DNA of 64,000 nt from Dehalococcoidia bacterium. Its GTDB lineage: Bacteria > Chloroflexota > Dehalococcoidia > DSTF01 > WHTK01. Shown here piece after piece: positions 1 through 64,000 of the stretch (position 1 is its first letter; each line of letters begins with the position of its first letter). The stretch lies in NCBI GenBank assembly GCA_009377745.1, contig WHTK01000002.1, positions 108,771-172,770 on the forward strand. Direction: 5' to 3'. A program made the position numbers and the translations under genes. Below the pieces are notes generated by a model. It saw nothing but the letters and a program-made list of their open reading frames with translations. It had not been told where the DNA came from and did no database searches.

Positions 1-406
1 CGTTCCCCGGCGCCGCGGCAACCGAAGCCTCTGTCGCGCAGCCGGACGCCGCCGTCGTGGCGGTGGCCGTTGGCGCGACGGGCGCCTGCGTTGGAGCCTG
101 GACGGCTGAGGTCGCCGTCGGAGCCGGCGCTGTGGGTGACGGGGCAAGAGCAGTCGCGGCCGGCGTGGGGCTGGCCGGCAAGGGCGCCGTCGCGATCGGC
201 AAGACCTGCGCCGGCGTTGGCGATGCCGCCGTCAGCTGAGGCGTGACAAGCGGGTCCAATCCCGAGCGTGGTTCATCGCCGGAGCCGTAGACCAGCCCGA
301 AAATGATGATGCCCGCGACCAAGGCCGCGACCAGGGCGAGCTTGCCTTGCGAGGTCAGTGCGTTCCAGAGTCCCACCGAGCGACATATTACTCGCTCCGA
401 AACCAT
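1..406 (-). CDS. membrane-anchored Pro/Thr/Ala-rich protein, N-terminal part, cut by window edge
   Basis: An open frame runs from an ATG at 404-406 off the left edge, giving about 135 residues. A GTG at 374-376 is an alternative start. After a short basic head there is one membrane segment (LALVAALVAGIIIFGLVY, about residues 23-40). A long linker follows, rich in Pro, Thr, Ala and Ser with repeated TPA and APT steps. This is the layout of a single-pass protein with an extracellular stalk; the functional domain would lie beyond the edge. The strong proline and threonine bias and the hydrophobic stretch exist only in this frame, so the forward-strand ORF over the same bases is rejected. The product family is unknown. 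Confidence 0.5.
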   Translation of the reverse strand, partial: MVSERVICRSVGLWNALTSQGKLALVAALVAGIIIFGLVYGSGDEPRSGLDPLVTPQLTAASPTPAQVLPIATAPLPASPTPAATALAPSPTAPAPTATSAVQAPTQAPVAPTATATTAASGCATEASVAAAPGN

Positions 407-522
407 GTGTCGGGGCGAGCCCCCTTATCGCGGAAGCACGAGGCCTGCAATGGGCCTGTGCATAGCGAAGGGCGTTTGGAGGGCTGCCACAGTCCGGCTG
501 GTAGGCGAGAGCTGGCTTCCAG

Positions 523-1695
523 CTACGGCATGCCGAGTCCGAGCCCGAAGTAGTACTGCCCCGTCTTCTCCCACCACACGGGTGAGACCACGAGGTGCTG
601 GTTAGCGGTGTGGATGTCGCGCAGACAGCGCTCCAGCCGGTGGCCGCTGTAGATGGCAGTGGAGCCGCCCAGCTTGAACATCGAGTCCACCGCCTCCTCA
701 CAGGACGCCGCCGAATTGACGCAGGCCAACTGGCGGCGCGCTTCCAGGTCCTCTGGGATGGCTTCCCCGGCCTCCACGACGGCCATCATCTCGCGCGCGA
801 CCTCGAAGAAATAAGCCCGCGCCGATTGGAGCCTGGCCTCCGCGTGTGCGACCTCAGCGTGGACCGTCGGCCTGCCGCCGAGGCCGGCCTGGCTTAGGGT
901 TGGCGTCTTGCCCTTCGCCAGCTCGACGAAGGCATCGATGGCCGCGCGGGCGATGCCGAGGCCGACGGCGGTGAGGGCGCAACTGAAGAGAGCCAGGATT
1001 CCAACCTGATAGAGGGCTCCCGGTACCTGAGGCTGCCCGGTAAAGGCCGAAAATGTGCGCTGCTCCGGCACAAAAACGTCTCGGACGGCGATGTCCGTGC
1101 TGCCGGTGCCACGCAGGCCGGCGGCGTACCACGTGTCCAGGACCTCACACTCGGCCGCGGGCACGCACATGATCTTCAGGTCCGGCATTCCATGGACGCC
1201 CAGCCGCGGCGCATCGCCATCGAAGACCAGAGAGCCCATACCCAGCCAGGTCGCGTGATGGGCGCCGCTCACCAGCGGCCATTGCCCGGTCAGCCGATAG
1301 CCTCCCGCCACGGGCACGGCGTGGCCCTTGGGAGCAATGGCGCCCACCGAAAGCGCAGCCTGATCGCCACCCAAAATCTCCCGGGCGCCCGCTTGCGGCA
1401 GGAATGCCGCCTGCATGTTGTTGCCGGTTACGTTGGCCAGCACCCACCCGGCCGCGCCGTCCATGGCGGAAATCGCTTCGACCACCTCTAAGAAGGTTGG
1501 CAGATCGACCTCATCGCCGCCGAGCTCTCTCGGTACCCACGAATTGAAGAGCCCGGCCTCGCGCATGGCCGCGACGATGGCGGGCGAGAGACGGCGCTCC
1601 CGTTCACTCTCATCGCGATGCCCCTCGATAACCGCCTGCAGGCTCCTCGCCGTATTGAGTACTGCCTCTTTCGTACGCTCGGTACTCGTCATCAT
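523..1695 (-). CDS. acyl-CoA dehydrogenase-family flavoprotein (DszC/HpaB-like monooxygenase type)
   Basis: A 390-residue protein of normal length for FMN/FAD enzymes with the acyl-CoA dehydrogenase fold. The N-terminal helical domain carries the family-like stretch ending FNSWVPRELGGDEVD. The middle beta domain has GWVLANVTGNN and the C-terminal helical bundle has GGSTAIYSGHRLERCLRDI. The last resembles the C-terminal signature of the group that includes the flavin monooxygenases HsaA and DszC, rather than classical beta-oxidation dehydrogenases. That group usually takes reduced flavin from a separate reductase, none of which is adjacent. The gene diverges from a LuxR-type regulator 129 bases away, which may control it. 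The substrate cannot be read from sequence. Confidence 0.8.
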   Translation of the reverse strand: MMTSTERTKEAVLNTARSLQAVIEGHRDESERERRLSPAIVAAMREAGLFNSWVPRELGGDEVDLPTFLEVVEAISAMDGAAGWVLANVTGNNMQAAFLPQAGAREILGGDQAALSVGAIAPKGHAVPVAGGYRLTGQWPLVSGAHHATWLGMGSLVFDGDAPRLGVHGMPDLKIMCVPAAECEVLDTWYAAGLRGTGSTDIAVRDVFVPEQRTFSAFTGQPQVPGALYQVGILALFSCALTAVGLGIARAAIDAFVELAKGKTPTLSQAGLGGRPTVHAEVAHAEARLQSARAYFFEVAREMMAVVEAGEAIPEDLEARRQLACVNSAASCEEAVDSMFKLGGSTAIYSGHRLERCLRDIHTANQHLVVSPVWWEKTGQYYFGLGLGMP

Positions 1696-1824
1696 TTGTA
1701 TGGCCTCTCCTAGTCCAGATATCTAAGTCTGATTCGACGGCCTAAGATTGACGCGACAGCGCATGACAGACATCGGGCAACTGACCTATATTCTTGGATC
1801 AGATTTTCCTCAGGCGGTTCAGCG

Positions 1825-3424
1825 ATGGTCGTATCCGAAGTCAAAGATGCGAGTTCTCTGCTTCAAGCAGGGCGATGGTCTGACGCGCGCTCGGCCTACG
1901 AGGATGCGCTTTCTAAAGAGATAACCGGAGAGGCCCTTTTCGGCCTGGCCGAAGCCCTCTGGTGGCTCGGCGACTTCCGGGCGAGCATTTCCTACTACCA
2001 GCGCTCCTACGCCGCTTTTCGAGAGCAAGGCGACGCCATAGGAGCGGTCCGGGCGTGCATCTCCCTCTGCTTTACCTACAAGAGCTGCCTGGGCAATGAG
2101 GCAGCCGCCAGCGGTTGGCTCGCCAAAGCAGAGACAGAGGCGAAGACGGTTGCTCCAGACCTCTTCCAGGGCTGGTTCTGGGGATTGCATGGCTACATGA
2201 CAATCGACCACGACCTGGATCAGGCCGCGCAGTTCATTAATCGGGCGCTGTCCCATGCTCGCTCAACCGCTGATCGCGATCTCGAACTTGTCACGCTGGC
2301 TGATCTCGGCCTGGTGCTCGCGAGGTCAGGCAAGATCGATGAAGGCCTGCAGCTGGTGGATGAGGCGATGGCGGGCGTCAGCGCCGGAGAGAACCGGCAG
2401 CTGAATACCGTGGTCTTCGTCTGTTGCGTCATGCTCGTGGTTTGTGAGCTGGCGTCTGACCTGGGCCGGGCGAAGCAGTGGTCAAGCTTTGCCGAACAGT
2501 TCGGCAAGACCTACAGCTGCCCGTTTCTTTCCGCGGAGTGCCGGGCCTTATACGGCAGCATTCTTGTCGCCGGCGGTCGCTGGGCCGAAGCCGAGCAGCA
2601 GCTGAGATCGGCTATCGAGATAACTCGAGATTCCTTCACCACGTTCTTCGTCCTTGCCACCGGCTATCTGGCCGACCTGAAGCTACGCCAGGGGTTCATA
2701 GAGGAGGCCGAGCAACTTCTCAGCGGCATCGAGCGGGACATGCCCGCCATGCTACCCCTCGCGGCCGTCAAGCTCGCCCGGGGCCAGCCGCGCGTAGCCG
2801 TTGCGCTCATCGAACGAGTCCTTCGCAATGAGTCGCTGGCAGATAAGGTGGCCTCGGTCCGGGCCCTGGAGCTTCTGGTTGACGCCTTCCTGGCAAGCGA
2901 CGATCCGCGGGCTGCTTCCGAGACCCTCTCACGGCTTCAGGCGACGGCGGGCCGGGCGTGTGGCCGCGGCGCGTGGCGACCTGCCGGCCGCCCTCGGCAA
3001 CTTCGAGAAGGCGATGGACTGCTTCTCTTCTCAGGGCCTGCCCCTGGAGAGCGCCCGCGCCCGCCTCGCCATCGCCGCGCTTGCCGCGGATGCCAACGGG
3101 GAGCTCGCCAGGTCGGAAGCTCAGGGCGCGCTCAATGCCTTCGAGGAGCTGGGCGCCAACGCCGATGTGGACGGGGCCTGCGCCCTGCTGCGGACACTGG
3201 GTGTGCCTACTAAGAGGAAGCCGGCGCACTCCGGCCTGCTGACAAAGCGGGAGACAGAGGTGCTGAGGCTCCTGAGCGCCGGACTCTCAAACCCGGAGAT
3301 CGCCGGCCGCCTCGTCATCAGCCGGAAAACCGCCGCGCACCACGTAAGCAGCCTGCTGTCGAAGCTGGCAGTGCGCAATCGAGCCGAGGCGGTCGCCTTC
3401 GCCGCGAAAGCGCCCCAAACCTGA
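1825..3424 (+). CDS. LuxR-family transcriptional regulator with TPR-like sensor region, frameshifted
   Basis: Two overlapping frames together encode one protein of about 532 residues. The first (from the ATG at 1825) carries a long series of helical, TPR-like repeats, for example AGRWSDARSAYEDAL and ALFGLAEALWWLGDF. The second continues with RVAAARGDLPAALGNFEKAM and ends in a LuxR/GerE helix-turn-helix (LTKRETEVLRLLSAGLSNPE, then KTAAHHVSSLLSKL). The switch needs one extra base near 2950-2970 in a GC-rich stretch. There is no AAA/MalT-type ATPase domain, so this is a TPR plus HTH protein. It is divergent from the flavoprotein at 523-1695, a common arrangement for a local activator. Either a sequencing indel or a recent mutation explains the break. 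Confidence 0.75.
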
Positions 3425-3504
3425 TCCGGCGGTCTCGTTTCCAAGTCCCGCGCCAGACTGGCTGGCTGCCTCGCCTGGGTCGAGGAGTCCAGGAGGAGCT
3501 CGGC

Positions 3505-3729
3505 TCAGCCGGCCTCACGGGCAGCGACGGTCTCCCGATTCGCGGCCCAGAGCTTGCACCACCAGGGAGCGCCGACGACCATATCGACGTCCCGATGGGC
3601 GCAGTAGCCGATGCCTTCCTTGATTTCCATATAGAACCGGCAGTTGTCACAGTGGTCGTCGTTCGTGCTCTCCGGCCACAGGTCTGCCTGCTCAACGCGA
3701 ACTTTCAGCTCCTGCACTGACTGAGCCAT
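3505..3729 (-). CDS. small four-cysteine protein, possible Fe-S protein
   Basis: A 74-residue protein with four cysteines in the pattern DNCRFYM, then GIGYCAHRD, then WWCKLW, with the first Cys three residues before the second. The spacing and aromatic context (CxxCRFY..., GYC, WWCKLW) recall high-potential iron-sulfur proteins and the small subunits of glycyl-radical enzymes such as BssB and HpdC. No glycyl-radical enzyme is nearby. A [4Fe-4S] or zinc site is inferred from the cysteines only. It stands alone between convergent and divergent neighbours. The start ATG at 3729 is preceded by a GGGGGACC purine stretch. Confidence 0.6.
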   Translation of the reverse strand: MAQSVQELKVRVEQADLWPESTNDDHCDNCRFYMEIKEGIGYCAHRDVDMVVGAPWWCKLWAANRETVAAREAG

Positions 3730-3886
3730 GGTGGTCCCCCTTCGCGTTCATTCGGCCCGCCCCGAGCCGTCTCGTGCAGGCGCCACTATCTTACTTCGGC
3801 TGCGAGGCCTGCATAGACCCGGCTACCAGCGCTGCGCGATGGCTTGACACCCGCTGACCAGGCCGCCGACCCTAACTCGAATCAGG

Positions 3887-5221
3887 ATGCGACTTCCACT
3901 GCCTGCCCTGCCGTTTCGCCATGAGCACGACCACGAGATCATGAGGCTGGCCGTGCCGGCCTTCGGCGCTTTGGTGGCGGAGCCCTTGTTCCTGCTGGCC
4001 GATGCAGCCATCGTCGGCCATCTCGGGACCCCTCAGCTGGCGGGCCTGGCCATCGCCTCCACGCTCCTGGCTACAGCGCTCAGCCTCTGCACCTTCCTGG
4101 CTTACGGGACGACGGCCGCCGTTGCCAGGAGGCTGGGCGCCGGCGATCTCGCTGGCGCGGTGCGCCAGGGCATCGACGGCCTCTGGCTCGCGGGCCTGCT
4201 CGGCGTAATGTTGGCCGTGCTGGGCTTCGGCGGCGCTAACCAACTCATCGGCCTCTTCGGCGCCGATGCAGAGACCTCCCGCAACGCGCTGATCTACTTC
4301 CGCGTCAGCATGATCGGCCTGCCGGCCATGCTGGCGGTGTTCGCCATGACGGGTGTCCTCCGCGGTCTGCAGGACACCAGGACTCCCCTCACGGTCGCCG
4401 TGGCAGCCAATCTCCTGAACATCCTGCTCAACCTGCTCTTCGTTTACGGCCTGGACCTGGGCATAGGCGGCTCGGCCGCCGGGACTTGCGTCGCCCAGTG
4501 GGCCTCCGTTAGCGCCTATCTGTTCGTGGTGATCCGGGGAGCGAGCCGGCTGGAGGTTGACCTGACGTTCTCCCGAGCCGGTGTCGTCCGCAGCTTTCGC
4601 GCTTCCGCTCCCCTGCTGGTGCGAAGCCTCTCGCTACGGATCGTCATCGTCCTTTCCGCGGCGATTGCGGCGAGGCTTGGCCAGCCCGAGCTGGCCGCGC
4701 ATCAGGTCGCCTTTACGCTCTGGAGCGCGCTGGCCCTCGGCCTGGACGCGATAGCCATCGCCGGCCAGGCGCTGGTCGGGCGTTACCTCGGCGCCGGCGA
4801 CATCCACGGCGTCCGCGTGGCCACCCGGCGCATGGTCGAGTGGTCTGTGGCGCTGGGCTTACTCTTTGCGCTGGTCCTGATCACGGCTCGCAATGACCTA
4901 CCCGTCCTCTTCACACAGGACCCGGAGGTCAGGCATCTGCTGAGCGGCGTGCTGGTGATGATCGCGATATTTCAGCCGGCCGCCGGCTGGGTCTTTGCCC
5001 TCGATGGCGTGCTGATCGGAGCTGGCGACGCTCGCTACCTGGCCTTCGCTCAGGCCCTGACCGTGGTGGTGTTCGTGCCCCTGGCGGCCTGCGTCCTGAT
5101 CTTCAGCCTCGGCCTGGTAGCCCTCTGGCTCGCGATAGGCGGCTGGGTTGTCACCCGCCTGCTGCTCCTGCGACTGCGCGAAAGGACGGACGACTGGGCG
5201 ATCGTCGGCGCCGTCCGCTAA
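3887..5221 (+). CDS. MATE-family (DinF-like) efflux transporter
   Basis: A 444-residue integral membrane protein with about 12 hydrophobic segments in two related halves, the length and layout of multidrug and toxic compound extrusion transporters. The opening EIMRLAVPAFGALVAEPLF, then DAAIVGHLGTPQLAGLAIAS, is characteristic of the DinF branch. The second half repeats the pattern (ELAAHQVAFTLWSALALGLD). Members exchange Na+ or H+ for organic cations or other toxic molecules at the cytoplasmic membrane. No partner genes or SOS box were recognised, so the DinF label rests on sequence style alone. Confidence 0.88.
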   Translation: MRLPLPALPFRHEHDHEIMRLAVPAFGALVAEPLFLLADAAIVGHLGTPQLAGLAIASTLLATALSLCTFLAYGTTAAVARRLGAGDLAGAVRQGIDGLWLAGLLGVMLAVLGFGGANQLIGLFGADAETSRNALIYFRVSMIGLPAMLAVFAMTGVLRGLQDTRTPLTVAVAANLLNILLNLLFVYGLDLGIGGSAAGTCVAQWASVSAYLFVVIRGASRLEVDLTFSRAGVVRSFRASAPLLVRSLSLRIVIVLSAAIAARLGQPELAAHQVAFTLWSALALGLDAIAIAGQALVGRYLGAGDIHGVRVATRRMVEWSVALGLLFALVLITARNDLPVLFTQDPEVRHLLSGVLVMIAIFQPAAGWVFALDGVLIGAGDARYLAFAQALTVVVFVPLAACVLIFSLGLVALWLAIGGWVVTRLLLLRLRERTDDWAIVGAVR

Positions 5222-5351
5222 GGTCGCGGCAACGCCGCCGGCTTCGTCAAGAGAATGAACGTCGCTATGGGCCCTCCGCCAAAATTGAATTGGAATGTCC
5301 TAGCGGCAGCGATTTAGGCCGGGAGAATACGGATGGCCCGACCATGCTGCC

Positions 5352-5945
5352 ATGTCGAATCAAGTCCAGACCGTCTACCTGAAGATTCCCCCGGATGCCG
5401 CGCGACGCCTCTGGGCCAACGCGAGCCCCAGACTGCGGGGTCTGCTGTTCGGATTCAAGACACCGGTTTCGCTGCATTTCATTCCGGCCGAGGGCGGCTG
5501 CGTCATCGCGGCTGTTGGCGAGGTCCAGCAGGTTACCGGCCGCCTCTCGCTTCTTTCCCGCCATCGAGTCGCCATGCTGCATCAGCATCTCCAGGACTTC
5601 GCCCTATCCTCGAAGGCGCTAGGCTCCTCTGCCCTGCGGAAGGCGCAAGGATTCAGGATCAAACGTCTGGAGTTGCAGGGTCTGCGGACAGACTTTAGGA
5701 GCAAAGATCCTCTACCAGCATGGAACGTCTACGAGATCCTGCCTGCTGATAAGGGATGGCAAGTCGCGGCGCAGGGTAACGTTGCCGCCGCACCGCAAGT
5801 GTTTCCGAAGAAGGATGAAGCGCTAAAGTGGGCGCGCACTCACGCAAAGCAGGACTTGCCCAGTCAGCTCCGAGTGCGGCGCCGGGACGGGCAGATACAG
5901 ACCGAGTTCACTTACGGACGTGACCCTCGACAGGTCCCCGGCTAG
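5352..5945 (+). CDS. hypothetical protein with C-terminal DUF2188-like domain
   Basis: A 197-residue protein. The N-terminal half (about residues 1-115) is not recognised. The last 80 residues resemble a DUF2188 domain: WNVYEILPADKGWQVAAQGN, then FPKKDEALKWARTHAK and a closing RRDGQIQTEFTYG. That domain is small, widespread and without a known function; its name comes from the conserved WxVxP...GW core and the DEAL..A helix. The gene sits alone between the MATE transporter and a tRNA-like remnant. The start ATG at 5352 was chosen because the frame opens there; no clear ribosome binding site is visible. Confidence 0.65.
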   Translation: MSNQVQTVYLKIPPDAARRLWANASPRLRGLLFGFKTPVSLHFIPAEGGCVIAAVGEVQQVTGRLSLLSRHRVAMLHQHLQDFALSSKALGSSALRKAQGFRIKRLELQGLRTDFRSKDPLPAWNVYEILPADKGWQVAAQGNVAAAPQVFPKKDEALKWARTHAKQDLPSQLRVRRRDGQIQTEFTYGRDPRQVPG

Positions 5946-5961
5946 ATCGATTCAGAATTCA

Positions 5962-6040
5962 TGGCGCCGGAGTGGGATCGAACCCACACTACCTCGCGGC
6001 CGGCGGAATGAGTCTGCTTCAGCTGGCTTGCCGCCCGGTG
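5962..6040 (-). pseudogene. degenerate tRNA-Leu-like remnant
   Basis: On the minus strand this stretch aligns with the intact tRNA-Leu at 17807-17893. It shares the variable-arm bases CCGGCCGCGAGG, GTGTGGGTTCGATCCCAC and a 3' CCA. It has lost a base in the T-loop, its anticodon stem no longer pairs (GCAGA against CGCCG), and the acceptor stem carries a mismatch. The anticodon position would read CAT. It ends two bases before the stop of yajQ. I read it as a dead tRNA copy or an old integration footprint, not a working gene. Confidence 0.5.
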
Positions 6041-6041
6041 A

Positions 6042-6536
6042 TTAGCGGTAGTTGCCGAACTTTAGCTCCATGCCCCAGTCCTCGCCGCGCAGATCGGCAA
6101 TGACGGCCTGAAGCTCATCACGGCTTGAGCCGGAGACGCGCACCTCGTCGCCCTGGATCGACGACTGCACCTTCTTGTATTTGCCGTCCTTGAGGAACTT
6201 GACGATCTTCCGCGCCGTATCGGCGTCGATGGACTGGATAATGTCGATCACCTGGCGCACGGTGCCGCCGGCCGCTTTCTCGACCTCGCCGCGCTTGACG
6301 TTGTTGAGCGGTATGCCACGGCTGCGGAAGCGCTGCTGTAGTACTTGCCAGATCGCCTCCACCTTGAAGTCGTCCGAAGTGTGGACCGTTATCCTGTGCG
6401 CCGCCCGGTCGAAATTGATCTCCGCCACGACGTGCTTGAAGTCGAAGCGGTTGGTAATCTCGCGGATGGCCTGATTGACGGCGTTATCGACTTCTTGGAG
6501 GTCCGCGCCGGTGCTGACGTCGAAGGAAACAGTCAT
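6042..6536 (-). CDS. yajQ: YajQ-family cyclic-di-GMP/nucleotide-binding protein
   Basis: A 164-residue protein of exactly the usual YajQ length. It starts SFDVSTGADLQEVDNAVNQA, has FDFKHVVAEI in the first repeat, KRGEVEKAAGGTVRQ and IVKFLKDGKYKKVQSSIQGD in the middle, and ends GEDWGMELKFGNYR. All of these are hallmarks of the family. YajQ consists of two ferredoxin-like domains and has been shown in some bacteria to bind cyclic di-GMP. In others its role is unclear. It is monocistronic here, with a convergent tRNA remnant downstream. Confidence 0.95.
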   Translation of the reverse strand: MTVSFDVSTGADLQEVDNAVNQAIREITNRFDFKHVVAEINFDRAAHRITVHTSDDFKVEAIWQVLQQRFRSRGIPLNNVKRGEVEKAAGGTVRQVIDIIQSIDADTARKIVKFLKDGKYKKVQSSIQGDEVRVSGSSRDELQAVIADLRGEDWGMELKFGNYR

Positions 6537-6774
6537 GGTGTCAGCATAGCTCAGGCGCTCGCAGCAGGGACAGAGCTACGAGGTAGCGCGATGGCTGTGG
6601 CATTCTGCTCCCAACTCTGCTGGGATGGACTGGCCCATCATCGGGAGCCCAGTAAGGAGGTCGAAGCCCACCAGCCACATGTTCTCATGGCCGATACCTG
6701 GGCTTGGTTGCCGGTCTCTTGGGACACTCGCCGTCCGCAAGCGATGAGACGCGGCTCGGCGCCCTCAGCCGGCG

Positions 6775-8625
6775 CTAGGGGACCAGCTCAGCCCACTCCT
6801 TCATCAGCGCCTGCAGCTCCGATTGCAGCTCATCGAAGCGCCGGCCCAGCTCTCCCACCTTCTGGTGGTCGCTCTCGGCGCTCGCCGTGTTGATCAGGTG
6901 CCCCAGCTCTTCGATCTGGCGCTCCCGCCCTTCGATTTCGCTCTCCATCGCCGTAATTGCTGCCTGCATGATGCGCGCCGATTTGGCGCTCGGCGGCGCT
7001 TTCGCCGGCACGGCCTTCGTCTTGGCGGGCGGTGGCGATGGCTGCGCCCTCAGGCTCTCGTTGTACTCCTCGAAGCTGCCCTCGAATACGTACAGGCGTC
7101 CGTTTTCGACTCGCCAGAGGCTCGTCGCGAGGTCGGCGATCAGCCGCCGGTCGTGTGAGACAAAGACAATTGTGCCTGAGTACGCCTCCAGGGCCTGCAG
7201 TAGAGAGTCGCGCGCCGGTATGTCCAGGTGATTGGTTGGCTCGTCCAGAAGCAGGAAATTGGCGTCCAGCAGCATCAGTTTCGCCAGCGCCAGCCGGCTG
7301 CGCTCGCCACCGCTCAGAGCTGAGACCTGCTTGCTGACATCGTCGCCGCTGAACAAGAAGCGCCCCAGGATGTCGCGAGCAATCTGCGGGTCCATGCTCC
7401 GGCCCCGCCGCAGCTCCTCGAAGACGCTGTTGCCGGCTGAAAGATTTTCCGCTTCCTGCCAGTAGTGCGCTTCCGCCACGTGAGAACCCTTGCGCAGGCT
7501 GCCGGCGACAGCGCCCATCTCCCCCGCGATCGTCTTGAGCAGCGTCGTCTTACCGGAGCCGTTGGCGCCGATCAGGGCGATGCGCTGGCCTCGCTCGACT
7601 TCGAGCGTGCCGACATCGATCAGGGCCTCAGTACCGTAGCCAATCGACAGGTCCTTCGTGGCAAGGACGACATCCCCACTGCGCTTCGCCGACAGGCTGA
7701 AGTGCGTCGACTTCTCTTTGCGGGGCGCCTCTATCCGGTCGATGTGTTGCAGTTTCTTGAGCCGGCCCTGCGCCTCGCGCGCCCGCTGGCCGGCACGATA
7801 ACGGCGAATGAATGACTCTTCCCTGGCGATGTACTCCTGCTGGGCCTGCGCCTGCTTCTGCAGGAGGTCGAGCTCCGCCGAGCGCTGCTGCTCGAACTTG
7901 CTGTAGTTGCCCCGGTAGGTCTTGGCGCGGCCGTTCTCAAGCAGCCAGATGCGCGTCGCGACCTTGTCCAGGAAGTAACGGTCGTGAGACGTAATCAGCA
8001 GCGTCCCGGGCCAGCGTGAGAGCAGGTCGTCCAGCCAGCGCATCGCGTCGATGTCTAGATGGTTGGTGGGCTCGTCGAGGATCAGCAGGTCGGGCTGAGA
8101 GAGCAAGGCCTTGGCCAGCGCCAGCCGGCTGCGCTCGCCGCCGCTGAGCTGATACACGGGCCGCGACCACTCCGGCTCCGGCAGCCCCAGGCCGGTCAGC
8201 ACCTGGGCGAAGCGGGTGCGGTAAAGATACCCGCCCCTGGCTTCGAATTCGTCCTGCAGGTCTGAGTACTCGCTGGACGTGCCGGCGGCGTCCGTGCTCA
8301 TGCGGTGGGCAGCTTCCTCCAACGCCTGCTCCAGGCGCCTGACCTCGGCGAACGCCGTCAGCGCTTCTTCGTACACCGTTAGCCGCGAAGTCGATTCGCG
8401 TGGGACCTGCTCAACCATCCCGATCGCGACTCGGCTCGCCGCGTGCCGCTTGCCGGCATCCGGCCGCAGCTCGCCCGTCATCACGTGCAGGAGGGTCGTC
8501 TTACCGGCGCCGTTACGCCCGACCAGGCCGATGCGGTCGCCCGCCTCGATGTCGCCGCTGACGCCGGTGAGCACGTCCTCCGCCCCAAAGGCCACCTCGA
8601 TGTCTTGCAGTGAAAGGAGACTCAC
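6775..8625 (-). CDS. ABC-F family ATPase (translation-associated type)
   Basis: A 616-residue soluble protein with two ABC ATPase domains and no membrane segment. Walker A motifs are GRNGAGKTTLL and GANGSGKTTLL. Signatures LSGGERSRLALAKALL and LSGGERSRLALAKLML precede LILDEPTNHLD and LLLDEPTNHLD. A linker rich in charged residues (QQEYIAREESFIRRYRAGQR) between the domains corresponds to the P-site tRNA interaction motif region. The C-terminal tail (MESEIEGRERQIEELG) is a predicted coiled coil, as in Uup and YdiF/YfmR. ABC-F proteins act on ribosomes, either as housekeeping factors or in antibiotic resistance. Which subtype this is cannot be settled by eye. Confidence 0.92.
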   Translation of the reverse strand: MSLLSLQDIEVAFGAEDVLTGVSGDIEAGDRIGLVGRNGAGKTTLLHVMTGELRPDAGKRHAASRVAIGMVEQVPRESTSRLTVYEEALTAFAEVRRLEQALEEAAHRMSTDAAGTSSEYSDLQDEFEARGGYLYRTRFAQVLTGLGLPEPEWSRPVYQLSGGERSRLALAKALLSQPDLLILDEPTNHLDIDAMRWLDDLLSRWPGTLLITSHDRYFLDKVATRIWLLENGRAKTYRGNYSKFEQQRSAELDLLQKQAQAQQEYIAREESFIRRYRAGQRAREAQGRLKKLQHIDRIEAPRKEKSTHFSLSAKRSGDVVLATKDLSIGYGTEALIDVGTLEVERGQRIALIGANGSGKTTLLKTIAGEMGAVAGSLRKGSHVAEAHYWQEAENLSAGNSVFEELRRGRSMDPQIARDILGRFLFSGDDVSKQVSALSGGERSRLALAKLMLLDANFLLLDEPTNHLDIPARDSLLQALEAYSGTIVFVSHDRRLIADLATSLWRVENGRLYVFEGSFEEYNESLRAQPSPPPAKTKAVPAKAPPSAKSARIMQAAITAMESEIEGRERQIEELGHLINTASAESDHQKVGELGRRFDELQSELQALMKEWAELVP

Positions 8626-8652
8626 TCTTAAAGCTTAACCGAGGCTCCGTTC

Positions 8653-8880
8653 TCAAACAGCGCGGACGCCGATGGTAACCGACCCAGGTTGCCTGCCAGA
8701 CAGGCCGGTGCCGTAAGCCCAGGCAAATGCGTCCTGGCTGGTCACCTAGTTCTCGCGTCTTGCCGCAACGGCCGAAGAAGTCGTTGAGCATTCGCGAGTA
8801 GGATTGGATCGTCCGATCCGGCCGCTTCTGCTTCTCGACATGCCCGGCGAGATGGACTCCTACTAGTCGTCTTCCTGCAT
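8653..8880 (-). pseudogene. remnant of a tyrosine recombinase (N-terminal core-binding domain)
   Basis: The 270-base gap upstream of the ABC-F gene holds a clear protein remnant on the minus strand. One frame reads HVEKQKRPDRTIQSYSRMLN followed by DFFGRCGKTREL. A second frame continues VTSQDAFAWAYGTGLSG, then SVTIGVRA and a stop at 8653-8655. This is the SAM-like DNA-binding domain of XerC/D-type phage integrases. It needs one frame change, and the catalytic domain is missing altogether. It is the relic of an integrated element whose remaining parts are not visible. Confidence 0.6.
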
Positions 8881-8898
8881 CCGCAAGGACCGGGGTGA

Positions 8899-9729
8899 TC
8901 AGGTGCCGCGACCGTCGGGTAGGTCGTCGACCAGCCGCTGCATAGTTTCGCTAACGGGGCCATCCACCCATGCGTCCGAGTAGCGCAGCGAGCCGGGCGT
9001 CGTAAGGGTTTCCCCGGTCTCGAGCAGCGTCTTCAGGCCGGAGAGGATCATCGGCCAGCCGCCGTAGACCTCGTCGTTGGCGCCCTCGCGCAGCTGATTG
9101 TGGATGACGATCAGCCTGCATGAATCGCCGATCGGCTCGATCTCCCACGTGACCCTCGACGTTCCCTCGGCCTTCACCTCGTCGCTCCACAGGGCCCTGA
9201 AGCTCTGGACGAGCCTGCGGGGCGGTTCGACCTCCAGGTTCTCGCCCTCGGCGATCATGGCGCCGACCTGCAGGTGGAGAGCCTCGTAGCGGGAGCCGGG
9301 GGTCCAGTCGGACTCGGCTCCCACGCCAAAGCTATACTTGCGCCTCATCTCAGGGTTGATGATCGCCTCCCACAGGCGCTCCGGCGTCGTCTTGATGTAG
9401 ATCTCGAACACTTTCTCCATCGTCCTATCCTCCAGTCTGTGCTTGAGGTCGCTCAGGGAAGCGACCCATGGCTCGGCGTACTTGCTAACCCAGCGGTCGT
9501 GGACGAGCCGGATCGGGACGGGGTTCAGGAAATGCAGCTTCTCTCGCCCGCGCCGTCTGGTTACGACGAGATCAGCTTCCTCGAGCACCCGCAGGTGCTT
9601 CATCACACCGAAGCGCGTCATCGGCAGGCGTCGTTCGAGCTCGCCCAGTGTCTGCCGAGATTGCTTGAACAACTCGTCGAGCAGGCTCCGTCGCGTCGGG
9701 TCGGCGAGCGCCCTGAACACCTCATCCAT
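8899..9729 (-). CDS. fused ArsR-type HTH regulator and SRPBCC (AHSA1) domain protein
   Basis: A protein of about 276 residues. Residues 1-90 are an ArsR winged helix (VFRALADPTRRSLLDELF, then RFGVMKHLRVLEEADLV). From about residue 105 it becomes an AHSA1/SRPBCC domain (KVFEIYIKTTPERLWEAI, VTWEIEPIGDSCRLIVIHNQ). These two functions are commonly encoded by adjacent genes, and such a pair is seen at 26278-27119. I chose the ATG at 9727-9729 because the longer frame would start inside an operator-like dyad at 9742-9761. The protein probably represses its own gene and binds a small hydrophobic ligand in the SRPBCC cavity; both roles are inferred from the families. Confidence 0.85.
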   Translation of the reverse strand: MDEVFRALADPTRRSLLDELFKQSRQTLGELERRLPMTRFGVMKHLRVLEEADLVVTRRRGREKLHFLNPVPIRLVHDRWVSKYAEPWVASLSDLKHRLEDRTMEKVFEIYIKTTPERLWEAIINPEMRRKYSFGVGAESDWTPGSRYEALHLQVGAMIAEGENLEVEPPRRLVQSFRALWSDEVKAEGTSRVTWEIEPIGDSCRLIVIHNQLREGANDEVYGGWPMILSGLKTLLETGETLTTPGSLRYSDAWVDGPVSETMQRLVDDLPDGRGT

Positions 9730-9741
9730 AGCTGAGATGTT

Positions 9742-9761
9742 ACGTGACCAAAAAGTCACAT
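9742..9761. promoter_or_regulatory. operator-like dyad upstream of the ArsR-SRPBCC gene
   Basis: ACGTGAC-CAAAAA-GTCACAT forms an inverted repeat with six of seven matching positions, 13 bases upstream of the chosen start codon. ArsR-family dimers bind dyads of this size, so it is the natural candidate for autorepression. Confidence 0.5.
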
Positions 9762-9851
9762 GTCAACCTCGCCGTCCTTATGACCAGGCATAGCGGCAGA
9801 GCTCAGGGCAAAATTCGGGAGTGCTCCTCGTTCAGGTACCGCTCCCCGGCA

Positions 9852-9928
9852 TCATGTCTTGGGGCTTGAAATCCGGGTGGCAGTCAGGATCGACCAGTGG
9901 TGACCAAAAGTATCCACCACATCCCCGG
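9852..9928 (-). pseudogene. C-terminal remnant of a PhnB-like VOC protein
   Basis: In the gap between two genes the minus strand reads GDVVDTFGHHWSILTATRIS before a stop. PhnB-type glyoxalase-fold proteins end with G.VVDPFGH.W.IATH, so this is their C-terminal tail. No start or upstream body remains. It is a short fossil. Confidence 0.45.
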
Positions 9929-9953
9929 TTGTTCAGCGACGGTTCAGCGTGGC

Positions 9954-10373
9954 CTACGTCTCTACAGCTGCCGTTATGTGGCTGAGCACACAAAGCCAGC
10001 GGCCATCTCGCTTGAGGAATACGTCGCTCGTCCATTCATCGGCCTCGAATGCCTCGCCCTTGTAGTGACCTTTATTGGTGGCGCGCACGGTCAGGACCGC
10101 CGTGTCGCCGTAGGTCTGCACCCTCGGTGTGCTGACCATATCCATCGCCTCATGTGTGAGGTCGCCCGATTCGACGAAGGACAGGAACTGGCGTCGGTCA
10201 GTCATGCCGGTTTGGGAAACAATTACCCAGTCGTCCGTCATAAAGCCGCCGATTCTCGCGGCGTCGTTCGCCACAATGGCTTGAGCCCAGGCCTCAGACA
10301 GGGCCGCCAACTCGCTTTGCTCCCTTTCGCGCTCCGCCATTCCCTCAGGCTGCTGATTGGTAATTTCAGACAC
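9954..10373 (-). CDS. NTF2/SnoaL-like (DUF4440-type) protein
   Basis: A 139-residue protein with the cone-shaped NTF2-like fold pattern: an initial helix (LAALSEAWAQAIVANDAARI), GGFMTDDWVIVSQTGM, a DRRQFLSFVESGDLTHEAM segment and paired strands ending FLKRDGRWLCVLSHIT. Such proteins include small isomerases, limonene-type hydrolases and many stand-alone ligand-binding proteins; no catalytic set is obvious here. The start at 10373 is preceded by AGAAGGAGGC, a good ribosome binding site. It is followed 67 bases later, in the opposite-facing gap, by the end of an AraC regulator on the same strand, so the two could be transcribed together. Confidence 0.75.
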   Translation of the reverse strand: MSEITNQQPEGMAEREREQSELAALSEAWAQAIVANDAARIGGFMTDDWVIVSQTGMTDRRQFLSFVESGDLTHEAMDMVSTPRVQTYGDTAVLTVRATNKGHYKGEAFEADEWTSDVFLKRDGRWLCVLSHITAAVET

Positions 10374-10440
10374 TGCATGCCTCCTTCTGGCTTCGAGCTA
10401 AGCCTAGAACTCCTGAAGGAGGGCGTCTTGTAAAAAATTG

Positions 10441-11292
10441 CTAGTCGGGCAGCGGGCCGTCAGTGGCCCGGCGGACCAGGAATTCCCCTGGTGTAAGGCC
10501 GGCGAACTGCTTGAAGTCGTGAATGAGGTGCGCCTGATCGTAATAACCACAGTCGTAAGCGATATCGAGCCACGTCCGCGGGCCGCCTTCCATCATCAGG
10601 TGGGTGACCCTGTTGAAGCGGATGATGCGGGCAATGGTCTTTGGCGTCAGGCCGACTTCTTCGCGGAAAGCCTCGATCAGACCCCGGTCGCTCGATCCTA
10701 AGGCCGTGGCCAAACCGCCGATCCTGGCGCGTCCGCCGGTTGCCTTCAAGCGCTTAAGTGCCCAGGAGGCTCCGGGATCGGGCGAGGAGGCGAGCGTGAA
10801 GCGATCCTCGATGAAGCAGTCGAGGATCGCGAAACGCGCCTCCCAGGTCCCGGCTTCGTACAGGCGCTCATCCAGTCCCCGCGCTTGCGGTCCAAGGATG
10901 TCCTCCAGGTGCAGCTCGTGATTCGCCATCTCATGCATCGGCACACCGAACAGGAGGTGTGCTCCGATCGGCGTCAGGTCGACCTGTATGCAGTGCATAG
11001 ATCGGTCCGATTCGGTGAAGACGTAGGAGTCGGACACTCCGGAGACGAAGCTCCCCAAGGGCACTGATGCGGAAGACGGGTTCCTGGGGTTGATGACGTA
11101 GAACGGCGCGCCGAGGTTGATGATCAGAACGACATCACCGGTTGCAACCTCGCGACGGCGGTTCTTCCCCGGCCTGAACTCCAGCCAGCCCTGGTAACGG
11201 CGAACGTACGGGCGCAGCGCCTCCTTCGGCGCCGCCAGCGCCGATTCCCAGCGGGCCACATCAGACTCGTAGCTCTGAAGTGCTACAGGCAT
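10441..11292 (-). CDS. AraC-family transcriptional regulator
   Basis: About 283 residues from the ATG at 11290-11292. The longer frame starts with TTG inside the upstream gene's stop region and is less likely. The N-terminal part is a cupin-like sensor region (WLEFRPGKNRRREVATGDVV). The C-terminal 100 residues hold the double helix-turn-helix of AraC/XylS (LIEAFREEVGLTPKTIARII, then WLDIAYDCGYYDQAHLIHDF and FAGLTPGEFL). The inducer is unknown. A broken relative of its N-terminal region lies at 12800-12900. It is the last gene of a likely operon with the CGNR regulator, RidA and YdeI-like genes. Confidence 0.88.
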   Translation of the reverse strand: MPVALQSYESDVARWESALAAPKEALRPYVRRYQGWLEFRPGKNRRREVATGDVVLIINLGAPFYVINPRNPSSASVPLGSFVSGVSDSYVFTESDRSMHCIQVDLTPIGAHLLFGVPMHEMANHELHLEDILGPQARGLDERLYEAGTWEARFAILDCFIEDRFTLASSPDPGASWALKRLKATGGRARIGGLATALGSSDRGLIEAFREEVGLTPKTIARIIRFNRVTHLMMEGGPRTWLDIAYDCGYYDQAHLIHDFKQFAGLTPGEFLVRRATDGPLPD

Positions 11293-11339
11293 CGGCAAAA
11301 GCTTAGCACCAGCTGACCTGCCGCCGCTCCCGGAAGCAA

Positions 11340-11576
11340 CTACAAGGCATGCCAACTCATCTTCATGTAGCTGTCGCCTCGCTCCAACTCCTCCAGCATC
11401 TGCGTCAATCGCTTCTGCTTTGTCTCGTCACGCTTCGCGCTGTTTATCCACCAGAGGTAGTCGTTTTGTTGATACGGAGGCCGGCTTAGGTACGCGTCCA
11501 TCAAGCCGCGCTGGGTCAACTCTTGCTGCACCAATGAGGTCATCGATTGGCGGACTCGCCTTTTAGCCTGGTTCAT
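11340..11576 (-). CDS. YdeI/OmpD-associated-like small protein
   Basis: A 78-residue protein from the ATG at 11574-11576, chosen because AGGAGG lies seven bases upstream; the longer frame runs into the RidA gene. The C-terminal half, LWWINSAKRDETKQKRLTQM then GDSYMKMSWHAL, matches the end of the bacteriocin-protection YdeI/OmpD-associated family. Full members are about 190 residues, so this is only the C-terminal module or a short variant. Its function is unknown. It is 28 bases downstream of ridA on the same strand. Confidence 0.65.
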   Translation of the reverse strand: MNQAKRRVRQSMTSLVQQELTQRGLMDAYLSRPPYQQNDYLWWINSAKRDETKQKRLTQMLEELERGDSYMKMSWHAL

Positions 11577-11604
11577 TGCCGAACCTCCTGCGTTTCGCTC
11601 AGCT

Positions 11605-12009
11605 TCATTCCGGCACCACCGCCACTGCATCGATCTCGGCGAGAAAGTCAGGGTGGGCGAGCGCCGCCACAAACATCACGCTGATTGCCGGCGGCTCAGC
11701 TCGCGCCCCCCATTCCTCCTGGAAGACGGCCAATCCCGGCCGGACGTCTTGCCCCTGCACTACGAAGACGTTCCACTTCACGATGTGCTCGAGATCGGCG
11801 CCGCCGGCTGCCAGCGCAAGCTTGAGGTTGGCGAAGATCTGCCTCGTCTGCGCAGCGATATCGCCCCGGCCGACGATATTGCCGGCGGCGTCGACAGCGT
11901 CCTGACCGCCGACGTAGATCGTCTTATGCTGGCCGGCGACAGAGACTGCCTGGCTGAAGGCTGGGTTGTGCGCCATGCCTGCAGGGTTGAGGTGTTGAAT
12001 CGTACTCAT
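11605..12009 (-). CDS. RidA-family protein (YjgF/YER057c/UK114)
   Basis: A 134-residue protein from the ATG at 12009, which follows GAAGGAGCAAGG. RidA features include GMAHNPAFSQAVSVAG near the start, TIYVGGQDAVDA, QTRQIFANLKLALAAGGADL and the C-terminal HPDFLAEIDAVAVVPE. RidA proteins deaminate reactive enamine or imine intermediates produced by PLP enzymes. The classical active-site Arg near position 105 is not clearly present, so this may be a Rid1-7 type with another role. It lies 28 bases downstream of a CGNR regulator, probably in one transcript. Confidence 0.85.
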   Translation of the reverse strand: MSTIQHLNPAGMAHNPAFSQAVSVAGQHKTIYVGGQDAVDAAGNIVGRGDIAAQTRQIFANLKLALAAGGADLEHIVKWNVFVVQGQDVRPGLAVFQEEWGARAEPPAISVMFVAALAHPDFLAEIDAVAVVPE

Positions 12010-12037
12010 GATCCTTGCTCCTTCCTTCGTGAGGACT

Positions 12038-12604
12038 TCAATCGTTGCTTTCGGCGATGCCGTGGCCGGTGCGGTAGCGCGCGATCTTGTTGAGGTTCCC
12101 GCAGCGTCGCATCGTGCACCAGAGGCGTTTGCCGGGCCGCGACAGGTCGACGAAAAGCAGACCGCAGATCGGGTTGCGGCACTCGCGCAGGCGCGATCGG
12201 AGGCCGGTCCCGAAAAGCTCAATAGCGTCGCGGCTGACGCTCGAAAACACTTGCGCCGCGGTGGGATCCAGCCAGTGCATCTCGCCGGCGCGCATCACCG
12301 GGACCAGGTTTGGTTGCTCGGCGAAGCGCGACAAGAGGTGCTGTATCTCTCGTGATACGGTATCGCCTCGCAGCACAGCCTGCGCTCCCCACCAGAGCGC
12401 CTCGCGCAGCTCCCGCGCGTCAATGAGATCGAGGCGTTCAACACGCACATCGACTGCCAGCAAGGGGCACGCCCGGGCCCAATCGGCGAAATCTTCGGGC
12501 GTATGCCAGCGCTCCCATTGAGCTCGCTCGCCTTCACCGCCGGTCAAGGCAAAGTCGATCGAGAGTCTGCCCGCGATAAACAGAAAACGGGGTGGCCACG
12601 GCAT
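12038..12604 (-). CDS. CGNR zinc-finger (ABATE-domain) transcriptional regulator
   Basis: A 188-residue protein. The N-terminal 130 residues look like an ABATE domain (AGRLSIDFALTGGEGERAQW, then LREALWWGAQAVLRGD). The C-terminal 45 residues carry the CGNR zinc finger: RECRNPICGLLFVD, then CTMRRCGNLNKIARYR, giving four Cys. These proteins are common in Actinobacteriota and Chloroflexota and are assumed to be stress-linked DNA-binding regulators. As first gene of the run CGNR-ridA-YdeI-like it probably controls it. The region just upstream (12605-12640) contains ACACCAG and CTGGTGT, an inverted repeat that could be its operator. Confidence 0.85.
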   Translation of the reverse strand: MPWPPRFLFIAGRLSIDFALTGGEGERAQWERWHTPEDFADWARACPLLAVDVRVERLDLIDARELREALWWGAQAVLRGDTVSREIQHLLSRFAEQPNLVPVMRAGEMHWLDPTAAQVFSSVSRDAIELFGTGLRSRLRECRNPICGLLFVDLSRPGKRLWCTMRRCGNLNKIARYRTGHGIAESND

Positions 12605-12626
12605 GACACCAGTATAACTGGTGTCT
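12604..12626. promoter_or_regulatory. operator-like inverted repeat upstream of the CGNR gene
   Basis: ACACCAG-TATAA-CTGGTGT is a perfect 7-bp inverted repeat immediately upstream of the CGNR start codon. Its position suits autoregulation. It also contains TATAA, so it may overlap a -10 element. Confidence 0.5.
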
Positions 12627-12689
12627 TATCAATTACAAGTGCTAGATCACTGTCATGGGCCTTAGCTCTTCCGGCCCCCTCGGCGTAAT

Positions 12690-12905
12690 CGAAATGACGG
12701 TCTTCCTGACCGACATCAACGACAACGGATCAACTCGAAAGCAGGTGTTCGGGGTTCAGAAAGGCAGGGCTTACGGGTTGGGGCAAATTACGCTTTACCC
12801 GCGACATCACCGGTTGCAACTTCGCAACGGCGGTTCTTCCCAGGCGCGAACTCGCGAGAGCCAGGCGGCGATAGTGCGCGATCTGCGACAGATTACGATT
12901 TACGT
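12690..12905. pseudogene. scrambled remnants of RidA and AraC genes
   Basis: Between the CGNR gene and the substrate-binding protein lies decayed coding DNA. The plus strand reads VIEMTVFLTDINDN, typical of the centre of RidA proteins. Immediately downstream the minus strand reads REFAPGKNRRCEVATGDV and then a stop. That is nearly identical to the AraC regulator at 10441-11292 (LEFRPGKNRRREVATGDV), including the DNA stretch ACATCACCGGTTGCAAC. The two fragments point in opposite directions and neither is complete. They are probably relics of a duplicated RidA/AraC locus. Confidence 0.6.
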
Positions 12906-13112
12906 GATCCGTCGGGGCGGTGAGCAGCAGTCATTACAATTCACAATTCGCCCTTGACTAAATCTCGCCTGTCGAATGTCATATTCTATGAAAATATGAA
13001 CACGGTGATTATCATCCTGACCACCCGTGGTCTGATGGTGGACACCCAATCTTCGGCCATCGCATGCTGGCCCTTCAGGTAAATCGGCAGTCGCTCAGGG
13101 AGGGGGAATCCT

Positions 13113-14934
13113 ATGGAAACGACTCGGTCCTGGCTACCTGACTATCGTTCAGGCGCGATAACACGGCGGACTTTTCTGAAGGCGACGGTCGCCGGCGCCG
13201 GCGCCGCGGCGCTAATCGCTTGTGGTGGCGATGACGGCGGCCCTGGGATTCAATTCCAAGACGCCGCCTCAGTGCGCGAACCGGGCGCCGTCTGGCGCTC
13301 CCAGGATAGCTGGACACTGGCCGATGAGACCGGCGCGGCGGTCTCTGGCGGCACATATCCCGGCTCGGTAGATGAAGCTCAGGACGAGCATTGGGACCCC
13401 GTGACCGTAAGCTCGTCCACCTACCGCCGCCACATCTACGAACAACTCATGCAGCGCAATAGCCGTCCCGGCATCGACCCGGCAAGCCAGGAGGGTCAAT
13501 ACGCCATCGGCGGTCTCGCTGAGTCGTGGGAGTTCGCTGACGGCGGCTTGACGGTCACCTTCACTCTGCGGCCCAACGTCAAGTTCCAGAACATCGCGCC
13601 TGTCAACGGCCGAGTCATGGACATGGACGACTGGCGGACTAGCACCCAGCGCAACGCGCAGGAAGGCACCTACCGCAGCTTCTTCAACGACATTGTTGAC
13701 AGCGTCCAGTACCCGGACCGCACTCATATGGTCTTGCGGCTCAAGGCTCCCTATGCGCCGCTCAACGAGGTGCTCCCCCTGTATACATGGGGCTGGGCTA
13801 TCATGCCCAAGGAGCTGAACACCGATGTCGATCTGGCTAAGCAGATCGCGATTGGTACGGGCTTCAAGCAAACTGGACAAGTTCCAACCGTCGATCACGC
13901 ATGAGTACAAGAAGTTCTCCGAATACTGGGGCGGCGAGCCATTCATAAACCGCTGGCACTTCCCGCTCATCCCCGAGTACGCGAACCAGTACGCTCAGTT
14001 CACTCAGGGCAGCATCATAAAATTCACTCCTACGCCGCGTGACGTCATTCAGGTGTCCAAGGACGTGCCCGGCGCCGTGATCATCGCCGACCCGCCGGAC
14101 CAGGTACTCGCCTCTCGGTATCTATTCGGCCTCCAGCGGCCAGCCAACGACCCTTACGCTGACCCGCGGGTGCGTATTGCTCTCAGACGCTCGATTGACT
14201 TCAAGAGCATCGGTGAATTCCTCTCGAATAAGGTGGCATTCGAGGCCGCTGGTATCCCCGTCGACCTGAAGCCGATGACGCACATGCCCCAGAACTCGTC
14301 CTACTGGCTCAACCCGGAGAAGGGTGAGCTCGGCAAGGTATCGGAGAACTATCTGTTCGACGTGGCAGCGGCGAAGGCATTGATGTCGGCGGCCGGTCAC
14401 ACCCAGCCGCTGCCTCTGCGCGTGGCCATTCAGCTAGGAGGCGGTGGCTTATTCGCGGAAGAAGACAGCCTTAGAATGGACAGCCTCAGGGCGTCCGGCA
14501 CCTTTGCGGTCGATGTACTCCAGGTCGCGACAGCACAAGAGCAGCGCAAGTACCGGGTCGATCGCGCGTGGGACGGCATCGCCTGGAGCAGCGGTAGCGA
14601 TAGCGAGCCCGACTACCTCATGCAGCGCGATTGGGTCGGCACCGCCCAGACGGGCGGCCGCACATCTTTCGCCCACGAGAAAACCGAAGCCCTGCTCATC
14701 GCCCAGCGGCAGGAGCTGGACTTCAACAAGAGGGTCGAGATCCTGAAGGATGTCCAGAGGTGGGCGGCGGAGTGGATGATGGTCCTCCCGGCGCAGCACA
14801 TCTATAGCACCTTCTCCTTCCAGTGGCCCTGGGTGCACAACTACAACTGGGGAACCCCTGACACATTCGGCACGTCCTACTGGGGTAGCCACAAGCAGTG
14901 GTTGGACAAGGACATGCCGAATCGCGGCGGCTAA
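13113..14934 (+). CDS. Tat-lipoprotein ABC substrate-binding protein (SBP_bac_5 type), frameshifted
   Basis: Two frames form one protein of about 606 residues. The N-terminus has a twin-arginine signal (RRTFLKATVAGAGAAALIAC) ending in a lipobox Cys, so it should be exported folded and lipid-anchored outside. The mature part matches family-5 solute-binding proteins (LAESWEFADGGLTVTFTLRP). The frame changes by one extra base near 13858-13875, between IGTGF and LDKFQPS; the homologue at 30401-32209 is continuous there. Both share the unusual segment LADETG.AVSGG.YPG after the lipobox. A strong GGGAGGGGG precedes the ATG. No permease or ATPase gene is linked. Two bicupin genes follow. Confidence 0.85.
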
Positions 14935-14940
14935 GGCAAG

Positions 14941-14983
14941 ACTAGAACGGGACTTCTCCTTGATAGAGAAGTCCCGTTCTAGT
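14941..14983. terminator. perfect 18-bp hairpin after the substrate-binding protein
   Basis: ACTAGAACGGGACTTCTC, loop CTTGATA, then its exact complement. It lies six bases after the stop codon. There is no T-run, so it is a terminator-like or transcript-end-stabilising hairpin rather than a classical intrinsic terminator. Confidence 0.6.
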
Positions 14984-15043
14984 GTCCACCCGATCAACAG
15001 GGGGTGCGAAGAGCTACTGAAATCACAGGGAAGGACTAGCTAG

Positions 15044-16305
15044 ATGACGGCACAACAAAACTACGTAGAGCCAACGGGTAATCAAAAGGCCGGCTTCCAG
15101 AAGGGCGATGGCTTCGTTTACGCCAAGCGGCTGCCCACGGCCTGGGAGACCTTCCAGAAGGAGGAGGGACTACCGGTCTTCGGGGGCGTCGGCTGCAAGG
15201 ATTCTCGTGATCTGCCCCGCGCTGACTGGGCCCGGGTTGGCGGGAAGGGCACCTTTATTCAGCTAATTAACACGAGTACCCAGACGGGCATGTTCGTCGT
15301 CGAAGTGCCGGCCCGTGGCGCCCTCAAGCCTCAGAAGCACATGTAGAGGAACGCTACATCGTGCTGGACGGCCGGGGTAGCGTAGAAGTGTGGAAGAACG
15401 GCAGCGATGCCAGGAGTTCCTTCGAGTACCAGCAGTGGAGCGTCTTCTCCGTGCCGGTGAACGCCAACTTCCGCATCATCAACTCATCCTCATCTCCGGC
15501 CTTGCTCCTGGGTGTCAACTCTGCGCCGAAGGTCAACATGTACCAGAGCAAGTCCTTCGTCTTCGACAACAACTTCGATTTCGAGAACCGCTTTGGCGGC
15601 AACCTGGAGGACTACTGGAAGCCGGGCGAGGACTTCGAGCCGCAGCCGGTGCGCGGTCGCGCCATGATCACGACCAACCTGATCCCGGATGCGGCGACTA
15701 CCTACCTGCCGCTCGACAACAACCGCGGCCCCGGCCACCGCTGGCTCGCCCCGAACATGGTCGGCAATACCATGCTCCAGGGCTGGATCGCCGAGTACCC
15801 CAGCGGCCGTTATGCGAAAGCCCACTATGCCCACGGCGGCGGCGCCGTCCTGGTCTGCATGCGCGGCAGTGGCTACACCATCGCCTGGCCCAAGGATATT
15901 GCCGGGGTTAATCCCTGGAAGGATGGCTACGCGGATCTGGTCAAGATGACAGAGTACGGTCCCGGAGGCATGGTCTCGGCCGTGCCGGGCCCCTCCAATT
16001 GGTTCCACCAGCACTTCGCCTACAGCAAAGAGCCGTTCCGAGTTTTCAACTACACCGGCAGTGTCCCCGGGAACGAGAACGCTTTCGGCGGCGTCGATGG
16101 CGAAGACCCGGGCCAGGGTGGAGAGCAAGTCCAGGCCTCACTCACCGACATAGACAAAGGCGGTCGCGCCATCCCTTACTACATGGAGGACCCCCACATC
16201 CGCGAGTACTTCACTGCGAGGCTGAAGGAAATGGGCGCCGATTTCACGATGCCCGAAGAGGTTTACACGAAGGAAGGTTCCAACATCAAGGTAATGTCGG
16301 ACTAA
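15044..16305 (+). CDS. bicupin-domain protein A, frameshifted
   Basis: About 420 residues once a missing base near 15345 is restored: KPQKHMY is followed by a stop, while the paralogue reads KPQRHMYEERY. The first cupin carries HMYEERY and VLDGRGSVEVW. The second carries AKAHYAHGGGAVLVCMRGSG and WFHQHF, supplying His ligands typical of cupin metal sites. The layout recalls gentisate 1,2-dioxygenase-like bicupins, but the sequence is not that enzyme and the substrate is unknown. The protein has no signal peptide, so it is cytoplasmic. Proteins B (16439) and C (right edge) are close paralogues. The gene follows the substrate-binding protein and precedes B. Confidence 0.8.
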
Positions 16306-16438
16306 GGACTAGCACCGTGGTGGAGCAAGAGAAGGGGGTCGGGGCGTCCTCCTCTTTTGGGTCCAGAGTGGAGCGCATCGGGACAAATGCCTTGGCCGTA
16401 TGCACCGCCCCGGACCAAGCCAAAGATGGAGGAGTCAA

Positions 16439-17696
16439 ATGGCAAACAAAGAGCGTTACATAGAGCCCACAGGACAACAGAAGGCCGGCTGGCACAAGGG
16501 CGACGACATGGGCAGCTTCACCCGGCGCCTGCCCACCGCCTGGGAGATGTTCCTTAAGGAGGAGGGCTTGCCGGTGTTCAAGGGCGTCGGCATTCGGGAC
16601 TCACGAGAGTTGCCGCGGGCCGACTGGGCGCGTGTCGGTGGTAAGGGCAGTTACATCCAGCTACTTGGCACCAACAACGCGACAGGCATGTTCATCGTCG
16701 AAGTGCCGGGGCGCGGCGCGCTCAAGCCGCAGCGCCACATGTATGAGGAGCGCTACCTGGTCCTGGAAGGCCGGGGCAGCACCGAAGTCTGGCGTACCAA
16801 CGGCGGCGCGAAGTCCACGTTCGAGTGGCAGCCCTGGAGCTGCTTCTCAATACCGCTCAACGCGAACTTCCAGATCATCAATGCTTCGTCCGGCCCGGCC
16901 ATCCTGCTCGGCGTCAACACGGCGCCGCGTGCGATCAACGTCTATCAGCACCCGAGGTTCATCTTCGCTAACGACTTCGAATTCGAAAATCGCTTCGGTG
17001 GCGATCTGGAGGAGTATTGGAAGCCGGGTGAGGAGTTCGAGCCACAGCCAGTCCGGGGCCGTGCCATGATCTCGACCAACCTGATACCGGACGCCTCGAT
17101 GACCTATCTGCCGCTGGACAACAACCGTGGCCCCGGACATCGTTGGGTGGCGCCCAACATGGCCGGCAACACGGAGATTCAGGGTTGGATCGCCGAATAC
17201 CCCCAGCGGGCGTTACGCCAAAGCCCATGCTCACGGTGCTGGCGCCGTCCTCGTCTGCATGCGCGGCAAGGGTTACTCAATCACCTGGCCGCGCGACATC
17301 GGCGGTCTAACGCCCTGGGCGGACGGCAAGGGCGACTGCGTCAAGCTGCAGGAGTATGAGCCGGGCGGCATGATCAGTGCTGCGCCTGGCCCCTCCAACT
17401 GGTTCCACCAGCACTTTGCCTACGGCAAGGACCCGTTCCGCATCTTCCTCTTTACGGGCGGAGTGCCCGGCAACCCGACTTCGGGCGGCAATCGCGGCGA
17501 CACGGTCGAAGCCGGCGATTATGTACCACAGCACCGTGAGATCACCGAGGGCGGCAACGCTATCCCGTACCACATGCAGGACCCCTGGGTCCGCAAGCAC
17601 TTCGAGGAGAAGCTGGCAGACGAAGGGGCGGTTAGCACCATGCCGGACGAGGTCTACACGGCTGCCGGCAGCAAAGTCCGCATCATGGAAGACTAG
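16439..17696 (+). CDS. bicupin-domain protein B, frameshifted
   Basis: About 418 residues. The ATG at 16439 follows GGAGGAG. It opens like A, with YIEPTGQQKAGWHKGD and FTRRLPTAWEMFLKEEGLPV. Cupin 1 has LKPQRHMYEERYLVLEGRG and cupin 2 has YAKAHAHGAGAVLVCMRG and WFHQHFAYG. One extra C in a run of five near 17203 shifts the frame between WIAEYP and SGRYAKAH. A and B are about two-thirds identical by eye, so they are an old tandem duplication. Conserved His in both domains suggest two metal sites or one site plus a structural domain. Any oxygenase activity is inferred from the fold. Confidence 0.8.
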
Positions 17697-17735
17697 CGCA
17701 GCATGGGTGACAGCGCGGGAGGGCCCGTAAAGGCA

Positions 17736-17758
17736 TTGGTGCACCAGGCGTGCACCAA
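17736..17758. terminator. hairpin after bicupin B
   Basis: TTGGTGCAC, loop CAGGC, GTGCACCAA: a perfect 9-bp stem 40 bases after the stop. A second small hairpin (AAGGCG-GAG-CGCCTT) follows directly. There is no T-run. It separates the bicupin genes from the opposing tRNA. Confidence 0.5.
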
Positions 17759-17806
17759 AGGCGGAGCGCCTTAGCAGTTAACGATATCGTTCAGATACGA
17801 AAAGAT

Positions 17807-17893
17807 TGGTGCCGGGAGTGGGGATCGAACCCACAAGACCTCGCGGCCGGCAGATTTTAAGTCTGCTGCGTTTGCCAGTTTCGCCATCCCGGC
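17807..17893 (-). tRNA. tRNA-Leu (anticodon TAA)
   Basis: On the minus strand the acceptor GCCGGGA pairs with TCCCGGC, followed by A and an encoded CCA. The anticodon arm is GCAGA-CTTAAAA-TCTGC, giving anticodon TAA. A long variable arm (CGGCCGCGAGGTCTT region) marks a class II tRNA, and the T arm is GTGGG-TTCGATC-CCCAC. All stems pair, so this is a working tRNA-Leu. A degenerate copy lies at 5962-6040. Confidence 0.92.
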
Positions 17894-18202
17894 AGTTTGA
17901 ATCTGAGACGACCGGCCACCGCAGGCACTATTGCTGAAGTCCACTGCCCTAATTGGCCGCCTGACGAGGAGTCTACAGACGTTGGCGACAGTTTGCACTC
18001 GTCCCTGTCAGCGTCCCTTGCTGCCTGCCTCTTCTTACCGAGGCGCAGCTGCCAGAGCTCTGGGTTTCCTAGGGCGTAGTGACAGCGAGTCTGGCGGCCT
18101 TGAGGAGATCTAACTGGATGGGCTGCCTCATCGCAGCGTCGTCACGAGGGCGAATCTCCCTGGTCCAATTCCTTTACATTCAGGTTGGCATAAGCAATAC
18201 GA

Positions 18203-18235
18203 GCGAGGGACCTGAGATTTCCTCAGGTCCCTCGC
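18203..18235. terminator. 14-bp perfect hairpin downstream of the small cupin gene
   Basis: GCGAGGGACCTGAG, loop ATTTC, CTCAGGTCCCTCGC. It lies nine bases beyond the stop of the minus-strand cupin. It is similar in style to the hairpin at 14941, with a long GC-rich stem and no T-run. The rest of the 300-base gap back to the tRNA shows nothing recognisable. Confidence 0.55.
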
Positions 18236-18244
18236 CGTACGTCA

Positions 18245-18615
18245 TCAACGCTGTTGCGCTTCCAGGTTCTTGGCCGCAACCTCGAGCGTTTTCTGGAGAT
18301 CCGCCGTAGGAGAAAACTCCACCGTCTCAGCATCTCCAGGCATTCGATCTTGTGGCCAGGCGGGGCGTAGTAGGCCTCGCCGGCGCTGATCACCTCATCA
18401 TGGTCCTTGTAGATGAAGCGGATCTTGCCCTTGAAGAGGTATCCCCAGTGCGGGCTTTGGCAGTTGTCATCGGGAAGGCCAACAAAGAGCGGACTGAAGT
18501 CAGTCCCTCCCTTTATCTTCTCGAAGTAGCCGGTGAACTCGCCCCAATCGGCGAAGTGGCCTTCGTAGGAATCTCCCATCGTCTCGGCGGGCAGGCTGTC
18601 TCTTGATGCATGCAT
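18245..18615 (-). CDS. small single-domain cupin protein, frameshifted
   Basis: About 123 residues. From the ATG at 18613-18615 (AAAGGA upstream) it reads GHFADWGEFTGYFEKIKGGT, then QSPHWGYLFKGKIRFIYKD and AYYAPPGHKIECLE. This is a cupin barrel like those in small proteins that accompany catabolic operons. A missing base near 18337 throws the frame; the correct continuation DAETVEFSPTADLQKTLEV is in the next frame and ends at 18245. The HWGYLFKG motif supplies one metal-type His. It is 34 bases downstream of the small barrel gene at 18650, so the two form one unit. Confidence 0.65.
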
Positions 18616-18649
18616 TTCTAAGTATCCTTTCGTTTGAAGTCTGTCGGCT

Positions 18650-18897
18650 TTACATGAATTGTGTAACTTCGACTTTGTAGACCCGGGCGTGTGAGCCGAA
18701 GACCGGCGGCAGCGACGCCTGGATCGCCTCGGCGCTGTCCCCCTCCACCTCGACCCAGCCGCCGTGATGGCCGTAGGGCAGGAGCAGAAGAAGTCGCGTC
18801 CCTTCATGACGTCAGCGACGCCCACGGCCTGCATCTCGCGGTCCAGTTCCTCGCACTCTTCAGATGTGTGCTCGCAGGTGATGATGAATTGAGTAAT
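18650..18897 (-). CDS. small dimeric-barrel-like protein, frameshifted, possible ATT start
   Basis: About 82 residues, unrecognised by name. It reads TQFIITCEHTSEECEELDRE, MKGRDFFCSCP, then in another frame YGHHGGWVEVEGDSAEAIQA and a closing YKVEVTQFM. The alternating strand and helix lengths, and the GDSAEAIQASLPP helix, suggest a ferredoxin-like dimeric alpha-beta barrel as in EthD/YCII-type proteins. A missing base near 18780 breaks the frame. No ATG or GTG fits: an AGGAGG stands seven to eight bases before ATT at 18895-18897, so either ATT is the start or the start codon is mutated. It precedes the small cupin. Confidence 0.5.
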
Positions 18898-18926
18898 AGT
18901 CCTTCCTCCTTTCGCGTTAGTCGTAA

Positions 18927-19046
18927 CTACCTTGATTCGCTCGGCATCGGTTGGCCCATGGCGCCAGATCCTGCCTCCAGCAGACGCCGGATCGTCTCCA
19001 TCTCGGCGCGAGTCTCCTTGCGAAGGTCGAGCAGAGCTGGAGTCAC
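18927..19046 (-). CDS. short ORF or gene fragment upstream of the barrel/cupin pair
   Basis: The minus strand reads VTPALLDLRKETRAEMETIR followed by RLLEAGSGAMGQ and a stop at 18927. Codon choice and the helical, charged composition look like real protein. It opens after an in-frame TAG, so it may be a 39-residue peptide from GTG 19046 or the tail of a gene cut by the repeat unit upstream. No ribosome binding site supports the GTG. Family unknown. Confidence 0.3.
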   Translation of the reverse strand: MTPALLDLRKETRAEMETIRRLLEAGSGAMGQPMPSESR

Positions 19047-19208
19047 TCTCTTCGCGGTGGAGAACGGCCTCCTAAGCTAGAACACGTTCAACCAGACGCG
19101 CGCATTCACGGCAATTTCGAGACCTCGGAGGCTGCGATCAAGACGTTCGTCCGCGGGACGATAGAGAACTCAGGGCAGGGAATAAGACCCATGGAAGGTT
19201 TGCGGGAT

Positions 19209-19364
19209 GCGAGAATCCCCTGTCTCGGGGACAGAACGCAGCGACCTGCCTTGAGTCGAAAGGCGGTTTTGCGGTTTGAGACTAACTCCCGCGGTTTGAG
19301 ACCAACCCCGACATCCTTGCTTCCAAGTAGGCTGTCGCGGGTTCGAGTCCCGTCCCCCGCTCCA
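19209..19364 (+). repeat. repeat copy A ending in a tRNA-Gly(TCC) 3' half
   Basis: About 155 bases, matching copy B at 22149-22307. A 48-base block (19261-19308) is identical in both. The final 50 bases, from CTTGCTTCCAAG through GCGGGTTCGAGTCCCGT to CCCCCGCTCCA, are an anticodon arm, T arm and acceptor 3' strand with T73 and CCA, as in tRNA-Gly(TCC). No 5' half is present. Repeated tRNA 3' halves are the usual footprint of site-specific integration. Confidence 0.7.
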
Positions 19365-19492
19365 ATCCCCTTTTTCGAACCTGAACCTCTGTAAATCTCG
19401 CCTTGGCTCGAGGGCCGCCCAGATTTCGTAGAGCCCCATGGACCCGGGCGGGCAACGGTCAAGGCCCTCCCGGAGCGCTTAACAGTTATGAC

Positions 19493-19531
19493 TTGACAGG
19501 ATCACCCCCCCCCCGAGACTGCTGCTATGCA
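19493..19531 (+). promoter_or_regulatory. TTGACA with poly-C tract upstream of the secretion cassette
   Basis: A perfect -35-like TTGACA (19493-19498) is followed by a run of ten C (19505-19514) and a TATGCA (19526-19531). The spacing of 27 is too long for a normal promoter, and the C-run lies exactly in the spacer. It may be a promoter whose spacing varies by slippage, or a coincidence. Confidence 0.3.
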
Positions 19532-19581
19532 GACGCCCGAGATGCGGCGTCACAGCAGCCAGGAATTGGCAGGAATAACGC

Positions 19582-19617
19582 AAGGAGGCGATCCCACGAA
19601 TCGCCTCCTTTCCTTTT
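19582..19617 (+). terminator. intrinsic terminator or leader hairpin before the secretion cassette
   Basis: AAGGAGGCGAT, loop CCCACGA, ATCGCCTCCTT, then TCCTTTT: an 11-bp perfect stem with a T-rich tail. It lies 36 bases before the first exported-protein gene. It either ends upstream transcription or acts as a leader attenuator. The stem also buries an AGGAGG. Confidence 0.7.
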
Positions 19618-19652
19618 GGAGGTGAGATAGAGAGCAGTTTTTGGAGGTCTCT

Positions 19653-20067
19653 ATGCTGCGTAAAGTGCTTTTTGCCCTCGTTATCGGCGGTGTCGTGTCC
19701 AGCGCAGTCTATGGTTTGGCCGCGACTCTGGACCTTGTGTCTGATGACCTGGGTTCCGGAGACGACGTGGTAGCGTCCTGCGACACAGACGGTGTGGGGG
19801 CCACCTACACGGTGGCCTATTCGGCCAGCCCCAGGTCCCGGCTATATAGTCACCGAAGTCGTCGTGGATGGCATCGACGCCACGAACTGCGACGGACAGG
19901 ACGCGTATGTCACCCTTACGGGGCCGACCGCTGGCGCGGAGCTAGTAAGCGCTGGTCCCATCGTCATCGCTGGGGCCACCGTAACGGTGCCGATTACGAC
20001 TCCTGTCCTGGCATCGGCTGTTATCGATGTGCACGTCGCGATCACCGGCGACGACCCGTCTCCGTAA
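19653..20067 (+). CDS. small exported protein 1 (SipW-substrate-like), frameshifted
   Basis: About 137 residues from the ATG at 19653 (GGAGG six bases upstream). An N-terminal signal segment (LRKVLFALVIGGVVSSAVYG) precedes a beta-rich body with two Cys (ASCDTDG and TNCDGQD). It ends VDVHVAITGDDPSP in the second frame. One extra base near 19835 changes the frame between YTVAYSAS and GPGYIVTEVVVDGI. The body aligns end to end with protein 2 (20152-20544), so the two are paralogues. The short signal followed by a beta-sandwich-like domain resembles TasA/CalY-type substrates of SipW signal peptidases; that identity is inferred. Confidence 0.65.
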
Positions 20068-20151
20068 CCTCCGCAGTGACCTTTGGCACCAGATTCGAGT
20101 CTCAGCGAAGTCCCACTCCAGCCGTGCGACTCTCTGCAAGGACTCTAGAAT

Positions 20152-20544
20152 ATGCTCAGGGTCCTCCTGGCGTTAACCACGGGAAGCGCGGTCTTCGCGG
20201 TGGTCTACGCACAGGCGGCCGGCCTTGGCGTGGCGTCCGCGAGTCTGGCTGCCGGCGATGCTTCGGTCTTAGCCTGCGACCAGGACGGCGTAAGCATCAC
20301 GTATGCCGTGGTCTTCGACAGTGGGCCCGATAACCGCTGGGAGGTTACCAGCGTGACCGTGGGTGGCATTAGCGCCGCCTGCAATGGGGGCCTGCTCTAC
20401 ATGGTCGCGGTAAACGGGTCCGGAACGGCGCTGGCGAGCGCTGGTCCAGTGACGGTCAGCGCCACCTCTGCGGTTGTTGACCTGACGCCAGATCCGCCTG
20501 CCGCAGCGCTGACCGGCGTGCATCTCGTCATAGTTGGGCCGTAG
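20152..20544 (+). CDS. small exported protein 2, paralogue of protein 1
   Basis: 130 residues, intact. The signal segment LRVLLALTTGSAVFAVVYAQ is followed by a beta-rich domain: ASVLACDQDGVSITYAVVFD, WEVTSVTVGGISAACNGG and LTGVHLVIVGP. The Cys pair matches that of protein 1 and could form a disulfide outside the cell. No ribosome binding site stands out before the ATG. I do not recognise a named domain. The small size, export signal and neighbouring dedicated signal peptidase suggest a fibre or matrix subunit, which is inference. Confidence 0.7.
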   Translation: MLRVLLALTTGSAVFAVVYAQAAGLGVASASLAAGDASVLACDQDGVSITYAVVFDSGPDNRWEVTSVTVGGISAACNGGLLYMVAVNGSGTALASAGPVTVSATSAVVDLTPDPPAAALTGVHLVIVGP

Positions 20545-20562
20545 GACCGAGCGGCTTGACGC

Positions 20563-21339
20563 GTGAGTGTGTGGCGCGTCCTCAGCTTGGTCATCCTGGG
20601 CACCGTAGTTGCCGGCACCGTCGGCTGGGCGGCGAGCCTGGGTGTGGACAGCCGTCGCCTTACGACTTTCACAGTCGAGCAGACCGTTCCTGTCCCGACG
20701 AACACGCCCACTCCAACCAGCACTCCTACCCCAACTCCTACTCCGACCGCAACGAACACGCCGACACCCACGCCGACCAACACTCCGACTCCCTCGCCTA
20801 CACCAACCGCGACTAGCACGCCAACCCCAACGGCGACGCCGAGGCCGCCATACATTCTGCGCAGCACAATTTTGAGCGCCTGTACACCGGCTGGTACCGT
20901 CGGCGGTGTCGGCAATGACTTGCGACCAACGAGTGGCACCTCGGCAAACATTGTCCGATCTGGTCCTGCAAATACGCAGAATGCTATCTACTTCGCATTT
21001 ACTACGCTCGCCGCAGACCCCAACCTGAGCACCTGGAATTCTGGTAACTACGTTGTCCAGCTCAATGTTACTGCCCGGAACAGCCAGGCCCTTGATTATC
21101 AGATTGAGGTCCTGCGCGTTGCCGCCAACTGCACTGTTGTTGCAAGCCTGGGACAATCGGGTGAGCAAACGGGCACTGGACTGAAGACGTTCACCATACC
21201 GGTTGCGACTTCAACAGGCAGCCCAACCGACCGAGTCCAGATTCGAGTCCTGGTTGATACCGGTGGAGGCTCCGCCACGGCGCGTCAGCTCGGCCTCCAA
21301 CTCAATACGTCGAATTCGAGGTTAACCGTCCCTTGGTAA
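20563..21339 (+). CDS. exported protein 3 with Thr-Pro stalk
   Basis: 258 residues from a GTG. The signal-like segment (VLSLVILGTVVAGTVGWAAS) is followed by LGVDSRRL, echoing the start of proteins 1 and 2. Residues about 45-95 are almost pure Thr-Pro repeats (TNTPTPT, STPTPTPTPT), a rigid extended stalk. The C-terminal 160 residues form a beta-rich domain with two Cys (LSACTPAG, AANCTVVAS) and end in LNTSNSRLTVPW. No LPXTG or second membrane segment is seen. It may carry a domain away from the cell surface. The opposite-strand frame of the stalk gives a GVGVG-rich ORF that is an artefact. Confidence 0.7.
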   Translation: MSVWRVLSLVILGTVVAGTVGWAASLGVDSRRLTTFTVEQTVPVPTNTPTPTSTPTPTPTPTATNTPTPTPTNTPTPSPTPTATSTPTPTATPRPPYILRSTILSACTPAGTVGGVGNDLRPTSGTSANIVRSGPANTQNAIYFAFTTLAADPNLSTWNSGNYVVQLNVTARNSQALDYQIEVLRVAANCTVVASLGQSGEQTGTGLKTFTIPVATSTGSPTDRVQIRVLVDTGGGSATARQLGLQLNTSNSRLTVPW

Positions 21340-21353
21340 GGCGGGGCTTCCGG

Positions 21354-21863
21354 ATGCATCTCCAAGGAGTTAGACGGCAGGTTCTGTCTCTGGAGTTCAG
21401 GCATGTTTGGATTCTGGCCTGTATCATCTTTGCCATCCTCTGGTTATTCATGTTAAGACCCCAGTTCCTTGGTGGCCCCGCGTCTTACATCACAGTGCGC
21501 GGCAGTAGCATGGAACCTGCGCTTAGCAGCGGCGACCTCGCTGTTCTTCGGGCTAAAAGTACCTACGGCCTCGGCGACACGATCGGCTTTCGCATACCTC
21601 AGGGGGAGGTGGGTGCAGGACTTGTGGTCATTCATCGTGTCGTGGGCGGTCCCGGCGACGCCGGATACATCACCAGAGGTGACAATCGCGCCGAGATCGA
21701 CATGTGGCAGCCGCGGCACGAAGACGTTCTCGGAGAGGTATGGATACACGTTCCAAAGGGCGGCCGCGTGCTCGAGGCAATGCGAAAGCCACCGGTATTG
21801 GCCGGCCTTGCAGGGGTACTCGCGGCCGTAATGGTGCTGACCACAGGAAGGCGACGGAGGTGA
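21354..21863 (+). CDS. SipW/ER-type signal peptidase I
   Basis: About 169 residues. A membrane segment (VWILACIIFAILWLFML) leads to the catalytic Ser motif RGSSMEPALSSGD. The second motif is VVIHRVVGG, with His in place of the usual Lys, and the third is YITRGDNRAEID. Ser-His-Asp is the catalytic set of the archaeal, eukaryotic and Bacillus SipW branch, not of ordinary bacterial LepB. A C-terminal membrane segment (LAGLAGVLAAVMVL) precedes a basic tail. SipW enzymes process a few dedicated substrates, which suits the three exported proteins upstream. An alternative TTG start at 21333 overlaps the preceding stop. Confidence 0.85.
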   Translation: MHLQGVRRQVLSLEFRHVWILACIIFAILWLFMLRPQFLGGPASYITVRGSSMEPALSSGDLAVLRAKSTYGLGDTIGFRIPQGEVGAGLVVIHRVVGGPGDAGYITRGDNRAEIDMWQPRHEDVLGEVWIHVPKGGRVLEAMRKPPVLAGLAGVLAAVMVLTTGRRRR

Positions 21864-21887
21864 CGCATAACGGACGTCCCTTATGCG
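21864..21887 (+). terminator. hairpin at the end of the secretion cassette
   Basis: CGCATAA, loop CGGACGTCCC, TTATGCG directly after the signal peptidase stop codon. The loop itself can pair (GGAC/GTCC). There is no T-run. The following 250 bases up to repeat copy B show no gene. Confidence 0.45.
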
Positions 21888-22148
21888 CATCGCTCGGCGG
21901 GTATGGCCGGCGCTCTAATGGGCGTAGCAGCAAGCGCGCTCGCGTGATCAACGACCACACGACACCCTATCATCTGGGACATCTATAGCACGGTGTCGTC
22001 TCAATCCGTCTGGGCGCAGTCTATTAACCGAGAGAACGGTTCTGCTGACCAGAAACGCTGGATGCGTCGAGAGATTTCATGCCCTTTGTCTACCAGACAA
22101 TGGCCAGGTTTCGGATCTCAACCAAATTCGACCTAAACTCGGAAGTGC

Positions 22149-22307
22149 TAGAATTCCGCTGTCCCGGGGACAAAACCCCCGGCAAGCTGCCTGAAGTTCG
22201 AGAAGGCGGTTTTGCGGTTTGAGACTAACTCCCGCGGTTTGAGACCAACCCGCGACAGCCTGCTTGGAAGCAAGGTTGTCGCGGGTTCGAGTCCCGTCCC
22301 CGCCCCA
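22149..22307 (+). repeat. repeat copy B with flipped anticodon-arm segment
   Basis: Matches copy A, including the identical 48-base block at 22204-22251, and ends in the same T arm (GCGGGTTCGAGTCCCGT) and CCCCGCCCCA. The 19 bases between CGACA and TGTCG (22258-22276) are the reverse complement of those in copy A with two mismatches. The anticodon triplet therefore reads TGG instead of TCC. The two copies face the same way and enclose the secretion cassette. Confidence 0.65.
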
Positions 22308-22549
22308 GATTCTTACCTTCCTACTAGAATGTCCTCGACTGGCCGGCACCAGACCGCTCACCGGCGGCACGCTCCACGCATGAGAAGGAGGCGTCGTGAC
22401 TCGGGCAGATGGAACCTCGTATTTTTCTATCGGTATCGTCTTTAGCCTTCCAGCGTAGGCTGAGATCCGGTCCAGGCCATCTGGCGGCCTTCACGGAGCC
22501 GACACAGCTCGCGACCTGCCGGGCCAGTCGAGAATCCTGCCCGGGTAGT

Positions 22550-22585
22550 ATCGTTTCCTCTAGCGATATCGCTGGAGGAAACGAT
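22550..22585. promoter_or_regulatory. 36-bp palindrome covering the ribosome binding site of the next gene
   Basis: ATCGTTTCCTCTAGCGAT is followed directly by ATCGCTGGAGGAAACGAT, an almost perfect dyad (17 of 18). The right arm contains GGAGG and the first two bases of the ATG at 22584. As DNA it could be an operator; as RNA it would bury the ribosome binding site. Confidence 0.75.
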
Positions 22586-22928
22586 GGACGAAATCCTGGG
22601 CATTGCCCGAATCAAGATTCACGAAGGCAAACTCGACGAATATAAGAAGCTCGCAGCCGAGTTTATAGAGCTAGCTCGCACGAAGGACACCGGCACACTC
22701 CAGTACGACTCGTTCTTTAACGACGATTACAGCGAGTGCATCGTAATCGAGAGGTATCGAGATTCGGAATCCCTGCTTCAGCACAGCGCGAACCAGGGCG
22801 ACAGGATGGCTGAGCTTTTAAAGATCTGCACGATATCTGGCGAAGTCTGTGGCTCTCCGAGCCTGGAGCTAAAGAGTGCGCTCGAAAGTTACGGCGTCCC
22901 GGTCTTCAGCCCGTATATGTCACTCTGA
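22584..22928 (+). CDS. antibiotic-biosynthesis-monooxygenase (ABM/YgiN-like) domain protein
   Basis: A 114-residue protein with the ferredoxin-like ABM pattern: LGIARIKIHEGKLDEYKKLA, TLQYDSFFNDDYSECIVIER and YRDSESLLQHSANQGDRMAE. ABM proteins are dimeric; some are quinol monooxygenases and many have no known activity. The start codon lies in the right arm of a 36-bp palindrome. It has no operon partner: the region to 23223 holds only a decayed VOC fragment. Confidence 0.75.
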   Translation: MDEILGIARIKIHEGKLDEYKKLAAEFIELARTKDTGTLQYDSFFNDDYSECIVIERYRDSESLLQHSANQGDRMAELLKICTISGEVCGSPSLELKSALESYGVPVFSPYMSL

Positions 22929-22994
22929 TTCGACCGGTTCGCGTATCAGCGCGGACCAACGCCGTGACCGCCCAGGAGGTTACGATCCCTCGAT

Positions 22995-23090
22995 TGGGAT
23001 CTTGGTCAGAAGGCAATTGACTTCTACACCACTCAGCTCGGCTTCACTGTCTTGAGCATCGAACGATTGATGCGCAAATTGACACGTTCC
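22995..23090 (+). pseudogene. remnant of a glyoxalase/VOC protein
   Basis: Within the 295-base gap the plus strand reads DLGQKAIDFYTTQLGFTVLS, the standard first strand-helix of vicinal-oxygen-chelate proteins. No start codon or metal ligands are left, and the frame soon ends. The rest of the gap up to 23223 has no other recognisable content. Confidence 0.45.
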
Positions 23091-23223
23091 CGTAGGCGGT
23101 CGCATTGCGCGTCCGTCACAGCAGTACGGTGAAATGTAGACAGAGGCAAGCTCAACCTTCGGCGGACGCCGGGCAGAGTGGCGAACTACCTCACTCAGTG
23201 TCCCAACGAGAGGAGATAAGAAA

Positions 23224-23817
23224 ATGCAGATCAAGACGCACATGGGTGTAAGCATCGATGGGTTGGTTACGTCGGCGGACGGCTTGGCGGCGTGGGAGTG
23301 GGACCCCGGCTACGACGGCAAGAGTCCCCCTCCCGGTTACTCCGATTTCATGGAGAACGTCGGCGCCGTGGTCATGGGACGCACGACCTTCGAGCAAGGC
23401 CTGCCGGAATGGAAGGACGCCTGGCCATGGGGTGAGCGGCCGATTCGAGTCCTGACGCACCGGCCGTTGCCCGAGGGGGCGCCGGCGACGGTGAAGGCCT
23501 CCTTGGGCGGTCCTAAAGCTGTGGTCGACGAGCTCAAGAAGACCGGCATAACGAATGACGTGCAGCTACTCGGCGGTCCTAAGGCCATACAGTCGTTCAT
23601 CGACGCCGACCTGCTCGACCGTCTAGGTATCGTGGTGCTGCCGGTCCTGCTCGAGTCGGGCATCCCTCTGTTCCCCGTCAAGGCCACGGCCTTCTCGCGC
23701 GAGGTCTGGGACAAGTCATCGCACAAACCGGCAAGGGAAACGGTGCGCACGATGCGACTCGAGTCTCAGAAACAGCTCGAAGGTCGCGCTGTGCACATGG
23801 TCTACGCCTTTACCTAA
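23224..23817 (+). CDS. RibD C-terminal/dihydrofolate reductase-family protein 1
   Basis: 197 residues; AGAGGAGA precedes the ATG. It reads MGVSIDGLVTSADG near the start, FMENVGAVVMGRTTFEQGLP, DVQLLGGPKAIQSFIDADLL and IVVLPVLLESGIPLFP. This is the fold of the RibD reductase domain and of YyaP/YwjB-type proteins. These bind NADPH and reduce unknown small molecules. It is one of three intact relatives within 2.1 kb, each with quite different sequence, so this is accumulation of family members and not recent tandem duplication. Confidence 0.85.
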   Translation: MQIKTHMGVSIDGLVTSADGLAAWEWDPGYDGKSPPPGYSDFMENVGAVVMGRTTFEQGLPEWKDAWPWGERPIRVLTHRPLPEGAPATVKASLGGPKAVVDELKKTGITNDVQLLGGPKAIQSFIDADLLDRLGIVVLPVLLESGIPLFPVKATAFSREVWDKSSHKPARETVRTMRLESQKQLEGRAVHMVYAFT

Positions 23818-23868
23818 CGCTACCGTCGTAGCCGGCTTCGATCATGGCGGACCAGCTACGCGGCGGAG

Positions 23869-24459
23869 CTACCGCACGCCGGGCGGACCGCTGAGCACCG
23901 TCGGGACGTACTCGAGCAGTTGGATTCTGCCGTCGAAAGTCCGGTTGGCAACCATGTCGAGCGCAACATCGGGATAGCCGTCGTAGATCCGCTCCCTACC
24001 GGTGCTCCCGGTGATCACCGGGAAGACGACCACCCGGTAACGGTCCACCAGGCCTGCCTCGAGGAGAGACCTGCACAGCGTGAGGCTGCCGAGGGTGCTC
24101 AAGTTTGTGCCGTTGCGCTTCATCGCTGCCACCGCCTCGGCTGCATCCCCGTTGACCAGCTGGGTATTGGCCCACGACAACGGGGCCTCCAGTGTTGAGG
24201 AAAACACCACCTTGGGCACTCTGGCGAGTTCAGCTATAGACCCGCGCTCTTCCTCCGTGAAGTCCGAGTCTGGTGCGCTGGCGAATCCGTACATCAGCCG
24301 GTAGGTGTTCGCGCCCATCAACAGCGTGTAGTCGCGGTCGGGTCGCTCGTCGAGCCAGGCGAGATATTCCGGGCCCTGGATTCCCCACCACCCGGGCCAG
24401 CCTTCGGCGGACGCGTAGCCGTCAAGTGAGGTAATGAAGTCCACTATCAATTCCGACAT
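23869..24459 (-). CDS. RibD C-terminal/dihydrofolate reductase-family protein 2
   Basis: 196 residues with the family pattern: LIVDFITSLDGYASAEGWPG, YTLLMGANTYRLMYGFA, VPKVVFSSTLEAPLSWANTQ, LSTLGSLTLCRSLLEAGLVD and RVVVFPVITGSTGRERIYDG. The strand-ending SSTL and G-S-L-x-x-x-x-LLEAGLVD pieces are typical. It faces protein 1 tail to tail. The start at 24459 lies 26 bases from a repeat that also stands upstream of protein 3. Confidence 0.85.
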   Translation of the reverse strand: MSELIVDFITSLDGYASAEGWPGWWGIQGPEYLAWLDERPDRDYTLLMGANTYRLMYGFASAPDSDFTEEERGSIAELARVPKVVFSSTLEAPLSWANTQLVNGDAAEAVAAMKRNGTNLSTLGSLTLCRSLLEAGLVDRYRVVVFPVITGSTGRERIYDGYPDVALDMVANRTFDGRIQLLEYVPTVLSGPPGVR

Positions 24460-24484
24460 TGTTTCTTCCCCTTCGGTCTCTAGT

Positions 24485-24700
24485 TGATGTGTCGCCTAAA
24501 TAGTGATCTGTCGTAGTGTGGGTGGGATGGTGGCTGGGGCTTTGGAGATGACGGGTGGGCAGCGGGTTGAGCTGGAGGGGCTTGCTCGTTCGCACACCGC
24601 GCCGGCTCGGGAGGTGCGCCAGGCCAAGGCGTTGTTGTGGGCCGCCGCGGAGGGAACCGCTGCTGGGGGCGCGCAAGAGCCGCGAACCAGGGCTCCATGA
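24485..24700 (+). mobile_element. IS630-type transposase remnant with terminal repeat
   Basis: GATGTGTCGCCTAAATAGTGATC (24485-24507; 23 bases, given here as positions with its core TAAATAGTGATC) is followed 43 bases later by an ATG-led frame. That frame reads MTGGQRVELEGLARSHTAPA, then REVRQAKALLWAAAEGTA, the first helix-turn-helix of IS630-family transposases. The frame then runs into unrelated sequence and stops, so about 85% of the transposase is missing. A second copy of the terminal repeat is at 25323-25345. Confidence 0.6.
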
Positions 24701-24731
24701 TGCGGCCGGCTCGGGCTAGCAAGCCCGGTGG

Positions 24732-25289
<558 letters not shown>

Positions 25290-25322
25290 TTCGCAAGAGT
25301 ACCACCGATGGGGTACACCGGC

Positions 25323-25345
25323 GATGTGTCGCTTAAATAGTGATC
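25323..25345 (+). repeat. second copy of the IS630-type terminal repeat
   Basis: Differs from the copy at 24485-24507 at one position and has the same orientation. On its right-hand side it abruptly cuts the start of an NTF2-like gene. No transposase sequence adjoins this copy. Confidence 0.6.
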
Positions 25346-25387
25346 GGCGGCGTTAAACTGGTCAATGACGGCCGCGGTGTCGGACAT
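25346..25387 (-). pseudogene. N-terminal stub of an NTF2-like gene cut at the repeat
   Basis: The minus strand reads MSDTAAVIDQFNAA and then enters the repeat at 25345. This opening is typical of NTF2/SnoaL-like proteins. Nothing of the remaining 100 or more residues is seen on either side. Confidence 0.4.
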
Positions 25388-25450
25388 GGCCACATCGTCG
25401 AGCCTCGCAGCAACTCCAAGACGGAATAGCTACCGTGCCTAGTCAGGCGT

Positions 25451-25605
25451 CTACGTTGCGTACTGCGGGCGCCCGGTGGGCCAGTAGACCTGGATCGTCA
25501 CACCGCTCGGGTGGCCCGCGATTCGACCAGTTCGAGCGCGCTGTCCCGGGCCGGTGTCAGGAAACAGCCGCGTCCCGTAAGGCCGGATCGTAGTCTCACC
25601 GCCTG
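25451..25605 (-). pseudogene. decayed C-terminus of a fourth RibD/DHFR-family gene
   Basis: Reading across three frames gives YGTRLFPDTGP, then ALELVESRATR, then SGVTIQVYWPTGRPQYAT and a stop. The order G.RLFPDTGP, LELVESR, GVTIQVYRP is the standard C-terminus of this family. At least two frame changes show it is dead. Confidence 0.55.
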
Positions 25606-25620
25606 AAGAATCTGGACCAG

Positions 25621-26172
25621 TTAGGCCGAGGGAAGCCAATTCATTACCCGTTCAGCCCGACTATGCACCGGGCCGACTAGGTCCAGGATCGCAACATCAC
25701 CACAAAAGCCAAATCGGTCATCAAGGATGATCTCGCGGAGCACGTCGTCGACAGCAGATCTAAGATCCTGATAGGCAGCCCGAGGGATGAGAGCGTCTGC
25801 TTCCGGGGTGACGGGGATGAACACCAGCAAATCAAGGCTTCCTATGGCGCGCCTTATCGTAGGCTGCCAACGATCCAAATCGAACGAATCAATCTCAGAC
25901 AGCGCAAATAAGTATCCCAGGTAATCGAGTGGGCACCGATCGAAGATGACATTTTGTTGCCTTCTTCGCAATGCTTTGAGTTCATGTCGGAAGAGAAGTT
26001 TAAATTCATCAACACTTGGCGGTGTTGAGAACTCGTAACCAGCATCATCCAATACGTAATACGACTCTTCAACGATCTGATGATGAGGAAGTCGCAAGCT
26101 AAGAGTTTCGACCAACGTCGACTTCCCTACGCCATGAGTGCCCGAGACCGCAATGCGCAATGTTCTCTCCAA
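25621..26172 (-). CDS. P-loop ATPase/kinase, NadR-like AAA
   Basis: 183 residues. It begins with a Walker A, IAVSGTHGVGKSTLVETL, followed by a regulatory-looking segment (HQIVEESYYVLDDAGYEFST). A Walker B-like NVIFDRCPLDYLGYLFAL comes next, then a lid region (AYQDLRSAVDDVLREIILDD). This arrangement resembles the nucleoside-kinase-like AAA proteins related to the NadR kinase domain. A phosphorylated substrate is expected but unknown. Codon use and AT content are slightly different from the neighbours (several AAT/ATC and TTT codons), and the gene lies beside IS remnants, which hints at transfer. Confidence 0.75.
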   Translation of the reverse strand: MERTLRIAVSGTHGVGKSTLVETLSLRLPHHQIVEESYYVLDDAGYEFSTPPSVDEFKLLFRHELKALRRRQQNVIFDRCPLDYLGYLFALSEIDSFDLDRWQPTIRRAIGSLDLLVFIPVTPEADALIPRAAYQDLRSAVDDVLREIILDDRFGFCGDVAILDLVGPVHSRAERVMNWLPSA

Positions 26173-26277
26173 GCCTGTCGGCGACTTGTCCTAAGAGCCG
26201 GTCGCCAGCACTTAGTTTATCTCGTTGGTACGCTGCTCACTGTATTGGTTCGTAGTAAGGTGCAGTCATCGTCGGTC

Positions 26278-26784
26278 TCAACCGGCCTCGGCAGGATCCT
26301 CGGCCAGGATCGCGTCGATCTGGCCGACGGCCTGAGTCAGACCTTCCTCCATGCCCATGGCAGCGAGCTGCTCCATGGCTTCGACGCTCGGAAACTCGCT
26401 CTCAATCGACATCCGCGTCTTCCCGCCGCCGATGTCCTGGATCGTCACCTGCACGGTCGTCATCGGGAGCTCCGCGTTCGGCGTGCCGTCCTCGTTGGTG
26501 AAGCCATCGCGGAAGACCAGCCGATAGGGTGGCTGGACCACGTCCACGTTCCAGTACCCGCGTGGCTGGTCGCCCTCCGGGCCGGTCATGTGGTACTGGA
26601 CTTGGCCGCCAGGGCGCAGGTCATGAGTATCGACCGTCGCTGGGTAGGTCGGCGGTCCCCACCAGCGCTCGAGCTGTCGCGGATCGCCCCACAACTGCCA
26701 GACGCGCTCTGGCGAGGCGTGGAACTCGGCATCCAGCGTCATCGTGCGCGACTGAGAGTCCTTGCGAATGTCGGTAACGGTCAT
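26278..26784 (-). CDS. SRPBCC (AHSA1-like) protein
   Basis: 168 residues: DAEFHASPERVWQLWGDPRQ, LERWWGPPTYPATVD, LRPGGQVQYHMTGPEGDQPR and a C-terminal helix MEQLAAMGMEEGLTQAVGQI. It is the Activator-of-Hsp90-homology-1-like class of START/SRPBCC ligand-binding proteins. It overlaps the end of the ArsR gene by four bases, so the two are translationally coupled. The partner arrangement parallels the fused protein at 8899-9729. Confidence 0.85.
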   Translation of the reverse strand: MTVTDIRKDSQSRTMTLDAEFHASPERVWQLWGDPRQLERWWGPPTYPATVDTHDLRPGGQVQYHMTGPEGDQPRGYWNVDVVQPPYRLVFRDGFTNEDGTPNAELPMTTVQVTIQDIGGGKTRMSIESEFPSVEAMEQLAAMGMEEGLTQAVGQIDAILAEDPAEAG

Positions 26785-27119
26785 CGGTCTGCCTCCTTTG
26801 GCGATTCGTTAATGAGCTGGTTCATACGTTCGACGCGCTCGCGCCACAGCTCCTCGTATCGGTCGAGCAGACGGCGCGCCACGCGGAGCCCCTCTAGGTT
26901 AGTGCGGACGACCTTCCTCCGCCCCATGCGATGCTTGCTGACCAGGCCGGCCCGCTCGAGGATGGCGATGTGCTTCTGTACGGCTGCGAAGCTCATCAAG
27001 TAGTGCTCGGTGAGCTCCGCCACCCCTTCCTCGCCCTCGATCGCCCGGCGCACGATGTCTCGCCGGGTGGCATCACCCAGTGCCCCGAAGATGCGGTCGT
27101 GGTCGAGGACTGTCTGCAT
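26781..27119 (-). CDS. ArsR-family transcriptional regulator
   Basis: About 112 residues from the ATG at 27117-27119: DRIFGALGDATRRDIVRRAI, then ELTEHYLMSFAAVQKHIAIL and RAGLVSKHRMGRRKVVRTN form the winged helix. Longer frames start inside an operator-like dyad at 27123-27140 (one with TTG), so the short form is preferred. It has no metal-binding Cys motif; such ArsR proteins usually pair with SRPBCC genes, as here. Confidence 0.85.
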   Translation of the reverse strand: MQTVLDHDRIFGALGDATRRDIVRRAIEGEEGVAELTEHYLMSFAAVQKHIAILERAGLVSKHRMGRRKVVRTNLEGLRVARRLLDRYEELWRERVERMNQLINESPKEADR

Positions 27120-27122
27120 TGA

Positions 27123-27140
27123 TACAACCATAAAGTTGTA
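27123..27140. promoter_or_regulatory. operator-like dyad upstream of the ArsR/SRPBCC pair
   Basis: TACAAC-CATAAA-GTTGTA is a perfect 6-bp inverted repeat with a 6-base spacer, three bases before the start codon. It has the same geometry but different sequence from the dyad at 9742-9761. Confidence 0.5.
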
Positions 27141-27481
27141 CAATCTGGCTTGTCAACTGGTGGCTAGGACATTTCACGACTAGTGGAGTTCTTCAAATGA
27201 CTAGAAGGCAGTGGCAACCAGCGCCCTGGTCCGCAGCGCCGGCTAAAGGTCGAACGATTGTCGATGCTTAGTGGTCAGGATAAGATGGCGTCGGTCGGGC
27301 CCAATCAGGGCCTTGCTCAACGGCTGAAACAGCCGCTGACGCCCTTATTGCGTGACCATCGGTCAGGTGGAGGCAGGTGGTCTGCCTTCTTGGAAACAGG
27401 TAGCTAAGATCGCTCAGAAGTCTGCCTGAGGGTTATTTTCTGAATCTGATGGGGGCAAAAAGGGGGCCAAATCGGCCACGC

Positions 27482-27531
27482 GCTTGCTTCCAAGCAGGCT
27501 GTCACGAGTTCCAGCCCGTCCCCCCGCTCCA
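27482..27531 (+). repeat. third tRNA-Gly 3'-half remnant (copy C)
   Basis: GCTTGCTTCCAAGCAGGCTG, then a mutated T arm (CACGAGTTCCAGCCCGT) and CCCCCGCTCCA. The anticodon-arm segment has the same orientation as copy A. The T arm no longer pairs well. It lies in the 490-base gap between the ArsR gene and the isochorismatase gene; the rest of that gap shows no gene. A GGGGGCAAAAAGGGGG stretch just upstream resembles sequence often found at attachment sites. Confidence 0.55.
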
Positions 27532-27556
27532 GATTCCAGGGACTGTGGATAGTGAG

Positions 27557-27583
27557 AGGCCCGAGAATTTGACTCCCGGGCCT
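27557..27583 (-). terminator. hairpin downstream of isochorismatase-family gene 1
   Basis: AGGCCCG, loop AGAATTTGACTCC, CGGGCCT: a 7-bp GC-rich stem 25 bases past the minus-strand stop. It has no T-run. Confidence 0.4.
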
Positions 27584-27607
27584 AGGTACCGACAACACAC
27601 CCTTTAG

Positions 27608-28360
27608 CTACAACGAGGCGGCCTTCACCTTCCCCTCAACCGCGTCCTTGTCTTCGCGCCACTGCTTCAACATGCTTATGACTTCCGCCGTCGGTAAGAC
27701 GTCCGCATACTTCTGGTCCAAGTCGAATAGGTTGATTGCGTGAGGCGCCTCGTGCCGGTCGAATACGCCTTCTTCCGCGATGATTACCTTAAAGCGGTAT
27801 GTGCACGCATCGATGACCGTGGCCCGCACGCAGCCGCTGGTGCTCTCCCCAACCACGATAAGGGTGTCGACTTCTTGGACGTTCAGGTGAGCGATAAGGG
27901 GCGTCCCCCAGAACGCACTCGGTGAAGCCTTGCGAATTACAGCTTCGCCGAGGATCGGGCCAACTTCAGGAATGATTTCGTGCATGGCGTCTGGGCTGCC
28001 GACGGCGTTCATGGCCCGTTGGCGCTGGCCCGGGCGCCGCCCTCGTGGCACACCCCAGCCCTCCACGCCCGTGTTCGTAAGCATCGTGACGTGGGTGACC
28101 GGTATTTCCAGTCCTCGCGCGACCGAAAGCAGTTCCTGGATGTGTGGTACCGCGTCCCAGGCTGCCATTCCGCAGCTCTGCGGCCACTCCTCTATCGCGT
28201 CCAGCAAGGGCTGAGGGCGGTCGCCGAAGACTGCCCGATAAAGATCAACCAGCAGGATTCCTGGCTTTTGACCGAAACCCACGGACTGATGGCTGTTCTT
28301 CTTCGTTAGATGAGCCTTGTCCTGTGGCGTTAGAAATTTATCCCAGACTCGCTCTGACAT
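27608..28360 (-). CDS. isochorismatase-family cysteine hydrolase 1
   Basis: 250 residues with the catalytic triad in place: Asp in GILLVDLYRAVFGD, Lys in AVIRKASPSAFWGT and Cys in VVGESTSGCVRATVIDA. The longer N-terminus (about 30 residues before the core strand) and the AFWGTPL motif resemble N-carbamoylsarcosine amidohydrolases. An amide or carbamoyl substrate is inferred. It diverges from a substrate-binding protein gene 186 bases away. The shared intergenic region contains a small dyad at 28441-28456. Confidence 0.85.
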   Translation of the reverse strand: MSERVWDKFLTPQDKAHLTKKNSHQSVGFGQKPGILLVDLYRAVFGDRPQPLLDAIEEWPQSCGMAAWDAVPHIQELLSVARGLEIPVTHVTMLTNTGVEGWGVPRGRRPGQRQRAMNAVGSPDAMHEIIPEVGPILGEAVIRKASPSAFWGTPLIAHLNVQEVDTLIVVGESTSGCVRATVIDACTYRFKVIIAEEGVFDRHEAPHAINLFDLDQKYADVLPTAEVISMLKQWREDKDAVEGKVKAASL

Positions 28361-28440
28361 GCTGCCTCCTAATCTGACGAAATTGGCGCAAGGATTGCAC
28401 GCTCGTGGCCATCTTACAAGCCTGTGATCATTATGGACGT

Positions 28441-28456
28441 ATAAGCGGGGGCTTAT
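28441..28456. promoter_or_regulatory. small dyad between divergent hydrolase and binding-protein genes
   Basis: ATAAGC-GGGG-GCTTAT is a perfect 6-bp inverted repeat about midway in the divergent region. It may be an operator that controls both directions. Confidence 0.35.
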
Positions 28457-28546
28457 CGGGACATAATCCTTTCGTCATTGTCGCGCTTCCAGACCTCTGC
28501 CTACATTAGCCTCGAAACGAGCTGGTGTAGAACGGAGCGCGGGAGC

Positions 28547-30350
28547 ATGAGTGACTACTGGGCCTCGATCCTGAAGAAGCGACAAATGACGCGACGCCGG
28601 CTCATGTCCGGCGCCGCGGGCGTGACCGTGGGTGGACTGGCCCTCAGCATGATTGGCTGCGGTGGCGGCGATGACGGCGGCGTCGAAGGTGACGCCTCTG
28701 GCCTTCTCGGCCGGGTTTCGGACACCACCAAGGAGGCGAAGGCCGGGGGGACCTGGCCCAGCCATTTCCTCGAAGACATCGTCAACATGGACCCCATTGT
28801 CAACAACTCAAGCCCGACGCAGACGCATTTGGCCTACGTGTACAGCAGTCTCTTGAAGGATGGGCTAAGCACGACCAAGCGGCCGGGCGCCGACTTGATC
28901 GCCGGCGACGCCGCCGAATCCTGGGAAATGACGGCTGACGCCCTCCAGATCACACTCAAACTGCGTCCCAACCACAAGTTCGACCCCAGGCCACCTACAA
29001 TTCGACCCCAGGCCACCTACAAACGGAAGAGCAATGGACTCAGCGGACGTCAAGTGGAGCTGGGAAAAATATGAGGCCACCGGTTACTCGGCGAGTGAGC
29101 TGGCAACCGTCCGCAACCCCGCTGCGCCAATTCAGTCGATTTCGACCCCGGACTCACGCACGGTTGTCTTCAAACTTGCCTACCCTTATGCCAACGTCGT
29201 GGAGCTCCTTTCTTCATCATCGATAACCCTGTACGTGATGCCAAAAGATGAAGGCTTCAACTTCAAGAGCGATATGCGGGGTTCCGGACCCTACTTCCTG
29301 GAGAGCTACCGGCCAAGTGCGGGGCTGACATTTACCAAGAACAAGGATTGGTACGACAACCCCCGGCCGTATTTCGACCGGATCGAAAGGCCATTGCTCA
29401 CGGAATACGCGTCTGGCCTCGCCCAGTTCAAATCGCAGAACATCTGGACCTTCGACGTGCGCGGTGAAGACCTCCTCCAGACGAAGCGAGACCACATGGA
29501 CATGCTGATGCTCCCGGTGAAGGAAGTCAGCACAAGCCTGGGTGGTTATCTGAATTTCTCCAAGCGAGACGACACTCTTTTTAAGGATGTGCGGATTCGA
29601 CGAGCCTTGGCGATGATGCTCGACAGAGATCTACTCATAGCGGTCGCGGATGGTACGGATCAATTCAGTTCCGCCGGCCTCCCCATTCGGACTTACTGGA
29701 GTGGCCACCTTGCCCCGGGCCTGCCAGAGTGGCTCGATCCCAACACAGAAGCCCTTGGGGAAGGAGCTAAGTACTTCCAGCACAACCCGGACGAGGCAAG
29801 GAAGCTCGTACAGGCCGCGGGAGTGCCGATGCCTTACGCGGCGCCTTTTGGCCACTACGTCGATCAGGTCCCCGCTGACCAGCCAAAGTTCCAAATGCTC
29901 TTGGGGATGTTCAACGAAGGCGGCATTTTCAACGTCACTTCCGACCCGCTGCTCTACAACACGTCCTGGCGTACAGCCCGCCAGGCCGCGGGAATGGAAC
30001 ACCAGGGACTGCTTTGGCACCGGACGGGCAGCTTTAGCGCTGACTTGATGCTGACGCAGATGTACACGCCTGACGGCCGCAACTCACAAAATGCCAAGCC
30101 TCATCCCGGCGTTACGGACCTCGTCCTCAAGCAAAAGAGCGAGCTCGACCCGGCCAGGCGGGTGGCAATGATCCACGAAATCCAGAAGCAGCTATCCCTG
30201 GACTGGCCCGTCATCCCCTGGGCGGGAACCGCGCCCGGTTTCACCCTGAGGTGGCCGTGGCTTGCGAACCATGGCACTTTCGTCGAAGGCAGCGCGTCAG
30301 CGAGGTCATACGCGTACTTCTGGTACGACGAGGCAAAGAAGCCCGCGTAA
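28547..30350 (+). CDS. lipoprotein ABC substrate-binding protein 2, frameshifted by 22-bp duplication
   Basis: About 593 residues after removal of one copy of a 22-bp tandem repeat. The signal is Tat-like (TRRRLMSGAAGVTVGG) and ends in a lipobox (SMIGCGGG). The body is family-5 solute-binding protein (GDAAESWEMTADALQITLKL, then SADVKWSWEKYEATGYSASE, and VRIRRALAMMLDRDLL). The two tandem copies at 28979-29000 and 29001-29022 are identical. With one copy the frame reads HKFDPRPPTNGRAMDSADVK without interruption. Family-5 proteins bind peptides, nickel, glycosides and other ligands. Sequence 3 follows 51 bases later. Confidence 0.85.
28979..29022 (+). repeat. exact 22-bp tandem duplication within the binding-protein gene
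   Basis: The unit begins TTCGACCCCAGGCC and ends CACCTACAA; it occurs twice head to tail without a mismatch. As 22 is not divisible by three, it shifts the frame. Deleting one copy restores a full-length protein. Confidence 0.95.
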
Positions 30351-30400
30351 TCCCCAGGTCTAGTCAACCTGGTGAGCCTTGAAGAGGTTGGGAGAAGAAC

Positions 30401-32209
30401 ATGACTGCACGATCTTGGCAAGCTAGCGTTGCAACGAAACGCGTGACGAGGCGGTGGCTCCTAAAGGGGGCGGCAGCTGGAGCCGGCAGCGCTGCGATTC
30501 TTGCCTGTGGCGGTAGTGACAGCCGCTCGGTCGGACGGATCGCAATCGACCCCAGCGGTGTGCGCAGTGCCGGCGCAGTCATTTACGCCAAGGACAATTG
30601 GAAGCTCGCGGATGAGACTGGCAACGCCGTTTCGGGAGGAATCTATCCCGGACGGAACACAGCCGACCTCTCGGAGTCGATGGACCCCTTCCTCGCCACG
30701 CAAGGCCGAGGCGACCAGTTCACCGACTTAGGCTACGAGTACCTCGTCATCCCCAACCGGGGACCAGGCATCGACCCGGCCAGCCCTGAAGGCCTTGAGC
30801 TCCGCCCACACCTGGCCGAGTCCTACGAGGTCTCCGATGATGGACTGAGCTACACCTTCACTTTGCGCCGCGGCGTGAAATACCACCGCATCCCGCCTGT
30901 AAACGGCCGCGAGATGAATATCGAAGATTGGCGCACATCCTATCAGCGCAACAACGAAATTGGCTCCAACCGGTCGTCCTATCAGGAGGTAGTCGATAAG
31001 GCAGAGTTCCTGGACGCACGGCATATGGTGATCAAGATGAAGGAGCCGTATGCACCGTTCCTGAATCGTTGCTGGGATTACAACTTCGCCTGGAAGGCTG
31101 TACCGAGCGAGCTGAATGCAAACCCTGAGCTGTTGGCGAGGCAGATGATCGGCACCGGTTATCGGATGATGGACGTCGTCCAGCCGTCGGTGACCTGGGA
31201 GTTCAAGCGCTGGGACGAGTATTGGGAAGGCAAACCTTACATCGAAAGATGGCACTACCCGCTGATTACCGAGCCTGCAAATGCCTACGCTCAGTTCGTC
31301 AGCCAGAAGATCATTTCGCTGGCGCCCGGCGCCGCAAGCGCCTTAGCTCTACGTGGCGACGCGCCCGGCGCACTCATGCTCGCCGTCGAAATCCCCATCG
31401 AGACCGCAATTCGGGCCAATTTCGGCAAACAGGATGCCGCGACCTCCCCTTGGAAAGACACCCGTGTCAGGATCGGCCTCCACAAGCTCATGGATTGGGA
31501 CGCCTGGCAGTCGCAGGAAAGTAATCTCGCGGCGTTTCGTGCTGCGGGTATCGAGCCCGAGTTGGCTTACACGACGCACGTTCCCTGGGACCCGACGTAC
31601 TTCCTTGACCCGCGCAAAAACGAGCTGGGCGATGCCTCAAAGAACTATCTCTACGACCCTGGCGCCGCCAAACAGATGATCACAGCCGCAGGGTATCCTG
31701 AGGGCTTCGAGATTGACTACTGGACGCGCGCCAGCGCAGCGGACCTCTCCCAGGTTCATGTGGATTACTGGCAGAAATCGGGAATCGTGCGGCCAGTGAG
31801 ACACAGCGTGAGCAACCAGGAGTATGCAGACAAGATCGTAAACAAGGTTGAATTCAAAGGCGTCCAGGTCCCGGCATCGTCTTCGGGCACGGACGTTGAC
31901 TATCTGCTCTCCCTCTACTATCACAGCAGCGGGCTTCCCGGAAGTCTTGGTTACGACCCAGAATTGGACCGCAGTATCGAAGCCCAACGTCGCGAACGTG
32001 ACCCGCAGAAGCGCGCCGGCCACATCAAAGACTTCCAGCGCCAGGTGGCGAAGAGCTTCGTCCATCTGCCCGGCAATCATCGTTTCTCAACCTGGAGTTT
32101 CGAGTGGCCTTGGCTACATAATGTAAACCAAAGGCCAGTGAATCGAGCCTGGCCAAACGACTCGTTCTTGAATTGGCTGGACCCGAATATGCCTAACCGG
32201 GACGGATAG
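30401..32209 (+). CDS. Tat-lipoprotein ABC substrate-binding protein 3
   Basis: 602 residues, intact. Signal TRRWLLKGAAAGAGSAAILAC with an RR pair and a lipobox Cys. After it comes NWKLADETGNAVSGGIYPG, closely matching protein 1 (13113-14934). The core shows LAESYEVSDDGLSYTFTLRR and KYHRIPPVNGREMNIEDWRT. Both proteins end in NMPNR.G. They are clearly paralogues of one branch, about 600 residues long, and distinct from protein 2. The gene is followed 25 bases later by an isochorismatase-family gene. Confidence 0.9.
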   Translation: MTARSWQASVATKRVTRRWLLKGAAAGAGSAAILACGGSDSRSVGRIAIDPSGVRSAGAVIYAKDNWKLADETGNAVSGGIYPGRNTADLSESMDPFLATQGRGDQFTDLGYEYLVIPNRGPGIDPASPEGLELRPHLAESYEVSDDGLSYTFTLRRGVKYHRIPPVNGREMNIEDWRTSYQRNNEIGSNRSSYQEVVDKAEFLDARHMVIKMKEPYAPFLNRCWDYNFAWKAVPSELNANPELLARQMIGTGYRMMDVVQPSVTWEFKRWDEYWEGKPYIERWHYPLITEPANAYAQFVSQKIISLAPGAASALALRGDAPGALMLAVEIPIETAIRANFGKQDAATSPWKDTRVRIGLHKLMDWDAWQSQESNLAAFRAAGIEPELAYTTHVPWDPTYFLDPRKNELGDASKNYLYDPGAAKQMITAAGYPEGFEIDYWTRASAADLSQVHVDYWQKSGIVRPVRHSVSNQEYADKIVNKVEFKGVQVPASSSGTDVDYLLSLYYHSSGLPGSLGYDPELDRSIEAQRRERDPQKRAGHIKDFQRQVAKSFVHLPGNHRFSTWSFEWPWLHNVNQRPVNRAWPNDSFLNWLDPNMPNRDG

Positions 32210-32234
32210 TCACCCCAGCCCGAAGGAGCATCTC

Positions 32235-32879
32235 ATGCCAACGCTCGCAGAAAAGGCTGACCCGCGGAAAGCAGCCATAATCGTGGTTGATGTCCAGAAT
32301 GACTTCTGTCATGAAGACGGATCATCGGCTAAGAACGCCCGTGGGCCGGGCGAAGGCCTTCAGAGGGCAATGATTTCGACCCTAAACCACCTGATCGACG
32401 AAGGGCGCCGATATGGCCTTCCGGTCGTCTTCATCCAGACAACACACAGTCCCGAGACCGATAGTGAGGTCTGGAGCGAGCGTCGCCACGAGCGCGAGCA
32501 TTACACTTGCCTTGACGGAACCTGGGGCGCCGAGTTCTACGGTGTGGTCCCCACGCCCGGCGACGTGATTGTAAACAAGCACCGATACAGCGCCTTTACC
32601 GGCACCAATCTGGACGAGTTGCTCAAGTCGCGAGACATCGGCTCTGTCATCGTTACGGGCGTTGTCACTGGCGTTTGTGTGGAATCGACCGCCCGCGAGG
32701 CCTTTTGGCGTGATTACTACGCGATCATTGCTAGCGACTGCTGCGGCGCTTCGTCAAGAGCCGCCCACGAGGAGGCCCTTGAACGCATGGAGCGTTCCTT
32801 CGCCACGCTCGCGACCGCGGAGGAGATCATTAGCAGCTGGTCGCATAAGACCGCACGAGTCGAAGAGATAACGGTCTAA
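32235..32879 (+). CDS. isochorismatase-family cysteine hydrolase 2 (RutB/maleamate-amidase-like)
   Basis: 214 residues. Catalytic Asp in AAIIVVDVQNDFCHEDG, Lys in VIVNKHRYSAFTGTNLDELL and Cys in VVTGVCVESTAREAFWRDYY. The core is of the classic type seen in ureidoacrylate, maleamate and nicotinamide hydrolases; the exact substrate is open. GAAGGAG lies upstream of the ATG. It is downstream of substrate-binding protein 3, so imported substrate may be hydrolysed by it. Confidence 0.88.
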   Translation: MPTLAEKADPRKAAIIVVDVQNDFCHEDGSSAKNARGPGEGLQRAMISTLNHLIDEGRRYGLPVVFIQTTHSPETDSEVWSERRHEREHYTCLDGTWGAEFYGVVPTPGDVIVNKHRYSAFTGTNLDELLKSRDIGSVIVTGVVTGVCVESTAREAFWRDYYAIIASDCCGASSRAAHEEALERMERSFATLATAEEIISSWSHKTARVEEITV

Positions 32880-32915
32880 AGCCTAGCCCGTCACAGCATA
32901 GGTCAGGGAACACGA

Positions 32916-33062
32916 TCAAACATTTATCCTCTCCACCTGATCCTGAAGGTGGCGTCTGATCCTCTGAGACTGGATGCAGTACTCAGTGGGGATCAAGGGC
33001 GCCATCTCATCGGAACACAGGATGAGCGTGTCGTCTGACTCGATGCCGGCGTGTCGGCACAT
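32916..33062 (-). pseudogene. short coding remnant, possibly M29/NicX-like N-terminus
   Basis: The minus strand reads MCRHAGIESDDTLILCSDEM, then APLIPTEYCIQSQRIRRHLQ and a stop at 32916. Just upstream in another frame is LLLDDYLDALR. The opening resembles N-termini of M29 aminopeptidase-like proteins, a family that includes the dihydroxypyridine dioxygenase NicX. The match is short and the frame broken. The body of such a gene (about 350 residues) is absent. Confidence 0.3.
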
Positions 33063-33115
33063 GGCGCAGCGCGTCGAGGTAATCGTCGAGTAGCAGCTTC
33101 GGGCGCGAGGAAGAG

Positions 33116-33463
33116 CTAGATAGTCGCGTCCTCCAGCCAGATGACCGCCTGGACCACCGGCTCCGCGCCAACGACGCGTGTCAGATGCCCGCTGCCGGTC
33201 AGGTCATCCATGAGGCGGGAATCGCCGGGCCCGAAGCTATACACCGTACCGTCGCGCAGCTCGATCTCAAGCCGGCCGGACAGGTGCACGACCATCTGAC
33301 GCCGAGGGGCGGGATGCCAGTCCATGACGGTGCCTGCCGCCAGTTCGCGCACTAAGACGTGAGACGCGTCGAAGCCCTTCGTCCAGTCGGCGTGTTTGGC
33401 CGGATCGACGACTTCACAGCCGCAGAGGCCGTCTTCGGTTGCGTAGAAGCGTTTGGCATCCAT
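33116..33463 (-). CDS. small cupin-domain protein
   Basis: 115 residues; GGAGGGTGGACC precedes the ATG. It has GTVMDWHPAPRRQMVVHLSG, LEIELRDGTVYSFGPGD and HLTRVVGAEPVVQAVIWLED. That gives one cupin barrel with a WHPAPRRQ metal-type motif. The function is unknown. It diverges from acetyl-CoA synthetase with 174 bases between. Confidence 0.75.
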   Translation of the reverse strand: MDAKRFYATEDGLCGCEVVDPAKHADWTKGFDASHVLVRELAAGTVMDWHPAPRRQMVVHLSGRLEIELRDGTVYSFGPGDSRLMDDLTGSGHLTRVVGAEPVVQAVIWLEDATI

Positions 33464-33637
33464 GGTCCACCCTCCAGCAAGATCGTCCGTGCGGGGCTAC
33501 AATCGGCTGGCAAGCAGCGTCTGTCAAGGCGGGGATGCTGGACACGAAATCGAGAGCCAGTCTTTACAACAACTCCGCCGTGGTTGCGGCGGCCTTTTCG
33601 CCAACTCCGCGATGATGACGACGGAGGGTAATTTCCG

Positions 33638-35605
33638 ATGGCTAACGGCCAGATTATTCCAGTGCCGGAAGACTTTGCGGCGAAGGCCAACATTCGCCGC
33701 GCGGAGTACGACAGTCTCTACGAGGAATCGATTTCGGACCCGGAGGGATTCTGGGCGCGGATGGCGGCGGAGCGTCTGAGCTGGTTCCGTCCCTGGGACA
33801 AGGTCCTGGAGCACGACTTTGGCCGCGGGCAAGCAGCTTGGTTCCTCGGCGGCCAGTTGAACGCCGCCTGGAACTGCCTCGACCGTCACCTGCCGGCGCT
33901 GGCGGGCAAGACGGCGATCATCTGGGAGGGCGACAACCCCGCCGAATCGCGGACACTAACCTACGCGGAGCTGCATCGCGAGGCCTGCCGGCTGGCCAAT
34001 GTGCTTAAGAGGCAGGGCGTCCAGCGCGGCGATCGCGTCATCATCTACCTGCCGATGATCCCCGAGCTGGCGATCTCGGTGCTGGCCTGCGCGCGCATCG
34101 GCGCGATTCATTCCGTGGTCTTCGGCGGCTTCTCACCGGAGGCCCTGATCGACCGGATCGACGACTGCAAGCCGGCGCTGATCATCACATCGGACGGCGG
34201 CTATCGCGGCGGACGTCTGATCGAGATGAAGAGCAACGTGGACACGGCCCTGGAGCGGGCAGATACGCGCGTCGAAGCCGTGCTCGTCGTCCGGCGCACA
34301 GGCGCGGGCGGTCACGGCTGGACTGAGGGCCGCGACCGGTGGCTGGACGAGTTGCTGGCTGACCCGGAGATCAGCGACTCCTGCGAGGCGGAGGTTATGG
34401 ACGCGGAGGACCCGCTATTCATCCTCTACACGTCTGGCTCCACCGGCAAACCCAAGGGCGTGCTGCACACCACCGGCGGCTACCTGCTGGGCGCCAGCTT
34501 GACGCACCATTACGTCTTCGACCATAAGCCGGAGGACATCTACTGGTGCACGGCAGACATCGGCTGGGTGACGGGGCACAGCTACATCATCTACGGGCCG
34601 CTGGCCAACGGCGCGACGACGTTGATGTTCGAGGGGGTGCCAACTTACCCGGACGCCGGGCGCTTCTGGGACGTAGTCGACAAGTACCAGGTCACCGTGT
34701 TTTACACCGCGCCGACGGCGATCCGGGCGCTCTCACGCGAGGGCTTGGACCACGTGCGGAGCAACTCGCTGGCCTCATTGCGGCTGCTGGGCTCGGTCGG
34801 TGAGCCGATCAACCCGGAGGCGTGGCTGTGGTACTGGCGCAACATCGGCAAGGAGCGCTGCCCGGTCGTCGACACCTGGTGGCAGACAGAGACCGGTTCG
34901 ATCCTGATCACGCCGTTGCCCGGGGCCATCGACCTCAAGCCGGGCTCAGCGACGGTCCCCTTCTTCGGCGTACGGCCGGTGCTTGTCGATAGCGAAGGCA
35001 ACCGTCTACCGGATAGCGGCGAGGCGACCGGCAACCTTTGCATCGAGTTTCCCTGGCCTTCGATGATGCGCGGCGTCTACGGCGAGCCGGAGCGCATGTA
35101 CATGACCTATTTCTCCCAGTTCCCAGGCCTCTATTTCAGCGGCGATGGCGCCACCCGCGACGCCGATGGCTACTGGTGGGTCACCGGCAGGGTCGACGAC
35201 GTGCTCAACGTTGCCGGTCACCGCATCGGCAGCGCCGAAGTCGAGAGCGCTCTGGTCGGGCACGAAGCCGTCGCGGAAGCGGCCGTTGTGGCTTACCCGC
35301 ACGACATCAAGGGACAGGGCATCTACGCTTACGTGACGCTGCACCAGGGTTACGAACCGAGTGACGGCCTGCGCACGGCGCTGGTGGAGACCGTGGCGGA
35401 TAAGATCAGCAAGATCGCCCGGCCGGACATCGTCCATTGGACGCCGGCGTTGCCGAAGACGCGTTCCGGCAAGATCATGCGCCGCGTCCTGCGCAAGATC
35501 GCCGAGCGGGAGTTCGACAACCTCGGCGACACGTCGACGTTGGCCGACCCTTCGGTCGTCCAGACCTTGATCGAGGAACGGGCGAAATACGAGGGCGCGG
35601 GTTGA
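33638..35605 (+). CDS. acsA: acetyl-CoA synthetase
   Basis: 655 residues, the usual Acs length. It activates acetate with ATP and CoA. Motifs: the P-loop [39 protein letters not shown]-type region at [40 protein letters not shown] (adenylate site), [19 protein letters not shown] (hinge and C-domain) and the C-terminal [15 protein letters not shown], whose Lys is the site of regulatory acetylation. GGAGGG precedes the ATG. The CinA gene on the opposite strand ends two bases after it. Confidence 0.95.
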
Positions 35606-35607
35606 AG

Positions 35608-36108
35608 TCAGGCATTGCGGATGGCATCGCGCAGGAGCCGCAGGGAGCGGGTGGCGAATTCGACCATGTTGGCCTCACGCTCATCGAGGCCCGTCTCGAT
35701 GACCTCGCTGTGGTTGACGGGGCCGGCGATGCTGATCAGCGTCGTGCCCAGAGCGCGGCCGGAGCGCCCACCCGTGGGGCCGGCGACACCGGACTCGGCG
35801 ATGCACCAGGTGGCTTCGAGGCGCTGACGCAGGGCGTTGGCGGTGGCTTCCATTATCTCGATAGTGGTGCCGCGATAGCCGGCGAACATCTCAGCCGGAG
35901 CCCCGGCCAGCGCGATGCGTGACTTGAGCGTGTAGAGCACGGCGCCGCCGGCGTAGTAGCGCGAAGCGCCGGGGAACGAAAGCAAGGCCGCGGAGATCAG
36001 CCCGCCGCTGGTGCCATCCGCGATGCAGACCGTCTCGCCACGCTCGGTCAGCAGCTCCGCGATCTCCTGCACCAGCGTCCGCTGCTCAGGATCCAGGAAT
36101 GAAGCCAT
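35608..36108 (-). CDS. CinA-family amidohydrolase domain protein
   Basis: About 166 residues from the ATG at 36106-36108; the longer frame begins with TTG. It has ADGTSGGLISAALLSFPGAS, ALRQRLEATWCIAESGVAGP and TGGRSGRALGTTLISIAGP, the core of the CinA C-terminal domain (PncC), which deamidates nicotinamide mononucleotide. The usual AES.TGG is changed to ADGTSGG, so activity is uncertain. It is convergent with acsA and divergent from the amidase. Confidence 0.8.
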   Translation of the reverse strand: MASFLDPEQRTLVQEIAELLTERGETVCIADGTSGGLISAALLSFPGASRYYAGGAVLYTLKSRIALAGAPAEMFAGYRGTTIEIMEATANALRQRLEATWCIAESGVAGPTGGRSGRALGTTLISIAGPVNHSEVIETGLDEREANMVEFATRSLRLLRDAIRNA

Positions 36109-36292
36109 GGCAGGATCATCGGCAGAGGCGACGGGCCACGTCAAGGCCGGCGGGTGTCCGGCGGGATATTTTGCGTCCAATCGCGAGTGCCTGGCGGGCG
36201 CTCATTTGACGCCTTAGCTGGAGGACAGCTACTATCCTGCGCGTTCAGCCATTCGCGGCGCGCACGAGACGGGCTGATTTGCGGAGAAATCG

Positions 36293-37921
36293 ATGAATGA
36301 CCTGCAATATCTGACGATCAGCGAGGCGGCGGGCCTGATCAAGCGCAAGGCCGTCTCGCCGGCCCAATTGGCCGAGGCGCTGATCTCCCACATCGAAGCC
36401 AACAATCCGCGGCTGGACGCCTTCATCACCAGGACGTTCGAGCTGGCCCGGGCCCAGGCGTGCAAGGCGGGGGCGGAGATCGCGGCCGGACGCTACCGGG
36501 GGCCTCTGCATGGCATCCCCTTCGGCCTCAAGGACATTTACAGCACGCGCGGCATCCTCACCTCCGGCCACTCGCGCACGGCGATGGATAACGTCCCGCA
36601 GGAAGACGCGACGACGGTCACGCGTCTCTACGAGGCGGGCGCCGTGCTGATGGGAAAGCTGGCGACGCACGAGTTCGCGCACGGCGGCCCATCATTCGAC
36701 CTGCCCTGGCCGCCGGCGCGCAATCCCTGGAATCGCGATCACTTCACCGGCGGGTCGAGCAGCGGCTCAGGGGCAGCGGTGGCGGCCGGCTTTGTGCTGG
36801 GCGCCCTCGGCTCCGATACGGGCGGCTCGATCCGCGGCCCGGCCTCGCTCTGCGGCGTGGCCGGCCTAAAGCCAACGTACGGGCTGGTCAGCCGCCACGG
36901 GGTGATGCCCAACTCCTACACCTTCGACCACTGCGGGCCGATGACCTGGACGGTGGCGGACTGCGCCTCGATCTTGCAGACGATCGCCGGCTACGACTCG
37001 AAAGACCCCGCTAGCGTTAGCGCGACGATCCCCGACTACAGCGCCGCCTTGGCGCAGGATGTCCGCGGCCTGAGGGTCGGCGTTGTGCGGCATTTCTGGG
37101 AGGAAGACCTGCCGGTCAACGACGAGATGCGGCAGGCCATGGAGGCGGCGGTCGAGACCTTCCGTACCCTGGGAGCGGTCTGCGAGGACGTGCGCCTGGC
37201 GCCGCTGCAGGACTACTACGACGTCAAGATCGTGATCGCGGAGTCGGAGCTGTTTTCGGTGCACCGGCAAAACCTCTGCGAGCGGCCCGGCGATTTCGGC
37301 GCCGACTTCCTGGCGCGGTCGCTACCGGCCTGCCTGTTCAGCGCCGCCGACTACGTTATCGCCCAGAGAAGGCGCCGCTTGCTGGTCGATGCGATGGCAC
37401 CGGTATACGACCGCTTCGATGTCCTGTTGACCGCTTCGGCCGCGGGGCCGGCGCCGCGGCTGGACGCTCATCGCGCGGCAGCCTTCTGGGAGAAGCCAAA
37501 CCTTACGACACCGTTCAACGTAACCGGCGGCCCGGCCCTGACCCTCTGCTGCGGCTTCTCGGCCGGAGGGCTGCCGTTGGGGATGCAGATTGCCGGACGG
37601 CCCTTCGAGGAGGCGACGGTGCTGCGCCTGGGGCATGCCTTCGAGAAAGCGACTCCCTGGCGCGACCGGCGGCCCAAGCTGGAATCAGGCCCACCTCCGG
37701 CAGGGGAGACGCCCGCGCATGCCGTGTCAGCAACCAGCCTCGATACCAAGACCCGCAGCCTGATCGAGACGCAGGCGATGCGGGCAGGGCTGCGGCTCAA
37801 CGAGGAGCAGATTGCTCTCGCCAGCATCGGCACTCCCCACGCGCTGGCGATGGCCGGACGCCTGCGTTCGCAGACGCTGGGCTGGGGCGATGAGCCCGCC
37901 AGCGTCTTCAGATTCTCCTAG
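36293..37921 (+). CDS. amidase-signature hydrolase 1
   Basis: 542 residues. The Ser-Ser-Lys triad is visible: Lys in [14 protein letters not shown], the linker Ser in [16 protein letters not shown] and the nucleophile in [16 protein letters not shown]. It resembles GatA-type amidases but carries an extra C-terminal segment of about 70 residues ([20 protein letters not shown]) seen in plain non-GatA amidases. With two isochorismatase hydrolases in the same region it fits amide degradation. GGAGAAATCG precedes the ATG. Confidence 0.9.
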
Positions 37922-38387
37922 CCTGACTGATCGACGGCAGCCGATGGTTCGGCAGAGTCTTAGCCGCCTCGACCGTATGGGGCTGGCGTAGAAACACGGA
38001 GGACTGTCAGCCGCGCGAGTCTGCCCCGGTAGCTTCCAGATCGGCCGTCTTCTGGTCCTGAACTAGGAGTCACCTAATTCTCGACACCGGCACGGTCCGC
38101 GCATAAAGAGCCAGGTCGCGCGAGTCGGGCGGCTCGGCAGGGCGGCACTCCGTGGGCTGATCCCAGACTCTGCGCCTATCTTTGGGTGACGAAATAGTCT
38201 ATACTCCCTATACAGCAGGACTATCACACCAAAGCTAGCAGACTCGCCAGCTTCTCTGAGCCGACCCCTCTGTCCTCCTTCGGTGCCTCCTCTCTGTAGC
38301 CATCTCCGTCAAGAGTTGGCCAGGCTATGCCTTCAGCGAAGGCGCCAGCACGTCAAGAGGCGTGTCCCGGAAGGAATAGACCCATTG
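37922..38387. other. 466-base region without a recognised gene
   Basis: No convincing frame on either strand. A -10-like TATACT (38200-38205) and TATACA ten bases later stand out in a locally AT-rich patch and may be promoters for the small genes downstream. No good -35 is seen. Confidence 0.4.
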
Positions 38388-38522
38388 ATGAATAGTTGTC
38401 CATTTCGCACGGAGGCTTGCAACCTGAGTGTGCCTTGCGGCAAGTGCCGCCGCGTGGCAACTCGAAAGGCGCACATGTTCATCCGCTTCAGCGCCGCCGG
38501 GCGCAGGCGGCCATCGCTATAG
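38388..38522 (+). CDS. small Cys-rich protein, possible zinc-binding peptide
   Basis: 44 residues: MNSCPFRTEACNLSVPCGKC, followed by a basic, unstructured tail. Four Cys in SCPF, EACN and PCGKC could hold zinc. GGAAGG lies 12 bases before the ATG. It sits directly upstream of a cold-shock-like gene. It may equally be non-coding leader sequence. Confidence 0.35.
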   Translation: MNSCPFRTEACNLSVPCGKCRRVATRKAHMFIRFSAAGRRRPSL

Positions 38523-38568
38523 ACGTTTTGCTCCCGCCCCGGCAATCGCAGGACCGTCAGGAGACCCA

Positions 38569-38823
38569 ATGAAGGGCACAATCACCAAGATCGTCAGGAC
38601 CCACGGGTCGTCATGGGGACGAGTCCGGCCGGCGGGCACCACGCGCGACTCTTTCTTCAACCCGGCTTCCTTCGCCCGCGCGGGTGACTTCGACAGGGTC
38701 GAGGAAGGCCTTGAGGTCGAGTTCGACGAAGAGATCGACCGCGCCAACGGTACCCGTGCCGTACAAATCCTGCTCACCGGAGCGCTACCTGACAGTGACT
38801 TTTCCAGGACGTCCGGACGATGA
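38569..38823 (+). CDS. cold-shock-domain-like protein 1
   Basis: 84 residues from an ATG 10 bases after a TCAGGAG. It reads KGTITKIVRTHGSSWGRVRP, then TTRDSFFNPASFARAGDF and EEGLEVEFDEEIDRANGTRA. These follow the order of OB-fold cold-shock proteins, but the canonical RNP1 KGFGFI is changed to GSSWGRV, so RNA binding may be altered. A second cold-shock-like gene follows in a different frame. Confidence 0.6.
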   Translation: MKGTITKIVRTHGSSWGRVRPAGTTRDSFFNPASFARAGDFDRVEEGLEVEFDEEIDRANGTRAVQILLTGALPDSDFSRTSGR

Positions 38824-38896
38824 TGGGACTTACTTAAAATTAGCGCCGCGAGTCCCGGACGAGCGTCCGGCGCGGCTTGAGAAGGGATCGAGAATT

Positions 38897-39109
38897 TTGG
38901 CAACCGGTGAGATTACACGCTTACAGACTGAGACGTCGATGGGAGTCATCCGGGAGACCGGCGTAGATGAGGACCTGTTTTTTCATGCCGGGGCACTGGT
39001 CGCGGGGACCTTTGACCGGTTGAGCGAAGGCCAGGCGGTCGAGTTCGAAAGACAGCCCTATCGCAACTCCCCCAGCAGAGCCCGGGCAGTCAACGTAAGG
39101 GCTCTTTAG
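38897..39109 (+). CDS. cold-shock-domain-like protein 2
   Basis: 70 residues, the standard Csp length, starting with TTG: LATGEITRLQTETSMGVIRE, then DEDLFFHAGALVAGTFDRLS and GQAVEFERQPY. The ATG..I.RL....G.I.....DLFFH...V...FD.L.EGQ.V.F pattern is classic. As in protein 1, the RNP1 aromatic residues are replaced (SMGVI). GAAGGGATCG is upstream. It could be the second domain of a frameshifted tandem protein with 38569-38823. Confidence 0.6.
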   Translation: MATGEITRLQTETSMGVIRETGVDEDLFFHAGALVAGTFDRLSEGQAVEFERQPYRNSPSRARAVNVRAL

Positions 39110-39159
39110 GCGGAAGCGTTGGTAAGCCCAGCGCTCATAAGAAGGGACGGAGGGTTCCA

Positions 39160-39345
39160 ATGACATTCCTCAAGCACATATTTGGCTCTCGAAAGCCGGA
39201 CCAGGCCATCCAAGGTTCCGCACCTCAGCAGTCAACCGCGGAGCAGGAAGCGATCCGTAGCCGCATGGAGACGGAAGTGACGCGGGGCAAGGAGCAGCGC
39301 GCCGCCAAGGCGGCCGCGGAGTCCAACAAGGATCAAGCAGACTGA
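39160..39345 (+). CDS. small charged hypothetical protein
   Basis: 61 residues, ATG after GGACGGAGGG. The N-terminus is MTFLKHIFGSRKPD. The rest is helical, rich in Glu, Lys, Ala and Gln (EQEAIRSRMETEVTRGKEQR). No known domain. A good ribosome binding site and codon use support it. Confidence 0.55.
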   Translation: MTFLKHIFGSRKPDQAIQGSAPQQSTAEQEAIRSRMETEVTRGKEQRAAKAAAESNKDQAD

Positions 39346-39368
39346 GCCCGCGAGTCAGGAGCAATCCT

Positions 39369-39581
39369 TTGTCACCAGAAGAAACGATCCAGAGTTTAGC
39401 CGTCGCCTGGCAGGACGCCGGCGGTCAGCCGGCCCGGGCGCCTTCCGCGCGAAACGCAAGCAGTTGTAGCGTGTCCGCCTGCGGCGGGCTGGCGTTCGCC
39501 GAAATTCGCACGGCGCAGGGGACGCAGGCGTTGTGCTGGAAGCACTTTGAGGCAGTCAGCGCGCAGCGTTCGCCTCACTAA
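39369..39581 (+). CDS. small putative zinc-binding protein
   Basis: 70 residues from a TTG preceded by CAGGAGCAA. Helix LSPEETIQSLAVAWQDAGGQ, then SCSVSACGGLAFAEIRTAQG and QALCWKHFEAV. Cys-x4-Cys and Cys-x2-His form a compact treble-clef-like site. Unknown function. A related Cys/His small protein is at 40904-41122. Confidence 0.5.
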   Translation: MSPEETIQSLAVAWQDAGGQPARAPSARNASSCSVSACGGLAFAEIRTAQGTQALCWKHFEAVSAQRSPH

Positions 39582-39678
39582 CCAACGCCCCGCGGCGAAG
39601 CTGCCAGGTAGAGGGCTTTCACGAAGAAGGCTGATCGCCGCGAAATGAGTTACCGTAGTCCCAGGGAAGGAAGATGTG

Positions 39679-39798
39679 ATGGCAGGCGGAAACAAGAGCA
39701 ACAGCCCCAAGGCCAAAAAACGCAAGCTTCAGGATGACGTCCGGGACAAGAAACGTCTGGCGGAGAAGAAGCGGCTGGTGCGAAGGCCTACGTCGTGA
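39679..39798 (+). CDS. 39-residue highly basic protein
   Basis: The ATG at 39679 follows GGAAGGAAG. It reads MAGGNKSNSPKAKKRKLQDD, then VRDKKRLAEKKRL and RRPTS: about one third Lys and Arg. It overlaps the GTG start of the next gene by GTGA, so translation is coupled. A nucleic-acid-binding role is suggested by charge only. It is too short for ordinary gene finders. Confidence 0.55.
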   Translation: MAGGNKSNSPKAKKRKLQDDVRDKKRLAEKKRLVRRPTS

Positions 39799-40292
39799 GG
39801 CTGGGCGCCAAGCGGCCGGGAAGCTCCACCTGCTTCCTGGACAGCGCGCTGGAGGAGGCCTTGCTCCAGTTCTCGTGGAAGGATGACGGCTCTATTGAGA
39901 TGTCCTTCCACATTTACGACGCCCTGGGCCAGCTCGTCGCTGACTCCGGTGGCGACGCACCGGTGGCTGCTGTCCTGATCTCGGCGGAGGACGGGGAGGT
40001 GCTCCTCGATATTCCTGCCGAGCCCACGTCGCACATTCAGTACCGCCTCTACAGTCAGGCCGGCAGGCTGCTGACCACTTCCGATGGAGTTAGGACGCAG
40101 ATCTACAGCTTTCTGAAGATGGAGACCAAGAGCGCGAAGTACGGCGTTGAGCCGCCTGACCGCCGTCGCAAGGCCGTCCCTGTCGCCATACCGGCAACGC
40201 CCACCCATGAGGACATCCGAGACGAAACGAAAGGCGCCGGAGCCGAAGGTGCTATACTAGAGTCGCTTCCCCAGCCTTCTATCCCTCTTTAG
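39795..40292 (+). CDS. hypothetical protein, beta-rich
   Basis: 165 residues from a GTG that overlaps the preceding stop. The middle consists of predicted strands (EALLQFSWKDDGSIEMSFHI, HIQYRLYSQAGRLLTTSDGV). The tail is Pro- and charge-rich. There are no motifs I recognise. Coupling with the basic peptide indicates a joint function. Confidence 0.55.
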   Translation: MRLGAKRPGSSTCFLDSALEEALLQFSWKDDGSIEMSFHIYDALGQLVADSGGDAPVAAVLISAEDGEVLLDIPAEPTSHIQYRLYSQAGRLLTTSDGVRTQIYSFLKMETKSAKYGVEPPDRRRKAVPVAIPATPTHEDIRDETKGAGAEGAILESLPQPSIPL

Positions 40293-40440
40293 TTGTCTTG
40301 GGTCGTAAAGCCGACCAGAACCTAGGTTCCGTGACATCCCGGTTAAGCCGTTTCTCGTCTCTTCCCGGATTGCCTCGATGCTCCTACTTCAACATCGGTG
40401 TCCGGAAAGCGCCTTCGGGCTAGTTAAGAGAGAGTACAGA

Positions 40441-40767
40441 TTGAATATTTACGTTGGTAACCTCAGCTACGACACGACTGAGAGCGAGCTGAACACTGCA
40501 TTCGCGGGATTCGGGGCGGTAGCGTCCGCCAGGCTCGCGACTGACCGGGACACTGGTCGCACCCGCGGCTTCGGCTTCGTCGAAATGACGAATGACGCTG
40601 AAGCTCAGGCCGCGATCGCCGGTCTTAATGGGACCATGCTCCAGGGCCGCACCCTGACCGTGAACGAGGCCAAGCCTCGCGAGGCCGGCGGCAACCGTGG
40701 CGGCGGCAACCGTGGTGGTTACGCCGGCGGTGGCGGCTACTCCGGCGGCGGTGGTTCCCGCTGGTAA
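40441..40767 (+). CDS. RRM-type RNA-binding protein with glycine-rich tail
   Basis: 108 residues from a TTG at 40441 (the frame lacks an ATG at the right place). It opens MNIYVGNLSYDTTESELNTA with RNP2 (IYVGNL), continues FGAVASARLATDRDTGRTRG with RNP1 FGFVEM, and ends in a Gly-Arg tail (NRGGGNRGGYAGGGGYSGGG). This is the layout of small cyanobacterial and Chloroflexota Rbp proteins, many of which are cold-inducible RNA chaperones. A 150-base untranslated leader with possible structure precedes it, as in cold-regulated genes. Confidence 0.9.
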   Translation: MNIYVGNLSYDTTESELNTAFAGFGAVASARLATDRDTGRTRGFGFVEMTNDAEAQAAIAGLNGTMLQGRTLTVNEAKPREAGGNRGGGNRGGYAGGGGYSGGGGSRW

Positions 40768-40808
40768 ACCAATCACTCGCGGCATAGCGCCGCAACCAGA
40801 TGCACTTG

Positions 40809-40845
40809 GAGAGGCCGGCATCAGAGGGAGCCGGCCTCTCATTTT
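40809..40845 (+). terminator. intrinsic terminator after the RRM gene
   Basis: GAGAGGCCGGC, loop ATCAGAGGGA, GCCGGCCTCTC followed by ATTTT. An 11-bp perfect stem with a short T-run. Confidence 0.8.
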
Positions 40846-40903
40846 GGACAGCGACAGGGCATCTTGTGGCTTGTCCTACGACGTTGAAGCTCAGGAGGGC
40901 ACG

Positions 40904-41122
40904 ATGGATCACGGATACGAGGTCGATGCAAACAAGCGCTGCCGGGCAACCACCAAGAAGGACCGGCCCTGCGCGCTCAACGCCCTGGCGGGGATTGACC
41001 TGTGCGCCCTCCATTCCGGCCTGGCCAAACCAGCCGGCAAACCGGGCTACGGCGATGAGAAAGCGCTGGCAGCCTATAAGCGCCGGCTGGCGACCGGCAA
41101 AAAGGCCGCCGCGGTCGCCTAG
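40904..41122 (+). CDS. small Cys/His protein (treble-clef-like)
   Basis: 72 residues; CAGGAGGGCACG precedes the ATG. RCRATTKKDRPCALNALAG then DLCALHSGLA: two Cys followed by Cys-x2-His, a small module common in many bacterial proteins. The rest is Lys- and Ala-rich. Function unknown; a DNA or RNA contact is plausible. Confidence 0.6.
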   Translation: MDHGYEVDANKRCRATTKKDRPCALNALAGIDLCALHSGLAKPAGKPGYGDEKALAAYKRRLATGKKAAAVA

Positions 41123-41177
41123 ACGCGGGACGTTGACTCGCAGCCATGGGCCGCCGACAGCCAATGCCGCCACGGCG

Positions 41178-42188
41178 TTAGGTATCGAGTCGCAGCAGCT
41201 TGGCCGCCGTGCCTCCCAGGATCGCGACCCGATCCTCATCGCTGAGGTCTGGTGTGTTGAGGACGTGGTCGACGGCCGTAGAGGTCCAGGGATACGGGTA
41301 GTCAGTACCCAGGACCACCTGGCTGACGCCCGCCTCTGCGACGAGATGCCTTAGCGCCTCCGGCGTGAAGACCAGGGAGTCGAAGTAGAGCTGCTTGAGG
41401 TACTCCGTCGGGTTCTTCTTGAGTGGCTTGTAGCGGTCCGGGAAGGTCGTGCAGACGGCGTCGGAGCGATGGGCGTAGGACGGCAGGTAGCCGCCACCGT
41501 GCGCCGCCAGGATCTTTAGGCCCGGAAACCGATCTAGCGTCCCCTCGAAGATCAGGTGCGAAAGCGCAATCGTCGTCTCCAGCGGGTTGCCGATCGTGTT
41601 CGTCAACCCGCCGTTGCCCTGGAGCCTGCTCTCCAGCTCCGGCGTGCCCTGCGGGTGGATGAAGATCACCGCCTGCAGCTCCTCCGCCTTGGCCCAGAAG
41701 GGATGAAACCGGGGATCCGCCAGCTCCTGGCCGTTGACGCTGCCGCCAATCAGCGCCCCCTTCAGGCCGTACTTCTTCATGCCGGTTTCGAGCTGCTCCG
41801 CCGCCAATTCCGGGTGCTGCAACGCCACCGATGCCAGCGCCACGAAGCGCTCCCGCTCCGTCTGGACGAAATCGGCCAGCTTCTCGTTCTGCAGCGTGAT
41901 CACCTGCCCGGCGAGGTCAGGGTCGGCCTCGTACCAGTAGGGATTGATGCTCAGCGCCTCGACGTCTATGCCCTGCTGATCCATGTTGGCGAGGCGTCCC
42001 TGGACGCTGCCCAGCGGCAGTGTCGACTGGGAATCGCCACGGCGGGCGCGGCCGCTCATCAGGGCCTGCGCTTCCGGCACGGAACAATGCGCGTGCATGT
42101 CGACTACCTTGACTCGCCTGCCACTGACTACAACTTCGCGCCGTCGCGGTTGCGCCGTTGGGCGATCTATTACTTGCTCACTCGTCAT
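41178..42188 (-). CDS. amidohydrolase 2 (ACMSD-like) family protein
   Basis: 336 residues: VVDMHAHCSVPEAQAL supplies the HxH metal site, VIFIHPQG the next His, ILAAHGGGYLP another and LGTDYPYPW the catalytic Asp. These are the landmarks of the TIM-barrel amidohydrolase_2 family (aminocarboxymuconate-semialdehyde decarboxylase, gamma-resorcylate decarboxylase and relatives). A decarboxylase or hydrolase acting on an aromatic acid is likely. GGAGGAAGACG precedes the ATG. Confidence 0.88.
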   Translation of the reverse strand: MTSEQVIDRPTAQPRRREVVVSGRRVKVVDMHAHCSVPEAQALMSGRARRGDSQSTLPLGSVQGRLANMDQQGIDVEALSINPYWYEADPDLAGQVITLQNEKLADFVQTERERFVALASVALQHPELAAEQLETGMKKYGLKGALIGGSVNGQELADPRFHPFWAKAEELQAVIFIHPQGTPELESRLQGNGGLTNTIGNPLETTIALSHLIFEGTLDRFPGLKILAAHGGGYLPSYAHRSDAVCTTFPDRYKPLKKNPTEYLKQLYFDSLVFTPEALRHLVAEAGVSQVVLGTDYPYPWTSTAVDHVLNTPDLSDEDRVAILGGTAAKLLRLDT

Positions 42189-42250
42189 CGTCTTCCTCCT
42201 CCGAAATTGCGCTCATTCTAGCCGTCATGGGGCAGGCTGACACAGCTTAG

Positions 42251-43647
42251 TCAAGAGCCGTAGACCGCCAGGCCCGCCGCGACGCTAGTGAAGGCGTCGC
42301 TGGCCTCAAATTCCGCTTTCGGGAAGGCGCCCCGCAGCATCTTCTGGAACGCCGGTATCTGCGAGGAGCCACCCGTCGTAACGACCAGATCGATGTCGGT
42401 GGGCGCCAGTTTCGCCGCCGCCACTGCTTCCAGCGCGCACTCTTCCGCCTTTCGCACCTGCGGCGAGACGGCCGACTCGAACTCGTCGCGCGAGATGCGC
42501 TGGGCGATGTCGAGGCCGGGCGCGTCGAGCCGGACCTCCGCCTCGGCCGCGTCCGAGAGGAGCACCTTGGCGCGCTCCACGGCCTGAAAGAAGGCGAGGC
42601 CGTAGTTCCGCTTCACCAGCGTCTCCAGCCGCGCGATCTTGTCCGGCTGATCGCACTCGAACCTGGCGCGGTCCATCAGTTCCACGTACTCCGGTTTGTT
42701 GAGCTCGTTCAGCGTCTGCCAGCTCTGCAGCCGCCGGAAGAGGTGTCGCGGCAGCGGCAGCCCCGTCCGCTTGTAACGTGCTTCCTCGCCGAAGAGGGGC
42801 GCCAGGCGCGTCTCGACCAGCCGGCTGTCGATCAGGTCGCCACCGATCGGCACGCCGTTGGTGGCCAGCGACAGGGCCCGGCCGTCCTCCAGCCGCGAGA
42901 CGCTCACATCCAGGGTGCCGCCGCCGAAATCGAAGACCAGGACGTGGGCTCGTTTGCCCAGGCCGGCGCGGTGGGCAAAGTGCTGGATCGCCGCCACAGG
43001 CTCCTCCACAAAGCTGATCTCCGCGTCCGTCGCCAGCTGCCAGGCCTGTCGCAGCCGGGTACGGGCCAGCTCCTCCGCGACGGCTTCTTCCGAGAAGCGC
43101 ACCGGCCAGCCGACCGTGAGCCGGGTGACTGGCTCGCCCAGAGCCGTCTCGGTTAGCCGGACGATTTCCTTCGCCAGCAGGCTCAGCAGCTCTTCGATGC
43201 GGAAATCCATGCCGAAGACGTTGGTCACCTGGAATGACGTCGCCGATTCTGCTTCCTGGACGAAGGGCGACGTGGGCCCGGCGGCCCCGATGCCGATCCT
43301 GGTCGTCAGGAAGCGCTTGAGGGACTGGAACAGCCGCCCCGGCTCATTAATATGTCGATCAGGGCGTAGGCGTCCTTGACCATCGTGCCGACCTCGGCAA
43401 AGACCATTTCGATCGTCCCCACCTTGCGCATCTCGTAGCGGACGGCCCGGCCCGTGTTCTGTTCCAGGTAGAGGTCAAGCGCCTTCTCGCCGTAGGAGAT
43501 GCTGCCCGTACGGTCGATGTAGATCAGGGAGCGCATGACGTGCGGGTTGCGGCCCTCCGGGTCAATGGGCAGCAGGCGCACCGAGGCGCCATCATAGACG
43601 GCGACACTCGAGTTGGTGGTGCCAAAGTCGATACCGACACTCAGCAT
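42251..43647 (-). CDS. Hsp70-family (YegD/DnaK-like) protein without peptide-binding domain, frameshifted
   Basis: About 465 residues. It starts SVGIDFGTTNSSVAVYDG (phosphate loop 1), has VFDFGGGTLDVSVSRLEDG (phosphate 2) and DIDLVVTTGGSSQIPAFQKM (adenosine). The protein ends soon after the ATPase domain, so it has no DnaK-type substrate domain and resembles YegD-like Hsp70 relatives. One base is missing near 43348, between ALIDIL and EPGRLFQSLKRFL. The ATG at 43645-43647 follows AGGAGGAGGAGATC. The 5' leader of about 170 bases contains a terminator and a mini-ORF. Confidence 0.85.
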
Positions 43648-43690
43648 GATCTCCTCCTCCTGGGCTCTGGCGAACCGGTCCGTCGCGGAC

Positions 43691-43723
43691 AAAACAAAAC
43701 CCGCTGCCGAAATAGACAGCGGG
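43691..43723 (-). terminator. leader terminator (attenuator candidate) before the Hsp70-like gene
   Basis: On the minus strand CCCGCTG, loop TCTATTTCGG, CAGCGGG, then TTTTGTTTT. A 7-bp stem with a strong T-run, lying 44 bases before the start codon of the Hsp70-like gene and within its own transcript. Confidence 0.75.
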
Positions 43724-43738
43724 CCATTCAAACCCTCT

Positions 43739-43754
43739 CCGGCCTTGGGGCCGG
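43739..43754 (-). promoter_or_regulatory. second leader hairpin before the Hsp70-like gene
   Basis: CCGGCC-CCAA-GGCCGG, a perfect 6-bp hairpin between the mini-ORF and the terminator. It could pause polymerase or take part in alternative pairing. Confidence 0.45.
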
Positions 43755-43766
43755 CAGGCAGGCGTA

Positions 43767-43790
43767 TCAGTTTTGGAGGCATCGCCTCAT
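43767..43790 (-). CDS. leader mini-ORF MRRCLQN
   Basis: An ATG with AAAGGAGGAGC seven bases upstream encodes MRRCLQN and stops. It lies between a good promoter and the terminator in the leader of the Hsp70-like gene. A seven-codon frame can occur by chance, but a strong ribosome binding site makes translation plausible. Confidence 0.45.
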   Translation of the reverse strand: MRRCLQN

Positions 43791-43818
43791 TGCTTGCTCC
43801 TCCTTTGGAGACCTGCCG

Positions 43819-43847
43819 AGTCTATGGGCAAGGCGGAAGCGTGTCAA
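43819..43847 (-). promoter_or_regulatory. sigma-70-type promoter of the Hsp70-like transcript
   Basis: On the minus strand TTGACA, 17-base spacer, TAGACT. This is close to consensus with ideal spacing, 170 bases upstream of the start codon. It is one of the clearest promoters in the window. Confidence 0.75.
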
Positions 43848-43943
43848 GCTCCTGAAGTCACTCTGGCCACCAGGATGGTGGTCTCCTGCTAGGATGGGCT
43901 TGTCTTGTCCCGGCCAGGCCTATCTAGCCCACAGGAGCACGAA

Positions 43944-45608
43944 ATGAACGTTGTCCAGGCCATCGCCGAAGTCCTGAAGCGGGAGGGCGTGCAGCAGCTC
44001 TTCGCCTACCCGATCAACCCGGTCATCGAGTCCTGCGCCGAGGCAGGCATCCGGCCGATCATCGTCCGGCAGGAGCGAACCGGCATCCATATGGCGGACG
44101 CGCTCAGCCGCCTGACCAGCGGCAGTCAGGTGGGCGTCTTCGCCTGCCAGAACGGCCCCGGCGCCGAGAACGCGTTCGCCGGCATCGCCCAGGCCTACAC
44201 GGAGTCCGTGCCGCTGGTCTTCCTGCCGGCCGGTCCGCCGCGGGCGCAGGCAGGCTATTTCCCCAACTTCAGCCCGTCGATCAACTACCGCAACGTCGTC
44301 AAATCCGCCGAGCAGCTGACCAACCCGGCGATGGTATGGGACGCTATGCGACGTGCCTTCAGCCAGGCCCGCAACGGCCGGCCCGGCCCCGTGATGGTCG
44401 AGATACCGGCCGACGTCGGCCTGCTGGAGGTCGAGCCCTACGACTACGTGCCGTCCGCGACCTACCGCAGCGCCCCCGACGGCCGCGACGTGGACGAGGT
44501 CGCCCGCGTCCTGATCGAAGCGGAGCGGCCCGTGCTCTATGCCGGGCAGGGCGTCCACTACTCTCGCGCCTGGGACGAGCTGCGCACCCTGGCCGAGCTG
44601 CTCGAAATTCCTGTCGCTACGAGCCTCGAAGGCAAGAGCGCCTTCCCTGAGACCCACCCGCTGTCGCTGGGCTCCGGCGGCGCCGCCAATCCCGCGGCCG
44701 TCCACTACCACGTCGGCGATGCGGATGTGATTTTCGGCATTGGCTGCAGCTTCGCCAGGACGGGCTTCGGCATCCAGTTCCCCACCGGGGGCAAGACCTA
44801 CATCCACGCAACTCTCGATGCCGCCGACATCAACAAGGACCTCCCCGCCAGCCACGCCCTCGTAGGCGACGCCAAGCTGACGCTGCAGGCCCTGATCGAA
44901 GCCGTTGGCGACCGGCTCGGCGGCAAGCCGAGGCGCCGGCTCGAGGCCGTCACGTCGCAGATCAAGACACAGCGTGACGAGTGGCTGCAGCAGTGGACGC
45001 CGAAGCTGACCTCCAACGACACGCCGATCAACCCCTACCGCGTGATCTGGGACCTGATGCAGACCATCGACGTGCCCAACTCCGTCATCACTCACGACGC
45101 CGGCAGCCCGCGCGACCAGCTATCGCCGTTCTGGCAGGCCGTGACGCCGCTGAGCTACATCGGCTGGGGCAAGTCGACCCAGCTTGGCTACGGCCTTGGC
45201 CTGGCGATGGGCGCCAAGATGGCGGAGCCGGACAAGCTCTGCATGAACATGTGGGGCGATGCCGCCATCGGCATGACCGGCATGGACTTCGAGACTGCCG
45301 TGCGCAATAACATCCCGATTATGTCAATTCTCTTCAATAACTTCTCCATGGCGATGGAAATCCCGGCGATGCAGATCTCGACCGCGAAGTACAACAGCAC
45401 CGACATCTCCGGCAACTACGCCGACTTCGCCCGCGCCCTCGGCGGCTACAGCGAACGGATCACCGACCCTGCCGAGATCATCCCGGCGATCAAGCGCGGC
45501 GTGCAGCAAACCCTGGAGGGCCGACCCGTGCTGCTGGAGTTCATCACCCAGAAGGAGATCGAGTACTCAATGCGGCGGGTAGCTATCGCGCCCCGCCAGA
45601 CCCCCTAG
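43944..45608 (+). CDS. thiamine-diphosphate-dependent enzyme (acetolactate synthase-like)
   Basis: 554 residues from the ATG at 43944 (GGAGCACGAA upstream). Catalytic Glu in IIVRQERTGIHMADALSRLT, then FACQNGPGAENAFAGIAQAY, and the diphosphate-binding NMWGDAAIGMTGMDFETAVR followed by NNIPIMSILFNN. The usual GDG is GDA here. The fold groups with acetolactate synthase, benzoylformate decarboxylase and oxalyl-CoA decarboxylase. The exact reaction is unknown. No small regulatory subunit is near, which argues against biosynthetic IlvB. A hypothetical gene follows 19 bases later. Confidence 0.88.
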   Translation: MNVVQAIAEVLKREGVQQLFAYPINPVIESCAEAGIRPIIVRQERTGIHMADALSRLTSGSQVGVFACQNGPGAENAFAGIAQAYTESVPLVFLPAGPPRAQAGYFPNFSPSINYRNVVKSAEQLTNPAMVWDAMRRAFSQARNGRPGPVMVEIPADVGLLEVEPYDYVPSATYRSAPDGRDVDEVARVLIEAERPVLYAGQGVHYSRAWDELRTLAELLEIPVATSLEGKSAFPETHPLSLGSGGAANPAAVHYHVGDADVIFGIGCSFARTGFGIQFPTGGKTYIHATLDAADINKDLPASHALVGDAKLTLQALIEAVGDRLGGKPRRRLEAVTSQIKTQRDEWLQQWTPKLTSNDTPINPYRVIWDLMQTIDVPNSVITHDAGSPRDQLSPFWQAVTPLSYIGWGKSTQLGYGLGLAMGAKMAEPDKLCMNMWGDAAIGMTGMDFETAVRNNIPIMSILFNNFSMAMEIPAMQISTAKYNSTDISGNYADFARALGGYSERITDPAEIIPAIKRGVQQTLEGRPVLLEFITQKEIEYSMRRVAIAPRQTP

Positions 45609-45627
45609 AGACAGGGGGCCTGAGCCG

Positions 45628-46260
45628 ATGCCGCGCTTCTTCCTGCCGGGGTTGGAGGACAACCCTGAGTTGGCGGAAGAGACTTATGGGGCGATCAAGC
45701 TTTTCGCCCGCGACAAAACGCTGTGGCGCATCCAGCCGGACCGCATCTACAGCCTCGGCTACCGGCGCGATGGCGAGGAGTTTCAGGTCGCCGTCGGGCG
45801 GGCGGAGCCGCGGACCGGCGAGCGTGTCATCGCCATCCTCCGCTCGGAGGCCTATCTGGTCTGCACCGCCACCCACGGCGGCGTCGGCGGGCCACCCCTC
45901 ATCGTCCACTTCGGTGACGTCTTCGCCCGCCAGGACTTCGACGCCGAGGACCCCGGGTCACCCTCCAGTCCCAGCTTTGCCTACGAGACTCTGGCCCGCG
46001 CCATCGCCACCCTGGACAGCCCTTCCGACAACCCAGGAGAACGTCTCCTCGAAGCCGCCTGGCCGCTCATCGGCCTCAACCTGGACGACTTTCCGCCGCT
46101 GCTGGCCGCCGATTTCCTCTCGCTGCTGCACCGTCTCACCTGGCGTCAGGCCCAGGACGGCGAGAGCTCGTTACGTAAGACGGTTAGTCAGATGACGGAC
46201 GAAGAGGTCGACGCGGCGGCACGAAGCCTCCACGCGCTTTTCAACGCAATACAGCCTTAG
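45628..46260 (+). CDS. hypothetical protein linked to the ThDP enzyme
   Basis: 210 residues, no recognised domain. The first part has mixed strands (RIYSLGYRRDGEEFQVAVGR, VIAILRSEAYLVCTATHGG), while the last 90 are helical (LLAADFLSLLHRLTWRQAQD, then TDEEVDAAARSLHALFNAI). The 19-base gap to the ThDP gene suggests co-transcription. It ends six bases before the end of the convergent amidase gene. Confidence 0.6.
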   Translation: MPRFFLPGLEDNPELAEETYGAIKLFARDKTLWRIQPDRIYSLGYRRDGEEFQVAVGRAEPRTGERVIAILRSEAYLVCTATHGGVGGPPLIVHFGDVFARQDFDAEDPGSPSSPSFAYETLARAIATLDSPSDNPGERLLEAAWPLIGLNLDDFPPLLAADFLSLLHRLTWRQAQDGESSLRKTVSQMTDEEVDAAARSLHALFNAIQP

Positions 46261-46266
46261 CCAAGC

Positions 46267-47691
46267 TCAGACGCCGGAACGCGGCAGGATCGGCGTCTGG
46301 CCGCGCAGACCGAGCAGGTCTTCGAGCAGTTTGGCGCCGGCCAGCACCCGCCCATCTGCCCGCGGCGGCGCGACGATCTGCAGGCCGGCGGGCAGGCCCT
46401 CGCTCGTGAAGCCGCAGGGCAGGGAAAGCGCCGGGCAGCAGGCCAGGGTGATCGCGTAGGCGATGGCCAGCCAGTCGATGTAGGTCTCGAACTTATGGCC
46501 GTCGCACTCGGCCAGGTAACGCTGCTCGATTGGGAAGGCGGCGACGATCGTAGCCGGGCAGAGCAGCAAGTCGTACTCGTCAAAGAACGCCAGCGTGCGC
46601 GCCGCCAGCTCGACGCGCTGCTTCTCGGCGCGGGCGATCTGCTCAGCCGTCAGCGCCAGCCCCTGCTCGATGTTCCAGATCACCTCGGGCTTCAGCAGCT
46701 CACGGTGCTCGCGCAGCAGATTCACTCTGCTGACCGCGAAGTAGAGCGCCCGCAGCACCTGGAAGCACTCGTGCGATTCGGAGAGGTCCGGATGGGCTTC
46801 CTCCACCGCGATTCCCTCAGATGAAAGACGCTCGGCGGCGGCGCGCGTCAGCCGGGCAACCTCCGGGTCGACCGGCGTGATACCCAGGTCGGGCGAATAG
46901 GCGACCTTGCGCGGCCGCCAGCCGGATGCCGCGGCCGAGCGGAATGATGCCACCGGCGCGGGCAGCGACAGCGGGTCGAGCGGGTGCTCCCCGGCCATCG
47001 CGTCCAGCATCAGCGCCAGGTCATCGACGTTGCGCGCCATCGGCCCTTCGACGCTGAGGGTGGCGTCCAGCTTGGCGCCCGGCGTCTTGGCAACGCGGCC
47101 GATGCTGGGCCGGATGCCCACGACACCGCAGAAGCTGGCCGGGTTACGAAGCGAGCCGCCCATATCGGAGCCCTGCGCCAGCCAGGCCATGCCGGTCGCC
47201 AGAGCAACGGCGGCGCCACCCGAGGAGCCCGCGGCCGAGCGCGACGTGTTCCAGGGGTTGAGCGTCGCGCCGAAGACCTCGTTGAAGGTGTTGGCGCCGG
47301 CGCCGAACTCGGGCGTGTTCGACTTGGCGTAGATCAGCGCCCCGTTGGCCTCCAGACGCTCGACCAGGATGTTGGACTTCGCGGGCACGTTCTTGGCGAA
47401 GATCGGTGAGCCGTGGGTCGTCAGCACGCCCGCCACCTCGATCAGGTCTTTGATCGGCACCGGCATACCGCAGAGCAATCCGCGCTCCTCAATCGGACGG
47501 CGTAAGAGCGCATCGGCGGCGGCGCGGGCGCGGTCGAAGCAGAGCGTCGGCAGGGCGTTGACGGCAGGATCGACCTCGGCGATGCGCTGCTCCAGGGCGT
47601 CCAGCAGGTCGTGCGGGCTCAACTCACCGGCCCGCAGCCTGGCGACAACGCCGGTAGCGTCCATGGCGATGAGGTCTTGTGCGGCAGCCAT
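46267..47691 (-). CDS. amidase-signature hydrolase 2
   Basis: 474 residues. Lys in MPVPIKDLIEVAGVLTTHGS, linker Ser in AAGSSGGAAVALATGMAWLA and nucleophile Ser in GSDMGGSLRNPASFCGVVGI. It is close to GatA and amidases of AmiC type in length. It differs greatly from amidase 1 (36293-37921). GGAGGATGTC precedes the ATG. It diverges from MmgE/PrpD with 162 bases between. Confidence 0.9.
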   Translation of the reverse strand: MAAAQDLIAMDATGVVARLRAGELSPHDLLDALEQRIAEVDPAVNALPTLCFDRARAAADALLRRPIEERGLLCGMPVPIKDLIEVAGVLTTHGSPIFAKNVPAKSNILVERLEANGALIYAKSNTPEFGAGANTFNEVFGATLNPWNTSRSAAGSSGGAAVALATGMAWLAQGSDMGGSLRNPASFCGVVGIRPSIGRVAKTPGAKLDATLSVEGPMARNVDDLALMLDAMAGEHPLDPLSLPAPVASFRSAAASGWRPRKVAYSPDLGITPVDPEVARLTRAAAERLSSEGIAVEEAHPDLSESHECFQVLRALYFAVSRVNLLREHRELLKPEVIWNIEQGLALTAEQIARAEKQRVELAARTLAFFDEYDLLLCPATIVAAFPIEQRYLAECDGHKFETYIDWLAIAYAITLACCPALSLPCGFTSEGLPAGLQIVAPPRADGRVLAGAKLLEDLLGLRGQTPILPRSGV

Positions 47692-47853
47692 GACATCCTC
47701 CCTCGATTTGATTTCTTCGCATATTAAGGCGTGGATCGCGCAGTGAGTCTATTGACAGGCGGTCTCCGGTGGCCTGAGGGCAGCTCCTCGTATTAAGCTC
47801 TCGATGATTCGAGCGGCTCCACGGGCCGAATCGTAGCTAGGAGGCGGCGCAGC

Positions 47854-49209
47854 ATGGACGTGACAGCGAAAATCGCCCAGTTCATCAACGAGAGCGCCTA
47901 CGACCAGATGCCGCGACGGGTGATCGACACGGCCAAGAGCGGCATCCTCGACTGCCTGGCGGCGGCGCTGGCCGGCAGCACGGAGGAGAGCGCCCGCATC
48001 TGCACCGAGCTGACAGCCGAAGAGGCCGGGCGCGAGGAGGCGACGATCTACGGCCGAGACCTGAGGTCGTCCGCCCTGGGCGCGGCTTTCGCTAACGGGA
48101 CGGCTGCCCACGGCGGCGACTTCGACCATAGCTTTGTCGTCGGTGGCCAGCCGACGGCGCCTGTCATCCCCGCGACCCTGGCGCTGGCGGAGGCGCTGGG
48201 ATCGAGCGGCAAGCAAGTCATCGAGGCGTACGTCACCGGCTTCGAGGTGACGGCCAACCTGGCGCTGTCGATGGTCGCGCCCGCTGGCGACGGCTGGCAC
48301 GCCAACAGCGTCTTCGGCTCCTTCGGCGCTATGGCAGCCTGCGCCAGACTTCTCGGCCTGAGCAGGGAGCAATCGGCGATGGCCATCGCGATCACTGCTT
48401 CGATGGCGAGCGGGCTGACGGCGAACTTCGGCACCATGACCAAGCCGCTGCACGTCGGCTTTGCCGCACGCAACGGGATGCTGGCGGCAAAGCTAGCGAA
48501 AGCGGGCTTTACGGCAAACCCGGAGGCGCTGGAGACGCCCAAGGGCTTCTTCGACTCCTTCTACCCCGGCCGGCCCCTGGACGAGCAGCAGATCGACGGC
48601 CTGGGGCAGGTGTTCGCGATGGAGAAGCACGGCATCCGCTTTAAGCCCTACCCCTGCGGCGGCCTCACCCACACCGCGATCTTCGCCACGATCAAGCTCT
48701 GTGAGGACAATTCGATAGCCGCCGAAGCCATCGACAGCATCACGGTCGATGTGCCGCGGACCACCTACACGACGATCTCCTTCCCAACGCCGGAGACCAC
48801 GCTACAGGCGAAATTCTGCATGCCTTACCTCGTCGCGCGCTCGGTCATCGACAGGACGGTCACCCTCGATTCCTTCAGCGAGGCGGCGATCCGCGACGAG
48901 AAGACGCTGGCGCTGCTGAAGAAGGTGAGCATGCGCGCCGACCCGGCGTTAGAGTCGGCGCGCGATGGCAGCAGGCCAGCGACGGTCGCGATCCGGCTCC
49001 TGGATGGTCAAGCGCACGAGCTGCACGCCCGCTTCCCCAAGGGCAGCGCCGAAGTGCCGATGAAGGCAGAAGAGCTGGACGCCAAGTTCCGTGCCTGCGC
49101 CCGGGGGATCATCAGCAATGATGCCCGCGAGCAGGCGCTCGGCTACCTGCGCGGCCTCGAGACTTTGGCGGACATCAGGACGCTTGCCGGCCTGATGAAG
49201 GGTACGTAG
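47854..49209 (+). CDS. MmgE/PrpD-family protein
   Basis: 451 residues: DTAKSGILDCLAAALAGSTE, GTAAHGGDFDHSFVVGGQPT, WHANSVFGSFGAMAACARLL and KPYPCGGLTHTAIFATIKL. Family members include 2-methylcitrate dehydratase, aconitate decarboxylase and iminodisuccinate epimerase, so the fold indicates an acid dehydratase, epimerase or decarboxylase. No methylcitrate synthase gene is near, so PrpD function is not supported. AGGAGGCGGC lies before the ATG. Confidence 0.88.
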   Translation: MDVTAKIAQFINESAYDQMPRRVIDTAKSGILDCLAAALAGSTEESARICTELTAEEAGREEATIYGRDLRSSALGAAFANGTAAHGGDFDHSFVVGGQPTAPVIPATLALAEALGSSGKQVIEAYVTGFEVTANLALSMVAPAGDGWHANSVFGSFGAMAACARLLGLSREQSAMAIAITASMASGLTANFGTMTKPLHVGFAARNGMLAAKLAKAGFTANPEALETPKGFFDSFYPGRPLDEQQIDGLGQVFAMEKHGIRFKPYPCGGLTHTAIFATIKLCEDNSIAAEAIDSITVDVPRTTYTTISFPTPETTLQAKFCMPYLVARSVIDRTVTLDSFSEAAIRDEKTLALLKKVSMRADPALESARDGSRPATVAIRLLDGQAHELHARFPKGSAEVPMKAEELDAKFRACARGIISNDAREQALGYLRGLETLADIRTLAGLMKGT

Positions 49210-49342
49210 GCAAGGCTAGTAGCCTCGCTCGTTGACGGGAGTGATCCGCCCCGTCCTTGTGCATCCCGGCCTCAAACCGTACCTTCGTGCTTGCGCTCTC
49301 TGCTGATTTGAGTCGCGCTTAGCTCCAAGGCTAGGAGACAGC

Positions 49343-50071
49343 TTGGACCCAGTTGAGGGCGTGATCATCGTCCTGGTTGCGCTGGTGGCTTCAACGCTGG
49401 CGGCCGTTACGGGTTTCGGCGCCTCGCTACTGCTGCTGCCGGTGCTGACCTGGAGCTTCGGCGTGCGGGACGCGGTGCCGATGCTGGCCGTGGTCCAGAT
49501 CTGCACCAACCTGGCGCGAGTCGGGCTCAACCGGGAGGACATCGTCCTGCCGGTGGCGCGCCGGTTCAGCATGGGCTCGGTGCCGGCGGCGATCATCGGC
49601 GGCATCGTCTTCGCGGCGGCGCCGGCGTCCGCGCTCGGCAGGTTGATCGGCGTGTTCATGATCCTCAGCGTCATCTTCAGGCACACGGCGCCGGGCCGGC
49701 GCCTCAAGGTCAGCCGCGAGTCGTTTCTGCCCCTGGGCGCCGCCTTCGGCTTCATCGATGCGCTGGTCGGCAGCGCCGGGCCGATCCAGGCGCCGTTTTT
49801 CCTGGCGGCCGGACTGACCGGCGCGGCCTACATCGGCACGGAGGCATTGGCTTCGGTGGTCATGCAGGGCACCAAGCTGGCGGTCTACGGCGGCTTCAGC
49901 CTGGTTTCCTGGACGGCAATCGTCTACGGCCTGGCGATTGGCGCCGTCATGTTCGCGGGCTCGTACATCGGCCGCGGCATCGTGCGCCGCATCTCACCCG
50001 GCCGCTTCTCGTTGATCATCGAGGGCATGCTGCTGATAGCGGGCGTCATCCTGATCGCCGGGGTGACCTAA
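49343..50071 (+). CDS. TauE/SafE-family membrane transporter
   Basis: 242 residues from a TTG with AGGAGA nine bases upstream. About eight membrane segments in two halves: VIIVLVALVASTLAAVTGFG begins the first with the typical GFG, and FGFIDALVGSAGPIQAPFFL the second with the GSAGP motif. Family members export sulfite, sulfoacetate or other organic anions. Gene 50085 starts 13 bases later. Confidence 0.85.
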   Translation: MDPVEGVIIVLVALVASTLAAVTGFGASLLLLPVLTWSFGVRDAVPMLAVVQICTNLARVGLNREDIVLPVARRFSMGSVPAAIIGGIVFAAAPASALGRLIGVFMILSVIFRHTAPGRRLKVSRESFLPLGAAFGFIDALVGSAGPIQAPFFLAAGLTGAAYIGTEALASVVMQGTKLAVYGGFSLVSWTAIVYGLAIGAVMFAGSYIGRGIVRRISPGRFSLIIEGMLLIAGVILIAGVT

Positions 50072-50084
50072 ACTGCAAGCGGAG

Positions 50085-51227
50085 ATGTATACGCTGAAGA
50101 GGGCCACAACAACTGAAGGCGCCACCCTGCCCGAGCCTGTTATCGTCCCCACGGACCCGGCATCGACGTTTACGAACTCGACCGCGGCCGGGATCAACCG
50201 CGTCGTGGCGCTGTCGCCGGACCTGCTGCTGGTCAACAACATCGGCCGCAACTGTGAGCTGTGGCATTTCGATAGCGCCGGTGGCTTTCGACAGCAAGCC
50301 GTGTTCAACACGACGATCTTCCCGGGCGAGGACTTCCCCTCGATCTTCGACCTGGACGCCCACGCTGCCTTCCTCGCCGATGGCGGCGCGACGCTGCTTC
50401 TCTGCAACCACTACGGCCTCGTCCGCTGCTTCGACCTGGCGGCAACCGAGGCCGGTAGCCTGACGGTCGCCGCCACGCTGAGCCTGCCCGGCGATACGGA
50501 GCGCCTGCTGCTGGCGCAAGGCTGCCTGATCGCCTCCTCGCCGCGGGGTCAGTACACGCCGGAGCCAGCGGAGCCGGGCATCCTGATCTCGGAGCGCCTG
50601 CCACGGCTGGCGGACGTCAGAGGCCGGGAAATCGCGCTGGGCTATGAGCTGGGTTTGAGAGATTGGGGCATGGTGACCGCCCTCGCGACCAACGCCGCTC
50701 AGCGGCTGCTGGCCGTGGGCGCGGCGGAGCGCATCGGAGTATTTGCCCTCGAAAGCCGCGAGCACGGGCTGCGACTGGGACGCTGTCTCTGGGAGAGGCG
50801 TATACCCTACCTACCGCAGTGGACCGGCTTCGACGGCGCGGCGCGGCTGATCGTGGCCGGCTATGACGCCACGCTCGACGACCCGGCCGGTATCGATTGG
50901 GACGCGCTGGGCCGTGGCGGCTTCGATGCCTACTCGCTGGGCGGTGATCTACTGCTGCGGGCGTCGCTGCCGGACGAGACGGCCTGGGGCTACGGCGCCG
51001 ACCCGATCGCCCCTTCGGCGGACTATCGCCATCTCTATGCCATCGACCGCAGGGCCGGCCTGCACGCAGTCTCGACGCTGACAGGGGAGGGCCGTCAGAT
51101 CTATGACGGGATCGACGCGCCGGAGTCCCTCGGTATCGGCCACGCCGAGACGATCCACGGCAGCCTCTTCGCCGGATTTAGCCGTGGCGGCTACCGGCTC
51201 TGCCGCTACGGCCTGTCCGCCTCTTAG
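50085..51227 (+). CDS. hypothetical protein, possible beta-propeller
   Basis: 380 residues, no signal peptide. Repeats of about 45-55 residues alternate strand-rich pieces (VVALSPDLLLVNNIGRNCEL, AAFLADGGATLLLCNHYGLV, ALATNAAQRLLAVGAAERIG, YRHLYAIDRRAGLHAVSTLT). This periodicity suggests a WD40-like or YVTN-like propeller. No catalytic motif. Probably co-transcribed with the TauE gene. Identity uncertain. Confidence 0.6.
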   Translation: MYTLKRATTTEGATLPEPVIVPTDPASTFTNSTAAGINRVVALSPDLLLVNNIGRNCELWHFDSAGGFRQQAVFNTTIFPGEDFPSIFDLDAHAAFLADGGATLLLCNHYGLVRCFDLAATEAGSLTVAATLSLPGDTERLLLAQGCLIASSPRGQYTPEPAEPGILISERLPRLADVRGREIALGYELGLRDWGMVTALATNAAQRLLAVGAAERIGVFALESREHGLRLGRCLWERRIPYLPQWTGFDGAARLIVAGYDATLDDPAGIDWDALGRGGFDAYSLGGDLLLRASLPDETAWGYGADPIAPSADYRHLYAIDRRAGLHAVSTLTGEGRQIYDGIDAPESLGIGHAETIHGSLFAGFSRGGYRLCRYGLSAS

Positions 51228-51958
51228 GAGGACTCTCGTACCTCGACCTGCTCCAGCTTGCGATTGGCGAAAAGCGCACCGCCGATGATCGCGACCGCCA
51301 GCAGGATTGCCGCCGTCTCACCGCCCACGTAGGCGTCAAAGGTGTCCTCCGGGACGGCAGCTATCCAATCGGCGATGCCGAGGGCCGTGTGACGGATGCT
51401 GAGGTAACGCACCCCTTCGAAGATGCCGGTGACGGCTCCCTCCCAGAGAAAGACGTAGATCAGGCCGGCGATCAGCGCGCGGGTGGTAGCCACGCTCAGC
51501 ACGACGAAGACGGTGCAGTAAGCCAGCGCCGCGATCACCATCGCGATACCGAAGCCGGTGATGATCGCCGAATCGCCACCTTTGAGCGCAATAACGCCGG
51601 ACACGACCGTTGATGTCAGCACCAGGCTCGCCGTCAATAACCAGGCCGCCGCCAGCTTCGGGGCCAGGATCTGCCAGCGCGGCAGCGGCTTGGTCAGCAG
51701 ATAGACCGCCGTCCCGTCCTCGAACTCATCGCCAAGGACGCAGGTGCCGAGCAGGAGCGCCGTCAGTGGCAGCACCGCCGTCACCACCAGGCCGAGGTAG
51801 AGCACCTGCGCCGTCCACTCCCCGGCCTCCGTGCCCGTATCGCTGAGCCGGAAGACGATTGCCAGCAGCACCGGCAGGGCCGCCAAACCGGCGAGCAACA
51901 ACGTGCTGCGCCGACCGATGAGCTGTCGCAGCGTGAGGAGGAAGATGAAGCCGATCAT
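51224..51958 (-). CDS. ABC-2 type permease 2 of the export operon
   Basis: 244 residues with six hydrophobic segments, beginning GFIFLLTLRQLIGRRSTLLL and including LGLVVTAVLPLTALLLGTCV and DEFEDGTAVYLLTKPLPRWQ, the usual ABC-2 pattern. It overlaps the ATPase 2 gene by four bases. Substrate unknown. Confidence 0.85.
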   Translation of the reverse strand: MIGFIFLLTLRQLIGRRSTLLLAGLAALPVLLAIVFRLSDTGTEAGEWTAQVLYLGLVVTAVLPLTALLLGTCVLGDEFEDGTAVYLLTKPLPRWQILAPKLAAAWLLTASLVLTSTVVSGVIALKGGDSAIITGFGIAMVIAALAYCTVFVVLSVATTRALIAGLIYVFLWEGAVTGIFEGVRYLSIRHTALGIADWIAAVPEDTFDAYVGGETAAILLAVAIIGGALFANRKLEQVEVRESS

Positions 51959-52890
51959 CGCTGCACCAGGTAGGAGAAGACGCTCTCCAACGACTCATCC
52001 GTAGGAGACAGCTCGAACAGGGTTACACCGGCCTTTTGCGCCAGCCGCGGCGCGATCGATGCGAAGGCGAGCAGGTCTGACGTGCGGACCGTGAGCCCTT
52101 CCTCGGCCAAATCGAGCCCGAAAATCGCCGGCTCGCCGACCAGGGCCGCGGCCAGGCCCCGGTTGTCACTGGAGCGCAGCATCACGGCGTGGGGCCGGTC
52201 GGTCATCAGCCGCCGGATGGCGTGGAAATCGCCAGACGCCGCCAGCCGCCCGGCGACGATGACGAGGACATTCTCCGCCAGGCGCTCCACCTCTTCAAGA
52301 ATATGAGAGGAGAAAAGGATGGTGGCGCCCTCCCGCGCCATGCGCCGCAGCATGTCCATCATCCGCAGGCGCTGGCGGGGGTCGGCGCCGTTGAACGGCT
52401 CGTCCAGCAGGAGGATCGAGGGCTGGTGGACGATGGAGGCGGCGATCTTGAGGCGCTGCTTCATGCCCTTCGAGTAGCCGCCCGACTTGCGGTCTTTGGC
52501 GTCGGTCAGCTCCACGGCCTCCAGGGCGCGCAGGGAGGCGGCGTCCACGTCCGGAAGATCATGCAGACGGGCGCTGAGCCGGACGAAGTCCTGGCCTGTA
52601 AGGAAGTCGTAGACCGCCTCGCGCTCAGGCACCAGCCCCAGGCGCTTATAGACGGACGGGTTGCGCCAGGCCGGCTCACCCATGACGAGGGCCTGCCCGT
52701 TCGAGGGCTTGAGTAGCCCGGAGAGCATATTCAGCAGCGTCGATTTGCCGGCGCCGTTAGGCCCGAGCAGGCCGGTGATCCCGGGGCCGAGGGCGAAGCT
52801 GATGTCGTTGACCGCGACCACGTTGCCGTACCAGCGCGAAACGTTTTCTACGCTGACAGTTGGTGGGGTAACGGCCTCAGACATCGACAT
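51955..52890 (-). CDS. ABC transporter ATP-binding protein 2 of the export operon
   Basis: 311 residues. Walker A GPNGAGKSTLLNMLSG, signature SGGYSKGMKQRLKIAASIVH, Walker B SILLLDEPFNGADPRQRL. The core ends near residue 215. The remaining C-terminal domain (LAFASIAPRLAQKAGVTLFE, then SPTDESLESVFSYLVQ) is seen in export-type ABC-2 ATPases. Overlaps both neighbours. Confidence 0.9.
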   Translation of the reverse strand: MSMSEAVTPPTVSVENVSRWYGNVVAVNDISFALGPGITGLLGPNGAGKSTLLNMLSGLLKPSNGQALVMGEPAWRNPSVYKRLGLVPEREAVYDFLTGQDFVRLSARLHDLPDVDAASLRALEAVELTDAKDRKSGGYSKGMKQRLKIAASIVHQPSILLLDEPFNGADPRQRLRMMDMLRRMAREGATILFSSHILEEVERLAENVLVIVAGRLAASGDFHAIRRLMTDRPHAVMLRSSDNRGLAAALVGEPAIFGLDLAEEGLTVRTSDLLAFASIAPRLAQKAGVTLFELSPTDESLESVFSYLVQR

Positions 52891-53783
52891 CAGACCGTCA
52901 GCCTCATGAAGCGGCGGAAGAGCAGCCCCAACGCGGCGCCGATATAGGCGAAGGCGGCGAGCACATAGACTCCGCCGGCCAGGCCGGAGTGCACCAGGTC
53001 AGAATCAGAGGGCGGTTGGGCGCCGAAGAGCCAGTGCACGGAGCCATCGAGGACATCAATCGGGCTGATCAGGACCGAATAGTCCTGGACGGTCCCCGAG
53101 GTCGTGTTCACGAGGATGCTGCCGAGGATCGTGAAGATCACGAAATAGGCCAGTACGCCACCGGTCGCGAAGGCGCGGCGCGGCGTCTGGCTGGCAATCG
53201 TCAGCGAGACGGTCGCGAAGAAGACGGCCACAAGCAGAGAGCCGCCCAGGATCGGCGGCAGGTCACCCGCGTTGTCGCCCAGGTAACTCACGACATCGTC
53301 GGTCGCGACGGCGCTGCCGAGCAGCAAGATGACCTGCGGTAGGCCCACAACGATGAACACGCCGGCGGCGAGGGCGCCCAGCTTGGACGTGACGTAATCC
53401 GGCCGGGAGAGGGCGCGCGAGAAGTACAGCGGCAGAGTCCGGTTGCGCTGATCGCGTCCGATGATCTCCGGAGCGACGACGGCGCAGAATAAGGCGAGGA
53501 CGATCTGGACGAAGCTGAAGTACTCCTCCGGCGGGATGATCTCCAGTTCCAGCGGCGCAATCGCTGCTATCCCAAGCTGAATCGCCGCCGGGACCAGTGC
53601 TACCACGGCCAAACCCATGGAGAACACCTTGCTCAGCGCCGACCGCCCCAGGCCGAAGACGCCCCTGAGGCTATAGACGAAGAGCGCAAAGGTCGCGTAG
53701 GCGCGTCCCAGGCGCTCGCCTTCATGGGGCCGGTAGCCGAGGTCGTAGATGCTGCCCGTGGGGCTATTGGCCTGCTCAGCCAC
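52890..53783 (-). CDS. ABC-2 type permease 1 of the export operon
   Basis: 297 residues starting with GTG at 53781-53783, which overlaps the ATPase 1 stop; earlier starts lie in the upstream gene. GSIYDLGYRPHEGERLGRAY near the N-terminus is characteristic of one ABC-2 permease group. Six membrane segments follow. Its last base overlaps the ATPase 2 frame. Confidence 0.85.
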   Translation of the reverse strand: MAEQANSPTGSIYDLGYRPHEGERLGRAYATFALFVYSLRGVFGLGRSALSKVFSMGLAVVALVPAAIQLGIAAIAPLELEIIPPEEYFSFVQIVLALFCAVVAPEIIGRDQRNRTLPLYFSRALSRPDYVTSKLGALAAGVFIVVGLPQVILLLGSAVATDDVVSYLGDNAGDLPPILGGSLLVAVFFATVSLTIASQTPRRAFATGGVLAYFVIFTILGSILVNTTSGTVQDYSVLISPIDVLDGSVHWLFGAQPPSDSDLVHSGLAGGVYVLAAFAYIGAALGLLFRRFMRLTV

Positions 53784-54762
53784 TCTCGGCCTCCTCGGCT
53801 TCGTCGGAGCGGAAGAGGTCTTCGAGACGGTGGCGGCGCTGCTCGAGCCTGAGCAGCCCGGCGTCGAGTCCGACAACGGCGTCGCGCACCAGATCGTATG
53901 GCGCGGAGCCGTCAAGGTGGATGAGGATCAGCCGTCCTTCGATGGCCACCTGCAGCCCTTCAGCCTGTAGCCTCGCGACCAGCTCATCCTGGCGTGACTC
54001 GACCTCGACTGTCAGGACCTGCATCTCGCCCGTGAAGCTGGACAGGGTATCGGAGCGCACCAGGCGGCCGCCATCGATAACGACGAGGTAGTCACAGACT
54101 CGCTCGATCTCGCCGAGCAGATGCGACGACATGAGGATGGCGATTTGAAAGTCGGCGCCGACTCGGCGGATCAAGTCGAGCATGTCATCACGGCCGGCCG
54201 GGTCGAGGCCGTTGGTCGGCTCGTCGAGCATCAGGAGCCGGGGATCGTGGACCAGGGCCTGGGCCAGCTTCACGCGCTGCTTCATGCCCGTCGAGTAGCC
54301 ACCCATCGGCCGGTAGCGCTCCTCAAACAGGCCGACGTGGCGTAGTACCTCCGCGGTGCGCTCCCTGGCCGCGGCGCGAGGGATGCCGCTGATCTGCGCC
54401 ATATGGGCAACGAAGTCCGTGGCAGTTACGTCCGGCGGCAGGCAATCGTGCTCCGGCATATAGCCGACGAATTGCCGCAGCTTCGTGCCCTGGGTACGCA
54501 CGTCGAAGCCCAGGATCGAGGCCTCGCCGCTGGTAGGGGCGAGCAGGCCAAGGAGGATTTTGATCAGCGTGCTCTTGCCGGCGCCGTTAGCCCCCACGAG
54601 GCCGGTGACGCCGCCGCCGATCAGCAGGTCCAGCGTATCCAGCGCCAGGACGTTCTTGCCGTAGCGCTTGGTCAGGCCGCTGGTCTGGATCAAGGGCAAG
54701 GCGTCGATAGCGACGCCATTGGGGGATGCTGCCGTCATATCGGGGGTTGGAGCGGTTGCCAC
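53776..54762 (-). CDS. ABC transporter ATP-binding protein 1 of the export operon
   Basis: 328 residues from a GTG. Walker A GANGAGKSTLIKILLGLLAP, signature GGYSTGMKQRVKLAQALVHD, Walker B LLMLDEPTNGLDPAGRDDML, then a C-terminal domain. It starts the four-gene operon (ATPase, permease, ATPase, permease), every junction overlapping. Paired but different ATPases and permeases suggest either one heteromeric exporter or two exporters made together. Confidence 0.9.
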   Translation of the reverse strand: MATAPTPDMTAASPNGVAIDALPLIQTSGLTKRYGKNVLALDTLDLLIGGGVTGLVGANGAGKSTLIKILLGLLAPTSGEASILGFDVRTQGTKLRQFVGYMPEHDCLPPDVTATDFVAHMAQISGIPRAAARERTAEVLRHVGLFEERYRPMGGYSTGMKQRVKLAQALVHDPRLLMLDEPTNGLDPAGRDDMLDLIRRVGADFQIAILMSSHLLGEIERVCDYLVVIDGGRLVRSDTLSSFTGEMQVLTVEVESRQDELVARLQAEGLQVAIEGRLILIHLDGSAPYDLVRDAVVGLDAGLLRLEQRRHRLEDLFRSDEAEEAESG

Positions 54763-54800
54763 CCTGTCACGTTACAACAACTCGTGACGTGGCGGTTAGG

Positions 54801-55049
54801 TCAGTGCGCCGGACAGATTCCGACCAGCGTCTTCTTCCAACCGGCGACCTCATCGGCTCTGGTGATGGCGAACTCGCTGCCTTGCTCGCCGGAAGCGCTT
54901 TGGGCGGCGCGCACCTCGTCCGCCACCAACCAGGCGCCGAGGTAGATCGCCAGGGCGGCGATCGCCGGCGCCAGTAGCAGGCCGACGAAGGCAAAGAAGC
55001 CGGGACTGAGACGGAACGGCTCGACAGCGTCCTCAGACGGCAGATTCAT
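54801..55049 (-). CDS. small single-pass membrane protein
   Basis: 82 residues with one long hydrophobic stretch (FFAFVGLLLAPAIAALAIYL) and a C-terminal hydrophilic part ending VGICPAH. It overlaps the half-MFS gene by four bases (ATGA). Possibly an accessory to the ABC operon 38 bases downstream. No family recognised. Confidence 0.5.
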   Translation of the reverse strand: MNLPSEDAVEPFRLSPGFFAFVGLLLAPAIAALAIYLGAWLVADEVRAAQSASGEQGSEFAITRADEVAGWKKTLVGICPAH

Positions 55050-55675
55050 ATCGCCCCCAGGGCCGTCTCGGAGATCGGCGAGCGTCCGTAAGCCGTCCGG
55101 CCGGAGACCAGCAGAAGCCCCAGAAGGGCCGCGACCAGGAAGATGATCCCATCGATCAGCAGGATATTGTGCGCGCCGATGTAGGCCGCAATCGAGCCGT
55201 TGGTCAGGTTCATGATCGCCATGGCGCCGCCCAGGCTGAACGTGTTGATGCTGGCTACCCGGCCCCTAAATTCGTCGGCAGCAATCGACTGGGTCGTCGC
55301 CTGGGCCATCGTCATGAAGGCGGCCTGAGCGCCGCCCATCAGGGCCGCGGCGGCGATCGCCAGCGCCAGGGTCGCGGTCAGCGACAGCAACACCTGCCCG
55401 ACACCGCTCAGCAACGCCATCGCCAGCAAGGTCTTGCCGCGTCCTTGTGAAGTGCGGATGCCGGACACCGCCACGCTGGCGACCAGCGACCCGGCGCCGA
55501 CGCCAATCAGCATCGGCCCGAAGCCGCCGGCATCGCCTGTCAGCCGCTCCGCCGAGAACGCCGGCAGCACAGACTCGAACGCCATGGTCAGACTGCAATG
55601 GAGGATCGCCAGCATGATCACGAAGCGCAGCAGCTCTGCCGTTCGCGGGCGGCGCAATCTGACTGAGCCCGCCAC
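55046..55675 (-). CDS. half-length MFS transporter (C-terminal half)
   Basis: 209 residues from GTG, with six membrane segments that match the second half of MFS exporters (LAMALLSGVGQVLLSLTATL, QATTQSIAADEFRGRVASIN). The DEFRGRV..IN motif normally occurs in the C-terminal half. An in-frame TAG lies three codons before the GTG, and the opposite strand there belongs to the flavoprotein gene. The N-terminal half is thus lost; it is either a truncated pseudogene or a protein needing a partner. Confidence 0.6.
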   Translation of the reverse strand: MAGSVRLRRPRTAELLRFVIMLAILHCSLTMAFESVLPAFSAERLTGDAGGFGPMLIGVGAGSLVASVAVSGIRTSQGRGKTLLAMALLSGVGQVLLSLTATLALAIAAAALMGGAQAAFMTMAQATTQSIAADEFRGRVASINTFSLGGAMAIMNLTNGSIAAYIGAHNILLIDGIIFLVAALLGLLLVSGRTAYGRSPISETALGAI

Positions 55676-56840
55676 TCGTCGCTATGACGTGGCCGTCATC
55701 GGCGGCGGCGCGGCCGGCTCCATGTGCGCCATCGAGGCCGGCAAGCGCGGGCGCTCGGTCCTCCTCCTGGATACCGCCCAGGGCCGCGGCAAGAAAATCC
55801 TGATCTCCGGTGGCGGCCGCTGCAACTTCACCAACCTCTACGCCACGCCGGAGAACTACCTCTCCGCCAACCCCAACTTCGCCCGCTCCGCCCTGTCACG
55901 CTACACCCCGTCCGACTTCATCGCCCTCGTCGAGCGGCACGGCATTGCCTATCACGAGAAGAAGCTCGGCCAGCTCTTCTGCGACGGCAGCTCGCGCCAG
56001 ATCGTCGATATGCTCAACACCGAAGCCGCGGCGGCCGGCGTCGAGACCCTGGACGCCCGCGTCGTCTCGGTCAGCGAAGCAGACAGCTTCCGCATCGAGA
56101 CCGATGCCGGCGCCTTCGAGTCCGAGTCGCTGGTGGTGGCCAGCGGCGGCCTTTCGATACCGAAGATGGGCGCCACCGACTTCGGCTACCGGCTCGCGAA
56201 GCAGTTCGGCCTCGGGATCGTCGAGCCGCGGCCCGGTCTGGTGCCGCTGACCTTCGCAGGCGATGACTTGAGCTTCTGCGCCGAGCTCAGCGGCGTCTCG
56301 CTCGACGTGGTTGCGAGCTGCGCCGGTCAGTCCTTCCACGAGAACCTCCTCTTCACCCACGACGGTCTCAGCGGCCCGGCGATCCTCCAGATCTCCAGCT
56401 ACTGGCCGTCCGGCAAGCCGATCAGCATCGACCTCCTGCCTGGCCAGTCCGCCCTCGATATGCTGACGGCGCATAAGGACGAGGCCCGAGAGCTGGTCAC
56501 CGTCCTCGGCGACCGCTGGCCACGCCGCTTCGCTCAAGCCTGGTGCGCCCGCCACGCCCCCAGCCGGCCGATTAACCGCTTCGGCCCGCGGGAGCTGGAA
56601 GGAATCGCCGCACTGATCGAGGGCTGGGAGCTGCGGCCGAGCGGCACCCGCGGCTTCGGCAAAGCTGAGGTGACCGTGGGCGGCGTGGATACGGCCGGCC
56701 TGGACTCGCGGACGATGCAGGCGCGGCGCGTCCCCGGTCTCTACTTCATCGGCGAGGTTGTGGACGTCACGGGTTGGCTGGGCGGCTACAACTTTCAGTG
56801 GGCCTGGGCCTCCGGCTACGCGGCCGGGCAGAGCGTGTAG
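55614..56840 (+). CDS. BaiN/HI0933-family FAD-dependent oxidoreductase
   Basis: About 408 residues from the ATG at 55614 (55584 also possible). The Rossmann motif YDVAVIGGGAAGSMCAIEAG is followed by RGKKILISGGGRCNFTN, the signature of the HI0933/YhiN/BaiN group, and it ends GLYFIGEVVDVTGWLGGYNF then QWAWASGYAAGQ. Family members are flavoproteins; BaiN reduces bile-acid enones in gut bacteria, others are unknown. Its 5' end overlaps the antisense half-MFS gene. Confidence 0.88.
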   Translation: MITKRSSSAVRGRRNLTEPATRRYDVAVIGGGAAGSMCAIEAGKRGRSVLLLDTAQGRGKKILISGGGRCNFTNLYATPENYLSANPNFARSALSRYTPSDFIALVERHGIAYHEKKLGQLFCDGSSRQIVDMLNTEAAAAGVETLDARVVSVSEADSFRIETDAGAFESESLVVASGGLSIPKMGATDFGYRLAKQFGLGIVEPRPGLVPLTFAGDDLSFCAELSGVSLDVVASCAGQSFHENLLFTHDGLSGPAILQISSYWPSGKPISIDLLPGQSALDMLTAHKDEARELVTVLGDRWPRRFAQAWCARHAPSRPINRFGPRELEGIAALIEGWELRPSGTRGFGKAEVTVGGVDTAGLDSRTMQARRVPGLYFIGEVVDVTGWLGGYNFQWAWASGYAAGQSV

Positions 56841-56929
56841 GCAGTTTGAAACGCGGCAAAGGTTTGCCTGCGCCGCCCGATTCTCTATCCTGTTAGGAAC
56901 GCGAACGCGCGTTGACAGCAGGGGGGATC

Positions 56930-58300
56930 TTGTCTACAGCCTCAGCCACCGCCGAAACCGGGCGCCACCTGCCCGGATCATCTACATTTGCCTCGCTCAG
57001 CGAGCCCGACTATCGCTGGTACTTCGCCGGCAACATTGCCTTCTTCATGGGCATGCAGATGCAGTTCGTCCTGCGCGGCTACCTCGCGTTCGACCTGACC
57101 AACTCGGCCTCATCCCTTGGCCTCATCGCCCTCGCCATCAGCCTGCCGACCCTGCTGGTCGCGCCGATCGCCGGCGTGGTCGCGGACCGCGTCAACAAGA
57201 AGTACCTGCTCATCGGCACCCAGGTCGTCGCGGCCATGGCCAGCGTGGTCGTGACGGTGCTGATCCTCGGCGGCTGGATCCAGTTCTGGCACCTCTTCGC
57301 CATCTCGCTGGTTACCGGCGCGGTGTTCGCCATCAACATGCCGGCGCGGTCAGCCCTGGTGCCGCTGCTGGTGCCGCAGCACAAGCTGATGAACGCGATC
57401 TCGCTGCAGATGGGCGGCGCCAACTTCACCCGCATCGCCGCGCCGGCGATGGCCGGTCTGCTGATCGCGCCGCTGGGACCCGGCTGGGTCTACTTGATAA
57501 CGACCGGTCTCTTCTCCCTGGCCGTGGTATCCGAGTTCCACCTGCCGAAGCACGGCCTCAAGGCCGCATCACGCGGCACAAACTTCTTCCAGGAGTTCCG
57601 CGAAGGCCTGAGCTACGTCCGCACCAACCAACTCATCGGGATCATGATCGCGACCAGCCTGCTGATCCCGCTTTTCGGCTTCCCGGTGCAGCAGATGCTG
57701 CCGGTGTTCGCCGAAGAGGTCTTCAATCGCGGACCCTCCGGTCTCGGCCTGATGGCGGCGATGGCCGGGCTCGGCGGCCTGATGGGCGCCATCGTCTCCG
57801 CGAACATGGACAGCCAGCCCTGGAAGGGTCGCCTGATGTTCTTCGGCGGCACCACCATGGGTATATTCCTCTTCTGCTTCGCCGTCGCGCCATCTTTCTG
57901 GCTGGCGCTGGCCTGCCTCTCGGGCGCCGGCATCGGCCAGATGCTGTTCATGAGCACCAACAACACCGTGATCCAGGCCAAGGTCCCCAGTGAGCTGCGC
58001 GGCCGGGTCAACTCGCTGCTGATGATGTCCTTCGGCGTCATGCCCCTCGGCGTGCTGCCCCTGACCGCCGCGGCCGACAGCGTCGGCGCGCCGACCACTG
58101 TCGCCTTCTCTTCCGCGATCCTCCTGGTGCTGATGGTCTCCGTCTTCATGCTGGTCAGGCCGCTGCGGCAGCTGAAGGTCGAAGCGCTGGGCAGGACTGA
58201 CCTCTCGCCGTCCCAGGCAGCCGCCCTCGTCGCCGAGGGCAAGATCACGCAGGAAGAGGCCAACCGCCTCTCCGGCGTCGAGGCCCGCGCCCTCCACTAA
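56930..58300 (+). CDS. MFS transporter
   Basis: About 456 residues from a TTG at 56930 with AGGGGGGATC upstream; an upstream TTG at 56912 lacks a site. Twelve membrane segments, with RGYLAFDLTNSASSLGLIAL and VADRVNKKYLLIGTQVVAAM in the first half and KVPSELRGRVNSLLMMSFGV in the second. It is a complete version of the type seen truncated at 55046. The soluble tail LSPSQAAALVAEGKITQEEA is unusual and may be regulatory. Confidence 0.88.
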   Translation: MSTASATAETGRHLPGSSTFASLSEPDYRWYFAGNIAFFMGMQMQFVLRGYLAFDLTNSASSLGLIALAISLPTLLVAPIAGVVADRVNKKYLLIGTQVVAAMASVVVTVLILGGWIQFWHLFAISLVTGAVFAINMPARSALVPLLVPQHKLMNAISLQMGGANFTRIAAPAMAGLLIAPLGPGWVYLITTGLFSLAVVSEFHLPKHGLKAASRGTNFFQEFREGLSYVRTNQLIGIMIATSLLIPLFGFPVQQMLPVFAEEVFNRGPSGLGLMAAMAGLGGLMGAIVSANMDSQPWKGRLMFFGGTTMGIFLFCFAVAPSFWLALACLSGAGIGQMLFMSTNNTVIQAKVPSELRGRVNSLLMMSFGVMPLGVLPLTAAADSVGAPTTVAFSSAILLVLMVSVFMLVRPLRQLKVEALGRTDLSPSQAAALVAEGKITQEEANRLSGVEARALH

Positions 58301-58394
58301 CCGCCGGGCGCATCTCTAAGAAGCCAGGGTCTCAGCCAAGTATCTCCGGGGCGTCATGTGACCAGCGCAAGAAATCAAGGTCCGAACGCCACCT

Positions 58395-58421
58395 CATGCC
58401 CCAGCCTTCCAGGCTGGGGTG
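58395..58421. repeat. palindromic repeat copy 1
   Basis: CATGCCCCAGCC, loop TTCCA, GGCTGGGGTG. First of three related hairpins. The 90 bases between copies 1 and 2 show no gene; the minus strand reads APRNYKVAVNRAVACG, faintly similar to the tail of IS605-type OrfB proteins. Confidence 0.6.
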
Positions 58422-58512
58422 CCTACCCCCAACCGCAGGCCACGGCCCGGTTTACCGCCACCTTGTAATTCCGGGGAGCGATAACGACCGAAGATCGTCG
58501 AAAGCGCCAGGC

Positions 58513-58543
58513 CCATGCCCCAGCCTTTGAGGCTGGGGCATGG
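58513..58543. repeat. palindromic repeat copy 2
   Basis: CCATGCCCCAGCC, loop TTTGA, GGCTGGGGCATGG: a perfect 13-bp stem. It lies 122 bases upstream of the FAD oxidase start. Confidence 0.75.
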
Positions 58544-58665
58544 AGAGGCAGAAGCATCGAGAGGATTTCGGCACCGGCAATGGGACAACCCACCTGAAAT
58601 GGACCTGCGGCGGTTACAATTGGCCTCTCGTTCGAGAGACGGCTGACAGCCACCAAAGGAGAAAC

Positions 58666-60112
58666 ATGGCGGACCTCAAGATAAAAACCAATTCTGGAAC
58701 AACGGCGTCCTTCCAGGAAGAGGACCTCGCGGAGCTGATGATGAGCCTGCGAGGGCCATTGCTTCGGCCGGAGGACGCGGCTTATGAGCCGGCGCGTCAT
58801 GTCTACAACGGCATGTTCGCGGGCCGGCATCCGGGTGCGATTTTGCGAGCTCGTTCCACGGCAGACGTTATCGACGCGGTGAGGTTTGCCGCCAATCATG
58901 ACCTGGTGGTAGCCGTCCGCGGTGGCGGGCATAGCGTCGCCGGCAACTCGATTTGCGACGACGGCCTGATAATCGACCTGACGGAGCTCAACGGCATCCA
59001 TCTCGACCGTAAGGCGGGGACCGTCCGAGTCCAGGGTGGCGCTACCTGGGGAGACGTGGACCGGGAGACTCAAGCCTTTGGACTGGCGACGCCGGGCGGC
59101 GTGGTCTCGACCACGGGCATCGGTGGACTGACCCTCAACGGAGGCATTGGCTGGCTACGGAACAAGCATGGTCTGAGCTGCGACAACCTCGTCTCGGCTG
59201 AGGTGGTGACCGCGTCGGGCGAGCTGATTACGGCCAGCGCGGCGGAGAATCCGGACCTCTTCTGGGCCCTCCGCGGTGGCGGCGGCAACTTCGGCGTCGT
59301 TACCTCCTTCGAGTTCAAGGTGCATCCCGTGGGTCCAATTGTCCCGGCGGCTCTTGTCATGTATCCGTTAGCCGAAGCCGCGAACGTCCTGCGCAAGTGG
59401 CGCGACTGGCTGCCTGACGCCCAGGAAGACATCACTTCGAACGCAATTCCATTCACCGTCCCGGTGAGCGAGCACATGCCACCGCCGGTCCATGGCCAGC
59501 AGGTACTGATCATCGCCGGCGTTTACCCCGGCGATGTCGAGGAGGGTCTGCGGCTGATACAGCCTCTGCGGGAGCTGGGCACGCCACTATTCGACATGAG
59601 CGGTCCGCTCCCCTTCAGAGCCATGCAGTCTTCGTTCGACTTCTTCTTCCCCCTCGAAAACCCGTTGATCAGCTACTGGAAGTCGATCTACCTTAACGAG
59701 CTGGGTGATGACGCAATCGAGATCCTGGCAGAGGCTGCAAACAATCGCACCTCGGAGCTATCCATGATTAACATCGTCCATCTGGGCAAAGGTGTCCGGA
59801 GCGTCGGTGCAAAGGAGACTGCATTCGGCGAGCGGACCGCGTCCTTCATGATCAGCCTGGATGCCAACTGGAGAGACACTACCGGCGACACGGCCCGTCA
59901 CGCCGCCTGGGCCCGCTCCTACTGGGACCGGCTCAATCCGCTTTCAACGGGCGGTGTATATCTCAACTTTGTCGGCGCCGAGGACAAGGATGCTGATAAG
60001 CTGGTCCGCTCCGCCTTCGGCGCCCAATTATGATCGTCTTGTCGAAGTAAAGACGAAGTACGACCCGCGGAACCTCTTCCGGTTGAACCAGAACATCAAG
60101 CCGCGAGCATAG
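58666..60112 (+). CDS. BBE/FAD_binding_4-type oxidoreductase, frameshifted near its end
   Basis: About 481 residues from the ATG at 58666 (AAAGGAGAAAC). FAD-binding landmarks: HPGAILRARSTADVIDAVRF, VAVRGGGHSVAGNSICDDGL (the His that can bind FAD covalently), ATPGGVVSTTGIGGLTLNGG and GGGGNFGVVTSFEFKV. The berberine-bridge C-terminus YDRLVEVKTKYDPRNLFRLN lies in another frame after one extra base near 60025. Such oxidases act on sugars, alkaloids or aromatic alcohols. The gene stands alone between hairpin repeats. Confidence 0.88.
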
Positions 60113-60137
60113 GCGAACGCGGGCCGCTAAGGACGCT

Positions 60138-60174
60138 GGAGGGGCAGGTCGAGTGGCCTGCCCCTCCAATTTTG
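60138..60174 (+). terminator. intrinsic terminator after the FAD oxidase
   Basis: GGAGGGGCAGG, loop TCGAGTGG, CCTGCCCCTCC, then AATTTTGC: 11-bp perfect stem and short T-run. Confidence 0.8.
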
Positions 60175-60263
60175 CTGCGCAAACCAGAGATCGGTTAGGG
60201 CCGCCCTGATAAACCCGTCATGGCCAACCCCACGATCAACCGGGCAACGCGAATCGCCTCCTC

Positions 60264-60289
60264 ATGCCCCAGCTTCGAGGCTGGGGCAT
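60264..60289. repeat. palindromic repeat copy 3
   Basis: ATGCCCCAGC, loop TTCGAG, GCTGGGGCAT. It differs from copy 2 by one lost C. The surrounding 380-base gap up to 60559 has no recognised gene. Confidence 0.65.
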
Positions 60290-60559
60290 CGACCACCCTT
60301 CTCACCACAAACGACACCGCCATCCGCCCTTCACTGCCCCCGGCTTCTAAGCGCTCGACCGCGTCTGCGCTACCATGAGGCCATGGCTCTACTGGTTCGG
60401 TCCAATCGCCAACGATAGCCGCGGTCGCGCTGCACCGGGATCAATCAGAAAACCGCGCTCAACCGCCGCTGCCGGCGAATCTGCAGATCGCCTGAGCGCC
60501 GGGAAAAACGTCCAGATCAATCCAACAATCAAACGCCATCCGGGGAAGAGAGGTACAGC

Positions 60560-61489
60560 ATGAAAGTCGGCTTTATCGGCCTCGGCACCATGGGCGGCGG
60601 CATGGCCCTAAACTTGCGCAAGGCCGGCTACGACCTCGTGGTCCACGACCTGCGCCGCGAGGCCGGGGAGCGTCACCTCGCTGCCGGCTGCGAGTGGGCC
60701 GACAGCGCGCGGCGCGTGGCGGAAGCCTGCGACGTCGTCTTTACCTCGCTGCCCGGCCCGGCGGAGGTCGAGTCCGTGGCCCTCGGCGAGGGCGGCCTGC
60801 TCGCCGGCATGAAGCGAGGCTCAGCCTGGCTCGACCTCTCGACCAACTCGCCCAGCCTCATGCGCCGCTTGCACGCCGAGTTCGCCGCCCGCGGCATCGA
60901 CGTGCTGGACGCGCCCGTCAGTGGCGGCCCGTCCGGAGCCAATAGCGGCCGCCTCGCGATCTGGGCCGGCGGCGACGCGTCAGCCTTCGAGCGGCACAAG
61001 CCCCTCCTGGACGCTATCGGCGATCAGGTCAAGTACATCGGGCCGATCGGCGCCGGGACGGTAGCCAAGCTGGTGCACAACTGCGCCGGTTACGCCATCC
61101 AGACCATCCTGGCGGAGGTCTTCACCCTTGGCGTCAAGGCAGGCGTTGACCCTATCGACCTCTGGGACGCGGTGCGGCAGGGCGCCCAGGGCCGCCGCCG
61201 CACCTTCGACCGCCTGGCCGACGAATTCCTGCCCGGCAAGTTCGACCCGCCCTCGTTCGCGCTGCGGCTGGCGCACAAGGATGTGACGCTGGCGACGCAG
61301 CTGGGGCGTGAGCTGGGCGTGCCAATGCGCCTGGCCAACCTGGCGCGCGAAGAGCTGACCGAAGCCGTCAACCGCGGCTGGGGTGAGCGCGACTCACGCG
61401 TCGCGATGCTGCTCCAGGAAGAGCGCGCCGGCGTCGAGATCGCGGTCGAGCCGGAGGCGATCCAGGCCGTCCTTCAGCGCGACGCCTGA
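60560..61489 (+). CDS. beta-hydroxyacid dehydrogenase (3-hydroxyisobutyrate dehydrogenase family)
   Basis: 309 residues. NAD(P)-binding VGFIGLGTMGGGMALNLRKA, substrate motif DAPVSGGPSGANSGRLAIWA and catalytic Lys in GAGTVAKLVHNCAGYAIQTI. The family oxidises 3-hydroxyisobutyrate, tartronate semialdehyde and related beta-hydroxyacids. Cofactor and substrate cannot be told apart by eye. A ribosome binding site GAAGAGAGG precedes the ATG. Confidence 0.92.
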   Translation: MKVGFIGLGTMGGGMALNLRKAGYDLVVHDLRREAGERHLAAGCEWADSARRVAEACDVVFTSLPGPAEVESVALGEGGLLAGMKRGSAWLDLSTNSPSLMRRLHAEFAARGIDVLDAPVSGGPSGANSGRLAIWAGGDASAFERHKPLLDAIGDQVKYIGPIGAGTVAKLVHNCAGYAIQTILAEVFTLGVKAGVDPIDLWDAVRQGAQGRRRTFDRLADEFLPGKFDPPSFALRLAHKDVTLATQLGRELGVPMRLANLAREELTEAVNRGWGERDSRVAMLLQEERAGVEIAVEPEAIQAVLQRDA

Positions 61490-61552
61490 TCTCGCTCAGC
61501 CGAGGCCCGTGACCACGCCGGCCAGGGCCGGCCGCTTCTCCCTATGGTCTCG

Positions 61553-63229
61553 TCAAGCCACGCAGCGCGGCGCCGCGCTGTGCAGGGTAGCTTCGGCGTC
61601 ATAAAGGACGAAGAGGCCGTTGTTCATGATCGCGTGGTAGTTCTCTTCGATAAAGCGGCGCAGCTCCGGGAAGCTGTCGCACATGAACTGGTCGGAGGCC
61701 TGATAGGTACCGGTCAGCCAGGGCTGGTGGTCGCCCGCGGCCACCGCGACAAAGCGCGGCCGCACCCTCTCCAGATCATCGATCAGCTCCTGGCGCCAGG
61801 ACTCCGGCGACCAGGTGGAGCGCACGCTGGCGTTGGTGATGAAACGGGCGGGCAAGGGCCTCTCTTCCAGGAAATAAGGCAAGGCCCAGAAGCCGAAGAC
61901 GTAGAAGGAGTCGTCGGGATCGCCCTGCTCGCGGATTTGGTCCACTAGCTGGACGTTCGCCTCGTACTCGGCGAGGTAATGGTTCTCGACCGTTTGCTGG
62001 CTGATGTTGCCTAATGTGCGGTCGAGGAGCAGGCCGTAGGCGTCGTAGGTGCGCAGGACGGGCCAGATCGCCAGGACGATGAACCCCGCCGCCAGCAGCC
62101 CTCGCGCGAGATAGGCATCCCCTCGCGCCAGAGATCGCGTCAGGTCGATCGCCTGGTCGAAGGCGTAACCGGCCAGCGGCGCCAGGAAGGGCAGGACAAT
62201 GAGCCAGTGGTAGTCGAAGTACTTACCCTGCCACCAGACGGAGAGCACGGCCAGCAACGCCAGCCCCCCAAGTAGCAAAGTAGGCTGCCGCTTTCCCCGG
62301 AACAGACCCAGCATTACCGCTATCCACGCCGGGACGATTAGATAGGCCGAATTGACCAGCCAGCCGCCGGTCGGATCCAGGATCGAGCGCCACAAGGGTG
62401 TGCCAGCCAGCCAGCGATAGTCGTTGTACGGCAGCGTGTAGTTGCGCTGAATATCGACGAAGTCCGCCCACGTCCCGACGGCGAGCAGATACGCCACCCA
62501 TGCCGCCTGCACCGCGAGAACTCCCACCGCCGCCAGCGCCAGCCGCTCGACGGCGGCGCGCGGCGTCCAGTCCTGCTGCCGGAACAGTAGCTCCATCGCC
62601 GGCAGACCCAACGCGAGCAGCGCGGCTGTCGGCTTGTAGGCAATCGCTATGCCCAGCAGGAGGCCGGCGACCAGCGCCATGCGATACACGCCCGCGCCAC
62701 GGACGCGATAGGCCGCGAAAGCGAGGAGCAGCGGCGCAGCCATGTAGCTCTCCGCCTCTCCCTGGTGCCCGAACCAGGCGACGCCAAAGTAGCCGAAGCA
62801 GTATAAGCAGGCCGCGAGCAGCGCCGCCCGGTCGCTGAAAAAGCGGGCGGTAAGCGCGAAAACCACCGCCATGCCGGCACCAATAGCCAGCAGATTGAAG
62901 AGCCGGAGCGCCAGGACGCTGTCCGCGCCGCCGATGCCCAGCGGCACGACATAGGTCAGGTAGGTGAGTGGCGGCTTGATGTCCCAGAAGTCGCGGTAGA
63001 GCTCACCGCCGCGCAGGACGGTGCGGGCACCGACAGCGTAGATCGCCTCATCGGTCGAGAGCGGCAGGATCAGGCTCGGCAGGCCCCAGAAGAGGAGAAA
63101 CGCCATCGCGCCGAGGGACAGATAGAGACGCCGGTGACCCGCAAACACACGGGATGGGTCTGCCGACGCGACCATTTCGGGCGCTTCGGGTGCGGTCGCG
63201 CGGACCTCGATGGCAGTACGGTCTGGCAA
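61553..63229 (-). CDS. GT39/ArnT-like glycosyltransferase
   Basis: 558 residues with about ten membrane segments. The first periplasmic loop carries LSTDEAIYAVGARTVLRGGE and DFWDIKPPLTYLTYVVPLG, the DE-Y and KPPL motifs of GT-C enzymes using polyprenyl-phosphate sugars (PMT_2/ArnT). The last 130 residues are a soluble extracellular domain. Target unknown: protein O-glycosylation or lipid modification are both possible. Confidence 0.88.
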   Translation of the reverse strand: MPDRTAIEVRATAPEAPEMVASADPSRVFAGHRRLYLSLGAMAFLLFWGLPSLILPLSTDEAIYAVGARTVLRGGELYRDFWDIKPPLTYLTYVVPLGIGGADSVLALRLFNLLAIGAGMAVVFALTARFFSDRAALLAACLYCFGYFGVAWFGHQGEAESYMAAPLLLAFAAYRVRGAGVYRMALVAGLLLGIAIAYKPTAALLALGLPAMELLFRQQDWTPRAAVERLALAAVGVLAVQAAWVAYLLAVGTWADFVDIQRNYTLPYNDYRWLAGTPLWRSILDPTGGWLVNSAYLIVPAWIAVMLGLFRGKRQPTLLLGGLALLAVLSVWWQGKYFDYHWLIVLPFLAPLAGYAFDQAIDLTRSLARGDAYLARGLLAAGFIVLAIWPVLRTYDAYGLLLDRTLGNISQQTVENHYLAEYEANVQLVDQIREQGDPDDSFYVFGFWALPYFLEERPLPARFITNASVRSTWSPESWRQELIDDLERVRPRFVAVAAGDHQPWLTGTYQASDQFMCDSFPELRRFIEENYHAIMNNGLFVLYDAEATLHSAAPRCVA

Positions 63230-63360
63230 GGCCTTGGCATCTTACACTTCGGACCCGACGTCTGTGAAAGAGGGAGGGAGAGAGCGTACCTCGGGCTGAA
63301 CCCCGAGGCATGAAGCATCGGCACATCCCAGCACAATGTCACAGCATTGGCAGACAAACG

Positions 63361-63391
63361 AAGGAGGAAGGCCATGACGACCTCCCTCCTT
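63361..63391 (-). terminator. terminator-like hairpin downstream of bicupin C
   Basis: AAGGAGGAAGG and CCTCCCTCCTT pair imperfectly (two mismatches) around a 9-base loop. It lies 31 bases beyond the bicupin C stop. On the minus strand CGTTTG follows. Confidence 0.45.
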
Positions 63392-63422
63392 ACGCTATGC
63401 CAGTGTGCCCGTATGCCTGTTG

Positions 63423-64000
63423 CTAGTCCGACATTACCTTGATGTTGGAGCCGGCTTGGGTGTAGGCCTCCTCCGGCATCGAGATATCGGCGCCGTTGTC
63501 CGCCAGCTTCTGCTTGAACAGCTCGCGGATGTGCTTGTCCTCCAGGTAGTACGGGATGGCGTTGCCGCCCTTGTCGGTGTCGGTTAGCGAACGCTGGACC
63601 GTCTGCTCGCCAATCTCGACCTCGTCGCCGTTATAGCCGGCCATCGCCCCGGGGACGCCACCGGTGTAATTAAAGACACGGAACGGGTCTTTGCCACAGG
63701 CGAAGTGCTGGTGGAACCAGTCCGCCGGTCCCGGAGCAGCGCTCACCATGCCACCGGGGCCGTATTCCTGAATCTTGACGCAGTCGCCCTGACCGTTCTC
63801 CCAGGGAGTGCTGCCACCGATGTCCATTGGCCAGGTGAGGCTGTAGCCGGCGCCACGCATGCAGACCAGCACGGCCCCTGAGGCGTGGTGGTGGGCCTTG
63901 GCGTAGCGGCCGCTGGGGTACTCCGCGATCCAGCCCTGCAGCTGCGTGTTGCCAACCATGTTCGGCGCGAGCCATCTAGCGCCGGGACCGCGGTTGTTGT
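63423..64000 (-). CDS. bicupin-domain protein C, C-terminal part, cut by window edge
   Basis: 192 codons are visible, open to the right edge. NNRGPGARWLAPNMVGN is followed by WIAEYPSGRYAKAHHHASGA, VLVCMRGAGYSLTWPMDI, WFHQHFACGKDPFRVFNYTG and a closing EEAYTQAGSNIKVMSD. It matches the second cupin and tail of A and B (15044, 16439) nearly residue by residue and is unbroken. The extra His in AKAHHHASG is a small difference. This makes three members of one family in 64 kb. Confidence 0.9.
   Translation of the reverse strand, partial: NNRGPGARWLAPNMVGNTQLQGWIAEYPSGRYAKAHHHASGAVLVCMRGAGYSLTWPMDIGGSTPWENGQGDCVKIQEYGPGGMVSAAPGPADWFHQHFACGKDPFRVFNYTGGVPGAMAGYNGDEVEIGEQTVQRSLTDTDKGGNAIPYYLEDKHIRELFKQKLADNGADISMPEEAYTQAGSNIKVMSD

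Follow-up and report, generated by a model that had tools for sequence, protein, structure and literature searches.

A secretion operon with its own ER-type signal peptidase as probable cargo of a small integrase-less island in a Dehalococcoidia genome

We analyzed a window of 64,000 nucleotides (the whole stretch from position 108,771 to 172,770 of WHTK01000002.1) that falls in contig C38 of the 3.5-Mb, 73-contig genome of a Dehalococcoidia bacterium. Two attachment-like repeats on the + strand (copy 1, 19208-19366; copy 2, 22146-22306) enclose 2.8 kb carrying four + strand genes in the order P1, P2, P3, SP. P1 (19653-20067) encodes a small exported protein, P2 (20152-20544) an exported protein of 130 aa, P3 (20563-21339) an exported protein of 258 aa, and SP (21355-21863) a signal peptidase I of the ER/archaeal type, whose frame is open from 21333 and has its first ATG at 21355, so that its start is uncertain. 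GC3 of the cassette genes is 0.51-0.76, compared with 0.81 +/- 0.066 in the long genes of the genome. No integrase lies within 19208-22306, the sole match on this contig being at C38:210893, and ARAGORN reports from the window only an unrelated tRNA-Leu (17807-17893) and no intact tRNA-Gly.

Each repeat consists of an arm of ~95 bp followed by the 3' half of a tRNA-Gly(TCC), from the anticodon loop to the end of the tRNA (in copy 1, arm ~19208-19315 and half 19316-19364). A sequence-only reading of this DNA had described a pair of same-orientation repeats ending in a tRNA-Gly 3' half, and alignment bears this out: the copies are 85% identical over 157 bp (blastn), with direct-repeat blocks of 49 nt at 100% (19260/22203) and 29 nt at 97% (19329/22273) spaced by 2943-2944, and over 45 nt the half of copy 1 shares 98% identity with an intact tRNA-Gly(TCC) on contig C17 (C17:57133-57207). 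Two diagnostic strings, one from the T-arm and one of 37 nt from the arm, have exactly two occurrences each in the window, where shuffles predict 0.10 and 0.00. An identity of only 85% between the repeats means that this is no fresh insertion. Relative to the repeat-family consensus, copy 1 is 83% identical in the arm and 98% in the half; the palindromic core of copy 2 (22247-22287) is inverted with respect to the other copies, and an internal duplication (GCGGTTTGAGACNAAC) is common to both window copies and absent from the others. An Rfam search of the repeats returned no RNA family. A third tRNA-Gly 3' half, arm-less and on the + strand, lies at 27483-27531 and is possibly the end of a further unit (22307-27531); searches of the own genome give no tRNA-Gly-like match on C38 other than the repeats and this half. 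By eye, the sequence 3' of the tRNA halves could pass for a common left arm; as the similarity between loci is not significant, we do not claim one.

P1 and P2 are Cys-paired paralogues, as had been proposed, with the correction that P1 carries a frameshift near 19840 that the sequence-only reading missed: its open parts span 19653-19847 and, in the next frame, the stretch from 19848 on, and both match a profile (A1) built from relatives of P1 and P2 and used to search for the P family (2e-15 and 4e-11). The cysteines at positions 42 and 77 of P2 are invariant in 9/9 sequences. The third exported protein, P3, does have the Thr-Pro stalk ascribed to it, and a C-terminal domain without family assignment; a search of 148 genomes yielded no sequence relatives of P3. 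After the hydrophobic stretch the three proteins continue with ATLDLVSDDL (P1), AGLGVASASL (P2), and ASLGVDSRRL (P3, where an A precedes: AASLGVDSRRL), that is, their mature starts have A-x-L-x-[VL]-x-S-x-x-L in common. Of 29 P-family or larger partner proteins, 17 fit the pattern A[STG][LMI]x[VLIF]x[STG]xx[LIFV], P1-P3 all included, as does 1 of 148 other predicted genes; the contrast is descriptive because the pattern was derived from these same families. AlphaFold2 with nine sequences models P2 as a confident beta-sandwich (pLDDT mostly >90 from about residue 50 on), the fold that had been put forward for checking, with pLDDT <50 for residues 15-35 at the signal end and mature start; Foldseek finds no significant match for this model among solved structures in the PDB. 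The single-sequence model of P3 is poor and unusable. The earlier impression that the substrates do not resemble TasA agrees with our HMM searches, in which P1, P2, and P3 match no TasA, camelysin, or SipW-cognate model in Pfam/NCBIfam at E up to 1, nor do relatives at E up to 0.1.

The peptidase had been read as a Ser-His-Asp enzyme of the SipW/ER type, of which the ER part holds and the SipW part does not. SP scores 55.4 bits against TIGR02228 (archaeal signal peptidase I; cut-off 51.85) and lies above the cut-off of PF10502, and its putative catalytic Ser (SSMEP), His (VIHRVV), and Asp (RGDNR) align with those of human SEC11A; SEC11A/C are its sole PDB relatives. By sequence, SP is thus assigned to the Ser-His-Asp ER/archaeal class rather than to the Ser-Lys class. 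Against the SipW model NF046067 it reaches 18.3 bits, far below the cut-off of 190, which rules it out as a SipW equivalog. Viral contigs and phages yielded no relatives of SP, and a plasmid search with it returned only haloarchaeal signal peptidases (33-35%).

The association of this peptidase with small exported proteins, noted from the window, recurs across the phylum. Profile A1 detects the P family in 7/393 genomes of the class and 13/400 of the phylum (own genome counted in each), 19 distinct genomes overall, usually as two adjacent paralogues, and in 17 of these 19 an SP relative lies within ~2 kb; of the other two, G585 lacks one and the locus of G289 is truncated at the end of its contig. 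The four-gene order was found again as P-P-X-SP in G130 (plus an RTX-like P), G411, G480, and G466, where X is a larger exported protein, and it lacks the flanking repeats there. P3 fills the X slot in the own genome, with no sequence similarity to the X protein of G130. None of 18 operon loci taken from other genomes has a tRNA-Gly half or an arm, which shows that the operon does not depend on the repeats; the sequence-only reading had itself named genes without repeats in relatives as refuting evidence, and they speak against a unit that always moves with these repeats. Among the same-family and same-order genomes searched, P-family genes occur only in G009, which together with the low GC3 of the cassette is consistent with its acquisition. 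The operon is old and scattered among relatives, and boxed by repeats only in the own genome.

We further searched the own genome for the repeat and found eight copies of the arm at five loci: two each on C38, C49, and C15, and single copies on C51 and C17. The arm is usually, not always, followed by a tRNA-Gly 3' half, whose truncation varies among copies. The same-orientation pairs are 2.9 kb (C38), 3.8 kb (C49), and 2.0 kb (C15) apart and enclose unrelated cargo, which on C49 comprises an oxidoreductase-like fragment and an NTF2-like protein (both by eye) with an HD/LuxR regulator, and on C15 a tetR gene with a DUF2269-like protein. No intact tRNA-Gly adjoins the C38 array or the C15, C49, and C51 copies, and simple tRNA insertion therefore does not explain their current positions; a degenerate copy of the whole tRNA is present on C49. 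A tyrosine integrase is found upstream of the intact tRNA-Gly on C17, at a distance of 137 bp and on the other side of the tRNA; a copy of it with 94.7% identity occurs on C11, a short contig that stops ~60 bp short of the matching tRNA position. This integrase is a candidate partner of the arm, to which no integrase has so far been tied. Of two arm strings scanned against viral contigs, one gave three chance matches in unrelated AT-rich sequence and the other none. A scan of genome contigs gave a single match, distant and uninformative.

The arm is absent from 148 relatives, where matches span the tRNA part only. In these relatives tRNA-Gly has been targeted repeatedly: displaced tRNA-Gly 3' halves occur in G001, G006 (two loci), G010, and G143, 1.7-8.3 kb downstream of an intact tRNA-Gly, and they begin at or just inside the anticodon. 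The tRNA-identical part thus starts at the anticodon loop in the own genome and, independently, in relatives, and the anticodon loop is a classical integrase core. Tyrosine-recombinase remnants lie between the intact tRNA-Gly and the displaced half in G010 and G143; visual inspection of the open frames of this interval in G001 and G006 showed no integrase. The displaced halves in relatives have the Campbell-type anatomy expected of integrase scars. In addition, seven relatives lack the C15 cassette at the syntenic locus, where ligA and his genes are linked and neither the two cassette genes nor the repeats nor any tRNA-Gly half is present. Since the ligA-his interval varies between genera, this absence is supporting rather than conclusive evidence of insertion.

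Taken together, the repeat family, the displaced halves in relatives, and the absence of the C15 cassette from seven of them make it most likely that the repeats flanking the secretion operon are attachment scars, as had been suggested from their tRNA ends, and that the cassette is an integrase-less island. We give a probability of about 0.6 to the combined reading that a secretion operon with a dedicated signal peptidase became the cargo of such a small island. The flanking repeats would be right-end attachment sites, each made of an element arm, a core, and a displaced tRNA-Gly 3' half, and their source would be tyrosine-recombinase elements with a crossover in the anticodon stem-loop of tRNA-Gly. 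The tandem sites would delimit a unit of 2.94 kb whose excision or movement would require an integrase acting in trans; the crossover point, excision, and the identity of the integrase are the inferred parts of the island reading. With no integrase inside, the cassette is not self-mobile, and in this respect the proposal of a mobile, self-contained unit is not supported. As for the cargo, P1, P2, and P3 would be exported via Sec and matured by the co-encoded SP at their common, unusual cleavage-site and N-terminal signature, and would most likely then assemble or be displayed on the cell surface with P3 as the stalked partner: gene linkage, the common signature, and the aligned catalytic residues are observed, and from them we infer that P1-P3 are SP substrates. 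Maturation would free an N-terminal strand beside a beta-sandwich whose Cys pair is conserved; by analogy with TasA/TapA and as a hypothesis, this suggests surface oligomers formed through donor-strand exchange, with the stalked P3 perhaps serving as tip or anchor of the assembly. Fibre building by the cassette proteins is plausible on the same analogy.

The best-surviving alternative, which we consider unlikely, is that the repeats are an ordinary dispersed element, MITE-like or bearing a pseudo-tRNA, that flanks a resident, immobile operon by coincidence. Copies at non-tRNA sites, the single copies on C51 and C17, variable truncation of the tRNA half, the lack of an integrase inside, and operons without repeats in relatives would all fit such an element. 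Coincidence accounts less well for same-orientation pairs 2-4 kb apart on three contigs and for a tRNA part that begins at the integrase core, and the absence of the sister C15 cassette from relatives, the atypical GC3, and the tRNA-Gly-linked elements of relatives also speak against it.

Also unlikely is a cassette system, integron-like and evolved from a tRNA-targeting integrase, with tRNA-Gly-derived sites, insertion now away from tRNA genes, and the integrase in trans. Under that scheme, arm-plus-half sites pair, at several places in the chromosome, around the secretion operon, around tetR with DUF2269, and around the HD/LuxR regulator.

It is improbable that SP is a general signal peptidase standing beside unrelated exported proteins by chance. 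SP has no feature that proves narrow specificity and the A-x-A cleavage sites of the exported proteins look ordinary, but the own genome has further Peptidase_S26 genes (C53, C67), and chance does not account for linkage to P-family genes in 17/19 genomes; nor is SP a housekeeping enzyme, as its relatives are present in only 18/148 genomes searched (own genome counted). It is scarcely credible that the repeats serve as attC-like sites in an array of integron cassettes that lacks its integrase: they are same-orientation sites, one per cassette, and their strand folds strongly in 3/4 copies tested, but RYYYAAC and GTTRRRY core sites are absent from the four copies tested and the 3' end is a tRNA half.

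If the island reading holds, a secretion module that is phylum-wide but patchy, in which small Cys-paired exported proteins are joined by a larger partner and an ER-type peptidase of their own, gains a plausible route of spread. It also offers, beyond Bacillus, a candidate set of substrates for bacterial signal peptidases of the dedicated ER type, and the repeat family would show that tRNA scars can bracket non-autonomous cargo where the tRNA gene is no longer present.

Among known secretion systems, tapA-sipW-tasA of B. subtilis and camelysin/CalY-SipW of B. cereus likewise encode an ER-type peptidase together with a few small exported beta-sandwich proteins. TapA and TasA have a common N-terminal strand sequence, and TasA donates its N-terminal strand to the next subunit (PMC9674648). 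Unlike the components of tapA-sipW-tasA, P1-P3 match no TasA, TapA, camelysin, or SipW-cognate model and SP is not a SipW, and the cassette has a conserved Cys pair and another gene order (P-P-X-SP). SP resembles SEC11 and archaeal signal peptidase I (TIGR02228) in the alignment of its Ser, His, and Asp positions, whereas it is bacterial, operon-linked, and patchily distributed.

The closest parallels for the repeats are islands delimited by the 3' ends of RNA genes. The ssrA islands of Dehalococcoides stand in tandem between direct repeats of the RNA gene 3' end, with a conserved element motif ahead of each repeat; some of them have no integration module and are thought to be cis-mobilizable (PMC3146451). 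The cassette repeats similarly combine an RNA gene 3' end with a preceding element arm, and an integrase in trans would be needed; they differ in using tRNA-Gly instead of tmRNA, in their ~95-bp arm, and in forming arrays unanchored at an intact RNA gene, and the nearby integrases are tyrosine recombinases here and serine recombinases there. Additive flexible islands, in which tRNA-Lys 3' repeats recur, and tycheposons also hold small variable cargo delimited by repeated tRNA 3' ends (PMC10872708), from which the present family is set apart by a long arm before the tRNA part and by copies at several chromosomal sites away from tRNA genes.

We find segments bounded by tRNA-Gly 3' halves in relatives of the source genome, one in genome G001 (stretch L108, positions 2781-6370) and two in genome G006 (L109, 1935-3981; L110, 2106-5595). 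These segments are 2-3.6 kb in size, have no evident integrase within them, and bear cargo different from that of the window cassette (a large exported protein, an adenylate cyclase/TPR protein); tRNA-Gly is therefore a repeated target within the source genome's order. In the source genome itself, a tyrosine integrase and its surroundings are present in two copies (L023:6038-6997 and L126, on the short contig C11) whose proteins are 94.7% identical. An intact tRNA-Gly adjoins one of these copies, and C11 stops at the expected tRNA position beside its integrase.

Each of the window repeats contains GCGGTTTGAGACNAAC twice in tandem (19269-19308 and 22212-22251), a duplication that the other arm copies lack, and the palindromic anticodon-stem core of the second repeat (22247-22287) is reversed in orientation relative to all other copies in the genome. 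Between this repeat and the third tRNA-Gly half lie three adjacent, mutually related small reductase-like genes (23224-25289; RibD/DHFR-like by eye).

Two cupin-like paralogues in the window (15044-17696) are each broken into two frames, and a full-length homologue of 410 aa exists (L024:9744-10976). Together with the frameshift in P1, the first exported protein of the cassette, these split genes suggest either decay or assembly indel errors.

In other relatives, peptidases of the same class as the cassette's signal peptidase (L044, L045, L046, L048, L049, L058, and L065) occur together with small exported proteins of another set, which carry the motif AAxNTVPxSxAGDG..., and with RTX-like Gly/Asp repeats. 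This hints that one peptidase may serve more than one family of substrates.
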